Shown one piece after another: positions 1 to 64,000 of a stretch of 64,000 nucleotides of DNA (positions are counted from its first letter, which is position 1; every line of letters starts with the position of its first letter). The DNA comes from Forficula auricularia (taxonomy: Eukaryota; Arthropoda; Insecta; Dermaptera; Forficulidae), in the NCBI GenBank assembly GCA_024734495.1, contig JALMQS010000225.1, positions 12,119,573 through 12,183,572 of the forward strand, written 5' to 3'. The notes beneath the pieces are model-generated. The model was not told where the DNA came from. It worked only from the letters and a program-made list of their open reading frames with translations, and searched no databases. The translations under genes and the position numbers were made by a program.

Positions 1-419
1 TTGATCTCAATGCACGTCAATCGAGAATAATGAGGGATTTTTCGTTTTAAGCATCTTTTTTGTTTTGAGATCAAGTCTGAAGCAGAAGGAAAATTAATTG
101 AATTTGTGATTGGATATATCACATTGCAAGATATTCTCTTCACAAATGTTTAAAACATACTAGCACCCCTCCTCACCGCCCACATTAATATTAATATTGT
201 TCTCATGGTGTAGTCTGAAACAGAATAACATTATCAAAGGAAATTGTCTTATTCTTAAGATTATTTTATAATGAAATAATAAATTAAAGATTGTATCTTT
301 AATGCTTAAAAAATTAAGGTTATATTTTCGAAGGCATTTTACTTTATCTTTTGTTTAGTATTAATAATTCGCAAGGATATTTATTTAATGGAATTAGAAT
401 CATAATTGAATTTTTTATA
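1..419. other. AT-rich sequence, no gene seen
   Basis: I see no coding frame, RNA gene or clear repeat here. It is AT-rich single-copy-looking DNA with short homopolymer runs. Confidence 0.4.
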
Positions 420-476
420 AAGAGAAATCAATGATGAGATTGTTCTCTGCTTGAAGCACATTTATTTATATATTTC
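420..476. repeat. Family P foldback fragment
   Basis: The segment from agagaaatcaatgatgag to the ttgttctctgctt block matches one arm of the complete family P foldback at 40693-40832. Other fragments lie at 1521-1575 and 39455-39520. It is a truncated copy without its partner arm. Confidence 0.5.
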
Positions 477-696
477 AGAGAAAATGTGAGATCCGGGGGG
501 TATTTAATATTTTTGAGGGCCTTAGAAATTAAAAATAAAACTCTGGACAAGACAATAAAAACAATTTTATTTTTATTAAATCAGTCTTAAGCCACATTTT
601 ATTTATTTCAATGAAACTTTGGGCGCTTCAACATTAACAAATTCAGTTATTATGAGGCCCCTAAAATTGAGAGGACCGGGGCTGCTCCTCCTCTTG

Positions 697-717
697 CCCC
701 CCCCCCCCCCCCCCCCC
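697..717. repeat. Poly-C tract
   Basis: A run of 21 cytosines follows a pyrimidine-rich stretch. Its length may be unreliable because homopolymers are error-prone in sequencing. Similar G or C runs occur at 2876-2888, 2949-2964, 5262-5270, 12006-12019 and 54010-54019. Confidence 0.9.
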
Positions 718-869
718 GATTGGCCCTAATATTTATATTTTTTAAAGGAGGATGAATGAAATTCACTTGCTTCTTTCCAGTAATTTTTTATTTTTTCAAG
801 TGGCTTATCCAAATATTTTGAGAGCACTACGGTATCTCTTCCTCAGTGGAAACCACCCACTCACCAATA

Positions 870-945
870 AACCAACCCCATACACAAATCAACGAAAAAA
901 GCTTGACAATACATTATTTTCGTTGATTTGTGTATGGGGTTGGTT
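870..945. repeat. Perfect 29-base hairpin
   Basis: Bases 870-898 and 917-945 are exact reverse complements over 29 bases, separated by an 18-base loop. It abuts foldback U. Perfect arms in such diverged surroundings imply a recent origin or gene conversion. The open frame running through it has no other support as a gene. Confidence 0.9.
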
Positions 946-956
946 AAAAAAATAAA

Positions 957-1432
957 TTAATAACTGTAGATTTTGAGTCAAATCGAACATCGTGTAACCG
1001 AGCCCTAGCCCTCTAAAATTTGGAAAAATCGGTTTATTCCATATTTTTCATTTTGGTGCACACTAATATTAAACGGTCCCAAATTATATATTATATCGAT
1101 AGAGGGCGTTAATACGAATCGAAAATTGACAGAGTTATGAATTTTTTAGTTACATCATATTTGTATATTTCAAAATTTTGTACATTTTCTACTAGATATC
1201 ATTTTATTAAAATTCGAATATTTCTTGCGATACTCTTCAATGGTTAATAATAAAAACTCCGTCAATTTTAGTTCGATTTTAATAAATAAACATGTTTTCG
1301 ATTCGTATTAACGTCCTCTATATCGATATAATATATACCTAATGATAGGGAATAAACCGATTTTTCCAAACTTTAGAGGGCTAGGGCTCGGTTACGCGAT
1401 GTTTGATATGGCTCAAAATCTACAGTTATTAG
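957..1432. mobile_element. Foldback element U
   Basis: The two ends are long imperfect reverse complements. The left starts taataactgtagattttgag and the right ends ctcaaaatctacagttatta. Inner blocks such as the cgagccctagccctctaaa segment and the gcgttaatacgaatcg segment recur inverted. It carries no coding frame and fits a non-autonomous DNA transposon or foldback. No clear TSD was found beyond TA-rich flanks. Confidence 0.8.
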
Positions 1433-1520
1433 TTTTTTATCTATACGAACAAGTTTCCGGGTTGTCCTGTTGATTTTCACATAATTTGAAATTCCCCATA
1501 TACGCTAAAACCACTCTAAT

Positions 1521-1575
1521 ATGTATGTATATGTTAATTTGAATCAAGCAAGAGACAACCTCATTGGTTACTCGA
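1521..1575. repeat. Family P fragment
   Basis: The stretch atgtatgtatatgttaattt followed by gaatcaagcaagagacaacc matches the right arm of the family P foldback at 40693-40832, with changes. Confidence 0.45.
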
Positions 1576-1884
1576 ATTAAAATTTGTAGTCAAAATAATG
1601 TTTTCCCATGGTAAGATTTTTTAATGAAACTAATTTTCTAATTTGAAAGAATTATCAGTTTGATCCCTAAAGCTGTAATAACAACAAAAGATTAATAATT
1701 TGAAAATATTAACGTGAAAGACCGAAATGCTAAGAGAATAAGCGTATTAATTCTATTTCAAAATTTAAACGAGATCATTAATAATAGTAGAAGTAAATAT
1801 GGCTTAGAGATTAGGGATTCAAGTGAAAAGAACAAAAGCCGTCTTATTTGCTGAAGAAGATTATACTCAACAATACTGAATATA

Positions 1885-2115
1885 GAAGAGAACATTATGA
1901 TCAAAATTGAAAGGAAGATGCTGCTCTGCTCGGATGGTACTTATGGGTCAGATGTGAGAGGAACGTGTCCCAAGACAAGCAACCAATTGAATGGATCCCA
2001 GAGGATGGACGCAGAAGAGAGGACCGAGAAAATCATATAAGGAGATGGATCAGAGAGAAAGGGCCCTAGAAGAGGAGGAGCAATGACAGGGAACTGGAAA
2101 ACGTCGCGAATAACT
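1885..2115 (+). mobile_element. Non-LTR retrotransposon 3' coding remnant
   Basis: In one forward frame, with several stops and frame slips, the segment reads EERVPRQATN, then a glycine/arginine-rich stretch ending KRGPRKS, then RERALEEEEQ. This order is typical of the C-terminal tail of LINE reverse transcriptases after the LYGCETW region (an arginine-rich RGRPRK block followed by a region ending in EDRELW). No reverse transcriptase core is left. It is a dead 5'-truncated copy, of a different subfamily from the copy at 9321-10264. The call rests on short motifs only. Confidence 0.5.
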
Positions 2116-2643
2116 GAATTAGAATAAAATGAAAAATAATTTCACAGTGAGTTGATCAGCAAAATGGTATGCACCGGGTTAAATAAAACTCTCAGAATTA
2201 GACGTTTCGGCCTAAATTTTATTGGTCCTTCCTCAGTTAATGGGAATTGTAGACATTTTACATGGATGTTAGGCCAAAATTTAGGCCGATAACACTGCTC
2301 GACAAAAATTTCACCCCGTAAACCTTACAATGGATTCCAGTAGAGTTTTATACGCTGATTATCATGCAATTTCCCGATTTTTTACAACACGTCAGAGTTT
2401 TGAGATATTATCGGTCAAAATGAGAAAAAAAGGCTATTTCGACCTATTTTCGAGTCCCATTAAATATTAAACAGCAATATTTGAAATCAAAACAGCCTCC
2501 TCTTTGATTTTCAAATTACCACTTGTGTTTAGCTCAATTAGAACTCGAGTTATAACTAAAAAAATAAAACTACGTTATTATAAAATATAAAGGATAATAA
2601 ACCTTAGATAAAAACATAAGGTCTTAGATGTTTAGTTATAACT

Positions 2644-3441
2644 AAGGTGACCAGATTTTAACATTGGTGAAGTGGGACACCATTGACTTGTTTAAAAAAA
2701 TTGGTCTAGAGCAAGGGTCTTCAACCCGCGGCCCGCCGATATGTTTTCTGCGGCCCGCCAACAGCATCTCAATAACGACTACAAAAAAATAATTTTTAGA
2801 TTTTTTATTTTTTATAACATTAAATTTTAAAATTGAAGAAAATAAAGTTCTATGTGTGGGGGGCGTCTTTGACCACCCCCCCCCCCCCGCTTGGACAATT
2901 CGATCGCGAAACACTTACGAGATCAAAAGTATATCTTATATACCGGCGACCCCCCCCCCCCCCCAAATCAGGGGTCTGGATCCGCGCCTGGGTCCGGCCC
3001 GCTGTTTAGGAAAAAAATTGGCCCTTGATTTGTAAAACGTTGAAGACTCCTGGTCTAGAGTCTAAAGCAACAAAAATTTATTAACATAGTACGCAAAAAT
3101 CGTTTTGTAATTTATTTTGTTTACAAATATAATATACATAATAAATATAGTATTTTAAAAACCCTTTATTCTTTCGCATATTTATCATTTGAGTGTTTTT
3201 TTTTTTAGTAGATTAGATTGCTCTCGTTGTTTAAAACGTCATGCAATTTATCGTAAGAACTTGTTAAATAATTTTTCACACATAATAATGGCTTTCAAAG
3301 TCTCAACACTTAATTGTGATACATTTGTCGGCGCGAATTCTTTCCAAAAATCGCGACTTTCTTAAAACGTCACGGGACGGGGGGACAAATTGTTAAAAAT
3401 CGGGACTGTCCCGCCAAAAGTGAGACCCCTGGTCACCTTAG
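2644..3441. mobile_element. hAT-like element inserted in foldback A
   Basis: The ends are inverted: aaggtgaccag on the left and ctggtcacctt on the right. The 8-base flanks ttataact (2636-2643) and atataact (3442-3449) agree at 7 of 8 positions, as expected of an aged hAT TSD. The uninterrupted foldback A copy at 61270-61310 reads straight through the equivalent site. No transposase frame remains. It contains a second hAT element at 2712-3052. Confidence 0.7.
2712..3052. mobile_element. hAT MITE, innermost of the nest
   Basis: It starts caagggtcttcaac and ends gttgaagactcctg, a good inverted terminal repeat. It has a perfect 8-base TSD, gtctagag, at 2704-2711 and 3053-3060. Body blocks near the ends read gcggcccgcc, a pattern familiar from hAT-derived repeats in many animals. 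It holds poly-C runs and no transposase. The minus-strand open frame at 2642-2914 crosses its boundary and is spurious. Confidence 0.85.
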
Positions 3442-3768
3442 ATATAACTCGAGTTCTAATTGAGCTAAAAACAAGTCGTAATTTGAAAATCAAAGAGGAA
3501 GTTGTTTTCTATTACGTCAACAAAATATTTTGATAAATATTGCTGTTTAATATTTAATGGGACTCGAAAATAGTTGAAAATGGCCTTTTTCGTCGTTTTG
3601 ACCGATATCTCAAAACTCTGACGTGTTATAAAAAATCGGGAAATTGCATGATAATCAGTGTATAAAACTCTACTGGACTCCATTGTTATGTTTACGGGGA
3701 GAAATTTTTGTTTAGTAGTGTAATCTGAGAGTTTTATTGAACCCGATGGTATTTCCAGCAACCCACTG

Positions 3769-4727
3769 CATTATTATCATCACAGCCACGATTTCCAACA
3801 AAAAATAATTTTGTTATTTTAATGAAATCGAATTCTATTAATTATTAGCATCAAAATGAATTTTATTTAAAGTTAAAAAGGGCAAGCAGACACAGGTTTT
3901 AAATTTGACCAAGAGCTAGAGGGTTCTAAGACGAAAATATACCTAAATAAATTAATGAAAATCCAAAATTGTATAACATATTGTGAAATGGTCAATAAAA
4001 TAAAATTCTATTGTCGCGTGTTTTGATATATGTTTCAAAATGGGTAACCAAAAATCAACCACCCTGTGTTTAATAGACTTGTAATTGTCAGGATGATTGA
4101 TAAATATAATATTAAATATGCATGAGTTATTTTCTGGATTTCATTTATCAATTATAATTATAACTATACAAATTAACAACTCAACGAAAACAGACAGAGA
4201 GAGAAGATTAATCATGAAATGGCCTCGGACAAACTCACCAACAGAAATCCATCCATTTTGATATGATATGTCCCGAAGCATTATTCAAATTTGATAGGCG
4301 GGGGTTTGAATGTCTGATTGGTTTATATATACATATATAAATGTCCCCCCTTGTATCCATAATGCGGACACGAATCGGGTAAAAATTCGCCAACACACGC
4401 ACACTTGGAAATACATAGAATAAATGTTGCATAATGGAGTATGACGGTTAAAGCGAATTTATCGATTTTAGATTTTTTATTTATTTTATTTTCTGATTAA
4501 TATGCAATAGGACAAGGGTGAGGGAATTTTATGTATTTAGAAAAAAAAGCGGCTTGCTTGCGTACCTAGGGGTTCCCGTAAGGGGCTAGACACCTTTGTA
4601 ATTCTGTCAAGGGTGACTGGGGAGTCAAAATAAAAACAAAAACAAAACATATTTAAAACCATTTTAAAACATCTATTCAAAGATCAACTGCAATGCGGGG
4701 GGAAATTTTATTTCATCCTTTTTCTTT
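3769..4727. other. AT-rich sequence, no gene seen
   Basis: No coding frame with support. The open frame at 4235-4432 on the minus strand has low-complexity composition and no recognisable motif. Confidence 0.4.
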
Positions 4728-4803
4728 CAACGTTTCGTCGACTTATACTCGCTGAATAGCCCTGAAGAAGTCGGCAAAGTCGACGAAACGTTGGCTGAGA
4801 AAT
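4728..4803 (+). repeat. Small palindrome with hammerhead-like motif
   Basis: caacgtttcgtcgac at 4728-4742 is the exact inverse of gtcgacgaaacgttg at 4779-4793. The forward arm carries the motif at 4762-4795: CTGAAGA, one extra A, stem GTCGGC/GTCGAC (partly paired) with loop AAA, then GAAACGTT. Confidence 0.65.
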
Positions 4804-4899
4804 AAAAAAAAGTCACACATGAAAATTTGTCCTTATTTTCCTATTATAAACTTTCAAATTAATACAAATTATGGACGGAAATGATAATAATAATTATTT

Positions 4900-5127
4900 A
4901 TAAAAGAAATCACAGGAAATTGGGTAAAAAACAGGCAGTTTTTATTAAGCGGCGCAGACGTTTCGTCATTTATTTTGATTTCCTAAGTGTCTCTATATGA
5001 CAAACTGTTTTTGTCAAAGAGTGATAAAATCGGCCACTGAGGAAGTCAAAATAAATTGACGAAACGTCTGGTCCACTTAATAAAAACTCTTGTTTTAATC
5101 TATTCAATTTCCTGCGATTCCTTTTAT
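4900..5127. mobile_element. Foldback X1 with hammerhead-like motif
   Basis: The ends are inverted: ataaaagaaatcacagg and cctgcgattccttttat. Inner inverted blocks include agacgtttcgtca. The forward motif at 5037-5068 reads CTGAGGA, A, stem GTCAA...TTGAC, GAAACGTC. The reverse arm holds a degenerate partner near 4958-4990. No TSD was resolved. Confidence 0.7.
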
Positions 5128-5324
5128 GAAATTTACTATGAGTACGAATGATCTAACTATTATCTATTTCATAGCAACGAAAATAGTTTTCCCTCAAATG
5201 TACTCATGGTAATTCTATGAATTTTTACATATTTTTAAATCAAAGGGTTGCAAAGTTAGAGGGGGGGGGCGCAATGTGAGGCAGATTTATAAACTCAAAG
5301 CGCGCAACTACGTATAGCGAAAAT

Positions 5325-5474
5325 CGATGGACGAACCGTGAACTAATATCGTGTACACCTACTTCTACTTTCATTTCCAAGTAGAAGACAATAGATTATC
5401 TAATGAATTCCAAAATAATTCCACATAATTCCAAAGACGGTGTACACCTAATTCCAGTCGCGGTTCAGCCCTCG
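5325..5474. mobile_element. hAT MITE, family E copy 1
   Basis: A 150-base element with ends cgatggacgaacc and ggttcagccctcg (consensus CGAGGGGTGAACC). The 8-base TSD gcgaaaat is perfect (5317-5324 and 5475-5482). The interior holds gtgtacacctacttc and the repeated aattccaaaataattcca pattern shared by all six family E copies. Confidence 0.9.
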
Positions 5475-5579
5475 GCGAAAATATAGGGTTTTTCGATCAA
5501 CAATACTCTTTTGCAATCAATTGTAATATCTAACAATATTGGACACATGTACTTTATAAATGATACTATTACAAGAGGT

Positions 5580-5981
5580 AAATTTTTATAATTTTTCTAA
5601 CTGATATAACAAAGAATAATTGACCTATCAATGAGAAGTGTTTTGACCGCGCTTTATTTGAAAAAGATATTTTATCACAAGACTACTGCGGATTATGCTA
5701 TTAAAGTCTGTGGAGTCTTAAGTCTGGACCAAGAGACATTCGGATGGAGGTGATCCATCCGAATGTCTAGCGGGCTATACGCAAAATGACGTTGGATTGT
5801 AGCTAAATGGATCACATCTTTTTCTCTCTTGGTCCAGACTTAAGACTCCACAGACTTTAATAGCATAATCCGCAGTAGTCTTGTGATAAAATATCTTTTT
5901 CAAATAAAGCCCGGTCAAAACACTTCTCATTGATAGGTCAATTATTCTTTGTTATATCAGTTAGAAAAATTATAAAAATTT
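5580..5981. mobile_element. Foldback C, copy 1
   Basis: Arms of about 180 bases are near-perfect inverted copies, from aaatttttataatttttc on the left to its inverse at 5963-5981. They include ctgatataacaaagaat and gtcttaagtctggaccaag. The unpaired centre holds cattcggatgg and tagcgggctatacgc. A damaged copy sits inside the hAT at 36578-37235. Confidence 0.85.
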
Positions 5982-5997
5982 ATTTTAAGATCATTAT

Positions 5998-6104
5998 TTC
6001 AAGTTAGAAATATATAAGTTCAAATATTATTTTCACTCAATATTTGACAAAAATTCCCTACAGTTGATTCGTGATTGAATCAAATGTAGAAAACATTCGG
6101 TTTA
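5998..6104. repeat. Module R, copy 1
   Basis: This block, running from caagttagaaatatataag through tcactcaatatttgac to gtagaaaacattcgg, matches 36960-37073 closely. There it is bounded by an inverted pair, cccaatgttttct and agaaaacattggg. At both loci it follows foldback C, so C and R may move together. Confidence 0.6.
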
Positions 6105-6341
6105 TTACAAGATTTCAATACTTATAAGATGTTAATCCTAGGATTGATTAAGTAAGAAATAATATAGTTAAAAGGTAAATTAGAAATAAGAATTTTAGTT
6201 TTCAAGAAGTGTTCTGTAAAATTTGAAATTATTTTTATTGTGCCTTTTCACTGCTATATTTTTATAAGAAACCCATCAATAATCACAACGAATAACGTAT
6301 TTGGAGTTTCATTGAGTGCGAGCAGCCATCAGTGTCTGAAA

Positions 6342-6543
6342 CAGTGACGGGCGGTGACATTTCAACCAGAGGATGCTGTCCAAAAAAGAACCCTTCAATT
6401 TTTTAAATGTTATTTTGTTTTTCACTCCTTTTTGTAAAATTCATCGATAAACCCAGAATTTTTTCATGACACGGTATGAAAATACTCTTGACGATTTGAA
6501 ATTTTAGGGATGCGCAGAGTCCACACCATCCATGAAACCACTG
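6342..6543. mobile_element. hAT MITE, family D copy 1
   Basis: A 202-base element starting cagtgacgggcggtg and ending catgaaaccactg. It has a perfect 8-base TSD, gtctgaaa (6334-6341 and 6544-6551). Its two halves match the two outer parts of the interrupted copy at 36578-37235, so this is the uninterrupted form. No coding capacity. Confidence 0.9.
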
Positions 6544-6666
6544 GTCTGAAAGCTTTCTTTTTACAACAGTGGGATTCGAACGCAAGGCCGATCAAGTAAG
6601 GAGATAAAAATCATCTTTAGTCGAAAAACGGCCGATTAAACAATGATAAATTATGTATGAAATATA

Positions 6667-7085
6667 TGTTGCAGTAAAAACCCGGTTTTTAATAAGAACG
6701 GGTTCTTACTAGTTAAAACGCGTTTCACTGAATACCTTTGTGCCAACTAGAATTTACTTAAGTTGGTTGAGTTTGGTTCAAAGGTCTAGAATCTTGATTT
6801 TTGATCTTCCGCCTCATTTTGAGTGTTTATTTCGGAAAAATTTTAAAACGAAATTTTCAAAAATTAGAAGCAATGTTGTAGAGGATGTAATTTGTGACAT
6901 TTTCGTTTAAAATTTTTTGAAAATAAACACCCAAAATGAGGCGGAAGGTCAAAAATCAAGATTCTGGACCTTTGAACCAAACTCAACCAACATCAGTAAA
7001 TTCTAGTTGCTATAAAGGTATTCCGTGAAATGCGTTATAACTAGTAAGAACCCGTTCTTACTAAAAACGGGGCTTTACTGCAACA
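6667..7085. mobile_element. Foldback B, copy 1
   Basis: The ends tgttgcagtaaaaaccc and ctttactgcaaca are flanked by TA. Almost the whole element is inverted on itself, including the blocks gttggttgagtttggttc and accttccgcctcatttt. It contains palindromic AGTAAGAACGGGTTCTTACT next to the ends. Further copies are at 12609-12888 and 31745-32122. TA flanks suggest a Tc1/mariner-type target, which is inference. Confidence 0.85.
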
Positions 7086-7242
7086 TATATTATATATAAT
7101 TATAAATATGTATAATTCTAAAATTTAACTTTATTTTTCTTACAATAATTTTTAAATCAATTTTTGTCACATAAAAAATAAATACCATATACCTATATGA
7201 CAAAAACTAATTTAAAAGTTTTGTAAAAATAATCTAGGTGTA

Positions 7243-7441
7243 GAGCTGGCTAAGGCGCTGGGCTCGCTTCATCATCGTTGATGACGATGTTCAAGCGGGA
7301 AACCCGGGTTCGAGCCTGGCTAGCATATACAAATTTCTACCGGCTGAAAACTCGGCTCCCCCACTAACGCCACTAACACTTTACTGATGTCCTGTCTAAA
7401 TGGGCTTTGTTCCCGGTGACAATAAATAAATTTAAAAAAAA
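7243..7441 (+). mobile_element. tRNA-derived SINE, copy 1
   Basis: The tRNA-like head carries a polymerase III A-box-like gctggctaaggcgctgg and a perfect B box, ggttcgagcc. It resembles a Leu/Ser-type tRNA with a long variable arm. A unique body follows, then tgggctttgttcccggtgac and an A-rich tail. The 12-base TSD aatctaggtgta is perfect (7231-7242 and 7442-7453). The head is about 15 bases shorter than in the copy at 10285-10500. Mobilisation would rely on a LINE partner. Confidence 0.92.
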
Positions 7442-7453
7442 AATCTAGGTGTA

Positions 7454-8646
7454 AAATGAGGAGCCCTGTATATTGATTTTGATCTAAAATTAAAAAAAAA
7501 ATCTTATTTATTCACGGTTAGAAATTACTGAAACGTGGAGAAAACTTATTTTTATGCAAAGTCAGTCGATTCGAAACCTCTTAAATGATAATAAATTACA
7601 ATTTTAATATGATTTCAAAAGATCTATATGGGGTGAATGAGAATCAAAACAAAATAAAAGTGAAACTTTTGTAAAAAAAAAAAAAAAAGATGAAATAGTT
7701 AATTTAATTAACTTGAAATTCACCTGTAGGCCATGTGCATGAATCATTATAACTATAAGAAACCCTGCTCTATATTTTCACTTCATGCTTTCTACACAGT
7801 GTGGCGATTATTCCCACAGGCACCTGTTCCATTGCCTCTATTCAAAACACAACTGAGAGAGTGGATAGGGGGAAGTGTTTTGTTATCTGTGGAGCAGCAG
7901 GTGAAAGAGAGTGGGCAAGTGTCAATTAGATTGACAGATAGACAGCAAATCTCTTAGCTAATCCCCTTGGAGAGAGAGTCGACGAAACATTATTTACATA
8001 CGCCACATAAAAATTATATTAAAGTGATCAATACAGGTAGAAAAAAATGGTTTATGGCCATTTTGTTCATCTTTACACAAACTTGTCCCCCTGCGCGCGC
8101 CCTTTGCCTAAATGCCTTTTTGCGCCCCTGTCCTAAAATCGTGAAAAAATATATTAAACAAAAACAATTAACATTTGTTGTAGTCAACAAAACGTAGATT
8201 TCTATTAGTAGTAATCGAAATGTTTTCATGAAAAAATTTAAGGTATTTACAGAATTTTATGTTTTGAGGTCCAATAAAATGTACAAGTGCAATATGCACA
8301 GTACCAAACATATTTTTTAGAAAATCTTTAATTAGGTTTTGACTTAAAAAAAGTAAGATTTATTTTCACATATTATATATTCTCTATATCATGTAATGAT
8401 ATAGAATATAATGTTAAGTATTGCGATCGCCTGCCTGGTTTGGAGAGTAGTCATACCCTTAACAGATCTGCCAATTCAGTTGTCTACCTAGCAGGGGGCT
8501 CCCACTATACCAAGGTGGCTATTATGAGATTTTATTAATTATTTAATTGAGATATGGTGAGAAATTAATCATTTAATTTTTACGCTGTTAAGCTTTTTTG
8601 TAACCCATTTTTGTATTATTTTTATTATTATCTATTATTTAAATTA
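7454..8646. other. No supported gene; mixed unique and old repeat DNA
   Basis: The segment 7730-7960 is less AT-rich and open for 74 codons, but shows no motif and no convincing splice context. 8400-8450 is the inverse of 16795-16850 (sharing gcgatcgcctgcctgg), so it is a dispersed repeat. The rest shows nothing recognisable. Confidence 0.4.
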
Positions 8647-9280
8647 CACTACTCAACAAAAATTTCACCCCGTAAACCTATCACTGGATTTCAGTAGAAT
8701 TTTATACGCTGACTATCATGCAATTTCCCCATTTTTTCCAACACGTCGGTGTTTTGAGATATTATCGGTCAAAACGACGAAAAATGCCATTTTGACCTAT
8801 TTTCGACCTCCATTAGATATTAAACAGCAATTTTTGAAATCAAAATATTTTGTGGACGTAATAGAAAACAGCTTCCTCTTTGATTTTCAAATCACCACTT
8901 GTTTTTAGCTCAATTAGAACTCGGATTATAACTAAAAAACTAAAACTCGTATTATAAAGGATATAAACAGAGATAAAAACATAAGGTCTTAGTTTTTTTA
9001 GATATATTTGGAGTTCTAATTGAGCTAAAAACAAGTGGTAATTTGAAGATCAAAGAGAAATCTGTTTTCTTTAGTCAACAAAATATTTTGATTTCAAATA
9101 TTGCTGTTTAATATTTAATGGGACTCGAAAATCGGTCAAAATGGCATATTTCATCGTTTTGACCGATAATATCTCAAAACTCTGACGTGTTGTAAAAAAT
9201 CGGGAAAATGCATGATAATCAGCGTATTAAACTCTACTGGAATCCATTGTTATGTTTACGGGGACAAATTTTTGTTTAAT
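8647..9280. mobile_element. Foldback A, copy 2
   Basis: It starts cactactcaacaaaaatttc after a TA and folds back on itself with arms of about 260 bases. The right end is eroded (gggacaaatttttgttt). Unlike copy 1 it has no hAT insertion at its centre. The open frames at 8840-9034 and 9227-9439 belong to its arms and to the LINE beside it. Confidence 0.8.
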
Positions 9281-9320
9281 TTTTGTGGAGCAGAACCGCT
9301 TTTGAGAAATTAAAAAAAAT

Positions 9321-10264
9321 ATCATCATCATTGAGTATACAGTCCTAAGACTGGTTTGATGCAACAATCCGTCTCCACTCGACTCTGTCCCCCGCCAGCT
9401 GTTTAACCTCTCTAAATGTCTGGCATCCCATATCCCCAATTATTTGGTTGAAATATTCTAATCTGGTTCTTCCCCTTCCCCTTTTCTTTCCCACCTCCCC
9501 CTCCAAGATATCCCTAAGCAGTCCCCCATGTCTCAGTGTGTGCCCCATCATCTGACCTCTTCTCTTCTTCAGACTCTTCCACAAGGTTCTTCTTTCTCCG
9601 ATTCTTCCAAGAACTTCTTCATTTGTAATTTTATCCATCCATTTGATATTCATCATTCTTCTGTAGCACGACATTTCGAAAGCCTCTAATCTCTTTCTCT
9701 CCGCTTCTCTAATTGTCCAGGTTTCACACCCGTACATGGCTATGCTCCATACATATGTCTTCAATAGCAACTTCCTGTTTGCTAAGCTGATTGAGGAGGA
9801 GCATAGTAGTTTTTGTTTTGAATTAAACCCCATTTTTGCTTGGGCAATTCTTGATTTAATTTCGTTTTCGCTCCTCCCATCCCATGTTATTTTACTTCCT
9901 AGGTAGCGGAATTCCTTAACTCCTTCTAGGTTTTCTTGGTTAATTTTGATGCATTCCTGTCTCGTTTGTTCTTTTTTTGTACATACTAGGACCTTGGTTT
10001 TATTCTTGTTTATTTTCATTTTGATTTCTTCTATTAGGATTTGGTTAATTCCATTCAAGGCGTCCTCTAATTCTTTTTTATTGCTTCCTAGAAGGGCAAT
10101 GTCATCGGCAAATCTTAACATAGCGATCTTTTGACCTTGGATTTCTATACCTGTATCAATTTTGTCTTTGAATTCTTTAATCGCTTCTTCTATGTATAAG
10201 TTGGAAAATCATGGGTGACAGCCACATCCTTGTCTTACACCTTTTTTTATTTTGGCTTCTTTGA
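9321..10264 (-). pseudogene. Non-LTR retrotransposon reverse transcriptase, 5'-truncated
   Basis: This is the best-preserved coding remnant in the window. On the minus strand it reads the RT motif GVRQGC (10224-10241), a segment with an in-frame TGA near 10210, then LRFADDIALLG (10099-10118) containing the FADD form of the catalytic YxDD box. The 258-codon open stretch continues through FRYLGSKITWDG, LYGCETW-type AMYGCETWTI, a GKKRGRGRTR basic block and the C-terminal VEWRRIVASNQS. The stop falls at 9345. The 3' end has a short untranslated region ending in a TCA/TGA trinucleotide tail (9321-9335). The domain order is that of CR1/RTE/Jockey-type LINEs; the clade is not settled. The N-terminal RT, endonuclease and any ORF1 are missing by 5' truncation. 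The TSD is unclear (aaaaatat-like). Related pieces lie at 13581-14022 and 51472-51600. Confidence 0.92.
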
Positions 10265-10284
10265 AAAATATATAAAAGTAATAC

Positions 10285-10500
10285 TTTTTTTTTTTTTTTT
10301 TTTAATTTATTGTCACCGGGAACGAAGCCCATTTAGACAGCACATCAGTAAGTGTTAGTAGTGTTAGTGAGGAAGCCGAGTTTTAGCCGGTAGAAATTTT
10401 ATATGCTAGCCAGGCTCGAACCCGGGCTTCCCGCTTGAACATCGTCATCAACGATGCTGCATCGGGCCCAGCGCCTTAGCCAGCTCGACCAACCCGACCG
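10285..10500 (-). mobile_element. tRNA-derived SINE, copy 2
   Basis: The inverse of the SINE at 7243-7441, with a longer head beginning cggtcgggttggtcg on the minus strand. The B box, 3' tgggcttcgttcccggtgac block and poly-A (poly-T on plus, 10285-10303) are intact. The flanks ataaaagta (10272-10280 and 10501-10509) form the TSD. It inserted next to the 5' truncation point of the LINE at 9321-10264. Confidence 0.9.
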
Positions 10501-10602
10501 ATAAAAGTATTTAAATAAAGTAAAAATAAAAAAGAAAAAAGAAGAAGATATCTAATAATGGATGAATTTTTATTACCAATGATGTAAAAAAAATATGTGT
10601 AT

Positions 10603-10873
10603 TAAAAGAGACAAGATTCAATCAATCTTTTTCAGACAAATTCTAAGATTTTAGTAGAAATATTATTAAATTGCGATATCAGAGGGGATTCATCCCCCCA
10701 GGAGTCGAACCTGAGAACTAACACGCTATCCGGACAGTCAGCTCACGGATAGCGTGTTAGTTCTCAGGTTCGACTCCTGAGGGATGAATCCTCTGATATC
10801 GCAATTTAATAATATTTCTACTAAAATCTTAGAATTTGTCCGAAAAGATTGATTGAATTCTGTCTCTTTTAAA
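10603..10873. mobile_element. Foldback L copy 1 with tRNA-like core
   Basis: Arms of about 120 bases are inverted: aaaagagacaagattcaatc on the left and its inverse on the right. Both include tctaagattttagtag and attgcgatatcagagg. Each arm's inner part contains ctcaggttcgactcctgag, a perfect T-arm stem with a B box (GGTTCGACTCC). The tRNA-like piece is therefore present in both orientations. The second copy is at 19084-19282. Confidence 0.85.
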
Positions 10874-11153
10874 ATACATCTTGGTTAATCTGAACCCGAG
10901 CTGATTTTTTGAAAAAACTACTAACTATTTTCAAAAAAAGATGCTCAAAACTTTAATTATACATGTGTATTAAAAATTTAAAAAATTAGATGATAAATCA
11001 TCTATGCATTAGTAGTAATGGAAATTCGTTCTTTATTGGGGACTACGTTTTTTTTGTAGCTGAGAGGGCGTTAAGAAACCTGAGCAAAGGGTTGCAAGTG
11101 TTTGTTTGTGTGTCGGGTGGTTGTCGTCGGGGTCGTTGGGGTCGGTGACAAAC

Positions 11154-11453
11154 CTTGTTTTCGGGGTCGGAGCCGGCGGCGGTGGCGGCGGTGACTGCCT
11201 CCCTTTCGTTGGCCCTCTTCGCCATGGCTTCCTTGATCGCACTGGGGGTGGGTCCTATAGAGGTGACGCTCGTGCCATTTGTAGCCGAGGACGGGGTCGG
11301 TGCTACCCCCGACGATGCCGTCGCCGGGTTGGATGAAGGGGGAGTCCCCGTCGATGAAATGGGGGTTGTGGCGGCCCCGTTACTACCCCCGCCCCCACCA
11401 CCACCTGGAGATGGCAATTCACTCTTGAAGAACAACTCGCGTTTGGACTGCAG
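11154..11453 (-). CDS. Candidate internal exon, Gly/Ser/Thr/Pro/Ala-rich protein, unknown function
   Basis: I do not recognise the product. On the minus strand a pyrimidine-rich tract and TTTTTAG acceptor precede CTGCAGTCC, and a donor AACAAG|GTTTGT follows 300 bases later, giving exactly 100 codons in phase. In-frame TAG lies in the acceptor, so the frame cannot extend upstream without splicing. The start reads LQSKRELFFKSELPSPG, followed by seven glycines. A low-complexity Ser/Thr/Pro/Ala/Gly stretch with about 60 residues follows, then a charged, probably helical segment IKEAMAKRANEREA, ending SDPENK. The block is strikingly GC-rich in an AT-rich window, typical of constrained coding DNA. 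The composition suggests a linker in a larger regulatory or scaffold protein. The antisense frame (11155-11457 plus) is also open but lacks splice support and is poly-proline and alanine by mirror effect. A GC-rich non-coding island is the alternative. Confidence 0.5.
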
Positions 11454-11457
11454 CTAA

Positions 11458-12608
11458 AAACAAACAAACAAAACCACAAAATAAATAAATATTTATTTTA
11501 TAGGAGTACATACAACAGAGTGGGGGGGGGTATTCGTGATTTTGGGATCAATATTAGAGGGGGGCTAAATAGGAAAGGTCATTTCCAGTTCGCTACCCTT
11601 GAAATTGTTATGTTCTTTCTATAGTTCAAATGGAGATCAGTGATCTTTAGGAGCAAAGGGCAGATACCACATACACTTCACTAGCTCACGGCTGACCTTA
11701 GTCAAACAAATAAAATATAGTGTTTAGTGCACATCACTTGACTTTCGCTAGTCCCTGGATCAAGGACGTGCCCAGTTTTAAGATTTCGAAAAAATATACC
11801 TATTATGCGCTCACTCTCATGGTGCAACATCCGGATTTCGTAGTTTTTCCGATAATGGCCACTAGACCCCAAAACCATCCTCTATTCAAAAGGGGGGTTA
11901 TGTATCCCAATTTTGAGGGTGCGTTGGATGCCGGAACGTTCAATCGATTGCAATAAAATTTGGCACAAATTTAGTCTTGGTGTAAACAAGAACTGATTAG
12001 ATGGTGGGGGGGGGGGGGGTGAAATCTTAAAAAATTCATGACAACGTTAATATGAATGATACCAATTTGGTTGCAAATGACTAATATTCTACTAATTAAC
12101 ATCTACAACTTGGGTCTGAAAAGTTTTTGATAGGAGCAGTCTTTTTCTCGGCCTGCCGCAGAGATTTTTTGATTTTGAGTCAAAACCGCACAGATGACTA
12201 ACTTAAGTTATAAATTAATTTTTTCTGAGATAAATCGATTTTTAGTTAGCGTTGTCATAGATATACAGACCTTTGTGCTTGGAAGAAGGGTGAAAAATCT
12301 AAGAATATCGGAAATAAAGGGCTCATTACGATTCGACGAATTGAACAAAAACCTGCATCAAATCGATATTAACTAACGTAAATTTTAAATTTAAGATTTA
12401 GATGTATAGTTTTCAGTTTATACCGATAGCATATAGGCGTATACAAATAGAACAATATATCAATGGTTTTTGGGCCAGTTTTTGAGCTTTGGAAGCAAAT
12501 TTTGTTGAAAATTTGTGCTCTAACTACTAATTTATTATTTAATCTAGCGTATACTTCAAACTAGAAAAGTTAAATTTATAATAAAGAAAACGTCTTAAAA
12601 AGTGTATT
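11458..12608. other. No supported gene; G-rich tracts and AT-rich DNA
   Basis: This would be intron if the exon at 11154-11453 is real. It holds G runs at 11521-11530 and 12006-12019. The open frame at 11720-11956 shows no motif and no clear splice borders. I see no repeat family that I can match. Confidence 0.4.
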
Positions 12609-12888
12609 TGTTGCAGAAAAACCCCGTTTTTAGTAAGAACGGGTTCTTACTAGTTAAATACCTTTGTGGCAACTAGAATTTGCTGATGTTGGTTAAGTTT
12701 AGTCCAGAGGTCTAGAATCTTCATTTTTGACCTTCCGCCTTATTTTGGGTGTTTATTTTAAAAAAATTTTAAAGGAAAATGTCAAAAAATTAGAAGAAAA
12801 GTTGTAGAGGATGTAATTTTTGACATTTTCGTTTAAAAATTTTTTTAAAATAAACACCTAAATGAGGCGGAAGTTTTTACTGAAACAT
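12609..12888. mobile_element. Foldback B copy 2, internally deleted
   Basis: It starts tgttgcagaaaaacccc and follows copy 1 through accttccgcctt and the aattagaag centre. It then loses most of the right arm and ends near tttttactgaaacat. Confidence 0.75.
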
Positions 12889-13568
12889 ATTTATGAAGAT
12901 TCAATTCTAATATTTAATTTATTTAATATAAATAAAAAAATAATTAAATGAATAATATTATTTTGGGATTAAAGAATATAGCATTAGGATTAGTATAAGA
13001 ATGATTTCCGTTGATATATTTCCATATAATGGCTGGTTTTTTAAAAAGGCGTTCGGGATCTTAATAAGGAAATGGTTGTTCTTTTGCTGGGATTGATTAT
13101 CACGAGATATGAGTGAGACATTTTCGAATGATTAATGAGAAATGAATTTCTATTTAGTTCTAAGTTCACTTTTCTTTCCAAGTTTGTTTTAATCATTAAA
13201 TCATTGATCCTTGAATATCAATCATTAACGACAAAAGTGAAGTGGGGTGGAGGAGGGGGAGATAAAAATGATCCGAGGACCAGCCAGCCAGCTAGGTTCG
13301 TTATCTATGGTAGCAAGCATTCATCCCACCAACTTATTCAAACAAACTCATATCAACTTAGTCATTAAACAAATATTAAAAATAAAAAATAGAAATACTT
13401 TGTACATTTAAGAGATGATGAGTCAATGAAATTTTTTTTTTCATTTTTCTAGAATTTTTTTCTAAAAATGTTAATAAAATAAAAAAATTCATTATATCAA
13501 ACATCATAATAAACTTTATAGTTAGAGAGATAATTCATTAAGAAATGTCTGATAAAATTTATCACATT
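12889..13568. other. No supported gene
   Basis: AT-rich DNA. The open frame at 13135-13368 contains a G-rich run (gggtggaggaggggga) and no recognisable domain. Confidence 0.4.
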
Positions 13569-13580
13569 TGTAATAGGAAG

Positions 13581-14022
13581 ACGAAGGCCCAGATCAGAAT
13601 ATTTCAACCAAATAATTGGGGATATGGGATGCGAGACATTTAGGGCCAGTTGTATGTCGGTTGGTAAACTCTTTTTAAACGTTGGCAAAGGGTAAAGCCT
13701 TAGAATTCACCTTGTGCCCGGTGGGATGGCCAATCAGATGAAAGTGCCAGTCATCCAGTACCAACTGACATACAACTGGCCCTAGGCCGGTTGTAGTCGC
13801 AAGGTAGAGCTTTTTAACACAGGTAGATGTAATACCCTGGATGGCCAATCAGTGACAGCCACTGAATGTGCCTATCAATGATTTACCATCACCTTGGTTA
13901 GCGATAGCATTACTGTGCCACGGCCTTAGAGAGGTCAAACAGCTGGTGGGGGACAGAGCCGAGCGGAGACGGGTGGTTGCATCAAACCAGTCTTAGGACT
14001 GTATACTCATTGATGATGATGA
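13581..14022 (+). mobile_element. LINE 3' end split by TTA-flanked MITEs
   Basis: Only the last 50 or so codons of the same LINE family as 9321-10264 are present. They read SEYFNQIIGDMGCETFR before the insertion and REVKQLVGDRAE...VVASNQS after it, then stop, short 3' region and a TGATGATG tail. The TSD tgtaataggaag is perfect over 12 bases (13569-13580 and 14023-14034). It was a severely 5'-truncated insertion of about 160 bases before MITEs entered at 13643. Confidence 0.9.
13643..13925. mobile_element. Composite of two TTA-flanked MITEs, family O
   Basis: TTA flanks the whole block (13640-13642 and 13926-13928), and removing it restores the LINE reading frame. The first part (13643-13782) starts gggccagttgtatgtcgg and ends in the inverse. 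The second (13785-13925) starts ggccggttgtagtcgc and ends cacggcc. The 3-base TTA target and GGGCC ends fit PIF/Harbinger-type elements; that is inference. Simple copies are at 19797-20002 and 57731-57935. Confidence 0.75.
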
Positions 14023-14034
14023 TGTAATAGGAAG

Positions 14035-14619
14035 TAAAATTAACAAATAACAAACATTAATTTTCAATAGATATTAACAAAATAACGGCGACTTACAAAA
14101 AACATATTGTTATATAATTGAATTTTATTGTAAAAGCTATTTACAGATATTCAAATGTTAAATAGTATTTTTTTTTCTCTACCCCTTGGCCTTGGGAACT
14201 AAATGCCCATTTAGCCAAATTAAATAGTATAAAGCTTTTAAAAAAATGCCAGATTATTAATATTATGGACGCCAGGTGAAAATTTTCAAAGGGAGAGAAA
14301 ATATTGTGTGGATAATATTTAGTATATATTTTGATCTGTTTTTGAAAAATTTAATTGATCTATCAATACATCTTAAAAAACTTAGGAGCAAGTGGAGAAA
14401 TGTACAGGATAAAAATAAAATTTAATTTAATAAAATTTGAAATGTGATTTGGACTACTATACGTACATATATAGGTACTTAATTACTTTTGAAGAATGCT
14501 TTATAATAAGAAACAGGAAAAGAATCGTGAAAAAACACTATAAATTTTTTACTAACATTTTTTGTTAAGTTTATATAAGTATTTATATATATATATATAT
14601 ATATATAAAAAAATATCAA
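14035..14619. other. AT-rich DNA with SINE-like tail and (AT)n
   Basis: 14171-14213, read on the minus strand, is ggctaaatgggcatttagtt then cccaagg and a poly-A. This resembles the 3' end of the SINE at 7243-7441, so it may be a 5'-truncated relative. An (AT)n microsatellite lies at 14583-14607. Confidence 0.4.
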
Positions 14620-14805
14620 GGAAAGAAAATTTTTTAGAAACTTTTGGAAATTTGAAATATAAATAACTAGGTAGGTTTCACATAAATATGTACCTAGTAT
14701 TTTGTATTTTAAATTTTAAAAAGTTTCTAAAAAAAATTTCAAAAATACTTTATTTGAAATGTTTCATCAAGAACCTATTACATTCATTCTCCCTTAACAA
14801 AAAAT
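14620..14805. mobile_element. Palindromic element J4 without motif
   Basis: The arms ggaaagaaaattttttagaaac and aactaggtaggtttcac are repeated inverted at 14660-14735. A one-sided right tail starts atgtttcatcaagaacc. The TSD aaatatcaa is at 14611-14619 and 14806-14814. It has the same plan and tail as J2 (24729-25044) but no hammerhead-like centre. Confidence 0.65.
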
Positions 14806-14814
14806 AAATATCAA

Positions 14815-16558
14815 CTTTTAATGATTATTTATTATTTTGATGAAAAAGAATTTTCTGGGTAAAATCGTATTAAAATAAAAGGATTTTACAAAGACAGTGT
14901 TTCGTAAAATTAAATAAAATGGTTTAAGAAATGAAAACAGAAAGTAAATTATCTTGTAATATTAGGACGTTCCCGACGTGATTATTGTTTTAAATGTTTC
15001 GGGACAAATTTATTTTTACCAAGATGCTAGCGGAACGTCTACCGAGAATGCGAATACCTAGTTGGTAGAACAATTATTTATTGATTGGCGGGTGAGTTTA
15101 TTTATTTTATTTTGTGGTCGAACTTGATAATAAATAATAAGATCGTCTCTCCAAACTTTCCGGTAAAGAGGGTGGCCTAACTTGGTAGGGGTCCATTGAT
15201 CCTTAATTTCTATAGAGCCAAGCCATTTAGTAGGCTGGAAGCCCACTTGTTGAGGATTTTCTTTTAATTTTGGTTTAAGAAATAAATAACAAGGCCAATT
15301 TTTTTATTTCTCGGTACGCAAGTCGAAAATCCAGAGGCAGAAGTATTGAAATTCACTAAATTAAAAATGACTAAAACGTGAATTATTATTAATATTATTA
15401 TTATTATTTTAATCTTAATATTTTTAAGTTCGACTACCACGAAATAACTAAATAACAGAATATCGAAGAAAGTTTGTTCTGGTGTCAAAATGTTTATATT
15501 TCTAAAAAGAAAAAATAATCATATGAAAAGCTCTTGAATGAAAATTCAACACAAAAGTGTCTAATAATATTCTGCGCCAAGTTTCAGCTTTCTAATCAAA
15601 ATCATTCCAGGACAAAAAAATCGTCAAATCACCAAAAGAGCGTACTGAGGCTTGAAAAAGTTTTCACTTTTTATAATAATGAATATGATTCCCTTAAGGG
15701 TTTGTTAAGGCATTTCGACGCTGATCAGCTCAATTAATATCAGAGAAAGAAATCCGATTAATTTAATGTTAAAATAAAAATAATAAATAAACGAAGTACA
15801 GAGGGAGGGATTAAGGTTAATTTAGATTCAATTTTGAAGCAACAAACTCCTTGTATAATGTCCTTTTAAATAAAACAGGGACAGATTTATTGTTCTGTTT
15901 ACACCCTGCCTCTAGATAGACAAGTTATCCAATTTCTTGCTTCCTCTCATCAGTCTTTAACTGAAAACAAAGGGGTGGAGACATCCTTCCTGAGGGTTGA
16001 TCAACCCTTCAAACTCATTTTTCTCATTTTTTTGTCAAAGAAAGAAATGAGTGAATTTGTAAAGGAATAAAAGAAAGGGTTGCGAAATACGAATTTAGAG
16101 GAGGATTAGCCTGAAGGATTTTTTTCCTTTTAAATAATTCAATTAGATGGAAATGTGGTTCGAAAAAGAATTTAAATTGAATACATTGAGGTTTTCAAAA
16201 GATTGTTTAGAATTTAGATTATTTAATGATGTAATTAAGGAAGAAATCCGGGGTCTTTTTTTAAGTAACTATATGCTCGTTTAGCAAAAAAAAATTGAAC
16301 GAGGGACGTTCGTTTATGTGTGACTGGTACTGGAAAATAAATTAATCTCTAAGAAGACGAGTTGATATAAAAAAGTCTCTAAAATCCAGAAATTAGTGAG
16401 AGGAATTTCGTTAAAAATAAAAACCTGGCGTGACTTGGTATATCCCATGCTCCTTCTCGTATCTATATTTACATAATTTTATTTCTAATACACAGGTAAT
16501 TGTGCCAAAAAATTTACTCTTCTGGATTCTGGTTAGTTTTTCGGAATATCTTAGAATG
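14815..16558. other. No supported gene
   Basis: A long AT-rich stretch. The open frames at 15058-15246, 15264-15488 and 15534-15737 have no recognisable domains, splice context or repeat matches. Confidence 0.4.
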
Positions 16559-16559
16559 T

Positions 16560-16700
16560 TTTTGGTCCAAAAAATGCAGCGAACATCCAGAGTGTTAGTA
16601 ATATCTACAGATAAATATCAACAAATAAATAACCTTCAGTCTTTCAAGACTCGCATCCTCAGATATCTTCACCTCCGAGCCAATCCCTATGATTTCTTAT
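16560..16700 (+). mobile_element. Possible LINE 3' coding remnant
   Basis: A forward frame reads NNLQSFKTRILRYLHLRANP. This is close to the YDLQTFKTRVHRHLRLHP ending of the retrotransposon at 42536-42884. Only the C-terminal motif remains and the upstream WNSLP box is not recognisable. Confidence 0.45.
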
Positions 16701-16854
16701 TCTTTTCACGACACAAGGCCCCAAAGATTCTATCTTTTTGAAGCAACTTCTTGTAACAATATCATTAAAAAATTAATCTCTGAGATACAAGCTCTCAAAG
16801 AGTCAGGACCCAGGCAGGCGATCGCAATACTTCCCCATTATATTCTAGTAAAAA

Positions 16855-17110
16855 TATGTGTGAGCCTCATCCAGATAAACTCACGTGGGAAGTGTAACTT
16901 TAGCCGTAAATGTTATTAAAATAATTTAAATTTCCTAATTTGAATACATTTTATTTGTGATGAAATTTTAGGGGGTTTTAAAATAATATTTTAAATTTCC
17001 TAATTTTAATAAATTTTATTTGTCATTAAATATTTGTGGGTTGTAAAAAAATTATTTCCCCTCTATTGAGTGATTTCCCCTTTATTGTAACAAAAAAATC
17101 AAACAGATAG
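16855..17110. repeat. Dispersed repeat W, copy 1
   Basis: It shares gtgagcctcatccagataa, then tagccgtaaatgttatt, aatttaaatttcctaattt and ccctctattgag with the interrupted copy at 27536-29130. It contains an internal duplication of the aatttcctaattttaata block. Its class is unknown. Confidence 0.65.
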
Positions 17111-17161
17111 GCGTTAAAGAAGTTTTTCACTTAAAAAAAAATGAGTCGACTAAGTGCAAAT

Positions 17162-17304
17162 ATAGGGGTGAACCGCGACCTATTATCGTGTGCACCTACT
17201 TTCATTTCCAAGAAAAAGACAATAGATGAAGGGGCATTATTTAATGAATTCCAAAATAATTCCAAAGACGTGTACACCTGATTCCAATGGCGGTTCACCC
17301 CTCG
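17162..17304. mobile_element. hAT MITE, family E copy 2
   Basis: 143 bases, ends ataggggtgaaccgcg and cggttcacccctcg. The flanks gtgcaaat (17154-17161) and gcgcaaat (17305-17312) agree at 7 of 8 positions. Confidence 0.88.
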
Positions 17305-17639
17305 GCGCAAATCAAAGAGATCCGTACCTTATAACCAGAGATCGGATTTTAGGCATTTCCAAGTTCTCTCGCTTGTTCTTTTTTTGTAAAAAGTAAAACC
17401 TTAGTATAAAAGACAAATGCCGATAGTAGTAGAAAATCGAGAGAGATGGTCAACTACTAGATCCGATGAATTATTGTTATATATGTCAATGTCAGGTGCG
17501 GTTACAGCTCAATGAGAAAGCCGATTGCCGGGATTGCATTTTTACAAGCTTTTATGAAGTTTTCAATTCTCGAAGGGATGAAAGAACCCTTCTGCATAAT
17601 AAAAATAATCTATAAAACTTCGGATTTAGTAGATGACCA

Positions 17640-18060
17640 TCTCTCATAATTTCCTTTAGAAAGTTTATTTTCGAATTTGGCGTAGAGATGTGTTTGTATA
17701 ATACTTAGTGGATGGTTAATTACCGTAAATGAAAGGATTCCGATCTTACGGCAATTATGATTTCGAATGGTAATCATAATTTCGTTTGAATGAATAGATG
17801 AAAAAGAAAAACATGAGATGTTAAGGGTTAAGAGAGGGAAAGCCCTCTTTCGTGTATAAATGGGGCCTTTTCATTTGGCCTGGATGCTTTGTCTGTTCTG
17901 ATACTGTGTAACACTTGGGCTTTGAAAGCGAAAGAGGCTTCGTTGGTTTCGTCTGTCAAATGGATCGCTTCAGTTTAATTACTTCCAAACGATCAAAATG
18001 TTCAAGCCACAAAGGCGATTAACATATTATCTCTCTCTCTCTCTCTCTCTCCCTATGTAC
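17640..18060. promoter_or_regulatory. Repeat-free segment with TATA box and homeodomain-like sites
   Basis: This stretch matches no repeat family in the window. It holds ggttaattaccg, cggcaattatgatttcg and ggtaatcataatttcg (TAAT-type core sites clustered within about 80 bases). A consensus gtgtataaatggggcc lies at 17855-17870. The following 150 bases are richer in GC than the surroundings, and a (CT)n tract lies at 18031-18051. It could be a promoter or a conserved non-coding element. No transcript evidence exists here. Confidence 0.25.
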
Positions 18061-18239
18061 ACGTACAGAACATACAGTCAAAGTATTCCAGGGAGACCAA
18101 AAGACAATGAAATGGAGCAATTGTTCAGGTTATTGATTTAGGATTGGAAATGTTCTAGTTGAGATGGCAAATTAAACTCTTTCCAAAGTTAATCGAAATA
18201 TTCAATTGGAGGAAAAATTGAAAAGTTTTCAAAGACTCG

Positions 18240-18640
18240 GTACCTGTCCGCATATTTTAGTGATTTTGCAATTTTTTGCAGGCGAATGACTCGAGCTGGA
18301 AATTTGAAACTTAGCAGCGAGAGGCAGGCCAGTTTATTAATACAAACAAATGGGTGCCAAATTTCAGCTCAATATCTAGAACCGAGGGGTGAACCGGGAT
18401 TGGAATTAGGTGTACACGTCTTTGGAATTATGTGGAATATTTTGGAATTCGTTAGATAATGTCCCTTCATCTATTATCTTCTACTTGGAAATGAAAGTGG
18501 AAGTGGAAGTAGGTGTACACGATATTAGGTCGCGGATCACCCCTCTGCTAGAACCATTGAATAGCTCATGTTGAATTGTTTTATTATTATTTTAATTTTT
18601 AACCGGTAGTTTTTATAATCGTTTCAGGGAAACCCGGACG
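18240..18640. repeat. Old dispersed repeat Q, interrupted by MITE E3
   Basis: It shares agactcggtac, attttagtgatttgc and caaatttcagctcaat with many other diverged segments (39130-39455, 45250-45560, 47885-48060, 55395-55625, 56440-56600). It reads on after the MITE at 18383-18547. No coding sequence is visible. Confidence 0.55.
18383..18547. mobile_element. hAT MITE, family E copy 3 (reverse orientation)
   Basis: Ends cgaggggtgaaccggg and gatcacccctctg, interior inverted relative to copies 1 and 2. The TSD is tctagaac on the left (18375-18382) and ctagaac on the right (18548-18554), short by one base at the junction. It sits in a Q repeat. Confidence 0.85.
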
Positions 18641-18882
18641 AACTTTAAACAGGTGTCTCTCAAGTATCTAAATCTTGGCAGGATTTTATACAGAAAAATT
18701 ATGAGTGAAAATGATTATGAAGTGACAATTCTTACGGGAGTGTAAGTTCAAGTCAAAGTGAAATACAAGTGAAAAAGATTTGTTAAAATAAAAGCTGGAA
18801 TGGAACTTGGCATGCAGGTCCATTACAGATTTGATTGAATTTCACAGATTTTGTCTATTTATATTTATCATGTCAAACACAA

Positions 18883-19030
18883 ACACGAACTCGACTACGG
18901 TGGAGGGATCAGGTCTCCCAGGACCTAATGTACTGGGAAATTATGATGTGGACGGCGCTACTCAGGATTGAATCGTGTGGAGAAAGATATGAGGCCAAGG
19001 CCCACCCAGGGACGTAGAGCCGAAGAGTAA
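18883..19030 (+). mobile_element. LINE C-terminal remnant, second family
   Basis: A forward frame reads LRWRDQVSQDL. After a frame slip, the reading continues with GATQD, IVWRKI and then EAKAHPGT. This order is typical of the last 40 residues of many LINE reverse transcriptases (RW.DQV..DL ... DR..WR..VE.AKAHPG). It is disrupted by stops and shifts and differs from the VASNQS-ending family at 9321-10264. Confidence 0.6.
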
Positions 19031-19083
19031 GTAAATAAACACAAAAAAAAATGTAAACTTATTTTAGTTCAAAAGAGAAAGAA

Positions 19084-19282
19084 TTGAATCTTTAGGACAA
19101 ATCTAAGATTTTAGTAGAAATATTATTAAATTGCGATATCAAATAATGTCTCGAGGGTGTGAACTGACCGCCCGGAAAGCATGTTAGTTCTCAGGTTCGA
19201 CTCCTGAGGGGATGAATCCCCTTTGATATCGCAATTTAATAATATTTCTACTAAAATCTTAGAATTTGTCCTAAAGATTCAA
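19084..19282. mobile_element. Foldback L copy 2 with tRNA-like core
   Basis: Arms ttgaatctttaggac and cttagaatttgtcc pair inverted and share attgcgatatca with copy 1. The centre holds one tRNA-like T arm, ctcaggttcgactcctgag, with a perfect B box. The centre otherwise differs from copy 1 (ggtgtgaactgaccgccc). Confidence 0.8.
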
Positions 19283-19539
19283 CCAAGTGTCAAAAAGTTA
19301 TACGGGTGTATGAGATCCTTCGATACGAACCAAGCTGATAAATATATAATCAGAGCTTCTAAATTTCAGTCAAAAAGACCTTAAGGTATTCATTGTATTA
19401 AAATTTTGTTGATAAATGGTTCGGGAATAAACTAAGAGTCATACCATTTACGAAAGTATTAATAGAATCTGGTGAGCGTTTCATATTTAGCCAAAATCAA
19501 TACCTCTTAAAGTACATTTAGATTTTTTTTTTTTTAATT

Positions 19540-19735
19540 CTGTTTAAAATTAAGGTGTGAGGGAGTCCCAAATTGATCATTTTTATGTGATTTTTGTACC
19601 TGCCGGGGTTCAGAAATGGCTTAGCTTAATAATATATGTTAAAAAATATTTTGAAAGATATAAAGTAGCTAACCCTCGGTGTGCGAGAATGACTCGGAGT
19701 TAACCGTCTTATTTCAAAATTTGACGGAAATGGAT
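19540..19735. repeat. Old dispersed repeat, matches 40965-41150
   Basis: The blocks gtgtgagggagtccc, atttttgtacctgcc and aaatattttgaaag, then ctcggtgtgcg, match 40965-41150 in the same order. It is heavily diverged. Confidence 0.5.
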
Positions 19736-19796
19736 AGCGAGTGACAGACTATTCCACTGAATCAAAATAGAAAGCTAACATAACAACCCAGATTAA

Positions 19797-20002
19797 GGGC
19801 CAGTTGTATGTCGGTTGGTAAACTCTTTTTAAACGTTGACAAAGGGTAAACCTTAAAATTCACATTGTGCCCGGTGGGATGGCCAATCAGATGAAAGTGC
19901 ACTGTCATCTGATTGGCCAACCCATCAGGCACAAGGTGAATTTTAAGGTTTTACCCTTTGTCAACGTTTAAAAAGAGTTTACCAAACACATACAGCTGGC
20001 CC
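19797..20002. mobile_element. TAA-flanked MITE, family O copy 2
   Basis: 206 bases, almost fully palindromic, from gggccagttgtatgtcgg to its inverse ending agctggccc. The TSD TAA is at 19794-19796 and 20003-20005. The inner block ggccaatcagatgaaagtgc is shared with the other two O loci. Likely PIF/Harbinger-type. Confidence 0.88.
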
Positions 20003-20005
20003 TAA

Positions 20006-21900
20006 GTGGACAATCTCTTTAATAATATTATTAAATAGTTATGCTAATCAAACATGCATTTAGGCTTTAATTTATCATTTAGGTAGGCTTCTTGAAATAA
20101 CCATTATCAGCAAAATTATTCAACATATTATTTTTCTTAATTTCTTCTCGATTACCTTCTTATTTAAATATTATTTATGTAATGATTTCCTTAAAAACAT
20201 TCTTATCATTTAAAATTCGTACTTGTGCGTAGTCGGTTTTTTTACACTTGTTTTTATATACATTTTATTTCCTGTTAAAGAATTCTAATCGAAATATTCC
20301 ACTCATACGGGATATAATAAAAAAACCTGCCAAGTGTACGTGTAAATACAGGAACATGTAGTTAATGGATTTCGCTAAAAGATCGCTTAGGTGGAAAGAG
20401 GTTCAATTTGTTCCGCTGCTTAACACAATTTCGTAGCCAACTAACCTTAAAATAGGGAAAAAAGAAACATGATAGGACAATTTATTTAGATTAAACGATA
20501 TTGATAATGCAATTATTTATACATGCCCGCTAGTAGATAAGACTATCTTTTATTAATCGTAAAGTAAAAGGGTTAATTTGATCTAAGGAACAATATATAT
20601 TAGTCTGTACGCCTGGGAGGTTAGTGGTCCTCCTCTTGAATTCACTGTAAATTATGTTTTTTTGGTTATTTTGTTAAAAAATATCTAAAACGTGATATTT
20701 TAGCTTCTGTTTGTCGACTGAATTCGATACCCATGACAACTCAAGAAAGAAACATCATAGAAATTTCGTTCTAGCGTTGTGTAGTGTTTTGCGCGGCGAG
20801 TACTTTCTCCTTAATAAATAAGCCCTGTCGAATGGCTTTTAACACCAGATGTGACTGTAAATTCATTGGGTTTTTCATCTTTCTGTGGGAATTTTCCAAG
20901 AGATTAAATTTTTAAAAATGGGCGGGCTCAATATTTTAAAAACGCCCTGCTAATTACGAATTTAGCCAATAAGAAGTTTTTGGGAAAATTCCACTCGACA
21001 AGCGAGCAGGCTTGAGTTTAGTCAGAGTTGGGCAGGCAGTTGTCAATTGGAGTTGAGAGACACAAGTTTTAAGCTCTCCAGCCTTCAGCATGGAGAAATG
21101 TATATTTATAATTAACTAATAAAAAACCAATATTAAATAATACTCTCTTCTTGAAATACATATCTCCTACCTCAATTACCATCAAATCAGCATCCAAGAC
21201 TGAAACGGGTCAAATCGCTGGGCTACGTTACCAAGACCGTGATCTGCGGGGAACATTCTTCGAGATAAATCTACAAATCGTCAACCTTACTCTGGTCAAG
21301 AAGGGTTGCAACCAAAAATCAAAATGTTGTCGTAACACTAGTGCCAAAATACGGAGAACTGATCAGTCCCGATTTAAAAATGTAGAAAATTTCACTTTTT
21401 AAATGATTTTATGGCAATGTCAAAATATTGCCAAAAATGGCTGACTAAAAAACCTCTAAAATGTGGGGATATCGACTTTTATCCCACTATTGAGGAGTGT
21501 GAAAAGGGTATAAGATTAGCAATGGAATAAAATGAGAGTCTACCATTTATTGATGTGAATAGCAATAATATAACACCATAAAGTCTTTACAACTATTTCT
21601 CTCTTAATGGAGATTAAAGTGTTCGAGATCTTTGTCTTGTTTTAATCGATCGATACTTTGATATATTCGTTTTGTTGTTTTTTATTACATCCGTAAAATA
21701 CAGATAACAATCGGATTATCAGTCTGATCATAGTAAATAAAATACGGCAAAGTGGGGGTGAAACACGCATACCAAGGGTCTATACTCTATACCTCTATAG
21801 ATATAAATTTTAAGAGTTAATTAGCGAAACAGAAAGGCCGGAATTTTGAATTTCTTTTTTTATTTTTATTTTTCATGTGAGAATACCATGAAAAGATAGA
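20006..21900. other. No supported gene; LTR-like segment at 20780-21120
   Basis: 20780-21120 is less AT-rich, contains a CCAAT, a TATATTTATAA and AATAAAT-like signals, and could be a solo LTR. I cannot show terminal TG/CA ends with a TSD. The open frame at 21151-21402 has no recognisable domain. Confidence 0.3.
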
Positions 21901-21929
21901 AAAAAGAGCTAAAAACTCGAATATTAAAT

Positions 21930-22130
21930 AAACATGGTTATATTTTAAGATATCCGCCAGAACTACTGAAACTAATAACTTGAAATTTTGTATGAAAGCT
22001 AGTTTTATGAAGTAAATGCTTGTAAATATTTTTTTTTTCAAAAGGGGTTTAAAATCACGTTTTCATCCAATTCCATCACCATTTTAAGTCTTAAAAGTAA
22101 CCTTCATACAAAATGGCAAGTTAATAGCTC
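21930..22130. repeat. Degenerate repeat Y
   Basis: The blocks cgccagaactactgaaact, aacttgaaattttgtatg and agtaaatgcttg, and an inverted echo (ttaagtcttaaaagtaacc then ttcatacaaaatggc), match units of the tandem array at 35309-35705. Confidence 0.5.
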
Positions 22131-22331
22131 CAATAGTCCCGGAAAAATTGTAATACCTTAAAATCAATCAATCTATGTTTAATTTTTGAGTTTGTAGTTT
22201 TTTCATAATATTCCCTCAAGAAGGTAGGTGTTAATAAATAACTTTTTAAGAGACTGCTGGATACGCTGTTTGCAGTTTTGATGAATAATGCAATACAGAC
22301 ATTTGAATGTTTATTATTTTTTACTATATAC

Positions 22332-22995
22332 CAGAAGTAGCCAACCTGCGGCTCGTGAGCCACATGCGGCTCTCAATATAGATTTCAAGACTTGAAATAT
22401 TTTAAATCGTCTCTAGATTTTTTTCTGAATCCATTTGAAATTAACATACTTCAAGGTGAGTTTTCCATTTCCAGTATAATTATGACCCAAAAAGCATCTG
22501 GAGAATTATAATTAATAGAAGAAGATCAAGCTCTACAATTAAAATATAAGTCGACGTCGATTACCGAATTTTGGAAATTTGTACCAGAATCGATGTATCC
22601 TGAATTAAAAAAGGGTGCTTGTCGAATTATTTCAATATTCGGAACAACGTACTTATGTGAATCATTTTATTCCACTTTAAAATTCGTGAAATCCAAACAC
22701 CGATCAGTATTAACTAACCAGCATCTCAAAGAATTACTTAGAAGTGCTGTCACCAATTATTCACCAAATTTTAAAGAATTATCAAGAGAAGTGAAATAAA
22801 TGTGTTTAATTTTTTTTTAATATTCAATACACATATTTTGTACTTTTATTATGTTTTCAATAAATATAATTTCTGTAAAAAATATTTTTTAATATCTTCT
22901 TTGCATACCTTTTAAATACGTATTTAATTGCGGCTCGCGAAACATTTCAAATTTTGAAAAATGGCTCGGACTATCAAGTAGCTTGGCCACCCCTG
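22332..22995. mobile_element. hAT element with transposase remnant
   Basis: Ends cagaagtagccaacc and ggccacccctg form the inverted terminal repeat. The 8-base TSD ctatatac is perfect (22324-22331 and 22996-23003). The subterminal ggctcgtgagcc and gcggctcgcg blocks are typical of Charlie-like hAT relatives. At 664 bases it is an internal deletion product that kept only the 3' part of the transposase gene. Confidence 0.92.
22478..22799 (+). pseudogene. hAT transposase C-terminal dimerisation domain
   Basis: After a stop near 22506 the frame reads LIEEDQALQLKYKS, then ITEFWKFVPES, YPELKKGACRIISIFGTTYL, CESFYSTLKFVKSKHRSVLT and HLKELLRSAVTNYSPNFKEL before the stop at 22797-22799. This matches the end of hAT transposases of the GTF2IRD2/ZBED type. 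The FW..., YP.L...A..ll..FGsTYlCEs.FS.mk..Ks..Rs.Lt..hl ... LR series is the hallmark of the C-terminal dimerisation region. The zinc finger and catalytic core are missing, so it cannot act alone. The domestication alternative is unlikely because intact transposon ends and a TSD surround it. Confidence 0.88.
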
Positions 22996-23003
22996 CTATA
23001 TAC

Positions 23004-24198
23004 CATAAAACAGATTAAAATCTCAAAAAATTATCCAACAAATTATATTGTTCGAATAATTCTGCATGTTTTAAACCGGAAGATCTGGAGTTTTAATGCC
23101 CAACATTAAATCAGTTCTCCGTATTTGAAATATAAACATTTTAGGACAAGAACGAACTTTCTATATGACTTTGGATTCTTAAGTTATCGCCCCCATCTGA
23201 ATGCAGACATACAGAAAAAAAATCATGGTCGAAAATGATTTTTCTCCAGTTTGTAGGCATTTTTCAACATAATGAGCAAAAAAATGAGTTTTTTTTTTTG
23301 TGAATTCAATACTAGGCTCGCTTGCCTTCCGGGCGTACCGAATAATTTTATGCAGTTTTTAATTTTGAATATCTTTTGTATTTACACTTTTATTTATATG
23401 GTAAGAGAGAAAATTATATATTCAAATGAAAATATTTCAATTTTTTTTTTTATAAACAAAAATAAATACACCCGGTATATAATTTTATTATAATATTCCC
23501 CAACGACATAGGTAAACGGAAATTAAGTTAATTATAATATTGTTTTCGATAGCATAAAATCAACATTGCTTCTCTCTCTCTCTCTCAGTATTTATATTCA
23601 CTTTTGAAATTGAGTGTACACATACTCATAGAGATTTTTGTTTTAAACTTTAATCAATGAATGATATATTGTAAAGCAAAAGGGAAAATGGCATCTCTCA
23701 TTTTGTAAAACGAGGAAGGGGCGTGGAAAGTGATGCAGAAGCAGAAGGGGCATGTTCTAAATCTAAAGGAGATGCAGAGGGCAAACCAGGCAGGCAGAAG
23801 ATCGAGCGACCGACCCTCTTTGACAAGAGGACAAGAGAAACCTGTTAACCCCCCTAGACATTAAAACGCCCTATCTCTTCTCTCTAGATGCATTTGAGAA
23901 AATTAGCCAATGTATGCGTCATTAACTATTATAGATAAGTAACAAACGAGAAAAACAAAGAAATATAGAAGAATTTCTTGTTTTCTTATCAATCAGCATG
24001 ATTCATTCAAATACCAGTTGATAGCCTACCTAACACGCTTTCACTTTACATGTATAAATAATTCTTCTTTTTTTAAGCGTTTTTAACTCATTACCAAGGT
24101 AATTTTTATAATACCATATGGCCAGCTTCTGATTTACTGACGATGTCATATCCTTTTAAAGGGTATAGCGTTTCTAGATGGTTACAACTCCCCTTTAA
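23004..24198. repeat. Q-type repeat plus AT-rich DNA
   Basis: 23040-23350 matches 52690-53030 in order: gaagatctggag, atcagttctccg, aaatataaacatttt, then the poly-T and gtgaattcaata blocks. A (TC)n tract lies at 23573-23587. The rest to 24190 shows no gene. The open frames at 23272-23493 and 24106-24369 are chance frames, the second inside element M1. Confidence 0.5.
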
Positions 24199-24698
24199 GG
24201 TAGTTCTTTCACAAAAGCGAAAATTCAAGAAGTCTTTGAAATATACTGTTAAAATTTGAAGACGATTTACCACACCAAACATGAAATAATTGCAATTAAA
24301 AATGACATTTTTAACATAGGGTAGATAGGGAAAGGGTGGGGATATGACCATTATTTTATTTTTTTTCATTGAAGGACTTTCACCATCTTGATGAAAAACT
24401 AATATTTGTTAGAATAATATATTCGGAATAACTTAAAAAAAAAATAGAAATTACTTACCACGTAGTTTTGATAAAAAACAAAAAAAAACATTTTTGGTCG
24501 ATTATTTTTAGTGGAGGGGATATAAGCACAATGGCTTGGAAACGATCCTGCTAGTATGTGTGTAGCCATATACATATTTCGTAGTGTGAGTGGACAGTCA
24601 CGTTAAAAAAACATAACCTAAAATTTTAGTTCCGTTCATATTTATAGAGTGGTTACGAGGCTAAAACTGTGTGTGTGGATTGTCGCGAATGAACCTCC
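24199..24698. mobile_element. TTAA-flanked element M, copy 1
   Basis: Starts ggtagttctttcac after TTAA (24195-24198) and ends gaatgaacctcc before TTAA (24699-24702). It is the inverse of M2 at 26155-26681, sharing gggtggggatatgacc, aaagtccttcaatg-type and ttagttccgttcatattt blocks. TTAA targets are used by piggyBac and Kolobok elements; I cannot choose. Its ends resemble those of family F at 41900 and 59641. Confidence 0.8.
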
Positions 24699-24728
24699 TT
24701 AAAAGCACGTGGTTGATAACTATAGGCA

Positions 24729-25044
24729 AGGTAAAGAAAATTTTGAAAAATTTTAGAAACTTTTTAAAATTTTAAATATAAAATACTAGTTAGGTTTCAC
24801 AAAAATAAAAGATCAGATGCTTGTTCAGCACGACTCTATATATATTTCGGGGTATAAGCCCACTGTGTCCTTTGTGAACTCCTGAAAATGGGCTTATACC
24901 CCGAAATATATATATAGTCGTGCTAAACAACCATCTGATCTTTTATTTTTGTGAAACCCACCTAGTATTTTATATTTTAAATTTTAAAAAGTTTCTTTAC
25001 TTTATTTAAAATGTTTCAAACCCACCCTATTCTCCATTAACAAA
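24729..25044. mobile_element. Palindromic element J2 with hammerhead-like motif
   Basis: Arms begin aggtaaagaaaattttg and are repeated inverted ending gtttctttac, with aaaagatcagatg and gtgctaaac-type inner blocks. The centre holds the forward motif at 24882-24908: CTGAAAA, T, stem GGGctTATaCCCC, GAAATAT. A one-sided tail of about 40 bases follows on the right (atgtttcaaacccacc). Flanks gataactataggca (24715-24728) and gataacctataggca (25045-25059) form a TSD with one indel. Confidence 0.75.
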
Positions 25045-25059
25045 GATAACCTATAGGCA

Positions 25060-26150
25060 TTAGGGTGGAGCGAAATATGAAGTGATTTTTTAATTTTTGG
25101 ATTTGCGATCTGTAATAGCGAAAGAAAGTTGTGTATCACGCGGCTATTTAATATACTGTTTTTGTTTTTTTCATAAAAATTACGTCTTCAGGGCTCTATC
25201 GGCAATTATAATTTAGGATACTTACAAAAAATTAATGATTTAGGTAAATATTATCTTTATTATTAAAAGCAATAGTAAGCTCTATAAGAAGAAATTTAAT
25301 GGTTAAAATAATCCTTTTCCCCTATCCAAATCAAATTAATGGCCATAAAATTATCGAAAAGTGATAAACATGGGGGGGGGTTCCCCAAAAACGGTGGGCG
25401 ATGGGAGGAAACGGAAGTCATATTCGGATTCAGGAGGTCAGTAATCGATTTTTTTTGCAGAACCGTGTAATTTTTGTAACTTAAAAGCTTGGTAGAGTCC
25501 TAATGATGCTGACTAAAATGGCTCAAATTTTATGTAACAACAAACAGATTTCAGTTACAATTTTTAGCAGCTATTAGATACAAAAATTAAAATTTTAATT
25601 TTTTCGATCCACCTTAATGGCTACATTACCCCCATGGGAGAATATTAGTTATTTGAAGGGAGTAATCAGACTAATTAATATAGTAGAGCAGAAAAATTTT
25701 CTATTTCCCAAAGTATATTTGTTTTTATTTTCATAGGTTTAGCTAATTTTCATATTTAAATAGTAATTACAGCATCAAAGTTCTACAAAGTGAAACTGAA
25801 AAATCATTGAGAATATTTAGTAGAAAAACAAATGGTAAAAAGTTTAAATCCGAATATGTAATTTTGTAGTTCTATTTTCTTATATATTTTTTAACAAGGG
25901 GTAAAGACAAAGACTTGCTTAATCATAGGGTTGACAAAACTGAAAAGATTGGGAAACACTGGTTTAAGCCTTCCCAATTAATTCCACTGGGGTGCGGATT
26001 TATACAACAAATCAAGAAGGCGTTATAAAAATGACAAAAACATAATGTCTGAAGAAGGTGACCCAATTGAGAACAAGCCTCGACACATGTTTCTTAACTT
26101 CGATGATCCTCACAATAAAATATACTAATTCTAACGATATCTGTTTCTAG
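25060..26150. other. No gene seen between the two M elements
   Basis: AT-rich DNA with a G run at 25371-25380. No repeat match or coding signal. Confidence 0.4.
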
Positions 26151-26154
26151 TTAA

Positions 26155-26681
26155 GGAGGTTCTTTCGCGACAATCCACACAAAAAGTTTTAGCCTCGTAA
26201 CCACTCTATAAATATGAACGGAACTAAAATTTTAGGTTATGTTTCTTTAACGTGACTGTCCAATCACACTACGAAATCTCTATATGGATACACACATACT
26301 AGCCGGATCGTTTCCAAGCATTTGTGCTTATATCCCCTCCACTAAAAATAATCGCCCAAATATTGTTTGTTTTTTTTATCAAAAGTAAGAGGTAAATAAT
26401 TTCAATTTTTTTTTTTTAGTTACTCCGAATATATTATTCTAACAAATATTAGTTTTTCATCAAGATGGTGAAAGTCCTTCAATGAAAAAATAAAATAATG
26501 ATCATATCCCCACCCTTTCCCAATCTACCCTATGTAAAAAATGTAATTTTTAATTGCAATTATTTCATGTTTGGTGTGGTAAATCGTCTTCAAATTTTAA
26601 CAGTTGTGTATTATGCTTTTAATGACTTATATTCGAAGTTTCAAAAACTTCTTGAATTTTTGCATTTGTGAAAGAACTACC
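26155..26681. mobile_element. TTAA-flanked element M, copy 2 (inverted)
   Basis: TTAA (26151-26154) then ggaggttctttcgcg; ends gtgaaagaactacc then TTAA (26682-26685). It runs opposite to copy 1 at 24199-24698 and has a 27-base extra piece near 26605-26640. Together the pair form a 2.5 kb inverted duplication. Confidence 0.8.
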
Positions 26682-26729
26682 TTAAAGCTGTTCGGGGTAT
26701 TGCAAAAATAACTAAAATTGCGAAGTTTG

Positions 26730-26882
26730 AAAGCTTCTTTTTGTCGAGAGTAGCAGAATTTTTATATTATAAATTAAAGGAGACAATAAATGACTGTGTC
26801 TTCAAACCCCTCGAAACTATAGTCCCTTTATAAATAAATTAAAAATTTATTTTTCCAGCAGAAAACACACTCTTTTATTGTA
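26730..26882. repeat. Family I fragment
   Basis: It keeps the one-sided tail gtcgagagtagcagaattt, one arm and a half motif (CCCTCGAAACTATAGTCCC at 26806-26824). It ends with the inverse arm cacactcttttattgta. The centre is deleted relative to 29797-30154. Confidence 0.65.
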
Positions 26883-27535
26883 TTCTTTAAGCATATTAAA
26901 TCTTAAAAATGTTTCCACTTTTTTCTATAATTATTAGTGATGTTGCTGCTACCCAACATCATCCTGGATAGTTTTGAACATGCCAAGGCCGTTGTAATCT
27001 AATCGATGAATTTGGCTGTTTCTAAACTTGGAACGCAAGGGCGCCAAAGGAGATGAATTCATAATAAAAAAATCTATATCAAATTTGCATTAAAATCTAT
27101 TCTCAAAGTTTATATATTGATTATTTAATTTGATTTTAATTTTTATGATGACTTTTTTAGATTTACTTCTATTTTAACGAAATGCATGAAATATTCTCAT
27201 TTTATTAATAGATGTGTTGTCGCTTGTTCGTTGTTGACCACCCACCCTTATGAGGGTGCAAAGGATTTGGATGGATCCAACCAAGCATTTCCATAAGTAT
27301 TTATTTATTTTAAAAGGACAGTCAGACACAACAACTACTAGACCTCTAGGAGGGGGACTTCTTTTTTCTTGATGCTCGAAAATCTTATAAAAAAAAGTCA
27401 TTAAAAAGCGGCCATGTGCGATTCTGACTCGGTATTAAGGGTTCCTTTGAGAGGATACACTGCGAGATAAATTTGTAGCCTCATAATAAGTGAATATGCA
27501 TAAGAAAAGGGATTTAATATGATTTAAATAAAAAA
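26883..27535. other. No supported gene
   Basis: The open frame at 27174-27401 has no motif. Segment 27225-27275 (ttgttgaccacccaccc) looks unique. No repeat matched. Confidence 0.35.
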
Positions 27536-27662
27536 ATATGTGTGAGCCTCATCCACATAAGCTCACGGGGGATGTTAAACTTATTTAGCCGTAGATGTTA
27601 TTAATAAATAATAGAGATTGTGATGTTGGTGCAAGGTGAAACATCTTTAATAAAGATAAAAG

Positions 27663-27955
27663 AGTAAAGGGTGTGTAGTTTCACAGTGAATGAAATAAAA
27701 CTCAAAAGAGGTTTATACAAACTCAATATATTTCGGATTATTAGTCCATCATCAGGAGTTTACAAGTTAAATCAGTATTAACTTATAAACTCCTGATGAT
27801 GGACTAATAATCCGAAATATATTGAGTTTGTATAAACCTCTTTGAGTTTTATTTCATTCACTGTGAAACTACACACCCTTTACTCTATTAACTAACATCA
27901 TGTTTCACCTAAAACCTACACCACTTTCCATAAGTAAAAAAAAAAAAAATAAAAA
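27663..27955. mobile_element. Palindromic element J1 with hammerhead-like motif
   Basis: Arms agtaaagggtgtgtagtttc and aaactcaatatatttcgg are repeated inverted. Both orientations of the motif are present: forward at 27793-27820 (CTGATGA, T, GGActaataaTCC, GAAATAT) and reverse at 27726-27756. A tail of about 65 bases follows the right arm only (atgtttcacctaaaacctac, then an A-rich end). The TSD aataaagataaaag is perfect over 14 bases (27649-27662 and 27956-27969). Confidence 0.88.
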
Positions 27956-28047
27956 AATAAAGATAAAAGTAAATAAATATTATATGCAACATTCATTTAC
28001 TTTGAGTTAAGATTTCTAGGTCACTTGTTTCATATTAAAATTAATTA

Positions 28048-28305
28048 AGAAATCAACACACAAATTCAGATTCCACATTTGCTAACCATCTATATTTCTT
28101 AGAGCACTCACCATCACATACTAATCCAACCCCAATTCATTTCGAAAGAAAAGGATTAAGATTGGATCTTCTCGAGTCCACTGAAATAAAATATGCTCTG
28201 TCGAATAGTTAAAATGTTATCAATAATCAACTCGATTTAAAGAAAAATATTATAATAGACCTTTTAATAACAAAGCCCAAAAATACATTCCTAGCCTATA
28301 GATAA
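28048..28305 (+). pseudogene. Penelope-like GIY-YIG endonuclease C-terminal remnant
   Basis: One forward frame reads STFANHLYFLEHSPSHTNPT, then IHFERKGLRLDLLESTEIKY, an in-frame TAA at 28210, then NVINNQLDLKKN and a stop at 28303. Penelope-like GIY-YIG domains end with an FA.HL...H segment, a K.K.L.LLE..EI helix and an LN.Q.DL segment. The order and spacing here fit. The N-terminal GIY and YIG motifs and the whole reverse transcriptase are absent. It precedes the right arm that carries the hammerhead-like motif, as expected for the 3' end of such an element. The identification rests on visual motif matching; a profile search would settle it. Confidence 0.55.
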
Positions 28306-28511
28306 TAACCAAGGTACTTCTAATTTTCCTTTATTTATCCATAGGTCAATAGAGCCATCCTACCCAAATTTTCACTGAACAATAGTCTATCTCAAAAAAA
28401 GAGATTATCCCTTAAAATAATTTAAACAATGAAAACAATTTCTCTCTTGTTCATTAAACCTATAAATACCTTTGCATTCGAATTTTGTATTTGTTATAAT
28501 TCTGTACTTTC

Positions 28512-28540
28512 CTGAAGATGAGCTTACAGCTCGAAATATA
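28512..28540 (+). ncRNA. Hammerhead-like hairpin motif in Penelope-like arm
   Basis: CTGAAGA, T, stem GAGCttacaGCTC, then GAAATATATA. The stem is a perfect 4-base pairing with a 4-5 base loop. The TA-flanked MITE at 28543 inserted directly after it. Confidence 0.5.
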
Positions 28541-28542
28541 TA

Positions 28543-28829
28543 CAGGGTGGTCCCGAATTCATGGTACAAACCTTAATGGTAGGTACAGGACATTGTAACA
28601 ATGAGTTATTGTATAGGAATGTATAGTGTAATAAGTATATGTAATATGTATATGTATGTATAGTGTAATAGTAATATAGTGTATAATGTATGTATAATGT
28701 ATAGCCGTTATTTCCCCTGTTTACGCCTCACCGCGTCACTTGCGACTATACATTCCTATACAACAACTCATTGTTACAATGTCCTGTACCTACCATTAAA
28801 GTTTGTACCATGAATTCGGGACCACCCTG
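28543..28829. mobile_element. TA-flanked MITE with CAGGGTGGTCCC ends
   Basis: Left end cagggtggtcccgaattc and right end gaattcgggaccaccctg are perfect inverses over the outer 24 or so bases and continue with few changes for about 80. TA lies on both sides. The middle has a tgtatgtata-type simple repeat (28610-28700). Ends and TA target fit a Tc1/mariner-type non-autonomous element. Confidence 0.9.
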
Positions 28830-29130
28830 TATATTGACAAAATGTATATCTTTTATTTTTTTTAATTTTAATTTGAAACAAGTGACCTAGAAATCTTAAC
28901 TCATAGTAAATGAATATTGCATATAATAGTTATTTACTTTTATCTTTATGTAGATGTTATTGAAATAATTTAAATTTCCTAATTTTAATAAATTTTATTT
29001 GTCATGAAAAATTAGTGGGTTTTAAAAAAAAATATTTTCCCTCTATTGAGTCATTTCCCCTTTATTGTAACAATATGGTTACAACTCCCATTCTTTACAT
29101 TTAAGCACCTAAAAAAAAATCAAACAGATA

Positions 29131-29784
29131 CCTACGTCTCTAAAGAAGTTTCAATTCAATAAATAAATAAACTATTCAAAGATATCCCGGTGAGTGCGAA
29201 ATTAATTGATTTAAACTGCCATCCAAATTAATTATTTTATAGCTATTAAAATGTTGTTTTTTTCTCGATAGTACTCACACTAAGCTACTATTATGTATTT
29301 TTGCCGATTTTTAAATCAAAGGGTTACATCGTTATGACATGATTAATAGGATTATAAAAATCTATTCAATCGTATTCCAGTAGATTGAGTGAATTTTTTC
29401 ATCAGCAGCACATGCGGAGAGGCCTCAATTTTCAAAACCTAGTTCTGAAATCGAAATGTCGTCCATTCTGACAGGCTCATTTAAAATGTGCAATCTAGCA
29501 GCCCAAATCTATCTACCACCAAAGTATCAAATTTTTCTCTCTTTCTTTTGGGGGGGGGGGAGGTTATAGTCAACTTTATGATATTCGTATGGCGAATCTC
29601 AATTATGATAAAGGGTAATAAAAAAGAAGTCAAACGTAATCGTTTGCCCAACAAAGATAATCTCAGCATTGTTGTTGGAAAAATCTTTTGGGGTTTCGAA
29701 AATTTCTAATAATAACTACATTTTGTGATTACTCTGCAAAGGTAATTTTTAAGATTAAAAAATTATATAAACATATAAATAAAG
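29131..29784. other. No supported gene
   Basis: The open frames at 29481-29669 and 29488-29709 overlap on opposite strands around a G run (29551-29561) and show no domains. Confidence 0.4.
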
Positions 29785-29796
29785 AATAGATACTAT

Positions 29797-30154
29797 TAAA
29801 TTGAAAGTTTTTGCCGAGAGTAGCAGAATTTTTATATATTGAAGGAGACAATAAAAGAGTGTGTCTTCTGTTGGAATTATAAATTTTATTTATTTATAAC
29901 GAGACTATAGTTTCGAGGGCTTTGCCCTCTTCATCAGTCTATTACAATGGATTCACAGGAATTAATTTATGAATGAAAGGTTAACATCTTAATCTAACCA
30001 CATGAAAGATGTTAACCTTTCATTCATAAATTAATTCCTGTGAATACATTTTAATAGAGTGATGAAGAGGGCAAAGCCCTCTAAACTATAGTCTCGTTAT
30101 AAATAAATAAAATTTATAATTCCAGAAGAAGACACACTCTTTATTGTCTCCTTC
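29797..30154. mobile_element. Palindromic element I1 with hammerhead-like motif
   Basis: Arms contain gaaggagacaataaaagag, gacgagactatag-type and ttaattcctgtgaat blocks, repeated inverted. The reverse motif at 29903-29937 is intact (minus strand CTGATGA, A, GAGGGCaaaGCCCTC, GAAAC, TATA, GTC). The forward partner at 30058-30093 is mutated (GTGATGA ... TAAAC). A one-sided left tail carries gccgagagtagcagaattt. The TSD aatagatactat is perfect over 12 bases (29785-29796 and 30155-30166). Confidence 0.88.
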
Positions 30155-30240
30155 AATAGATACTATGTTTAATAAGATTTTCAAAGAGCTACCAGTAACA
30201 CTATTATTATATATCAAGTTTCTATATTTATGGTAATATA

Positions 30241-30479
30241 GTGAAATCCCTCAAATGCGAACTAATTGGGGCTGTAGCCTGTTCGGATTAGCCGAAAGCT
30301 GGTTTTGGTGCGGGTTTCTGTTCGAGTTGTGTTGTTATTGTTGAGTTGGACAAAAAATCGTGTCAAAATTGAACAGTTTTGCAATGTAACAAGTGATAAA
30401 ACCTTAAATTTGTCAAAAAAAACTCGTTCGGATTTCCCGGGATTTCGAATTTCCGGGGTTCGGATTTGAGGGGTTTCAC
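30241..30479. mobile_element. Tigger/pogo-like MITE
   Basis: Ends gtgaaatccctcaaatgcg and gatttgaggggtttcac are inverted and flanked by TATA. Inner gttcggattagccgaaag also fits Tc1/mariner pogo-type non-autonomous copies. No transposase. Confidence 0.8.
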
Positions 30480-31744
30480 TATACTTTATAAGCTACAGAT
30501 CTCTATAAAAGTGATAGAAACAAAGAAACAGATAGATTTTTTGTTTTTTAGCAATTTTGCATGGAATTGTAAATAGAAAATCAAAAAGTTAAATCGGGAA
30601 TTCGTTGTTTTTTGGTTTTCCACAATTTCTAATAATAGGTAAATTTTATGGTTGATTTTCCTAAGGAATTTTGGGGGTTTAAATAAATTAGAAATAAAGA
30701 GAGTGAGATGCGTGTTTGTGTGTAATAGAAGGAATCTGTTATTCGCAAATCCTTTTGCTTGCTTGGAGCTTGGAATCGTTTTATCGACCCATGACTCATT
30801 CAAAACGATGCAAATAACTTTACCGTCCGCTTGCCTTTTCTCTACTTTAAAATATTGTACTGAGAATTAAGACCAAAATAATAGACGAGATGAGGGAGCG
30901 AAAAATAAACCTGGAAGGAGATTGAAATAACGGCATGGGAAATTGTATATTTTATATTATGCTTGTATGGATGAGTTGTTATTTTTGAAAGGTTAATTTG
31001 AAACTAGGTAAACATTTTTATCTCAACCGAATCCACAACGTTTCGAGTTTCGACAACTAATTCTGGATTCGTTTTCAATTACGTTAAGTCATTTTAAGAT
31101 GTAGAATGGAAACGTAATTGATTTCAACAGGTGACAATCACGTGACCCGAGGAATCGAAGAAATGTCAACTTGAGATAAAAATTATTTACATCTATCTAC
31201 TTTGAAACTTCAAAAAGAAATAAAGTAAAAAGTGATTAATAGGCTCAGCACAATATTCATAATAATTAAATTATTATTAATGCGGAGGTTGAGTTCATTG
31301 AAAGAAAAGTTTCGAGTGAAATCATCTAGGGTGCCCATTTTGAATGAGCATAATTAAAGAAAATCACGAGGTTTCGATACCTAGTTCTGGAGTAGTTTTC
31401 AGGTGTCTTGGGGGAAGTATATTATTCGACTAATAGACTTGCCAAGAGCACTTGAAAACAACGCAAGAACTAGATATCGAAAAGTCGGGAATTCTGATGA
31501 GCTTTTCAACATTATGTCCACTCTAGGTGGTTTCGGCAGAAAATCCTCTAAATCATTAATCAATTTTTTTTTTAATTTTCTAATTTTACCTTGCGTGGTC
31601 TAACGCGAAGCAACTTTCAAGAACTTTTGACTAACGATAAATATATAAAATAAAGTAAAAAAGTGATTTTGCATATTCAAAATTTCTAAATTCCTAAAGT
31701 ATTATTTTTCCGACAAAATGAGTATATACTACTATTATTATATA
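30480..31744. other. No supported gene
   Basis: The open frames at 30486-30803, 30652-30870 and 31403-31603 show no domains. 31030-31170 is somewhat less AT-rich and unique-looking. No repeat matched. Confidence 0.35.
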
Positions 31745-32122
31745 TGATGCAGTAAAAACCCGTTTTTAGTAAGGAAGCGTTTTTAGTAGTTAAAACGCGT
31801 TTCGCTGAATACCTTTATGGCAACTAGAGTTTATTGATGTTGGTTGAGTTTGGTTCAAAGGTCTAGAATCTTCATTTTTGACCTTCCGCTCATTTCGTGT
31901 AGTTATTTTCAAAAAATTTTAAACGAAAATGTCAAAAATTAGAAGAAAAGTTGTAAAGGATGTAATTTATGACATTTTCGTTTAAAATTTTTTGAAAATA
32001 AACACACGAAATGAGTCGGAAGGTCAAAAATGAAGATTCTAGACCTTTGAACCAAACTCAACCAACATCAGTAAACTCTAGTTGCCACAAAAGTATTCAG
32101 TGAAACGCGTTTTAACTGCAAC
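31745..32122. mobile_element. Foldback B, copy 3
   Basis: Starts tgatgcagtaaaaaccc and ends ttttaactgcaaca, with arms inverted over about 170 bases and the centre aaaaattagaagaaaag as in copies 1 and 2. Confidence 0.85.
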
Positions 32123-33382
32123 ATATACATATATTATACTTATTTTATAATACTTTTTACAATTATTTTGTGAGATAATATAAGGGAGGGTATAGGTTTC
32201 ACTTTTCGTGACACTCTGAGTGCACTGTTGATATCATTCATGTAAAAAATGGAATATAATTATTATTTAGGGTCTAGTGACAATTGCTATAGATAAATAA
32301 GAAATAATTAATATATAATAATAATAGATAAATAAATATAAATGGAATAGAATTATAATTATTATCTTTAGGCTCCATTGGAAATTGTTATAAATAAATA
32401 AGAAGAGCGGATTAAGAATATTTAAGGAGCAAAATTAAGACCTTTTCTTATTTTAAGACGCTTTTAAGTGAACTTCACTATTAATGCATGTGTATGGTAT
32501 GTGTACACGAAATATATTTAAAAAGGGAATTGAGTAGGGAGTAAGAGAAGCAGGTGAAATTTATATTATATAAAAAATCCATTATAAATATCTTAGCAGA
32601 AAATATGAGAAAAGTTAAAACTTATTAAATTTCTTCCGAGTGGATGAGAGACATTGTCCTGTCTCGTCAAATTAATCTAATAAAAAATGGATGAAAACTA
32701 AAAAAATTATTATCATTATGGATAAATGAATTATAGAGTGAAGAAGAGAAAGGAATAATGAATAATTGATTTCCATTGTGAGAAAAAAAAGTTCCCTGAA
32801 GAAGAAAACTTTCTTAGCATCCTGTTGCGATTTTAAATGGGGGGGGGGCAAAAGATAGGGAGGGGGTGGTTCATTTTAAATAAACAAGCCTTTGAAAGGT
32901 CGCATTTTAACTGACGGGGTTGATTAAAAATAGATACAAGTCATGCAATTGTAATGAGTTGGGCTTCCAATTCGAAAGAAGAAAAGACAGAAACACCCCC
33001 CTTCCGCTTTCGATGAAAATTATTTCTAATTAGAAGGAGATGAGAAAAACAGAGAAAAGTCATTTTCTATTCGTACAAAGAAATTGGAATCTTAGTGAAC
33101 GCTTTAGCTTTGCAAATGGGAAAATTGTCACTGGGGTTGGCTGTTCAAGAAACAAAACCCCTTTAACTGCAAGGGGGGTGGAAAATAACTAACTAAGCGC
33201 CATCAAAAGAATGGGAATAATTTATAAAATAAGTATAAAGTTTCGTGAATGAATTTAACTAGAGATTCTATTTTATTGAAAATTAGTAGAATGTCCCTAT
33301 CACAAAAAATAAAAAATTTAGATAAATTAAAAAAAAAACGATTTAATTTAGGGAGACCAGAGAGTGTTATAATTAATGAAAT
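32123..33382. other. No supported gene
   Basis: AT-rich, with an internal near-duplication (ataattattattt ... ttagggtctagtgacaattg at 32256-32290 and ttaggctccattggaaattg at 32368-32390) and G runs at 32840-32849 and 32860-32866. Confidence 0.35.
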
Positions 33383-33393
33383 AAAATAAAAAT

Positions 33394-33825
33394 GTTATTT
33401 TATTTATTTTCTTAGAAAGACGGGCTGGTAAGCGAAATAAGTAGGTTATAATGAAAGGCATTCCATAAATTATTTAAATTTTATTCAATTTTTGACGTTT
33501 CGGAGACTTTTTCTCTCCTTCTTCAGAGTATTGAATAGTTATTGATGGGTGAGTATAACTCGGTTCCCATTTGTCTCTTCTTTCAGTGATAGAAACAATA
33601 TTACAATATTTTACAACATTATACCATAAATGATAATCAAGTACACTTATGGTATAATGTTGGAAAATATTGTAATATTGTTGCTATCACTGAAATGAGA
33701 TACAAATGGGAACCGAGTTATACTCACCCATCAATAACTATTCAATACCCAGAAGAAGGTGAGAAAAAAAGTCTCCGAAACGTCAGAAATTGAATAAAAT
33801 TTAAATAATTTATGAAATGCCTTTC
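33394..33825. mobile_element. Palindromic element G1 with hammerhead-like motif
   Basis: Inverted arms run from gaaaggcattccataaat through the motif to gtataactcggttccc and beyond. The minus-strand motif at 33494-33526 and forward copy at 33749-33785 read CTGAAGA-like, A, GGaGAg...gTCTCC, GAAACGTC. A one-sided left tail (cttagaaagacgggctgg ... agtaggttata) has no inverse partner. The TSD aaaataaaaat is at 33383-33393 and 33826-33836. Confidence 0.82.
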
Positions 33826-34077
33826 AAAATAAAAATATAAAATCCAATAAAATATATAAAAGTTCAAGTTAAGTTTTCTCAGTATTTTAAATTCACAAAT
33901 ATATTTTTAATTCTGTATCAGATTGGGAGCTTGAGAACGTTTTGGTCTTGGAAAATTGTCACTTTAGCTGTTAAAGATACAGCGAGCGACTTGACTACAT
34001 TTGATTGTGGAATTTCGACATTACAAAAATTTAGATAGATTAAAAAACTATGTAGGTACCTAATTAAAAAATAATTA

Positions 34078-34337
34078 AATTGAAAGTATTTGTGTCGAGA
34101 GTAGCAGAATTTTTATATATTGAAGGAGACAATAAAAGAGTGTGTCTTCTGCTGGAATTATAAATTTTATTTATTTATAACGAGACTATATTTAGACTCA
34201 TAACCAAAATTAATTCCTGTGGATCAATTGTAATAGACTGATGAAGAGGGCAAAGCCCTCGAAACTATAGTCTCGTTATAAATAAATAAAATTTATAATT
34301 CCAGCAGAAGACATACTCTTTTATTGTCTCCTTCAAT
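34078..34337. mobile_element. Palindromic element I3 with intact hammerhead-like motif
   Basis: Same arms and left tail as I1, shorter centre. The forward motif at 34238-34272 is the cleanest in the window: CTGATGA, A, GAGGGC AAA GCCCTC, GAAAC, TATA, GTC. The left-arm partner is mostly deleted. The TSD aaaaaataatta is perfect over 12 bases (34066-34077 and 34338-34349). Confidence 0.88.
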
Positions 34338-34349
34338 AAAAAATAATTA

Positions 34350-35308
34350 TAAAAAGTCAAGAATTAAACCAGTCTTAAGACTATATATTTATTCTCTTAG
34401 AAAATGATGAAATCAAAATAAATAAATACAACGTCAAAGCTCTTTATTTTTTGTATTGAATCTAGGCAATTAATTATCAACAGAAGGCAGATATTTCAAT
34501 TCAACTATTAACTATTAATAAATTAGGCAGTTCTCAATAATACGTAAGAGTTAATAATCCCCTTAATTCTTGTATCGTTTACATTAAAAAAGAAAAATAA
34601 ACTTTGTGAGTTTACAAGTGTTTGGGTCCCAAGAATTCTAAATTTGAAATTTAAGCAAAAACAGAAGTAATCTCAGTGAGAAACTCTCGTTTCTGATGCA
34701 CGAAATTTAATTCATTCAATTAAGCCCCTGTTTCTAGGCAACCAGAAGTGCAAGTTTATTTTTAACCGACTTCATAATTAGAGACTTTGGGATCAGCATT
34801 GTTATCAATATTTAGTTTAATATGAAATTTAATTAAAATTTTACAATTTTAGCCTTATATATTTGCAGTTGTCTTCAAAAAATAATAGTTTCAAAACTGC
34901 GGATTGAAAAATTCAGAAAGCAGAAAAGATATGAGAAGCTGTATCAGTTGAAGCTGATGTGTTAGAATTTGAAAGATAAGTTTGTATTAATAAAGGGAAC
35001 ATTCATTAAAAATTTCAACCTTCTAGCCCTAAACAATGACGTACAAAAACAAATGCAAAAGTCCTAAAAAATGAGACTTGGAAAAATTCACCTTTTCCTC
35101 GAATTGTTGATTTGAATTTAATAAGTATAAATAAAATCAAAAGGCCCCTCTATTTGGATAAGACCGTTTCTTTGGAACTACTTAAGACAAGGAATATGAA
35201 GGTTAGTTTTAGGAGGGTGATGATCGCTAGGAGAGGTATTTTGAAAATTCAAATTTTAAAGAGAAAAAAAGAAGAAAAAATCTTTAAAAACAATTTATTA
35301 TAAGATAT
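34350..35308. other. No supported gene
   Basis: AT-rich DNA. The lysine-rich open frame at 35112-35303 reflects purine-rich DNA and shows no domain. Confidence 0.35.
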
Positions 35309-35705
35309 CACCATTTACGGAACTACCTTGGTTAGACACTTGAAATTTTATAGGGAGGTTACTTTTACGACCTAAATTCTTTGGTAAGGAAAGTTTTTTT
35401 GTTTTTGTTTTTTTTTAATCAAATTTTAAAGTAGTAAAAAAGATGAATAAAAAAAATCACGATTTCGGCAAGATTTTTCCAGAACTACCTAAGCTAGTAA
35501 TTTGATAATTTGTAAGGAAGTTACTTTTAAAACGTAAATGCTTGCCAAGTTTAAAAAAAATGATACGGGGTGAAATAAGGAAAACCCAACTAAAAATTAG
35601 GTTCTCATCCAAATTACCACGATTTCACCGGTACTACTGGAGAGAATAAATTGAAATTTGATAAGGAGGTTAATTTTAGAAGGTAAATGCCTGGAACAGC
35701 GAGGG
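35309..35705. repeat. Degenerate tandem repeat Y, three units
   Basis: Units near 35309-35400, 35460-35560 and 35615-35705 each hold an actacct or actactgg block, a ttgaaattt or ttgataattt block, a gaggttacttttaa-type block and gtaaatgc. Spacing is about 150 bases. Similar sequence is at 21930-22130. Confidence 0.5.
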
Positions 35706-35810
35706 GTCCAGGGGGCAGTCCTTGGCCAGCAAGAGGCTCGCCAAAGACGGGCTTCAATCACAGCAGTACTATATGAGTATATTTTTTTTCAATTTTTCAA
35801 TTTCCTAAAT

Positions 35811-35910
35811 CAGCGATTTTAAAACGGGGTCAGCGGGCGTATATCCAGTAAGTTTAACTAAACCGTGTCATGTCAAAGGTCCTCGAAATCCCAAAGTTTA
35901 AGAACCGCTG
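35811..35910. mobile_element. Short hAT-like MITE
   Basis: Ends cagcgattttaaaacgg and agtttaagaaccgctg are imperfect inverses of the CAG...CTG hAT type. The flanking 8-mers tcctaaat and ccttataa do not match well, so the TSD is not confirmed. Confidence 0.5.
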
Positions 35911-36029
35911 CCTTATAAGAATACTTTTGGTAAATTGGCAAAATTCTGCCGGGATATAATTCCATGGAATAAGTAGCGAGTTGAGTGTTTTGATTAAATG
36001 ATCTATTAGTACATTATAATCTATCTAGG

Positions 36030-36330
36030 TAAATATATGATTAGACGAGAGTGTAGTTTGCACTGTGCACAGGTGTTGTTGATAGTGGTTATTCTATTAT
36101 TTAACTCCCTCCCACCCATTCAATATGATTCGATGCTGGAGGCTGCGAATGACGTCATCATTTCGGTGAATCATCATCAGAGTGTGGTCTGGAGCTGGAG
36201 CTGGAGTTGCTGCTTGCCCCCCGGTCCCCTGGGTTCCCTCTAGCTCTGTGTCTTCTGTCTACCCCACACGCACTGAGACACGACCACACCCCTCAGATAT
36301 CCCATCGTTAGATATAGTCACCAACGAACG
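36030..36330. promoter_or_regulatory. GC-richer unique segment with a perfect CRE
   Basis: This block matches no repeat and is much less AT-rich than its surroundings. It contains the palindrome TGACGTCA (36150-36157), the consensus site for CREB/ATF factors, and caggtg E-box-like sequence near 36070. Two forward frames (36037-36243 and 36182-36373) are open across it but neither has motifs. It could be an enhancer, promoter or exon. Confidence 0.3.
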
Positions 36331-36577
36331 ATCTGCAGTCGAAACTCTAAAGGAATCCAATTTATATTTATAATATTTCTAGATTCGTTTAAAAAAAGCT
36401 AAGCAAGGGGAAGAAGAAAAATTGGTAATCATAATAATAAATCATACAGATTAAAAATTCATAGGATACAATAAAATAGAACTGCGAAGGTAATCTTATC
36501 ACTGGAATCTGCATAAAATTACATAATAAAAACGTATAACATTCAAACTGGTTTAATAATAATGATAACGTTATAAC

Positions 36578-37235
36578 CAGTAGCGGGTGTTGACTTTTCA
36601 ACAGAGGGATGCTGTCAAAAAACCCTTTATTTTTTAAATATTTTTCTCATTAATATATCAAAGAATAATTGATATATCAACGAGAATTATTTTGACCGCG
36701 CTTATTTGAAAAAGATATATTTATCTCGCGAGACTACTGCGGATGACGCTATTGGAGTCTGCGGAGTATTAAGTCTGGACCAAGAGAGAAAAAAGATGTG
36801 ATCCACTTAGCTACAATCCAACGTCATTTCGCGTATAGCCCGCTAGACATTCGGATGGATCACCAAGTGAATTTGAAATCTCAGATGTTATATATTCGAT
36901 CTCCCAGTCCAGAGCGCTAGATCTATTAGCATGTATGTTAGATGCCTGCCATTAATTAACCCAATGTTTTCTCAAGTCAGAAATCTATAAGTTCAAATAT
37001 TATTTTCACTCAATATTTGACAAAAATTCCCTACATTAGATTCGCGATTGAATCAAATGTAGAAAACATTGGGTCCTTTATTTTTTTTTAATTTTATTTT
37101 ATTCTTTGCAAATTTCATCGAATTTTACATTATTTTTCAAATTTAGCAGTAGATTTTTTATGGTACTGTATGAAAATATTCTGAATGTTTTGAAATTTTA
37201 AGGATATCACAGCATCCATGAACCGCACCCCACTG
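36578..37235. mobile_element. hAT element, family D copy 2, split
   Basis: Starts cagtagcgggtgttgac and ends ccgcaccccactg. Flanks gttataac (36570-36577) and gttaaaac (37236-37243) agree at 7 of 8 positions. The outer parts match the 202-base copy at 6342-6543 and the extra 420 or so bases are C and R modules. Confidence 0.85.
36653..37073. repeat. Foldback C (damaged) and module R inside the hAT
   Basis: 36653-36870 matches one arm and the centre of foldback C at 5580-5981, but the other arm is missing. 36960-37073 is module R, ending in the inverted pair cccaatgttttct and agaaaacattggg. The sequence between is unmatched. Confidence 0.75.
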
Positions 37236-37243
37236 GTTAAAAC

Positions 37244-38041
37244 CAAGTATAACTATGACTTGAGGCGGGTTTCAATAATTGACTAAGTATATACCTATTG
37301 GTTTCAACATAATTTAAGTTGGTCAATCGCTAAAAAAAAAACCCTGGTATTGAGGGATACAAAATGTTTTACAAAAAATAACATTTTTGAAAAAATAAAG
37401 GGAAAAATGAAAATTTTGCAAATATTAGTGATTTGGCAATTTTTAGTGTTTGTAGAAAATCGAACGGGATTTTCAAAATACTGAAAATAAAATGATACAA
37501 AAAATTTTTTTAATTATGTCCAATCTTGACGAAATATAAAAATGTAATATATCAAGATTTTTGGAAGATATAAGAATCATAATATTTAGTATGCGAATCC
37601 GACTCGCATTTAAGACTTTTTTTTTGTTTTGTTTTTTGGGAAATACAAACATATGTTGTCACCAAAATTAACTATTCTCGAGTTATCATGGGCATCAGAA
37701 TCGAGATAGAGAGAAAGAAAAAAATAATGAATACAGCTAAATGATTTTTTTTTAATTTACTATACACGAAAATCAAAAAATAAAATAAAATAAAAATTAT
37801 AATATTATAAATAAATAAAAAAAAGGTAGGTATTTTTTGATTTTCGGAAAATATGCTGTTTTTTTGAAAAATTTAAACTTCACTGAGGGGAAAATTCTTC
37901 AATATTTTAACACCTCACTATCGATCACGTTATCCAAAGTTTGAAAATGATTTTTTTATAAAAAAAAAGTTTAATCACAAAAAAATTAAAGAATAAAGGA
38001 AAAATTGTATTTTTAGACAAAAAGAATTCAAAATAATGAAT
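37244..38041. other. No supported gene; Q-type fragments
   Basis: 37380-37480 has the attagtgatttggcaattt block of repeat Q and 37640-37720 the tttgggaaatacaaac block. The rest is AT-rich with A/T runs. Confidence 0.4.
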
Positions 38042-38201
38042 GGGCTTCTTAAACTTTTTCTTATGACGACGTCCTTACATTCGAGTACAATTTTAAACCA
38101 CCCCAAATGTAGTAATACTATAAAAAATACATTATATAAAATTAATATAGTAATTATTTAAAATTACCAAAATTTCGCGACTCACAGTTTAAGAAGTCCT
38201 G
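38042..38201. mobile_element. Possible hAT-like MITE
   Basis: Left gggcttcttaaactttttc and right cacagtttaagaagtcctg are inverted in the style of hAT (Charlie-like) ends. No TSD was resolved. Confidence 0.45.
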
Positions 38202-38248
38202 AGAATTTTAATCTGAGATCTATGGCTTAGTCTTATAGTGGAATTAAC

Positions 38249-38401
38249 CGAGGGGTGAACCGCGACCTAATATTGTGTACATCTACTTCCACTTCTAAGT
38301 AGAAGACAATAGATGAAGGGACATTATCTAATGAATTTTAAAATAATTGCACATAATTATAAAGACGTGTACACTTAATTCCAATCGCGGTTCTCCCCTT
38401 G
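38249..38401. mobile_element. hAT MITE, family E copy 4
   Basis: Ends cgaggggtgaaccgcg and cgcggttctcccctt, interior as in other E copies. No clean 8-base TSD is visible; the right flank may be rearranged. Confidence 0.82.
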
Positions 38402-39129
38402 ATCTTAGCCTATGGGTTGCACAGAGGCTAACTAAATATTTTTTTACATTTATTTTAATTCATTTAAAAGTTTACAAAAATTTAGAAGACCAAACAAAAG
38501 TTCAGGTAATTAGCATTTTTGCATTTTACAGAGAATATTTTCTAGTTAAAAATATAAACTATTAACAAAGTGGTAGGTGACATGGTCAGATATTGTTTGA
38601 GTGTACACGGAAAGAAATGTTTGAGAACTACTGCTCTAAGGGAATGGAAGGGCTCTAAAGGTGACGCATCGCTCAAATCCCTCAAGATGAAATAAAAACG
38701 CCCTCGCATGTCTTTACTTGCATGAATGAATGAATGAGTGGGTGGGTAGTAATTCTTTTTCCTCTTTTATTTTCCACCCCCACACCACACTACTTGGCAA
38801 CGTTGGCCGATTTAGAATATCGATCTGAGGTTTAGGTGACTAAGTCGCTCACTCTCTTACGATTTACAGTTGGGCTCAATTACCCAGACGGACAGTGATT
38901 CACACTGGTCAATTAAAAGAGAAAGGAAGAACAGACGGGAAACATTTTTAAAAAAGCGGTCAAGTATACCCAAACATCGAGAGTTCCTAGGCAAGTATCG
39001 AATAAATAAAGAAAAATCACAGAAAAATCTCTGCGTGTTGAAATTTTTAAACGAAACCATAAATATCTATAAAAATAAAGTGGAAGTAAATTGGAGGAAA
39101 ATAGTGAAAACATGCACATGACTAGTAAT
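38402..39129. other. No supported gene; unique-looking segment 38760-39000
   Basis: 38760-39000 is less AT-rich, with gaatgaatgaatgag just before and a gtgactaagtcgctcac palindrome-like block. The forward frame 38870-39121 follows an acceptor-like ttacgatttacag, but no donor or domain supports an exon. 38610-38637 (gtttgagaactactgct) looks like one end of a hAT-derived repeat. Confidence 0.35.
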
Positions 39130-39455
39130 AAGTATAGCTGATTTGGCAATGTTTTATCAGCAAAGGCTTTGAGATAGAATATTGGTACAATAGGTGCAAA
39201 TTATTAATAAGTCGAATTTTAGCTAATTAGCTATAATCGTTAAAGAATTCCTAAATAAACATTCATTGGACTTATAATTCCACAAAATCTGAGAATATTT
39301 TCGTTTTAGAAATACAAACATTTCGATACTAGAACGAACTTCCTATGGAATTCCGTTCTTAACTTATCATTGCTATTAGAATCCAAAAAAGACGAAAAAA
39401 AATTATGACTGAAAATAATTTTTCTCTTCGTTTCAGGCATTTCTAAGTACAAATG
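39130..39455. repeat. Old dispersed repeat Q
   Basis: Contains gctgatttggcaatg, gtcgaattttagctaa, aatacaaacatttcg and aaattatgactgaaaataa blocks found in order at 23100-23270 and 52790-52930. Confidence 0.5.
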
Positions 39456-39520
39456 ATTAATGAAGAGAAACAAAGAGGTTATCCTCTGCTTGATGCAAAT
39501 AAACATACACACATATTTAT
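39455..39520. repeat. Family P fragment
   Basis: The aagagaaacaaagaggttat then cctctgcttgatgcaaat segment matches an arm of the foldback at 40693-40832. Confidence 0.5.
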
Positions 39521-39561
39521 CAAAAATATAAATCTGTATATATTATTATTTATTTGTTTGA

Positions 39562-39596
39562 GACTATAGTTTCGAAGGATTGGCCTTCATCATCAG
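39562..39596 (-). ncRNA. Solitary hammerhead-like motif
   Basis: Minus strand: CTGATGA, T, GAAGGcca..CCTTC, GAAAC, TATA, GTC. No inverted partner arm is visible, so this may be a solo terminal repeat of a Penelope-like element. Confidence 0.5.
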
Positions 39597-39599
39597 TCT

Positions 39600-40692
39600 T
39601 TTTTTAATTAAAAATATTATTTTTCATGGGGTCAGTATCGCATAGATATTGAAAGTTTTTTCATCTTTACTTACCCAAGAGCCAGTTAGAATTACAAATT
39701 ATTAAAAAAATTATTATATTTGAGTGAGTTCAATACTTATTATTACTCTGGTCACCTGAGCTTGACTCCTAAAATATTAACTGAATCACTCATTTTTCGG
39801 GTAGTTTCGGCAATACGAGGGCGGGGTTCACGAAAAAATGTTTATTAAATTATGGGATTTTTCTAAAATCTTCGGAAATAGTTAATAGTTTTGTGTTGTT
39901 GAGTGGAGTTCAGTTCAGTTCGTCAACTCGTCAGTGTCCATTAATTTTTGAATTTATCTTATGGTAAAAACAGTACAAGAGAAAAGCAGAAATTATTAAA
40001 GGAAACCATTTTTCTAGCATGCAACTATCATTAAATGAAAGGTAAATACGATAAGAATAGAGAGAAAACCAAAACACTATCAATTAAATAGAAATCACAA
40101 GTTTAAACCAGGATTTTGGTTATATTTTTCTGTTCCTACTGCGGGTGGATATCTTCTATCCAAATGATTTAAATACGGGCTGCGATCTTATTCCCTATCG
40201 CCACCCACTTTTATTTTTTAACTATTTAAAAATAATACTAATCATAATAATTCACTATTTACATAGAAAAGCAATAAAATTAGAGAAAATATGGCTAAAG
40301 ATGTGAAAGTTTAGTGTTGAAATTGATAGATTTATCTAGGATAAAAATGGATGTCTTTAGTATGTACAATTGTACAAGGTACCCACCCAGTACATATACA
40401 TCCTACCAGCCCTATTAATGGACAAGTGCAACTGCTTTAGAAAGTAATACATCAAATTTATTATATAATAAAATCACACAAACAGGGTATAATAAATATA
40501 AGTTTATTTAATTTAACGATGTTATAATTTTTTATTATTTGTTTTATTAGTACTATTAAAAAGCGATATTTCGGCTCTAAATAAGCCTTTTAAAGTGTTG
40601 AAAGATACAACGAGAAGCGCGAGTGTCAGTGAGTCATAATTTGTTCCCATGTACAATTGTACAGGGAATCAGGGATAGGAAGATCAGTGATA
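39600..40692. other. No supported gene; one degenerate motif
   Basis: A minus-strand motif-like hairpin at 40563-40595 has stem GGCT...AGCC followed by GAAATATCG, but the CTGAnGA box is not present. The palindrome acaattgt recurs at 40368 and 40651 next to gtacaaggtac and gtacaggg. Confidence 0.35.
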
Positions 40693-40832
40693 CATAAAGA
40701 GAAATCAATGAGGTTGTTCTCTGCTTTATGCAAATAAACATATACATACTAGTATTTATATTTTGTAAATATAATATATATGTATGTTTATCTGCATCAA
40801 GCAGAGGACAATCTCATTGAATTCTCTTTATG
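40693..40832. mobile_element. Family P foldback, complete
   Basis: Arms cataaagagaaatcaatgag and tgtatgtttatctgcatc pair inverted, ending ttctctttatg. It is 140 bases with an AT-rich centre. Fragments are at 420, 1521 and 39455. Confidence 0.8.
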
Positions 40833-41895
40833 AATCAACAACTCTGCTATTATGGGTCAAATTTTGTAAAGTAAAAAGGGAAAATATTTTTTATCATGGG
40901 GTGGAAACTTCTCTTTAAAAATGATTTGGATTTTTTTTAACTTATCGTATTTAGCTTTAAAATAATGGTGTGAGAGGGTCAGAAAATGGCCATTTTAAGG
41001 TAATTTTTGTACCTGTCAGCGTTTAAAATTAAGTAGAAAATTCACAAATTACCTCATTCTTTTGATGTCTAAAATATTTTGAAAGTTATATAAGTTACTG
41101 AAGCCTCGGTATGTGGTCCGGTTCACACTTGAATGGGTTATTGTTATTTTATTTTTGTTGAGTCTTTGGTGGTCAGAATAATAGTTTGGAAGAATATTTC
41201 ATGGTGAAATCGAAAAATTTGTATTGTATTTTATGGAAAAAATATGAGAAAATGTTAATTAATTTTTAGTTCCGCCATGGGTGGCCTAACCAGGAATATT
41301 ACTGATTATCATATATATTTTTTTTATTTACAATTCATTTATTTTCAATGCTTCTAGATAAGCTTTGTAAATAATAATAATAAATTTGATTCAAATTTAG
41401 ATTTTGAAGCAAATTTTTTTATTTTCTATTTGAAACATCATTACATCATATGAAAAAAGTTATTTATTTTGGGGGATTTTGAACAAATGAAGCTTTAGTG
41501 GTAGTTACTTCATGAACCTGAAATTCGAGCGCTTTATTGGTTTTAATGTCGCGATGATTGATCATCCCCCATTCCTCAGATTAGTTTTTTATTAAAAACT
41601 CCGATTAATTTTTCTTCCTTCATTATTAATTTTCACTTTTATGAATCAGAAATTACAATACTTCACCATATCCCGTATGGTAAAGTAAAAAATTTCGGTC
41701 GAAATTGGTTATCACAGAAATTCGACATTTTCCAAAATATATATTAATTTATATGAAAAATAATTTCAAGTCTATGTTACAAGGCATATTAAGGTATTTG
41801 TTACTCGGTACGCCCGGGGGGCAGGCGGAACTGCTGCCTGGAGATGTTCTGACCTCATGATTAAATAGAAATATTGTATATAGACAGTTTTTGAT
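40833..41895. repeat. Old dispersed repeat and AT-rich DNA
   Basis: 40965-41150 matches 19540-19735. 41806-41845 holds the ctcggtacgcccgg then ggcaggcgg block found near the ends of Q-type repeats. No gene seen. Confidence 0.45.
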
Positions 41896-41899
41896 TTAA

Positions 41900-42941
41900 G
41901 GTAGTTGTTTCACCATATGGGTTTTCTTAGGATTTTTTTTGAAATTTATACAGATTATTATTTAAATACTTCTGCATCGATTGGTGTCAAAACGAAATTG
42001 ATGAACAATATACATAGTTCCGGAGATATTAAATTCCAAAGATAGTTTTTCAGACTCTTATAGATTGCACTATACGGGATATCGGAAAGTTTACATACAT
42101 ATTTAATTATAATTAAGAAACTCTTCTTACCATTGTTATAAAAAACTAAACCAACATTAAACAATAACTAATACATTTTTTAAGAAAATTTTAATTCATA
42201 GTTACAACACAGTTTCTGAGATAATAAGGAATAAATAATAAAAAATTTACACTCAAAACAAGCTGGCAACAAAGCATTTAAAGTGGGTTAACTTTAGTAC
42301 TTTTTTTTGGCGTTTTTTGGCTTCAGCCATTGTCGCAACAGCTTTCAATCGCTTATAAAGAACTTTTTGTTTTATAAATCTTCCTTTATAATGTACTTTA
42401 TCTGCCATTTCTATGATAAAATATATACAAGCTCGGACAGTGTTGCCAGATTTGTCAAACGACCACGGGATTGGCTAGCAGTTGTACATAAACAGCAAAA
42501 AGTTTTGGGCTTATGAATTATGAATCCTCATTGTCTTTTTTTTTTTTTTAATGCAATTGAATGCAAGAAGGGGTGCACCAGTAAAGATGTAGCCCCTATG
42601 GATCTCGAAAGACCCTTGCATTACCGAAGAGAAGGGAAAGTTGATTAAGTGAGAGGGTGTAGACGTAGGTGTCTATGCACCCTGGTTTTGAAGGTTTGAA
42701 GATCATAGGTGCTGGGAAAGATAGAGGCTGGGAGAGAGTTCCAGTTCCTTGAAGTCATGGGGATATATGTATTCGCGAATGAAGTGGTCCGGCACTTTTC
42801 CAATTTGACCGCGAAAGAGTGTTGGGAGTCGGCAAAACGTGTGCTGCGTGCAAAGCATGCTTTGGGGGGAATTATTGATTTTATCTATATCTATATACTC
42901 TAGCATTAACTTTTTACTAGTATTGTCGCGAAACAACTACC
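41900..42941. mobile_element. TTAA-flanked element F, copy 1
   Basis: TTAA (41896-41899), then ggtagttgtttcacc; it ends cgcgaaacaactacc, then TTAA (42942-42945). It is colinear with copy 2 at 59641-60488. Removing the LINE insertion at 42536-42884 leaves about 690 bases, matching copy 2 without its own MITE. No transposase frame. A piggyBac or Kolobok relative by target choice. Confidence 0.87.
42536..42884 (-). pseudogene. CR1/Jockey-type LINE 3' end, 5'-truncated
   Basis: On the minus strand one frame reads FARSTRFADSQHSFAVKLEK, then CRTTSFANTYIPMTSRNWNS, LPASIFPSTYDLQTFKTRVH and RHLRLHPLT before TAA at 42645-42647. The RT....NTYIPRT...WNSLP....S..LQ.FK.R...HL series is the standard C-terminus of CR1/L2/Jockey-type reverse transcriptases. 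The 3' region runs to a poly-A (poly-T on plus, 42536-42549). Everything upstream, including the catalytic domain, is absent. The frames at 42703-42936 and 42709-42903 are the wrong frames of this remnant. It sits inside element F copy 1, and copy 2 lacks it. Degenerate relatives are at 16560-16700 and 55640-55850. Confidence 0.85.
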
Positions 42942-42945
42942 TTAA

Positions 42946-43584
42946 TAAATTGTCTTTGTTTTAATGGTTATTCTATTGATATTAATGATAAACTCTACAC
43001 AAGAGTCAAGCAAAAGTAATGTTAAAAGAGACAAAATTCCTTCATTGAAAGTCATGAAGAAAAGAAGATTCTCCGAAACGTCCGTTTATTACAGAGGGTG
43101 AAAATGACTTTCTAATAAAATGTTTTAATTGGAATTTGTGATATTTATTAGGCTGTCATTTCGTCAATTCACCTTCGAATTCTACGAGCCCCTTCTCCAT
43201 AAAAAATACTTCAGATATAAATACGATTTTATAAAAAGAAAAGAATTATAATGAATTAAATTTTATGTGTAATATTTCTATAATTAAATGCTCGTAAGCG
43301 AGAAAGAGTGAGAGGGTTGAATGGTAGACACGTGTCCGTTGCAATCACAACATCCGGACTTTTAAACCGGATAAATAAACCAGACACAGATTTTTTACAT
43401 GAATGAGAAATTTTAAATATCGTACCAACTCAGAGTAAGTTTGTACTCAAAAAATCATATTAATAAATGTCGCTTAACCTCTGTAAATTGACAGGGACTG
43501 CTGTGTTTTTTGTTAAGACTAGAAGTACTGAACGAGTGTGCTGACGTCTTCGATCCAATAAATCCCAACCTTTGAACCGAGTAT
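42946..43584. other. No gene; one degenerate motif at 43053-43082
   Basis: The forward sequence CATGAAGAAAAGAAGATTCT then CCGAAACGTC at 43053-43082 keeps box 2 of the hammerhead-like motif but has a poor stem and first box. The rest is AT-rich. Confidence 0.35.
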
Positions 43585-43619
43585 GACTATAGTTTCGAAC
43601 AATTGACCTTCATCATCAG
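43585..43619 (-). ncRNA. Solitary hammerhead-like motif, stem eroded
   Basis: Minus strand: CTGATGA, T, GAAGGTCaattgTTC, GAAAC, TATA, GTC. Boxes are intact but the stem is reduced to about three pairs. Confidence 0.45.
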
Positions 43620-44639
43620 TCTTTATAATTAGATGTAGGTAAATTCGCTTTTATATGTATGGTATATGTTTATTTGTTAACCAGGAATATGTGCCCTGAA
43701 TCGTTTAAGAGAAAACGCTATGACAAATATCGATGGAATATCAACCAAATTTAAAATTTTGACTAGTAAGCGTGGATCTAGGAAATATATTTACAGCTTT
43801 ATTAAGGAAAAGTCGAATTTTTTTTACCCATGATGTGGAATTATAGGTACTATAAATACATTTCACCTCTTGTCAAGAATTATTTAACAGAAAAAATCAT
43901 TTTCTTTTCTGAAACTAAAGGTCATTTTTTTCAATTATAAAGTGAAAAAAAATAAGGAATAAATGTTTTCAACCTTCTTGATTTAATTTAAGGCCATTAC
44001 AAATTCGTAATTCTGAGAGATGTAAAAAAAGATGACCACTAATTTAGTATTGGATTATTATAAGAAAAATTATTTGTTCTGTAAATTAACCTCTGGTAAT
44101 GGTATAATTTGAGCCTATAGACAAAAAAATTGGGCTCTCTCCAGTCAAATAGTTGAACAATTCTGTTCCTAGTTTAATTCTTAATGACTGAAATTTTAAT
44201 CAAAATCTGGGCATGGCATGTTGTCGAGTAGTTTTGGCATGATTGAATTTTAATTTCTAGTATATATACAAATACATATATTAATAAAAAATCTCCTGGT
44301 AGTACAAATATAGAGATAATGCTATCACAGAGAAAGGAAAAACAAACAAGATAATATTTGACATTCCTCTAGTTATTTATCTCCTAATATTTTATGAAAA
44401 AATTCCTCAAACTTGATTTTATGAATATATATATATGTATATAGGTATATCATAAATGTAATTATATTTTGCTAGGAGATCTCCCCTGTATGCCAACCCC
44501 GATAGGGAGACGTAATTAAGCCTAAACAGTTTTCCAGCACATGGATACGGAATCCAGTTGAAATAATATTTGTGTCGAGCATCAAACGACTCCAAAATTC
44601 TATAATTCAATTTTCCGAAAGAGACATAGGAGTAAGAGT
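43620..44639. other. No supported gene
   Basis: AT-rich DNA with a tatatata run near 44430. The minus-strand frame at 44419-44610 begins in this simple repeat and has no domain. Confidence 0.35.
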
Positions 44640-44870
44640 GTGTCTTTCTACAAGTTTCAGCTTATAATATATATTTTAAGCACCTATATTTAAGACAGTT
44701 TTTTGTAAATTCTGATGATGGACTAAAAACCCGAAATATATAGAGTATCTCCGGTAAACTCAAACTTTATTTCAATTTTTATTTTGTGAAACACCACTAA
44801 TTCCAACCCTTTGTAATTTTTTAAATATGTTTCACTGTAAACCTACACTGCTTTCCCTAGATGTCCCCTA
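44640..44870 (+). repeat. J-type terminal repeat with hammerhead-like motif
   Basis: The forward motif at 44712-44740 reads CTGATGA, T, GGActaaaaaCCC, GAAATATA. It is followed by a tail atgtttcactgtaaacctac then actgctttccc, which matches the one-sided tail of J1 (27900-27935). The inverted partner arm is absent. Confidence 0.6.
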
Positions 44871-44940
44871 TAATTTAACCTATTTAAATAATACATTCAC
44901 CAGCAGAGGATTATTATTTAATGGAAAAAAATGATAACAT

Positions 44941-45010
44941 CTCACATGGGAATCGAACCAGTGATCCAATTGTTTAGACCTTTGTGCTCTTACCAGCTGA
45001 GTTAACCAGG
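44941..45010 (-). repeat. tRNA-like sequence (tRNA pseudogene or SINE head)
   Basis: On the minus strand, ttaactcagctggtaagagc resembles an A box and D arm, and ctggttcgattcccatg contains a perfect B box. The acceptor and anticodon stems do not pair well, so a functional tRNA is unlikely. Confidence 0.55.
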
Positions 45011-45880
45011 AATCTCTTCCCATCTCGGCAGTCATTATTATTTTTGATAAGAGAGAATGGTGTGAGTTCTTGGTGAAACATTTTAAATAAAGTAAAGAAA
45101 ATTTTAAAAAGTTTCTAAAAAAAAAATTTTCTTTACATTAGTCATTATTATCTTGATTGAAATTAATCTAGACGCTTATATTTTCACAAAACAAAGATCT
45201 AATTTTTAAAATAAAATTGGTGAAAAGTTATAGCTTTTTCAAAACCCGGTATTTTTTTTTTTTTTTTTTTTTGCAAATTTTAGTGATTTGACATTTTTAC
45301 TTTATTTTGTCAGCGAACGGTTTGAACTAAAAAGTTGAAAAATGATATCGTGGTGCAGTTTATTATATCTACTTGACAAAGTTCCGCTCATTAACTACAA
45401 TCGTTTAGTAGCTCCTTAAATACAATTCAATTTTTGCTGATTTTCTCTTATCTAGAAGTTTTGAAGTGGGTGATTCAAGTTCTGTTCAGTTCTTCGTTTC
45501 GGAATTACAAACATTCTGATATCAGGTCTAGGGCATTCGATTGTGCATTATCGAGAGTGACATAATCTAGAAAGTAGGATAGATATATAGATAGCTAAAA
45601 GAAAAAAACATGCTTTAAAACTATTATTATAAACGTTTCAGATATTCAAATGAGTGTCTGGATAGGATACCTTCCATAAATCAAGAGCTTAAATAATATA
45701 TATTTCAAGTATATATTGGAGAATGATAATTATGCCCTGAGCTAAATTGGACACCTCTCCTCAACTTACTCTAGGTATTTGAAAGTAAAAAGGGGATTAT
45801 GCTAAATAAAACATAAGACATCTAACTAAAGATGAAGATGAAGTTTGAATGATGTAGATAGTAGAGAATGTTGTTTAATC
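45011..45880. repeat. J and Q repeat fragments
   Basis: 45078-45140 holds ggtgaaacattttaaataaa and the aaagtttct arm of J2/J4. 45250-45560 holds Q-type blocks and a 24-base poly-T. No gene seen. Confidence 0.45.
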
Positions 45881-46200
45881 TGTGAGTTGGAACATCCAAG
45901 ATAGTTAAGTTCAAGTGTTGGTTGTTCAGCTGGTTGGGATGGATGTAGATAAAGAGTCAGTCAGTTGTTGGTTCTTCTCTCAAGAGGTTTGGTTTGCTCA
46001 TTGCTCATGTCTCATGCCTAACCACTAATAATAGGCGGAGGACGGATCTTGAAACAGAGGAAAGGCGAAGAAGGACCAATTGGATCGCTGTCAGACCCAG
46101 GGGTGGTTGCCACTTGAACTCGTAGTTATTTCTACTCCACCAATAGGACAAAACACCGCCTTTGATTTCGATGGTGCAAATTCTAAAGGCCAAAATAAAA
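45881..46200. other. Repeat-free, less AT-rich segment of unknown role
   Basis: No repeat family in the window matches this stretch, which includes gagtcagtcagttgttgg (initiator-like TCAGTC) and a moderately GC-rich half at 46030-46160. The minus-strand frame 46005-46193 is open but shows no domain. It may be an untranslated exon or control element. Confidence 0.2.
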
Positions 46201-47884
46201 TGGTCCGCAAATTCATTTGAGAAAAGCGTTTGGTAATCTTGGACATTTTTTCGGTAATTGGTGAAAAAAGTGAAATCTTTTTCCGAAGTGGAAATATAAA
46301 GACTCTAGCATCAGAATGAGCTATCTACGAGCTTCTGTTCTCACGTAATTATGTGCAAGAAAAAATAAGGCTAACTTTTTGAGGGCAAGGTTTGGTCTTC
46401 AAGCGTGTTTCGGAAAATATCGATTCATTATGTTCATGGGACAATTTCGAAATAAATAAATGTTTGTGTAAAAAGTACAATTTTACCCATATTTCATATC
46501 TTGGATATATTTCAAAAATTAGAAAAAGAAACATGACTAAAAAATAGGAACTTTAAACCTTTAAGCCGCTCTGAAGCTAAATAATACAGGCCAAAAATTC
46601 ATGTAGAAACATTCAATCCATCATTATGCCCTGCAGGTGAAGTCTGTTGCTCTGATCGCAATATTAACACACATAAGATTTTTTTTTATTCATATTTGAA
46701 ATATCTGAGACGTGGAGAAAATTCATTTTTAACCTTGATTAAAAATAGAATTGACAATTGGCAATCTCCAGAAACTAATACGACATTTACTAATGAGGAT
46801 GGTCTACAAGTGGTGATCGAAACTGTAAAGTTAATTAAAAATAATAAATAAGAGTAATTTACTAAATTATTTTATTTGTGACTAGTACGTCTCCAAATTT
46901 TAAGGAAAAAGAGAATTGCTATTTGGGCGTATATTATATCTATTGAGTTAAAATTCAGCAAGGCAATTAGGTTTTATAAGGTGCAGTGTGCACTCTGCTA
47001 AAGTTTCAACTTTCTAGATGAAACGGTTCGTTGACATTAAAATAAGCAAATCGTTCAAATTTGCGTAAAACGTTCAGAGTCTTAAAATTTTTTTCACTTT
47101 TCCTACCAATTAATGTTCTAATTACACCATAGATGATGGTCTAAATATAAAAATCATAAAAAACGATTGATTGTAAGGAAAAATCATGATTATTATATAA
47201 TACCTAATTTAAAAACATCATGAAATTTATATCTATGTTTCTGATAGAGATATGCCCAGAAGTTGTTGTTATATTTATCCTAATGATCGAGTTGTCTTGA
47301 ATATTATCTTAATGGCATGTATATTAGTTTAATCTTGAAATCGTGTTATGTCGTTTAACACCCATTTCAATGAAATTGTCTTCGTTTTCCTTGGTTCGTT
47401 CGATCGAATCAAATCCATCTTACGATCACAGAAAAACATTTCAATTTATAATGAAGAAGACAATCGAGATAACAACCTTCAATTCATCTTAACGTCATTT
47501 TATTCAATGATGCATTCATTCTTTAATTTACATGTTGTATTTCTATTCAAAATCTTGGAATTAATAATTTTTTATTTAGTAATAATTTGAAGGTTAGTAA
47601 TTTTTACGACAGAGCTGGAGAAAAGAGTAAATAAGTGTGTACATATTTTAAAAATAAACTAGAGGGGACAAAAAAAAGAAAACTTTTTCGAGACAACGAT
47701 AACTAACTTGTCATTTGAATTTCACGAAGATGGACTGTTTTATCGTGATAAAATATAGTGACCAATGACTGAAAATGGAGGGTTCGTAAATGAATAATAG
47801 GAACCTAAAACGTGAAAAAGTTAACATTTTTTCACTGAAGGGTGGAAGAATTAGATGAATTTGTTCGTCCTCTATAAATTTCGG
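46201..47884. other. No supported gene
   Basis: AT-rich DNA. The forward frame 47348-47590 and the minus frame 46349-46534 have hydrophobic AT-driven composition and no recognisable features. Confidence 0.35.
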
Positions 47885-48060
47885 TAAAATGGCAATATTT
47901 TTGTTGTTAGTGAAAAATTTCAGCTAAAAACTGAAACTTTACACAAAGGTGCAGCTTATTAATAGAATTATTTATTCTACTAAATTTCAGCTCAGTGACT
48001 TCAATAGATCGAGAGATATTCATAAAACAATTCAATTTTCTTAATTTTCGTACCGAGTAG
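47885..48060. repeat. Old dispersed repeat Q
   Basis: Contains caaaggtgcagcttattaat, aaatttcagctcagtgac and cgagagatatt, ending gtaccgag. The same order occurs at 56490-56600. Confidence 0.5.
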
Positions 48061-48595
48061 TAGGTGTGTATTTTGGAACATTTTAAAGAAGAGGGCGTGC
48101 CCCTTGGGGGATGATGTTGCAGGAGGGGTTGCCTTGACAAACTAAACGGCCTCTTTCATGCTCTATAAATAGACGATTTTCGAAAAGTTTGGAGAAGGCG
48201 CTTGGGGTATTTTTTCTATGAAAATGAGGGAATAATAATGAAAACAAATAGCTGCAAAGTGAGAGTGGAGAAGTGTTTGAAATGGAGAGTAGAGGGCCTA
48301 GAAGAGCAGCTGCCCTTCAAGAAAACATCTGCTAAAACAGAGATTACGAGATCAGGAAAATCACAATTTTGTTTTGCATCATTTAAAGGTCACCTTGTAG
48401 TGAGATGTATTTCAATAAAAGAAACTGAGAAAGAACAACATAAATCGACTCAGGTTGGAATATGCAAAAAAAAGCACATTAATGATAATTACAAGGTTAA
48501 AATTAATCAATGACTCAACTTTTGTTTTTATTTCAGAGATGTAGCTGTTATAGATTATATTTTTGTGATTAAATTTATTGAAAGTTGAAATCCTA
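48061..48595 (+). promoter_or_regulatory. TATA-box segment followed by an open frame
   Basis: A consensus TATAAATAG lies at 48164-48172 in a less AT-rich, repeat-free stretch. Downstream, a forward frame is open from 48202 to 48513 (starting from TTG; first ATG at 48217). Its product would be about 97-103 lysine-rich residues without a known motif. A promoter with a short first exon is possible, but nothing proves transcription. Confidence 0.22.
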
Positions 48596-49003
48596 TATAA
48601 ATCACTCATAATTCATTATAACTATTTATTGAACACAAACAAATAATACAAGATAAATACGAAGTTTCGATCGGCTTTTCTGCGACCGTTCTCGAGTATG
48701 AGCAGCCAGCACGGTTTTGGACGACGGATTTGACTACGTAAGTGTCGAGTAATATGTTGTCCGCGAGTACAGTCCAGTAATTTTAATGCTAAACCATTAG
48801 AGGGTGTTGGGCTCGTTAGTGTCCTAAGATCTTGAATGGACTGTACTCACAGACTAGAGATACTGAACACTCAAGTAGATAAATCGGGTTGGGTGCTGAT
48901 ATATGAGAACGGTGGCAGAATAAGCCTATCGAAACGTCGTAGTTATTCTATTATTTGTTACTTGTGTTCAATAAATAGTTATAGCTAATTATGTGTGATT
49001 TAA
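48596..49003. mobile_element. Foldback X2 with hammerhead-like motif
   Basis: Outer arms ataactatttattgaacac and tgttcaataaatagttat are inverted and about 70 bases long. The forward motif-like end at 48906-48946 has GAGAACGGTGGCAG... then CCTATCGAAACGTC, and the reverse arm carries gtttcgatcggc. The first box is degenerate. The unpaired centre holds gagtacagtccag and tggactgtactc, a second inner inversion. Confidence 0.7.
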
Positions 49004-49350
49004 ACAAAATATAAATCTTTAGTTTTAAAAATATGTACAATAACTGCCTAAAAGTTAAGTGACCATATTTTTAGATATATGAGAAAATAAAGGACAAACA
49101 GAACTATAGAAATGTTAAGTATTTCAACCCATTGATTAAGGATTGTTGAACTTAGCAGCCATTCGTATAATTTGTCTTTAGTTAGAAAATTTAAAAAAAA
49201 ATCATCCAAAAGATTAGTCTTTTTAGTTTGAATAAAAGTATTTCACTGTCGAATGGTAACAGATATTGTTGTTTATTTTAGGTTAACCAAATAAAATAAA
49301 ATGAGAGAGTCTTCTCTTTTTAAATAAAATAATTTTTAATTATTTCTAGA

Positions 49351-49385
49351 GACTATAGTTTCGAAGGCATAGCCTTCATCATCAG
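49351..49385 (-). ncRNA. Solitary hammerhead-like motif, good stem
   Basis: Minus strand: CTGATGA, T, GAAGGC tat GCCTTC, GAAAC, TATA, GTC. The stem is perfect over six pairs. No partner arm is visible, so this may be a solo terminal repeat. Confidence 0.55.
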
Positions 49386-50437
49386 TCTTTTGTTTGAAAA
49401 TGTATTTTATTGGAAAGGAAAGATATAGTTCGTTCTATTTTTCTAACAACTTTTTTAACATGTATGTCTAAGAGTTTTTGTGTTTTAGGGTCTGATGATT
49501 AAAATATTCATTATTCGCTCAGCATATCAATAATCCCAAAAAATAAAGTACCCACAGTATTGAGTTAATAAAATTAAATAAATCTAAAGGTCAAAGAATA
49601 AATGGCTGTTTATAATAGAGATATTAAGGTAAAAAAAAGTATGATATAACTCAAAACGTGATTTTTCGGAGAGGAAACCTCAAATACTTTATTTTAAGGT
49701 AATCGTCTACTTTTACTTACTGGTCATTAAGTAAAAGCGTAAGTGATCTTATTGGATTTAGGAAATATAAAAAAGGTATTTATTACAAGAGAGGATAGGA
49801 TATCGGATTACTTCCACTTGTTATCCTTATACTGGTAACGGGGAAAGCAATGGAGGCTTTATTGAAATTGGCTAGGTAGTTCAATTTTCTCATACGAATT
49901 TTATCAAATAGAATTATTGTCTTAAAAATATTTTCCGTTTCTATTTACCGCTAAAGAGGATTAGCATTAATATGATTTCATTATGCAAATGTTTCTCGTC
50001 CATTTTTTTTTTTTTTTTAAGGAAAATATGAAAAACAAATCCTAAAATCTCTTAAGAGAAGAAATCTGAAAAGATTTCTAAATAAATTACTCATAAGTAG
50101 ATTCTTCTTTTGAATACATTATTCAAATGTGGATTATGTAATGTATTAGAGTTCAAAACAAAAACAATAAATAAAGATGTCCAAGATGAAAACAAGGAGG
50201 GAAGTAATAAGGGAATAAATAAATAATATTGACGAATATATTTTTATAATTACAATCAGCCTTGAGGGCATATAGCCCCCACAAGGGGGTCCAAGTGTGC
50301 ACCCGTGGGCATGATATTTTTTGAAGGGGGTATTTTAGAAAAAAAGAGAGTAGGATGACCATACTTATTCCATAGATTTTGGGCCCCGAGCCCGAAAATT
50401 GTAGTAATGCTCAAAATGTATTTTTTATGTTAGGCGC
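49386..50437. other. No supported gene
   Basis: AT-rich DNA. The minus frame 50153-50362 has no domain. No repeat matched. Confidence 0.35.
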
Positions 50438-50468
50438 CTGATGATGCAACCTGAAGGGCAGAACGTGC
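50438..50468 (+). ncRNA. Hammerhead-like motif, divergent
   Basis: CTGATGA, T, GCaaCC TGAA GGGC, then aGAACGTGC. The first box is intact, the stem pairs over four or five bases, and the second box is changed from GAAAC. Confidence 0.35.
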
Positions 50469-51156
50469 TATTTGAATGCATACACTACATCTACCAGGCG
50501 GCGTTGAATCTATTAATGCACAAAAATCAATTTTTCTTTCCGAAAATTTTTATTTTCTGCCCAGAAATTATTTCTCTATATAAAAAAAATAACCGCCTGA
50601 AAATTTCACGACGAAATATAAATTTTTAAAAGCAACTCAACATTTTTGAAGATTTTTGAATAGTTCATGTTTAGTGTTTTTTTTGTTTTTTTTTGTCTCG
50701 TTCTCTATTTTGGTCATTATGCTGTAAATTGAAAGTAAAAAAAAATCAAGCCTGAATTATTTCATGATAAAGGGTCCGTTTCAGATTTTGGATCCCGGGC
50801 ACGAAATTTAATATGGGGCCATGCTTTAGGGAGGATTACGGATTTTACTTCATTAGAACATAATAACATGATAGTTCCTATAGATAAATAATAAAACCAT
50901 TAATCTCGCTCGTAATTATCAAAAGGCCAATTTTCCGCTATTATATTGAAATAACGAAAAATTATATTAAATTATGTAAATTTAGGGAAGCTTGATTGAA
51001 GTCTATGAGCATGAAATTGTATTTATGTAATTTTTTTAAAAAATGTCTGAAACTTCGAGAAAATTTCTAAGCATGATTTTTTTGTTCTCTCTTATGCTTC
51101 TCCTAATTTACCTAGTTTTAGTGTTGATAATATAGGGTATATACCTATGTATGGAT
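50469..51156. other. No supported gene
   Basis: AT-rich DNA; forward frame 50441-50629 begins in the motif above and has no domain. Confidence 0.35.
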
Positions 51157-51471
51157 CAGAGTAATATAGTAGAGTGGAAGCCTCCATAAGGAGGCAATGT
51201 ATTTTAGCGTATACGAGTTACAGAGCTCTCTGGCGAGGCCAGGGCTAAACCATTGAGCAATAAATGGCGGAAACCGCACTCTTAGGATCAAATTTTGGTG
51301 ACATTATCAAGAGTAAAAAATACGCTTATATATATATATATCATAAAGGGTATGTATCTGTTATCTATGACAAAGGCTTTGAAAGCTCTTAAGAACTAAG
51401 ACTTTTTGCCCTGCTGTTGCTAGAGAGCGCTTTTTCTATATACGGTAGCCTTCCACTCTATATTACTCTAT
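51157..51471. mobile_element. MITE S inside a LINE remnant
   Basis: Left cagagtaatatagtagagtg and right cactctatattactctatg are inverted ends. Flanks share gtatgga on both sides (51150-51156 and 51472-51478). Blocks gccaggg and tggcgg differ between halves, so it is not a full palindrome. Confidence 0.7.
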
Positions 51472-51600
51472 GGTATGGACATTTGGACATCTTGCTGTAT
51501 GGATGTGAAACCTGGACAATTCAAAAGGCATGGAGAAGAGGATTAGAGGGCTTTGAAATAACGTGTTATGGCAAGAATTGTAGGAAAACGTATACTGAGT
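51472..51600 (+). mobile_element. LINE reverse transcriptase fragment
   Basis: The forward frame reads LLYGCETWTIQKAWRRGLEG then FEITCYGKN. This matches AMYGCETWTIREAERKRLEA and FEMSCYRRM of the LINE at 9321-10264. Only about 35 residues are recognisable. Confidence 0.75.
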
Positions 51601-53224
51601 CTGGAAAATGTCTTGATTTTCCACTGCAATTTTTATATGAGAAAAATTAGGTATATTAAAAATATATATTTAAATTAGCTCTCAATTTCAATCCTTAAAA
51701 CTATTGTTAACACTTAATTTTTTTTAGATTTTTTATAGAAACAAACGGAAATATTATTTGAGGTTCTTTTCTAATCTCACAAGTGATAAAATATGGAGCG
51801 AGAACAAAAAAAAAGAAAAAACTAAAATCAACTTCCTCTTTTTTTATATTATTACCATTATCTATCAAGATTAAGAGGAACAAACATTTGCTTATTTGAA
51901 TGAAGAGAGAGAGGAGCTGAGGGGGGGAATCTCTCCATTTAAAAAAAATGTTTTTTATCAAAAGAGATTGTCAAGTGGAAGTAAATGAAGTAGAGAAGCT
52001 GCACAAGTGTTAAGGCAAGTAGAAGACGAGTGTAGGAATAAGGGGGGAATAAACTAAACAGTAAAGGACGTTCCTTCCTTTTGAATCAAGAGAGGTTAAT
52101 GACGACCCGACGCCTCTCTTGAGAGAAGCGCCAGCCAACGAGAACTAACCAAATCATCTCCTATTCAATTGCAATATAGATATAATATATAAACCTTTAT
52201 TATAATACAAGTAAATAAAATCTTTGAAAAACAGTTCATATTGAAATAATTAAACCCTCTGTTGGGGAAAATTTTCTACTTTTATAATGAAATGTTCAAA
52301 AACAAATTTTTGTTAAATTTAATTTAATATTCCATGAGGAAGCATAAAAATATACTGCGAAACGTAGCAACATTTTGAAAATTTAATTTAATCGTTAAAT
52401 GGAAACTTTTTCAGCTTTGTTTTGACGAAAAAAATCGACACATGAAATAAATTTGTGAAGAGCACACCAAGCTTGTAAGTTTTCCTTCAAGATTTCATTA
52501 AAAATTAAGTAAAATTATTGGATAAAAAATACTTGATAGGTTTCACATTAAGAATAAAAAAATTTTCACCAGTACCAACACCAAATTCCTTAAAAACTAA
52601 AAATTAACTAATTTTTTACACGTATTATGTATGGTCCCCAGAATCCATTCAATAATGGTCTCTTTTTTCGAAAAATCAAAAACAGTAGATTAAAATCTTA
52701 AAAAATTATTCAAAAAATAATATTTTGTGAATAATTTTTTAATTGGAAGATCTGGAGATAGAAAGCCCAAAATCTAATCAGTTCTCCGAATTGAAAATTT
52801 AAATATTTTAGCACAAAAACCAACTTTCTAAAACCTTTCATTTTTTTTAAATTTTCGTGGATATCATAATATAAAGACACAAAAATAAAAATAAAAAAAT
52901 TGGTTGAAAATTATTTATCTTCACGTTCCAGATCTTTTTCCACACAATGAGCAATTTTTTTTTTTTTTTTTTTTTTGAGTGAATTCAATAGGCTTAAAAG
53001 CCTGCCTGCCGTGCGTACTGAATACAAGTTTTATAATACAATATATTTGAAAGATTTGTGATTTCTAATTATTATAGATAATAATAAAGTACAAAGTGCC
53101 CAAGATATTATGAAACCGATTATCTTCTATATCAAATAAAATTTAATTATATGATAGGAACGTTTAATTTTGTAATCTATACTAATTCTAAAAATAATTA
53201 TCTTGATGATTTCAATTTATTTCC
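51601..53224. repeat. AT-rich DNA with Q-type repeat
   Basis: 52680-53030 matches 23040-23350 in order. A degenerate hammerhead-like motif is at 52334-52365 (ATGAGGA, A, GCA...TGC, GAAACGT). A 22-base poly-T is at 52956-52977. No gene seen. Confidence 0.45.
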
Positions 53225-53232
53225 GTCATAAT

Positions 53233-54502
53233 TAGAGACCGGATTTTTATGCAGTAAAAACTGCCAAAATATGCAGTTTAAAATGCTGAAATATGCAAGT
53301 AATATGCAGAATAAGTTGAAATATGCAAATATATGCAGCAAAATATTTTTTTATGCAGTAAAAAATTAAAATTGAAGACAAAAAGATTATATATTTGAAA
53401 GGAATAAAATGATAAAGTAAGCTATAGACATCAAGTGTTAAATATGTACCTACTTTTATTGCGTAAAACATTGGGCAAAATTCTCATTTCATTTAATATA
53501 ATTAGAAAATCTTTAAACTGAAAGAAATATTAGATGCACTTGAATAAAATCAACACAATAAATAAGATCGAAAAAATACTGAGGCGTGGGGTAGTTTTAT
53601 TTCACAGACACTATTGTATTGAATTCCTTTTATTTTTTTTATATTAACAAGCTTTTCTTATTGACGTACAAATAATAAACTAATAAAATAATGCAATATT
53701 TGACCGGCTATAATATGATCCCTAGAATAATTTACACAAACTTCCACACACACACTAACACTTAATGGTCAAAATGGGCTATAGTTCCCGAAGGCCATTA
53801 AAAAAATAAAGAAATGATTAATTAATTAACAAAGGATCTCAAAAATAATTAAAATTTGATTGTAATTGTGAATAGTTTATGTTTACAAGTATTTTTCTAA
53901 ATTATATTCAGGCTATTATGTCTACGGTCACTTAACATTTATTTATACGATGAAAAAGAGCGCTCCACTACCAGAGATGTACTGGGGGCGAATTTAAAGG
54001 AACTTAACCCCCCCCCCCTTTTTTTACTTTGGAAGAAAAATATTGCAAACTTTTCGTCATTTTCGAGTAGAATATAGTATCTAGTACAACTGAAGAATAA
54101 GAAAAATGTGTGGGTTGTTGTTTTGTAGGTTGTTTACATCATTTGTAATATAACTTCCTAATTCGTAGTCCAACACTACACTTCGTGTCGTTGAGGCCTA
54201 TTTCAGTTTTCTTCGAATTTAAATTAGTGTCCTCCTGTTTTATTTAATCTTTTTTTTAATTCTTTGTTCGGAAAAATTACTTTTAAAACCTGTGAATTTG
54301 GCTCGATATATGCAATTTTATGCAATATCCTTCAAATATGCAATTTTATGCAATAACATATTACTCAAATATTCAAAAATATGCAGTATAAAATTTAACC
54401 CACAGTATTCTAGATGCATGATTTGCATAGATAATTGATCTCCTGTGTCGTAAGTGGAGGTAAACGAAATATGCATGCAATTGCATAGGAATCCGGTCTC
54501 TA
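53233..54502. mobile_element. hAT-like element with ATGCA subterminal repeats
   Basis: Ends tagagaccggatttttatgc and gcataggaatccggtctcta are inverted. Flanks gtcataat (53225-53232) and gccataat (54503-54510) agree at 7 of 8. Both ends are crowded with tATGCAn units (at least eight between 53247 and 53370, and about ten between 54309 and 54487). Such arrays usually serve as transposase-binding sites. No transposase frame was recognised in the 1.27 kb body, which has a C run at 54010-54019. Confidence 0.82.
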
Positions 54503-54539
54503 GCCATAATAATAATAACAAATTAATTTAGTGTATTTC

Positions 54540-54860
54540 ATCATTAGTTCTGTCTCTCCACTTGGAGGAGTATTGTCTAGTGAAGCAGCAAAGGGAGTTG
54601 ATCAAAAGGCAGCGCCCAAACTTGCTCCACGCATTCTGACTCTCTGACTACAATCGATAAGAGAGCAGAACCATTGGGGGATGTGTGGGTGCTTTTGCTC
54701 TTACGTACAAAGATTCCTTCGTCAGCCAGCCAATATATAACTCCTCAACCTCTATCTCATCCCGCTCTCGGTCCAGTGAACATTCTACTAAAATCGAAAA
54801 AGAAACCAGCCCCGAAAAACCAATTCAAAACTAATTAGAGGCCAGTTGGCTGATTCGATC
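54540..54860 (+). promoter_or_regulatory. Candidate core promoter with CCAAT and TATA
   Basis: A repeat-free, less AT-rich stretch. CCAAT at 54730-54734 overlaps TATATAA at 54734-54740, and TCAT (54757-54760) lies about 25 bases downstream as a possible initiator. Following sequence has no ATG-started long frame. An alternative is a chance TATA in a conserved non-coding block. Confidence 0.28.
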
Positions 54861-55029
54861 AAAGAGAGTGTAGCTGGTAATCGAAAATCCAATTATAGAG
54901 TCTTATTTAATAATGATCACAAAATAACATAACTACACCTTTTTCCATGTTTATATTTCAAAAAACCCGAATTGTGTTTCAGAATATGTCAATTGTTTAG
55001 TAAGTTGTTTATATGTAGCATATATTTAA

Positions 55030-55298
55030 TTTTATTTATTCCCTTAGAAAGATGGACTGGTAAGCGAAATAAGTAGGTTATAATGAAAGGCAGTCCATAC
55101 ATTTATTTACTTTTATTCAATTTCCGACGTTTCGGAGACTTTTTCTCTCCTTCTTCAGGTTACTGAATAGTTATTGATGGGTGAGTATAACTCGGTTCCC
55201 ATCAATAACTATTCAATACCCTGAAGAAGGAGAGAAAAAAGTCTCCGAAACGTTGGAAATTGAATAAAAGTAAATAAATTTATGGACTGCCGTTCATT
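55030..55298. mobile_element. Palindromic element G2 with hammerhead-like motif
   Basis: A shorter copy of G1: left tail cttagaaagatggactgg, then arms gaaaggcagtccat and tatggactgccgttc. Motif on minus at 55126-55158 and forward at 55221-55254: CTGAAGA, A, GGAGA...gTCTCC, GAAACGTT. The centre is gtataactcggttccc. TSD unresolved. Confidence 0.82.
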
Positions 55299-57720
55299 TT
55301 AACCTGCTTATGTACCATATATGTTTATTTTCTGAAATACAAGTGGGGTTTTCAGAAATTAAAATTGGAAAAGATGTACCTTTTATTTGTAATAAAATTG
55401 GAGGGAAAAATGAAAACTTTATCCATGATTAGGTAACGCTTTAAGCAAATTTTAGTCATTTGACAATTTTTTTTGTCAGAAAAGTTGAAATTTGGTTCAG
55501 AAGTGTAGTTAACAGGTCGAATAACGCTTTCAGCAAATTTCAGTGATTTGGTAATTTTTTGTCATCAAACTGTTTGATATAAAAAAGTTTATAAACTTGG
55601 TTCAGAAGTGGAGTTAACAAGTCCAATAGGGCGCTAAAAACAATTAGGGGAAAGAGAGATGCAGCCTTTTTACCGGAGAGTAGAGAATATAAAGTGATCA
55701 AGGATTATGTAGATCTCTGTGCACCCGGGTTTTTATGGATCGAAGATTTTTGGGAAAGATGAAGGAAGAGAGAGTGTTTCAGTTTCTTGAAGTTTCTCAT
55801 ATTAACCGTATTTGCGAATAAAATAGTTCGGCACTTTTTTTAATCTTTGTTTTTATTAAGTTTACTATCACAGCTCAAGAATGACATCGTATTAGTAAAA
55901 TATTAAACAAATTGGAAATTGTGTTGTTTATAATTAAATTATCATTATGCATATTCATAGAAGGATGGTGGAATATATTATCTGCAGATAAGCGCCTTAG
56001 TGATAGGCGACTGAACAAACGCACATATCGTTCATTTGCTAAAATAACGTCATAACTAAAAAAAATAGTGATTTTTAAGTTAAAGGTAATTAATACTATG
56101 GTTAGGTTACGTCACGCAAAAAGGATCTTAAAAATTGTGATGTCACAAAAGTCAAATTTAAAAATTTTCAAAGGTATTTTTTAGATTTCAGGTTATTATT
56201 ATTCAAAACTGAAAATGTTGGTAAAAAAAATTTAGACAAAAAATTGTAAGCAAGCAATTTTTAGCAAAAATACTAGTGTGAAGTTACAATAAAGGGGGGC
56301 TCAATGAAAATGTGAAAGGGGAGAGGGGGGTCTAAAAATCTTGAAATTTGTGTGAAGTAATTTATGGGCGGCCCATTATAGGTGAAACATTTTAAAAATG
56401 AAAGGAAATGGTAATTTTATTGCTTTAAATGGTAAAAACATTTTGAAAACTCGGTATTTTGGCAATGTGTGTATGGTTTGAGCAGAGTTTAAAATTTACC
56501 CAAAGGTGTAGCTTATTAAAAGATTGATACAGTCATATGAGTCGAATTTCAGCTTAATTGATTCAACTGTTTAAGAGTTACGAAGAGTTCTGAAGCAAGA
56601 AAGGCATCTATTGAAAATGGTCTTTTGGAAATTGTTTTAAGTAAGGATATTGTTTTAGAAAATAAGCAATCACAATTAATTCATCCAGGTAGAAAAGAGT
56701 AGTTTTTCTAATCATATAATAAGACTAAGTCATTATTTAGTTGAAAATATAGGTGAGAATATGTGGAAATATTTGCAAAGGATAATATTATCTCATGAAT
56801 AAGGACAGATGTATAATTGCAAGGATATATATATCAAGGAAAGATTAAAGAGACAGGGGTGAATTAAATGTATCAAGTGTCAAATAGCCCAAGAGAGAGA
56901 GAGAGAGAGAGAGAGAAATAATTTCCTTAGTCGAGCGAATGATGGGCCTTAATGAATTCCAGCCCACATGGAGATATAGGCAAATGACTCCCACTGACTT
57001 CAATTAATCGTTTAATTGGGATTGGTAATTGAAGACTCATTTCACACACTTTTGGCATCATCTTGAGAGAAAACTTTATTGATCGCAGTGGCGGATTGTG
57101 GAAAGGATGAGGGTGTGAGTTTTCAACCAAAAAAAACACACCTTAGATCCTTTTTAAGTGAGGTGAAGTGCAGTCTCCTTTACCTTATCTGAGAAGCCGC
57201 CACTGATTGATTGCCGTTAATAATTTTATAAGAGATAAAGATGATGAGTGGTGTGAGTAAAAGAGGGTAAAAGAATTTGGAATATCGCTGGAAAGAAAGA
57301 AGGAAGGAAGGAAGGAGGAAGGTGAATTTAATTAAACCAGACCACCTTGATGTTATTCATTCTAATAATTATAGACGATTAAAAGGTGAACAGAGGAGGG
57401 TCATGGATCGATGGAGGCTTTTTAATTAAAATATTCCCTTGACTAAAATAATTAATGGGATTTTAAACGAATATATTGTGATCCAATTTCCAACATCAAT
57501 CGAATTTAAAATCTTTTCTTTTTAACCACAATATTGTCGGCGATCAAGTATAAGTCACTAAGTCCAAAAATTCCGATTTCGAGTTATATATCACAGTGTC
57601 ATCTCCAATCAAATTAATGCTCACAGTCTAGAAAATACTCACTAGCTCCAATGAATTTCGTTTGCAAAGCAACAGAGAATTTACCTACTAAGTCCTGTAG
57701 TCAGTTATGTGGACAGGTAG
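55299..57720. repeat. Q fragments, LINE-like scrap, simple repeats; no gene
   Basis: 55395-55625 and 56440-56600 are Q-type. 55640-55850 on the minus strand retains RTILFANT and a degraded LKHSLFLHLS-like segment that parallels the LINE end at 42536-42884. An (AG)n tract is at 56895-56917 and a GAAG tract at 57293-57318. The minus frame 56927-57139 has no domain. Confidence 0.45.
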
Positions 57721-57730
57721 AAATTACTAA

Positions 57731-57935
57731 GGACGAGTTGTATATCGGTTTGTAAAGTCTTTGTTAAGTTAACAGGTGGTCAAATCTTAGTATTCACCAA
57801 GTGCCGGGCCGGGTAGCCAATCAGATGACACGCACTTTCATCTGATTGGCCATCCGACCGAGCACATGGTGAATACTAAGATTTGACCGTCTGTTAACTT
57901 AACAAAGACTTTACAAACCGATATACAACTGGCCC
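57731..57935. mobile_element. TAA-flanked MITE, family O copy 3
   Basis: 205 bases, near-complete palindrome from ggacgagttgtatatcgg to ccgatatacaactggccc, with TAA at 57728-57730 and 57936-57938. Shares gccaatcagatga with the other O copies. Confidence 0.87.
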
Positions 57936-58251
57936 TAAGTGGTTTTAGTGATTTTCAGCAGATTTCATGAGTTAAATATAATTTTTACTATCTTTCATAA
58001 CGAGTCAAAAGTTTATAAATTGACTGTACCCATTTCAAAATTATAGTTTTAGATTTAGTGACTTTTGTTTAAACGCTAACAATATATTAATTTTTAAGAT
58101 ATTTTATTCAACGAAGAAGAATCAGTGAGATATAATAATTATTTTCCTCACAAGACAACAGCTAATCTATTATATGCCAAACTCTACGATCATATCAAAT
58201 AACATCACAAGAGGGCGTCATCTATTAGAACCGAGATGAAATGGTTTATTT

Positions 58252-58358
58252 TTAATTATATGTCAGAAGGATAGATTTTACGCCCTAGAGAATCGAACCC
58301 GAGTGCCAAAAATAGCAATCCTGACCAATTGAAGGTGAACCCATCTGACATAATTATG
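58252..58358 (-). mobile_element. Short MITE carrying a tRNA-like sequence
   Basis: Ends ttaattatatgtcagaagg and ccatctgacataattatg are inverted. Between them the minus strand reads a tRNA-like segment with a near-perfect B box (GGTTCGATTCT) and an A-box-like ttcaattggtcagg. Stems do not fully pair, so it is not a functional tRNA. Confidence 0.55.
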
Positions 58359-58619
58359 TAAATGCGCTAAATATTTAGCTCAACGATTTAAATCTTCATT
58401 TGTTAAATTTCTCGGTCTAGTGATTTTAAATTTTAACATATATGCCATGCCATATAGTTTAAATAAAGGTGGTTGAGTGTTTCGAATGTTAAATTTCTTC
58501 AAATATTAATTAATAAGCAAAGGATTTGATTACTTTTATAAACCATAAGAATAATTTGAAACATGTTTATTTATCAGATTAATAATACTTTACTTTTGTA
58601 AATACTGGTATTTTTATTA

Positions 58620-58931
58620 CAGTAGAGCCCGAAAACTCGGCACTCGATAAGCCGGCAGTCCGGATAACTAGGCCACACCCTGACAGGGGGGAAAAACCCC
58701 CATTTTCATTGTAGTAAAGACATTAAGCCTTCATAAAGTATGTACTTTTCCTTTGTTTAAGGGTATTTGGGCAGTTTATTTTCTGCTGTATTATCAAGCA
58801 AACAATACATACAAGTACAGTACTGTATTATCTGAGGAAACACTTGTACATTTTTTAACCGCTTTCCCGATATTTTCCAAAACTCCGCCACCCTTCGGTC
58901 CACATTAGGTCGAGTTTTCGGGACACTACTG
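58620..58931. mobile_element. Tigger/pogo-like MITE
   Basis: Ends cagtagagcccgaaaactcg and cgagttttcgggacactactg with TA on both sides. The 312-base length lacks any transposase frame. Ends of this CAGTAGAG type are standard for pogo/Tigger relatives. Confidence 0.85.
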
Positions 58932-59636
58932 TATTATTAAAATTGGACTTTTTGTTCTAAAAAACAACTCTAACTTTTTTTTTAATCAAATAAAAATGGA
59001 CTTTTTTTAAATTTTTTTTTAATTTCAATGTGAATGAAAGGATTGTTTAAACATTTTTCTCTCTTAAAATATTTTTCCAAAAAATGAAAATGTAATGAAA
59101 CAATATACATATACATATACATATATATATATATATATATTAATCCGATATGTTCATTTTAATGAAGAGATGCCATTTCAAAGGGTAAAAGGTCATATTC
59201 TAAAACAACATTGAGCTCTCTCTCCGTCCGTTTATCATTTCAATTTCAGAATTATGTTGTTTTTTTTTATTCGGGATCCTATTTGCTTATCAAGGGATGA
59301 ATACAAATGAAGGGTGGATGAGGGTGGTAGTGTTAATGAGTGGACGTACAATGCAAAGAAAATTCAATCTCTTTTTTTTTTTACGGTGAATCGACTAAAA
59401 GTCGAAACAACAAGCCAACTGTGTCTGTCGCGTCACGTCTCTGCACGTTGAACAAAAGTATAACGAATTCATTGTAAAGGACACGTACGGCTTCACCTGA
59501 GCCTGACAATAAATTAATGATTTACCAAAATATAACAAAACGTAGAAAGAGAAGTTGAGAGCATACCTGGAATATTTCAAATATTTCGAGAATCCCTCTG
59601 GGAATGACAAAATTTGAAATTCCTGACAGAATATAT
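58932..59636. other. No supported gene
   Basis: Between the Tigger-like MITE and element F. The minus frame 59395-59610 shows no domain. Confidence 0.35.
59112..59142. repeat. (TA)n microsatellite
   Basis: An alternating acatatat and tatata tract. Other simple tracts are at 14583-14607, 18031-18051, 23573-23587 and 56895-56917. Confidence 0.85.
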
Positions 59637-59640
59637 TTAA

Positions 59641-60488
59641 GGTAGTTGTTTCATCATATGGGTTTTCTTAGGATTTTTTTGAAATTTAGATAGATTATTA
59701 TTTAAATAATTCTGCATCGATTGGTGGCAAAACGAAATTTATCAAATGAATATATTAAATTCCAAAGATAGAGTTTTTCAGACCCTTATACATTGCACTA
59801 TACGGGATATCGGAAAGTTTACATACATATTTAATTATAATTAAGGAACTCTTCTTAACATTGTTATAAAAAACCGAGGGGTGAACCGCGACCTAATATC
59901 GTGTACACCTACTTCAACTTCCACTTTCATTTCCAAGTAGAAGACAATAGAATACAATAATGAATTCCAAAGTAATTTCAAATAATTCCAAAGACAGTGT
60001 ACACCTAATTCCAATCGCGGTTCAACCCTCGTAAAAAACTAAACCAACATTAAACAATAACTAATACATTTTTTAAGAAATTTAAATTCATAGTTACAAC
60101 ACAATTACTGAGATAATAATGAATAATTAATGAAAAATGTATAATGAAAAATTTACACTAAAAACAAGCTGGCAACAACGTATATATTTAACCTAAAAAG
60201 TGGATTAACTTTAGTACTTTTTTGAAGTTTTTTGCATCAGCCATTGTCGCAACAGCTTTTAATCGTTTATTAAGAACATTTTGTTTATAATGTATTTTAT
60301 CTGTCATTTCTATGATAAAAATATTCAAGCTCGGACAATGTTGCCAGATTTGTCAAACGAGCAAGGGATTGGCTAGTAGTGGTACATAAACAGGAACAAG
60401 TTTTGGGCTTATGAATTATGAATCCTTATTTTCTGTGCTATATACTCTAGCATTAACTTTTGGCTAGTATTGTCGCGAAACAACTACC
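59641..60488. mobile_element. TTAA-flanked element F, copy 2
   Basis: TTAA (59637-59640) then ggtagttgtttcatc; ends gaaacaactacc, then CTAA (60489-60492, a decayed TTAA). Colinear with 41900-42941. It is interrupted by MITE E5 at 59875-60031. Confidence 0.87.
59875..60031. mobile_element. hAT MITE, family E copy 5
   Basis: Ends cgaggggtgaaccgcg and cgcggttcaaccctcg with a perfect 8-base TSD taaaaaac (59867-59874 and 60032-60039). The paralogous F element at 42140-42160 shows the empty site with a single taaaaaac. Confidence 0.95.
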
Positions 60489-60492
60489 CTAA

Positions 60493-60951
60493 ACTATAAA
60501 TAAAAATAATACGTTTGTCAGTTTGAAAATAATTTTGATAGTATTTGATAAATTAAAATAAATAGATTTTTATTTTTATATAATTAGGACAGTCAAACAA
60601 ATTATCCACAGTTGAAGTGAGTTTACATTTAATGTCAGTTCATTAAGAGTGAAAATGGCTTTGAAAAATTATAGAAATTGAATGAAGCTTAACTTCAATC
60701 GAAGAGATTTATTATTGAGAATAAATGCTTGTCAAATTGATTATAGATAGAGGTAATCTGTTTTCTATACAGCGGCTTGTCATGTTAAAATCACCTAATC
60801 TGATAGATGGCAAAAGAATGTGGAACGGTGGGCAGATGTTATTGGAGTAATGTTGGCTTATTACAGCCGACAAAAAAATTGCAAATCATAAGTCTTTGAA
60901 GTAAAGAATTTTGCTTGGTACAACCAGCTAGCGAAGTGAAGACTTACTAGA
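60493..60951. other. No supported gene
   Basis: AT-rich DNA without matched repeats or coding signal. Confidence 0.35.
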
Positions 60952-61566
60952 GGCAAAAATTAAACAGAAATTTATAACCGTAAACCTAACAATGGATTCG
61001 AGTAGAGTTTTATACGATGATTATCATGCAATTTCCCGATTTTTTATAACAGGTAAGAGTTTTGAGAGATTATCGGTCAAAATGACGAAAAAGGCCATTT
61101 TCAACTATTTTCGAGTTCCTTTAGATATTAAACAGCAATTTAATTTGGAATCAAAATATTTTGTTGACGTAATAGAAAACAGCTTCCTCTTTGATTTTCA
61201 AATTACCACTTGTTTTTAGGTCAATTAGAACTCGAGTTATAAACTACGTGATTATAAAGGATAAACAACATATGGTCTTAGTTTTTTAGTTATAACTCGG
61301 GTTCTAATTGACCCAAAAACAAGTGGTATTTTGAAAATCAAAGAGGAAGCTGTTTTCTATTACGTCAACAAAATATTTAGATTCCAAATCTTGCTGTTTA
61401 ATATTTAATGGGACTCGAAAATAGGTCAAAATGGAATTTTTCGTCATTTTGGCCGATAATATCTCCAAACTCTGCCCTGTTGTAAAAAATCGGGAAATGA
61501 CATGATAATCAGCGTATAAAACTCTACTGGAATCCATTGTTAGGTTTACGGTTAAAAATTTTTGCC
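60952..61566. mobile_element. Foldback A, copy 3
   Basis: The ends here are ggcaaaaatt and aatttttgcc, altered from the other two copies. Arms of about 260 bases contain atcatgcaatttccc and tttgttgacgtaatag in both orientations. The open frames 60992-61219 and 61304-61537 are the two arms read in opposite directions and encode near-identical chance peptides. Confidence 0.85.
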
Positions 61567-62467
61567 GACCAGGTTTATTTTTTATTTTTATTTTTTGGCT
61601 ACTCTAATTCTAGAAGAGAAGCTCGTATAAAGTGCTAAAAAGTATGCAATTTCAAAACAAAATGATTAGATTTTGCTGAGAAAAAAAATTAAATCCTTAT
61701 AAGGTGAGCTCGTGAATGATTGTAAATAATAAGTTGAAATTTGGCAAAAAAAAGTTTTATTAATAATAAGCTGCAACCTTAGGGGAAGCCTAAGCCATTT
61801 ACAGAAAAGAAAATTGCCTAATCACCAAAATTTGCAGTCTTTAATAAATATTCATTTTTTCACTCCAATTCTAAAGATGAAATAGAGGCGTAGGTATTTG
61901 AAGAGGGATTGAAGTTTGTAGAATTCGGACAAAAACCAAAGTCCCACCTTTTGAAGTCATAGGAATAAATACAATGAAGTGATTTTTGATGAAAATTTGT
62001 CGCATATATTGTTAGCATGACTTGAGAAAGAAAGCAGGTTATCCACCAGCTTTGTCTTTAAATCGATACTGCGCCTGCCCTTATGTCAAGTGGGCAACCC
62101 GGTTAACATTTTAAAACCAGTTTTAATTATAAGTTAATAACATTTGCAAAACGGTCTTTATTAAAAATTATTGTGGTATTAGATAGATAGATTCTCTATG
62201 TGTTATGAACAATTTGTTATACAAATGGACAATCAGAGAAAACAACCAGCTAACTCACAGATCCAACCCAAAATATTCAAAAGCAACCATAAACAAATAC
62301 AATGCGAAATTTATAAAAAAATCAAAAATAAATAAACACAATTCAAAATGCACAGAAAATCAAAAAATAAATCAATATAATAGGTTTTCGAGAAACTAAC
62401 ATGGAATCCTGAAATGAACAAGACCTATAGTGACTTGATTACTCCTAAACGGGGTGGTTTGGCCGGG
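61567..62467. other. No supported gene
   Basis: AT-rich DNA. The lysine- and asparagine-rich frame at 62205-62399 follows A-rich composition only. Confidence 0.35.
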
Positions 62468-62481
62468 AGTGATAATAATGT

Positions 62482-62795
62482 AATTGGATGTTGATGAAGG
62501 CAGTCCATGGTGGTTGTAAAAAATAAGACTATAATGGTTTTATTGTTTTACATTTATTTGTTAAAACCGACGTTTCGGAGATTTATTCTCTCCTTCTTCA
62601 GGGTAACAAAAAGTCAATGAAAGTAGCTGTTACCCTGAAGAAGGAGAGAATAAATCTCCGAAACGTCGGTTTTAACAGATAAATGTAAAACAATAAAACC
62701 ATTATAGTCTTATTTTTACAACCACCGTGGACTGCCTTCATCAACATCCAATTACATATTTATACCAGTCCGTCTCCTAAAGAAAAACGCTATCA
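62482..62795. mobile_element. Palindromic element H with hammerhead-like motif
   Basis: Arms of about 115 bases (taattggatgttgatgaagg ... aaaccgacgtttcggag) are almost perfect inverses. Motif on minus at 62569-62601 and forward at 62635-62667: CTGAAGA, A, GGAGA...TCTCC, GAAACGTC. A right-hand tail of about 40 bases (ataccagtccgtctcctaa) has no inverse. It resembles the inverse of the G tail. The TSD agtgataataatgt is perfect over 14 bases (62468-62481 and 62796-62809). Confidence 0.92.
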
Positions 62796-62906
62796 AGTGA
62801 TAATAATGTCATTTATGGACACCTGATCAGGTGCATAAAGCAAGTGTCTAGTGAGCTCAATCTGACAAAGAAAATATACAGCAGAAAGATGTTAAGTGGT
62901 AAAAAC

Positions 62907-63065
62907 CGAGGTGTGAACCGCGACCTAATAAGGTGTACACCTACTTCCACTTTCATTTCCAAGTAGAAGACAATAGATGAAGGGGAATTATCTAATGAAT
63001 TCCAAAATAATTCCACATACTTCCAAAGACATGTAGACCTAATTCCAATCGGGGTTCACTTTTTG
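62907..63065. mobile_element. hAT MITE, family E copy 6
   Basis: Ends cgaggtgtgaaccgcg and cggggttcactttttg, TSD gtaaaaac perfect over 8 bases (62899-62906 and 63066-63073). Confidence 0.9.
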
Positions 63066-63073
63066 GTAAAAAC

Positions 63074-64000
63074 TAAACCTGGTTCAATGAAAATTGCAGA
63101 AATGCAAAGAAAGAGATGAAAATGTCATTTAGGAAATGCAAAGAAAATTCATTTTTAGAGCCGTTTCGATCCCAGTATGTAAATTCTAAAAAAATATTGA
63201 AGTATGTATTAAAAAAAAAATTACTTGGAACTTAAGAGTTTTCTTTTATTTTAGTCTTATAAAATAATATTTTGTCATAAGGAGTAATTGACGAATGAAA
63301 TTTTTTTAAAAGGTTTCACAAATTTTATAAACAACCCTGCTTTATTTTTGTTCTATGGTGTTTTGTTTTATTAGCTTTAATATGTGTGGCTAATATCATT
63401 TTATATATAATAAAAACAAAGTAAAGTAGCTTTTGATAAATTGTTTTTTAGCATTTTATTACAAAAAGGGAGGGCGAAAAAGAGTATGAGGGAGTTGTTT
63501 AGGGATGATGGATGAATGCCAACCAACTATGCACAATATAGGGGATGAACTGAGCGAGAGAGGGAAGGGTTTATTAAGGTTTTCCAAATGAGTTGGCCGT
63601 TTGTTTCCACCCACACATTCACCTAGCCGACACACACACACAGAATCCTTCTTTTAAAGTTCTCAATAACAAAAAAAACTTTGTTCGACAAGTGTCAAAC
63701 AAAATGAATACTGACATACATGTATAATTGATTACGATTTTTTTTTAACCAAACAAAAAAAAAATTGAAATTCGATTTGAGAACTATATATCACTCTCTG
63801 TACAATACTTAGGTTATTAGTACCAGAAAATACAATATACAATGCTCAAATACGTTTTGAAATAATCGAATTTAATATTAAAATTGAAACCTTTTCAAGA
63901 CTCGGTACGCTTTTTGTACTTTCGGTCAATTAATAATTTTTGGCGCCATTTCCTTAATTTATCCCGCTTTTTCAATGACAATTCTACCATTTAATAAAAT
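63074..64000. other. No supported gene
   Basis: AT-rich DNA. 63460-63660 is less AT-rich and unique-looking, with a (CA)n tract at 63630-63641. The minus frame 63459-63641 has no domain. 63899-63925 holds the gactcggtacgc block of repeat Q. Confidence 0.35.

What the first reader, a model, noticed from the sequence alone, without database searches (positions are those of the whole stretch)
34238..34272. Recurrent hammerhead-ribozyme-like hairpin (CTGAnGA-n-stem-GAAAC...GTC) at about twenty sites
Seen directly: sites 2201-2236(-), 4762-4795, 5037-5068, 24882-24908, 27793-27820, 28512-28540, 29903-29937(-), 33494-33526(-), 34238-34272, 39562-39596(-), 43585-43619(-), 44712-44740, 49351-49385(-), 55126-55158(-), 55221-55254, 62569-62601(-), 62635-62667, plus degenerate ones at 40563, 43053, 48906, 50438 and 52334. 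All have box CTGAnGA, one extra base, a hairpin whose stem sequence changes while pairing is kept, then GAAAC or GAAAT. Several continue as TATA-GTC or directly GTC. Established: hammerhead cores are CUGANGA, helix II, GAAA, and a cleavage site often GUC. The extra base before helix II departs from the textbook core. Compensatory stem changes across families point to RNA-level selection.
Basis: partly seen in the sequence, partly recalled or inferred. Interest (0 to 1): 0.9.

Follow-up and report, generated by a model that had tools for sequence, protein, structure and literature searches.

The report
Penelope retrotransposon hammerheads in foldback elements
The repeated hairpins are small hammerhead-type RNA motifs carried by short, coding-free copies of Penelope retrotransposons, and the way those copies are built (two units head to head, each with a different kind of end) gives clues to how these little-understood jumping genes insert themselves.

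Summary
Box CTGANGA + one extra base + stem + GAAA occurs 13 times with a stem of at least 4 bp against 0.09 expected, only with exactly one extra base. Stem II covaries. In 17 of 17 intact sites the bases after GAA are self-complementary (ACGT, ATATAT, ACTATAGT) and the cleavage-site base is never G, as expected of stem-III-less hammerheads that work as dimers. The same 1.06-Gb genome holds autonomous Penelope-like elements (RT + GIY-YIG ORF) flanked by this hammerhead, extra base included. Ten of the 17 sites lie in ORF-less foldbacks of two head-to-head units; five such elements have target-site duplications and a one-sided tail. Of 30 genome copies of the 34238 family, 19 are two-armed; 17 pair one short end with one long end, none has two alike, two are unclear. 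This resembles the two reverse-transcription start sites published for an anole Penelope element (PMC11167929). So: a known kind of ribozyme in a known kind of element; the extra base has a viroid precedent. Added here: the short/long rule and the foldback anatomy. Self-cleavage is untested.

The parts
34238..34272 (+). Minimal hammerhead, family A: CTGATGA + A + GAGGGC/GCCCTC + GAAA, stem III ACTATAGT, predicted cut after 34272
   Evidence: E=9.7e-10
34078..34336 (.). Foldback element A2: two head-to-head units. Left arm has the long (tail) end and starts inside the hammerhead; right arm has the short end
   Evidence: as L132
34065..34077 (.). Target-site duplication TAAAAAATAATTA; second copy 34337-34349
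34103..34153 (-). AC-rich stem-loop AGCAGAA [37 nt] TTCTGCT in A2 left arm; the short end of sister arms falls in this loop (read by eye)
   Evidence: 2 of 60 shuffles as good
29797..30154 (.). Foldback element A1: tail on the left; hammerheads 29903-29937(-) and a decayed one at 30051-30099(+); TSD AATAGATACTAT at 29785-29796 and 30155-30166
26727..26881 (.). Family A remnant: both arms 5'-truncated; right arm starts in stem II
   Evidence: read by eye
33394..33825 (.). Foldback element B1: tail on the left; hammerheads 33494-33526(-) and decayed 33742-33794(+); TSD AAAATAAAAAT at 33383-33393 and 33826-33836
55026..55308 (.). Foldback element B2: tail on the left; hammerheads 55126-55158(-) and 55221-55254(+); TSD TATGTA[G/C]CATATAT at 55012-55025 and 55309-55322
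55052..55098 (-). Stem-loop ATGGACTG [31 nt] CAGTCCAT of B2 left arm
   Evidence: 3 of 60 shuffles as good
62482..62795 (.). Foldback element C: tail on the right; hammerheads 62569-62601(-) and 62635-62667(+); TSD AGTGATAATAATGT at 62468-62481 and 62796-62809
62727..62773 (+). Stem-loop GTGGACTG [31 nt] CAGTCCGT of element C
   Evidence: 4 of 60 shuffles as good
24729..25050 (.). Decayed foldback element D: hammerhead relic 24874-24918(+), G8 changed; short direct repeat CTATAGGCA at 24720-24728 and 25051-25059 (score 9, weak)
27725..27823 (.). Head-to-head hammerhead pair, family E: 27755(-) and 27793(+), stem III ATATAT, at least 6 bp in stem I; no clear TSD found
27863..27908 (+). Stem-loop GTGAAAC [32 nt] GTTTCAC of family E right arm (left-arm equivalent 27636-27684, minus strand)
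   Evidence: 8 of 60 and 5 of 60 shuffles as good
39562..39596 (-). Hammerhead of the group carried by the autonomous elements in L092-L101 (CTGATGA + T + GAAGG.. + GAAACTATAGTC)
49351..49385 (-). Hammerhead of the same ACTATAGTC group
43585..43619 (-). Hammerhead of the same group, stem I not paired at the cut (decayed)
44712..44742 (+). Family E2 hammerhead, followed by stem-loop GTGAAACA [34 nt] TGTTTCAC at 44786-44835
   Evidence: 4 of 60 shuffles as good
28512..28542 (+). Hammerhead whose 3' side appears to run into another repeat
4762..4792 (+). Hammerhead family F (5-bp stem I), with an inverted partner truncated inside stem II just upstream
5037..5068 (+). Hammerhead family G (5-bp stem I) in palindrome 4896-5132; no clear TSD found
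2201..2236 (-). Hammerhead family H, weak stems I and II
   Evidence: E=1.5e-5

Best explanation
The sites are minimal type I hammerheads (no real stem III, one extra base between A9 and stem II) belonging to Penelope-like retrotransposons. In this window they sit largely in short ORF-less derivatives: a pLTR-like unit of leader, hammerhead, spacer, an AC-rich stem-loop and a tail, often present as two units head to head. Shown: the motif, stem II covariation, target-site duplications, one-sided tails, head-to-head order, and the same hammerhead beside RT + GIY-YIG ORFs of the same genome. Inferred: the units are mobilised in trans by the autonomous protein, which nicks both DNA strands; one nick primes reverse transcription in the loop of the stem-loop (short end) and the other in the tail (long end), probably on two RNA molecules, and the two cDNAs meet at their 5' ends to give the foldback. 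Also inferred: the hammerhead acts in RNA as a dimer, because its stem III stretch is self-complementary, and would process tandem transcripts. Genomic 5' ends do not show that cleavage is needed for insertion.
For: Motif and controls; covariation; self-complementary stem III and H17 not G in 17 of 17. Autonomous elements: GIY-YIG matches with open frames up to 864 aa (150 of 3423 candidates scored); RVT_1 + GIY-YIG in 2 of 2 ORFs scanned. Ten regions with long frames were fetched (L092/L093 overlap, so nine places); 9 of 9 have a hammerhead with one extra base in the orientation of the ORF, on both sides of it in 4 (L092, L094, L097, L098) and only downstream in 5. A second lineage (L079, L080, L087) has a different hammerhead, also with one extra base. 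The tandem array at C563 ends short on one side and long on the other, with an 11-bp repeat AAATATATTTA at both flanks. Family A and the autonomous element share the stem-loop sequence with a paired change (AGCAGAA/TTCTGCT against AGCAGAG/CTCTGCT) and a similar tail (by eye). Family A: 17 of 19 two-armed copies short+long, 0 alike, 2 unclear; TSD score 12 or more in 17 of 30, null 1.4%. Family C: 26 of 29 two-armed copies short+long, 1 long+long, 2 unclear (read from the table; main arms were long by selection). Published anole element: extension on both strands, two internal start sites, AC-rich stem-loop, optional tail (PMC11167929, main-text section read).
Against: No cleavage or expression data. 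Rfam finds no hammerhead at gathering score nor up to E=10. Stem I has 2 or more contiguous pairs in only 12 of 17 sites and 3 or more in 7 of 17. None of 12 truncated arms starts at the predicted cut. The stem-loop tests are marginal one by one (2 to 8 of 60 shuffles as good), the named stem is not recovered for A1, B1 and D, and in the autonomous unit another, AT-rich stem scores higher (20 against 18 by my score). Inverted repeats are common here anyway: 45 of 200 random window positions have one within 70 bp, against 12 of 17 hammerhead sites. The extra base is not universal in the genome: some copies have lost it. A long transcript of a foldback would pair the ribozyme with its own antisense arm. 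PMC11167929 reports no difference in start site between strands in vitro, which does not predict the short/long rule. The two-template step is not proven: arm concordance 0.73 against 0.65 permuted, 12.5% of permutations as high, 3 informative columns.
Confidence: 0.9

Rival explanations
1. The foldbacks arise by self-priming: a nascent cDNA folds back and copies itself, or an antisense RNA primes itself, as proposed for rotifer Penelope elements.
For: Head-to-head palindromes are common in rotifer Penelope and were read as self-priming (PMC3846280, passages). Arms of one element are slightly, not significantly, more concordant than permuted pairs.
Against: Inner junctions differ from copy to copy (12 truncated arms start at 11 different places). 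Both outer ends sit near defined places, one short and one long, often with TSDs; copying back from one end does not predict this. In 4 of 4 two-armed copies with T at unit column 120 in one arm, the other arm has C, though the query itself has T there, which favours such arms.
Confidence: 0.2
2. The hairpin is a protein-binding or reverse-transcriptase-stop signal that keeps a hammerhead-like shape, with no relevant self-cleavage in vivo.
For: In PMC11167929 hammerhead mutants did not change insertion in vitro and no RNA ends were found at the cut. No truncated arm starts at the cut; 3 of 12 start within 3 nt of the 3' base of stem II (bin chosen after seeing the data).
Against: Catalytic-core positions, H17 not G and the self-complementary stem III are kept across about six lineages; pure binding would not obviously need them. 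PMC11167929 saw protein-assisted cleavage in vitro.
Confidence: 0.25
3. Ordinary MITE-like DNA transposons with long terminal inverted repeats that happen to carry the hairpin.
For: Long palindromes, small size, TSDs; other palindromes of the window look MITE-like.
Against: Extra tail on one side only, 5'-truncated inner arms, copies without a detected second arm (11 of 30 by my criteria), tail and stem-loop sequence shared with an RT + GIY-YIG element.
Confidence: 0.03
4. Animal retrozymes: tandem type I hammerhead repeats that spread through circular RNA.
For: Type I hammerheads in small non-coding repeats expressed as RNAs of about 170-400 nt (PMC7229834, abstract and passages).
Against: Window copies are head to head or single, not tandem; stem III is missing; ends match Penelope tails.
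Confidence: 0.03

Closest known systems
Minimal type I hammerheads of Penelope-like elements (Cervera & de la Pena 2014; Lunse, Weinberg & Breaker 2017)
   Same: Type I order, intact core, no stem III, expected to act as dimers, in pLTRs and dispersed in animal non-coding DNA (PMC7761336 passages; PMC6155905 passages).
   Different: All 17 intact window sites have one extra base before stem II. Whether the published consensus has it could not be checked: neither paper is held; only their titles were seen, in reference lists.
Poseidon/Penelope element PAc of Anolis carolinensis (PMC11167929)
   Same: Hammerhead with stems I and II, internal reverse-transcription start in an AC-rich stem-loop, optional tail between two start sites, extension on both DNA strands. 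Its start codon follows G8 and lies at the start of stem II, which would fit an extra base there too (my inference).
   Different: Here the first ATG of the ORF lies 231 nt downstream of the hammerhead box (frame open from 138 nt), and many copies have no ORF and are head-to-head units.
Penelope elements of Adineta vaga (PMC3846280)
   Same: Inverted pLTRs, TSDs of 8-10 bp, tail of 31 bp optionally on one of the inverted pLTRs, pLTR sequences sufficient in trans (passages).
   Different: Here the inverted pLTR-like pair alone is the element; the authors favoured self-priming.
Plus-strand hammerhead of chrysanthemum chlorotic mottle viroid
   Same: One extra A between A9 and G10.1; changing it to U raised, to C or G greatly lowered, trans-cleavage (PMC3705267 passages). 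Window sites have A (10) or T (7), never C or G, in DNA that is 68% A+T.
   Different: A viroid. The genome of the window also holds extra-C and extra-G copies.
Short nonautonomous Penelope elements of Heliconius butterflies (PMC6685494)
   Same: Short Penelope derivatives (two passages seen, one mentions them).
   Different: No structure or ribozyme described in the passages seen.

Membership tests
Hammerhead ribozyme (type I) | Core CUGANGA, GAAA, U16.1 and H17 (not G) | tested here: met
   17 of 17 intact sites (box and GAAA were part of the selection, U16.1 and H17 were not); 24882 has G8 changed
Hammerhead ribozyme (type I) | Stem II with covariation | tested here: met
   93.3% of cells paired, 12 cells with both sides changed, shuffles 2.8
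Hammerhead ribozyme (type I) | Stem II begins directly after A9 | tested here: not met
   Exactly one extra base in 17 of 17; precedent in a viroid
Hammerhead ribozyme (type I) | Stem I pairs across the cut | tested here: inconclusive
   2 or more contiguous pairs in 12 of 17, 3 or more in 7 of 17
Hammerhead ribozyme (type I) | Stem III in the monomer | tested here: not met
   Only a self-complementary stretch of 4-8 bases; dimer form expected
Hammerhead ribozyme (type I) | Self-cleavage | not testable with these tools
   needs transcripts
Rfam hammerhead families | Score above gathering cut-off | tested here: not met
   0 matches; no hammerhead up to E=10
Penelope-like element (autonomous partner in the genome) | One ORF with RT and GIY-YIG endonuclease | tested here: met
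   2 of 2 ORFs scanned; relatives
Penelope-like element (window copies) | Encodes the ORF | tested here: not met
   Elements of 259-432 bp without a long open frame: non-autonomous derivatives
Penelope-like element (window copies) | Short TSD and one-sided tail | tested here: met
   TSD score 11 or more in 5 of 8 hammerhead-bearing palindromes against 1 of 14 others (null); 17 of 30 family A copies with score 12 or more
Penelope-like element (window copies) | Inverted, head-to-head pLTR units | tested here: met
   19 of 30 family A copies two-armed; 21 of 30 other loci with an inverted partner, 19 of these head to head; background for any inverted repeat 45 of 200
Retrozyme | Tandem direct hammerhead monomers | tested here: not met
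   window copies inverted or single

The most novel reading that the evidence does not exclude
Penelope insertion obeys a strict two-end rule. Each new two-armed copy is built from two independent target-primed reverse transcriptions, one on each DNA strand and on separate RNA molecules. One starts in the loop of the AC-rich stem-loop and the other in the tail, which gives the one-sided tail and head-to-head foldbacks without self-priming. A hammerhead with an extra base, working as a dimer, marks the 5' part of the template.
Probability: 0.5. Interest if true: 0.65.

Novelty: new member of a known kind. Interest (0 to 1): 0.5.

Why it matters
A review says that thousands of minimal hammerheads are dispersed in animal non-coding DNA with unknown role (PMC7761336 passages). 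Here many of them resolve into discrete foldback elements with ends, target duplications and an autonomous partner in the same genome. How Penelope elements make head-to-head copies is open (self-priming or priming on both strands). The short/long rule and the variable inner junctions are quantitative predictions that the published in vitro system could test directly.

Tried and rejected
Rejected: chance; MITE origin and retrozymes (see rivals); microRNA precursors suggested by weak Rfam hits, all below their gathering scores, several of which lie on the palindromes. Viral contigs: 76 stretches match a hammerhead-like pattern; 5 of 76 have a stem of 4 bp or more at any insert length; with the custom model the best E was 0.012. 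Taken as chance.

Within/between arm identity (0.960 against 0.966, 16 pairs) cannot separate one from two templates if copies descend star-like from one source, so I tested informative columns instead; inconclusive. The stem-loop was not the best long-loop stem in the autonomous unit.

Genome-wide count of the extra A/T form with GAAACGTC: not completed. So the extra-base spectrum is incomplete: extra G or no extra base 533 (reversed control 1), extra C 61 (control 0). Of 32 match strings picked by eye from the part of the list shown, the best stem register was +1 in 16, 0 in 9, +2 in 4, none in 3: forms without the extra base do occur.

Host: not named. RT-fragment relatives include Sipha, Cinara and Diaphorina, suggesting a hemipteran-like insect; inference only. 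Dimer energies did not discriminate.

Full report
What was checked. Asking for a stem of at least 4 contiguous pairs leaves 13 sites, all with exactly one base between CTGANGA and the stem, none with 0, 2 or 3; shuffles gave 0.09 at insert length 1, and 179 permuted boxes gave at most 1. A covariance model built from 17 intact sites, which include 27755(-) but not 24882, recovers these plus 33742(+), 30051(+) and 24874(+).

What the motif is. Stem II changes on both sides while staying paired (rows are related, so the shuffle test flatters). The bases from A15.1 onward are self-complementary in 17 of 17 (ACGT, ATATAT or ACTATAGT) and are followed by C, T or A, never G. That is the H17 rule of hammerheads and the arrangement expected if two copies share a stem III. 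Stem I is good in some lineages (5 or more pairs at 4762, 5037, 27793) and poor in others; 12 of 17 have at least two contiguous pairs and 7 of 17 at least three. Rfam's hammerhead models do not fire. Reviews describe minimal type I hammerheads in Penelope-like elements and dispersed through animal genomes (PMC6155905 passages; PMC7761336 passages; PMC7229834 passages). The two primary papers (2014, 2017) are not held, so I could not check whether their consensus has the extra base. An extra A at this place is documented for a viroid hammerhead, where U was better and C or G bad (PMC3705267 passages). The 17 window sites have A (10) or T (7).

The link to Penelope. The window lies in a 1.06-Gb genome. 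A GIY-YIG search there gave 150 scored matches of 3423 candidates, with open frames up to 864 aa. Two ORFs scanned have RVT_1 and GIY-YIG; the protein search lists 110 relatives, named ones from insects, a springtail, frogs, a fish, flukes and rotifers. Ten regions with long frames were fetched (L092 and L093 overlap, so nine places). In 9 of 9 the hammerhead 'aaaga-CTGATGA-T-GAAGACCAAGTCTTC-GAAACTATAGTC', with one extra base, lies in the orientation of the ORF: on both sides of it in 4, only downstream in 5. This is the group of the window's 39562-39596(-). A second GIY-YIG lineage (L079, L080, L087) has another hammerhead, also with one extra base. Of the 15 GIY-YIG loci L077-L091, ten show a hammerhead with a stem of 4 bp or more and five do not.

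Element anatomy. Large palindromes are common in the window, and 45 of 200 random positions have an inverted repeat within 70 bp; of the 17 hammerhead sites 12 do, one of them (28512) because of another repeat. Ten of the 17 sites lie in palindromes that they share with an inverted unit, and 4762 has a truncated inverted partner. I examined 22 palindromic intervals for direct repeats at their flanks: a score of 11 or more in 5 of 8 with a hammerhead and in 1 of 14 without (14630, low complexity); random flank pairs reach 11 in 2.7% and 12 in 0.8%. Each of those five elements (A1, A2, B1, B2, C) has about 40-60 extra bp on one side only. Downstream of the hammerhead lies a stem with a 31-37-nt AC-rich loop in A2, B2, C, E and E2 (2 to 8 of 60 shuffles as good). 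It is not recovered in A1, B1 and D. The autonomous unit reads AGCAGAG[34 nt]CTCTGCT where family A has AGCAGAA[37 nt]TTCTGCT, followed by similar tails (by eye); but a different, AT-rich stem scores higher there. By eye, the short ends of A1, A2, B1, B2, C and the array lie inside that loop and the long ends beyond it. In the autonomous unit the short end is 131 nt from the start of stem II. In the anole element PAc, reverse transcription starts in an AC-rich stem-loop 111-118 bp into the ORF, the optional tail is the stretch between two start sites, and both DNA strands are cut and extended (PMC11167929, main-text section read).

Genome-wide tests. Family A (query 34207-34345): 1761 candidates, 40 scored, 30 loci read, one of them the window copy. 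19 of 30 are two-armed: 17 short+long, none alike, 2 unclear. In 11 no partner met my filter (90% identity, inner ends within 60 bp; 6 short, 5 long); at least L134 has a more diverged partner. If ends were independent, 17 of 17 has probability 7.6e-6. TSD score 12 or more: 17 of 30, null 1.4%. Twelve arms are truncated at their inner end, at 11 different positions, none within 2 nt of the predicted cut, 3 within 3 nt of the 3' base of stem II (that bin was chosen after seeing the data). Family C: of 40 scored places 29 are two-armed in the table; 26 short+long, 1 long+long, 2 unclear. The query contained the tail, so one arm was long by selection. An independent set, the first 30 loci of the extra-G pattern: 21 have an inverted partner, 19 of 21 head to head, TSD score 12 or more in 10 of 21 against 3.1% null; L113 and L114 are the same element. 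The tandem autonomous array at C563 ends short on one side and long on the other with an 11-bp repeat at both flanks.

Mechanism. The best reading is a Penelope system: autonomous protein, template RNA with hammerhead and start stem-loop, target nicks on both strands, one start in the loop and one in the tail, cDNAs meeting head to head. Variable inner junctions and the short/long rule speak against self-priming, which was proposed for rotifer elements (PMC3846280 passages). The direct test for two RNA templates is inconclusive. Of 17 family A target duplications oriented with the short end on the right (two two-armed copies left out), 7 have AATAAA within their first 8 bases and 5 more begin TAAAA or ATAAAA. 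The primer on that side would then end in TTATT or similar, in line with the ATT cut reported for PAc.

Novelty. The ribozyme kind and the element kind are known, and short nonautonomous Penelope elements have been mentioned in butterflies (PMC6685494, passages). The listings of my searches of the held library showed no title or abstract on hammerhead foldbacks or a short/long rule; the tail on one of two inverted pLTRs is already described as optional in PMC3846280. Most subscription papers are not held. What is added here is the anatomy, the rule and its numbers.

Noticed in passing
9345-10208 (-): 287-aa reverse-transcriptase fragment (RVT_1); named relatives include aphid and psyllid proteins.
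   Followed up: partly
22512-22799 (+): Fragment of a hAT transposase dimerisation domain.
   Followed up: no
5579-5982, 6649-7101, 8655-9276, 31788-32117, 60963-61564: Large palindromes of 330-620 bp without intact hammerheads and without clear target duplications; other foldback families.
   Followed up: partly
19796-20003 and 57726-57940: Two related MITE-like palindromes with similar ends (AGGGCCAGTTGTAT / ACTAAGGACGAGTTGTAT).
   Followed up: no
40688-40837 with 39454-39556: Palindrome whose arm resembles the sequence downstream of the 39596(-) hammerhead; possibly the same Penelope family without its hammerhead.
   Followed up: no
24245-24702 and 26151-26604: Inverted pair of about 459 bp, 93% identical, 1448 bp apart.
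   Followed up: no
11043-11453 (-): 136-aa open frame rich in Gly, Ser, Pro and Ala, no Pfam match; possibly a host exon.
   Followed up: no
L090: 2016 and 2531 (+): The autonomous-type hammerhead and a family A hammerhead lie 515 bp apart in the same orientation near a GIY-YIG match, perhaps an intermediate between autonomous and short forms.
   Followed up: no
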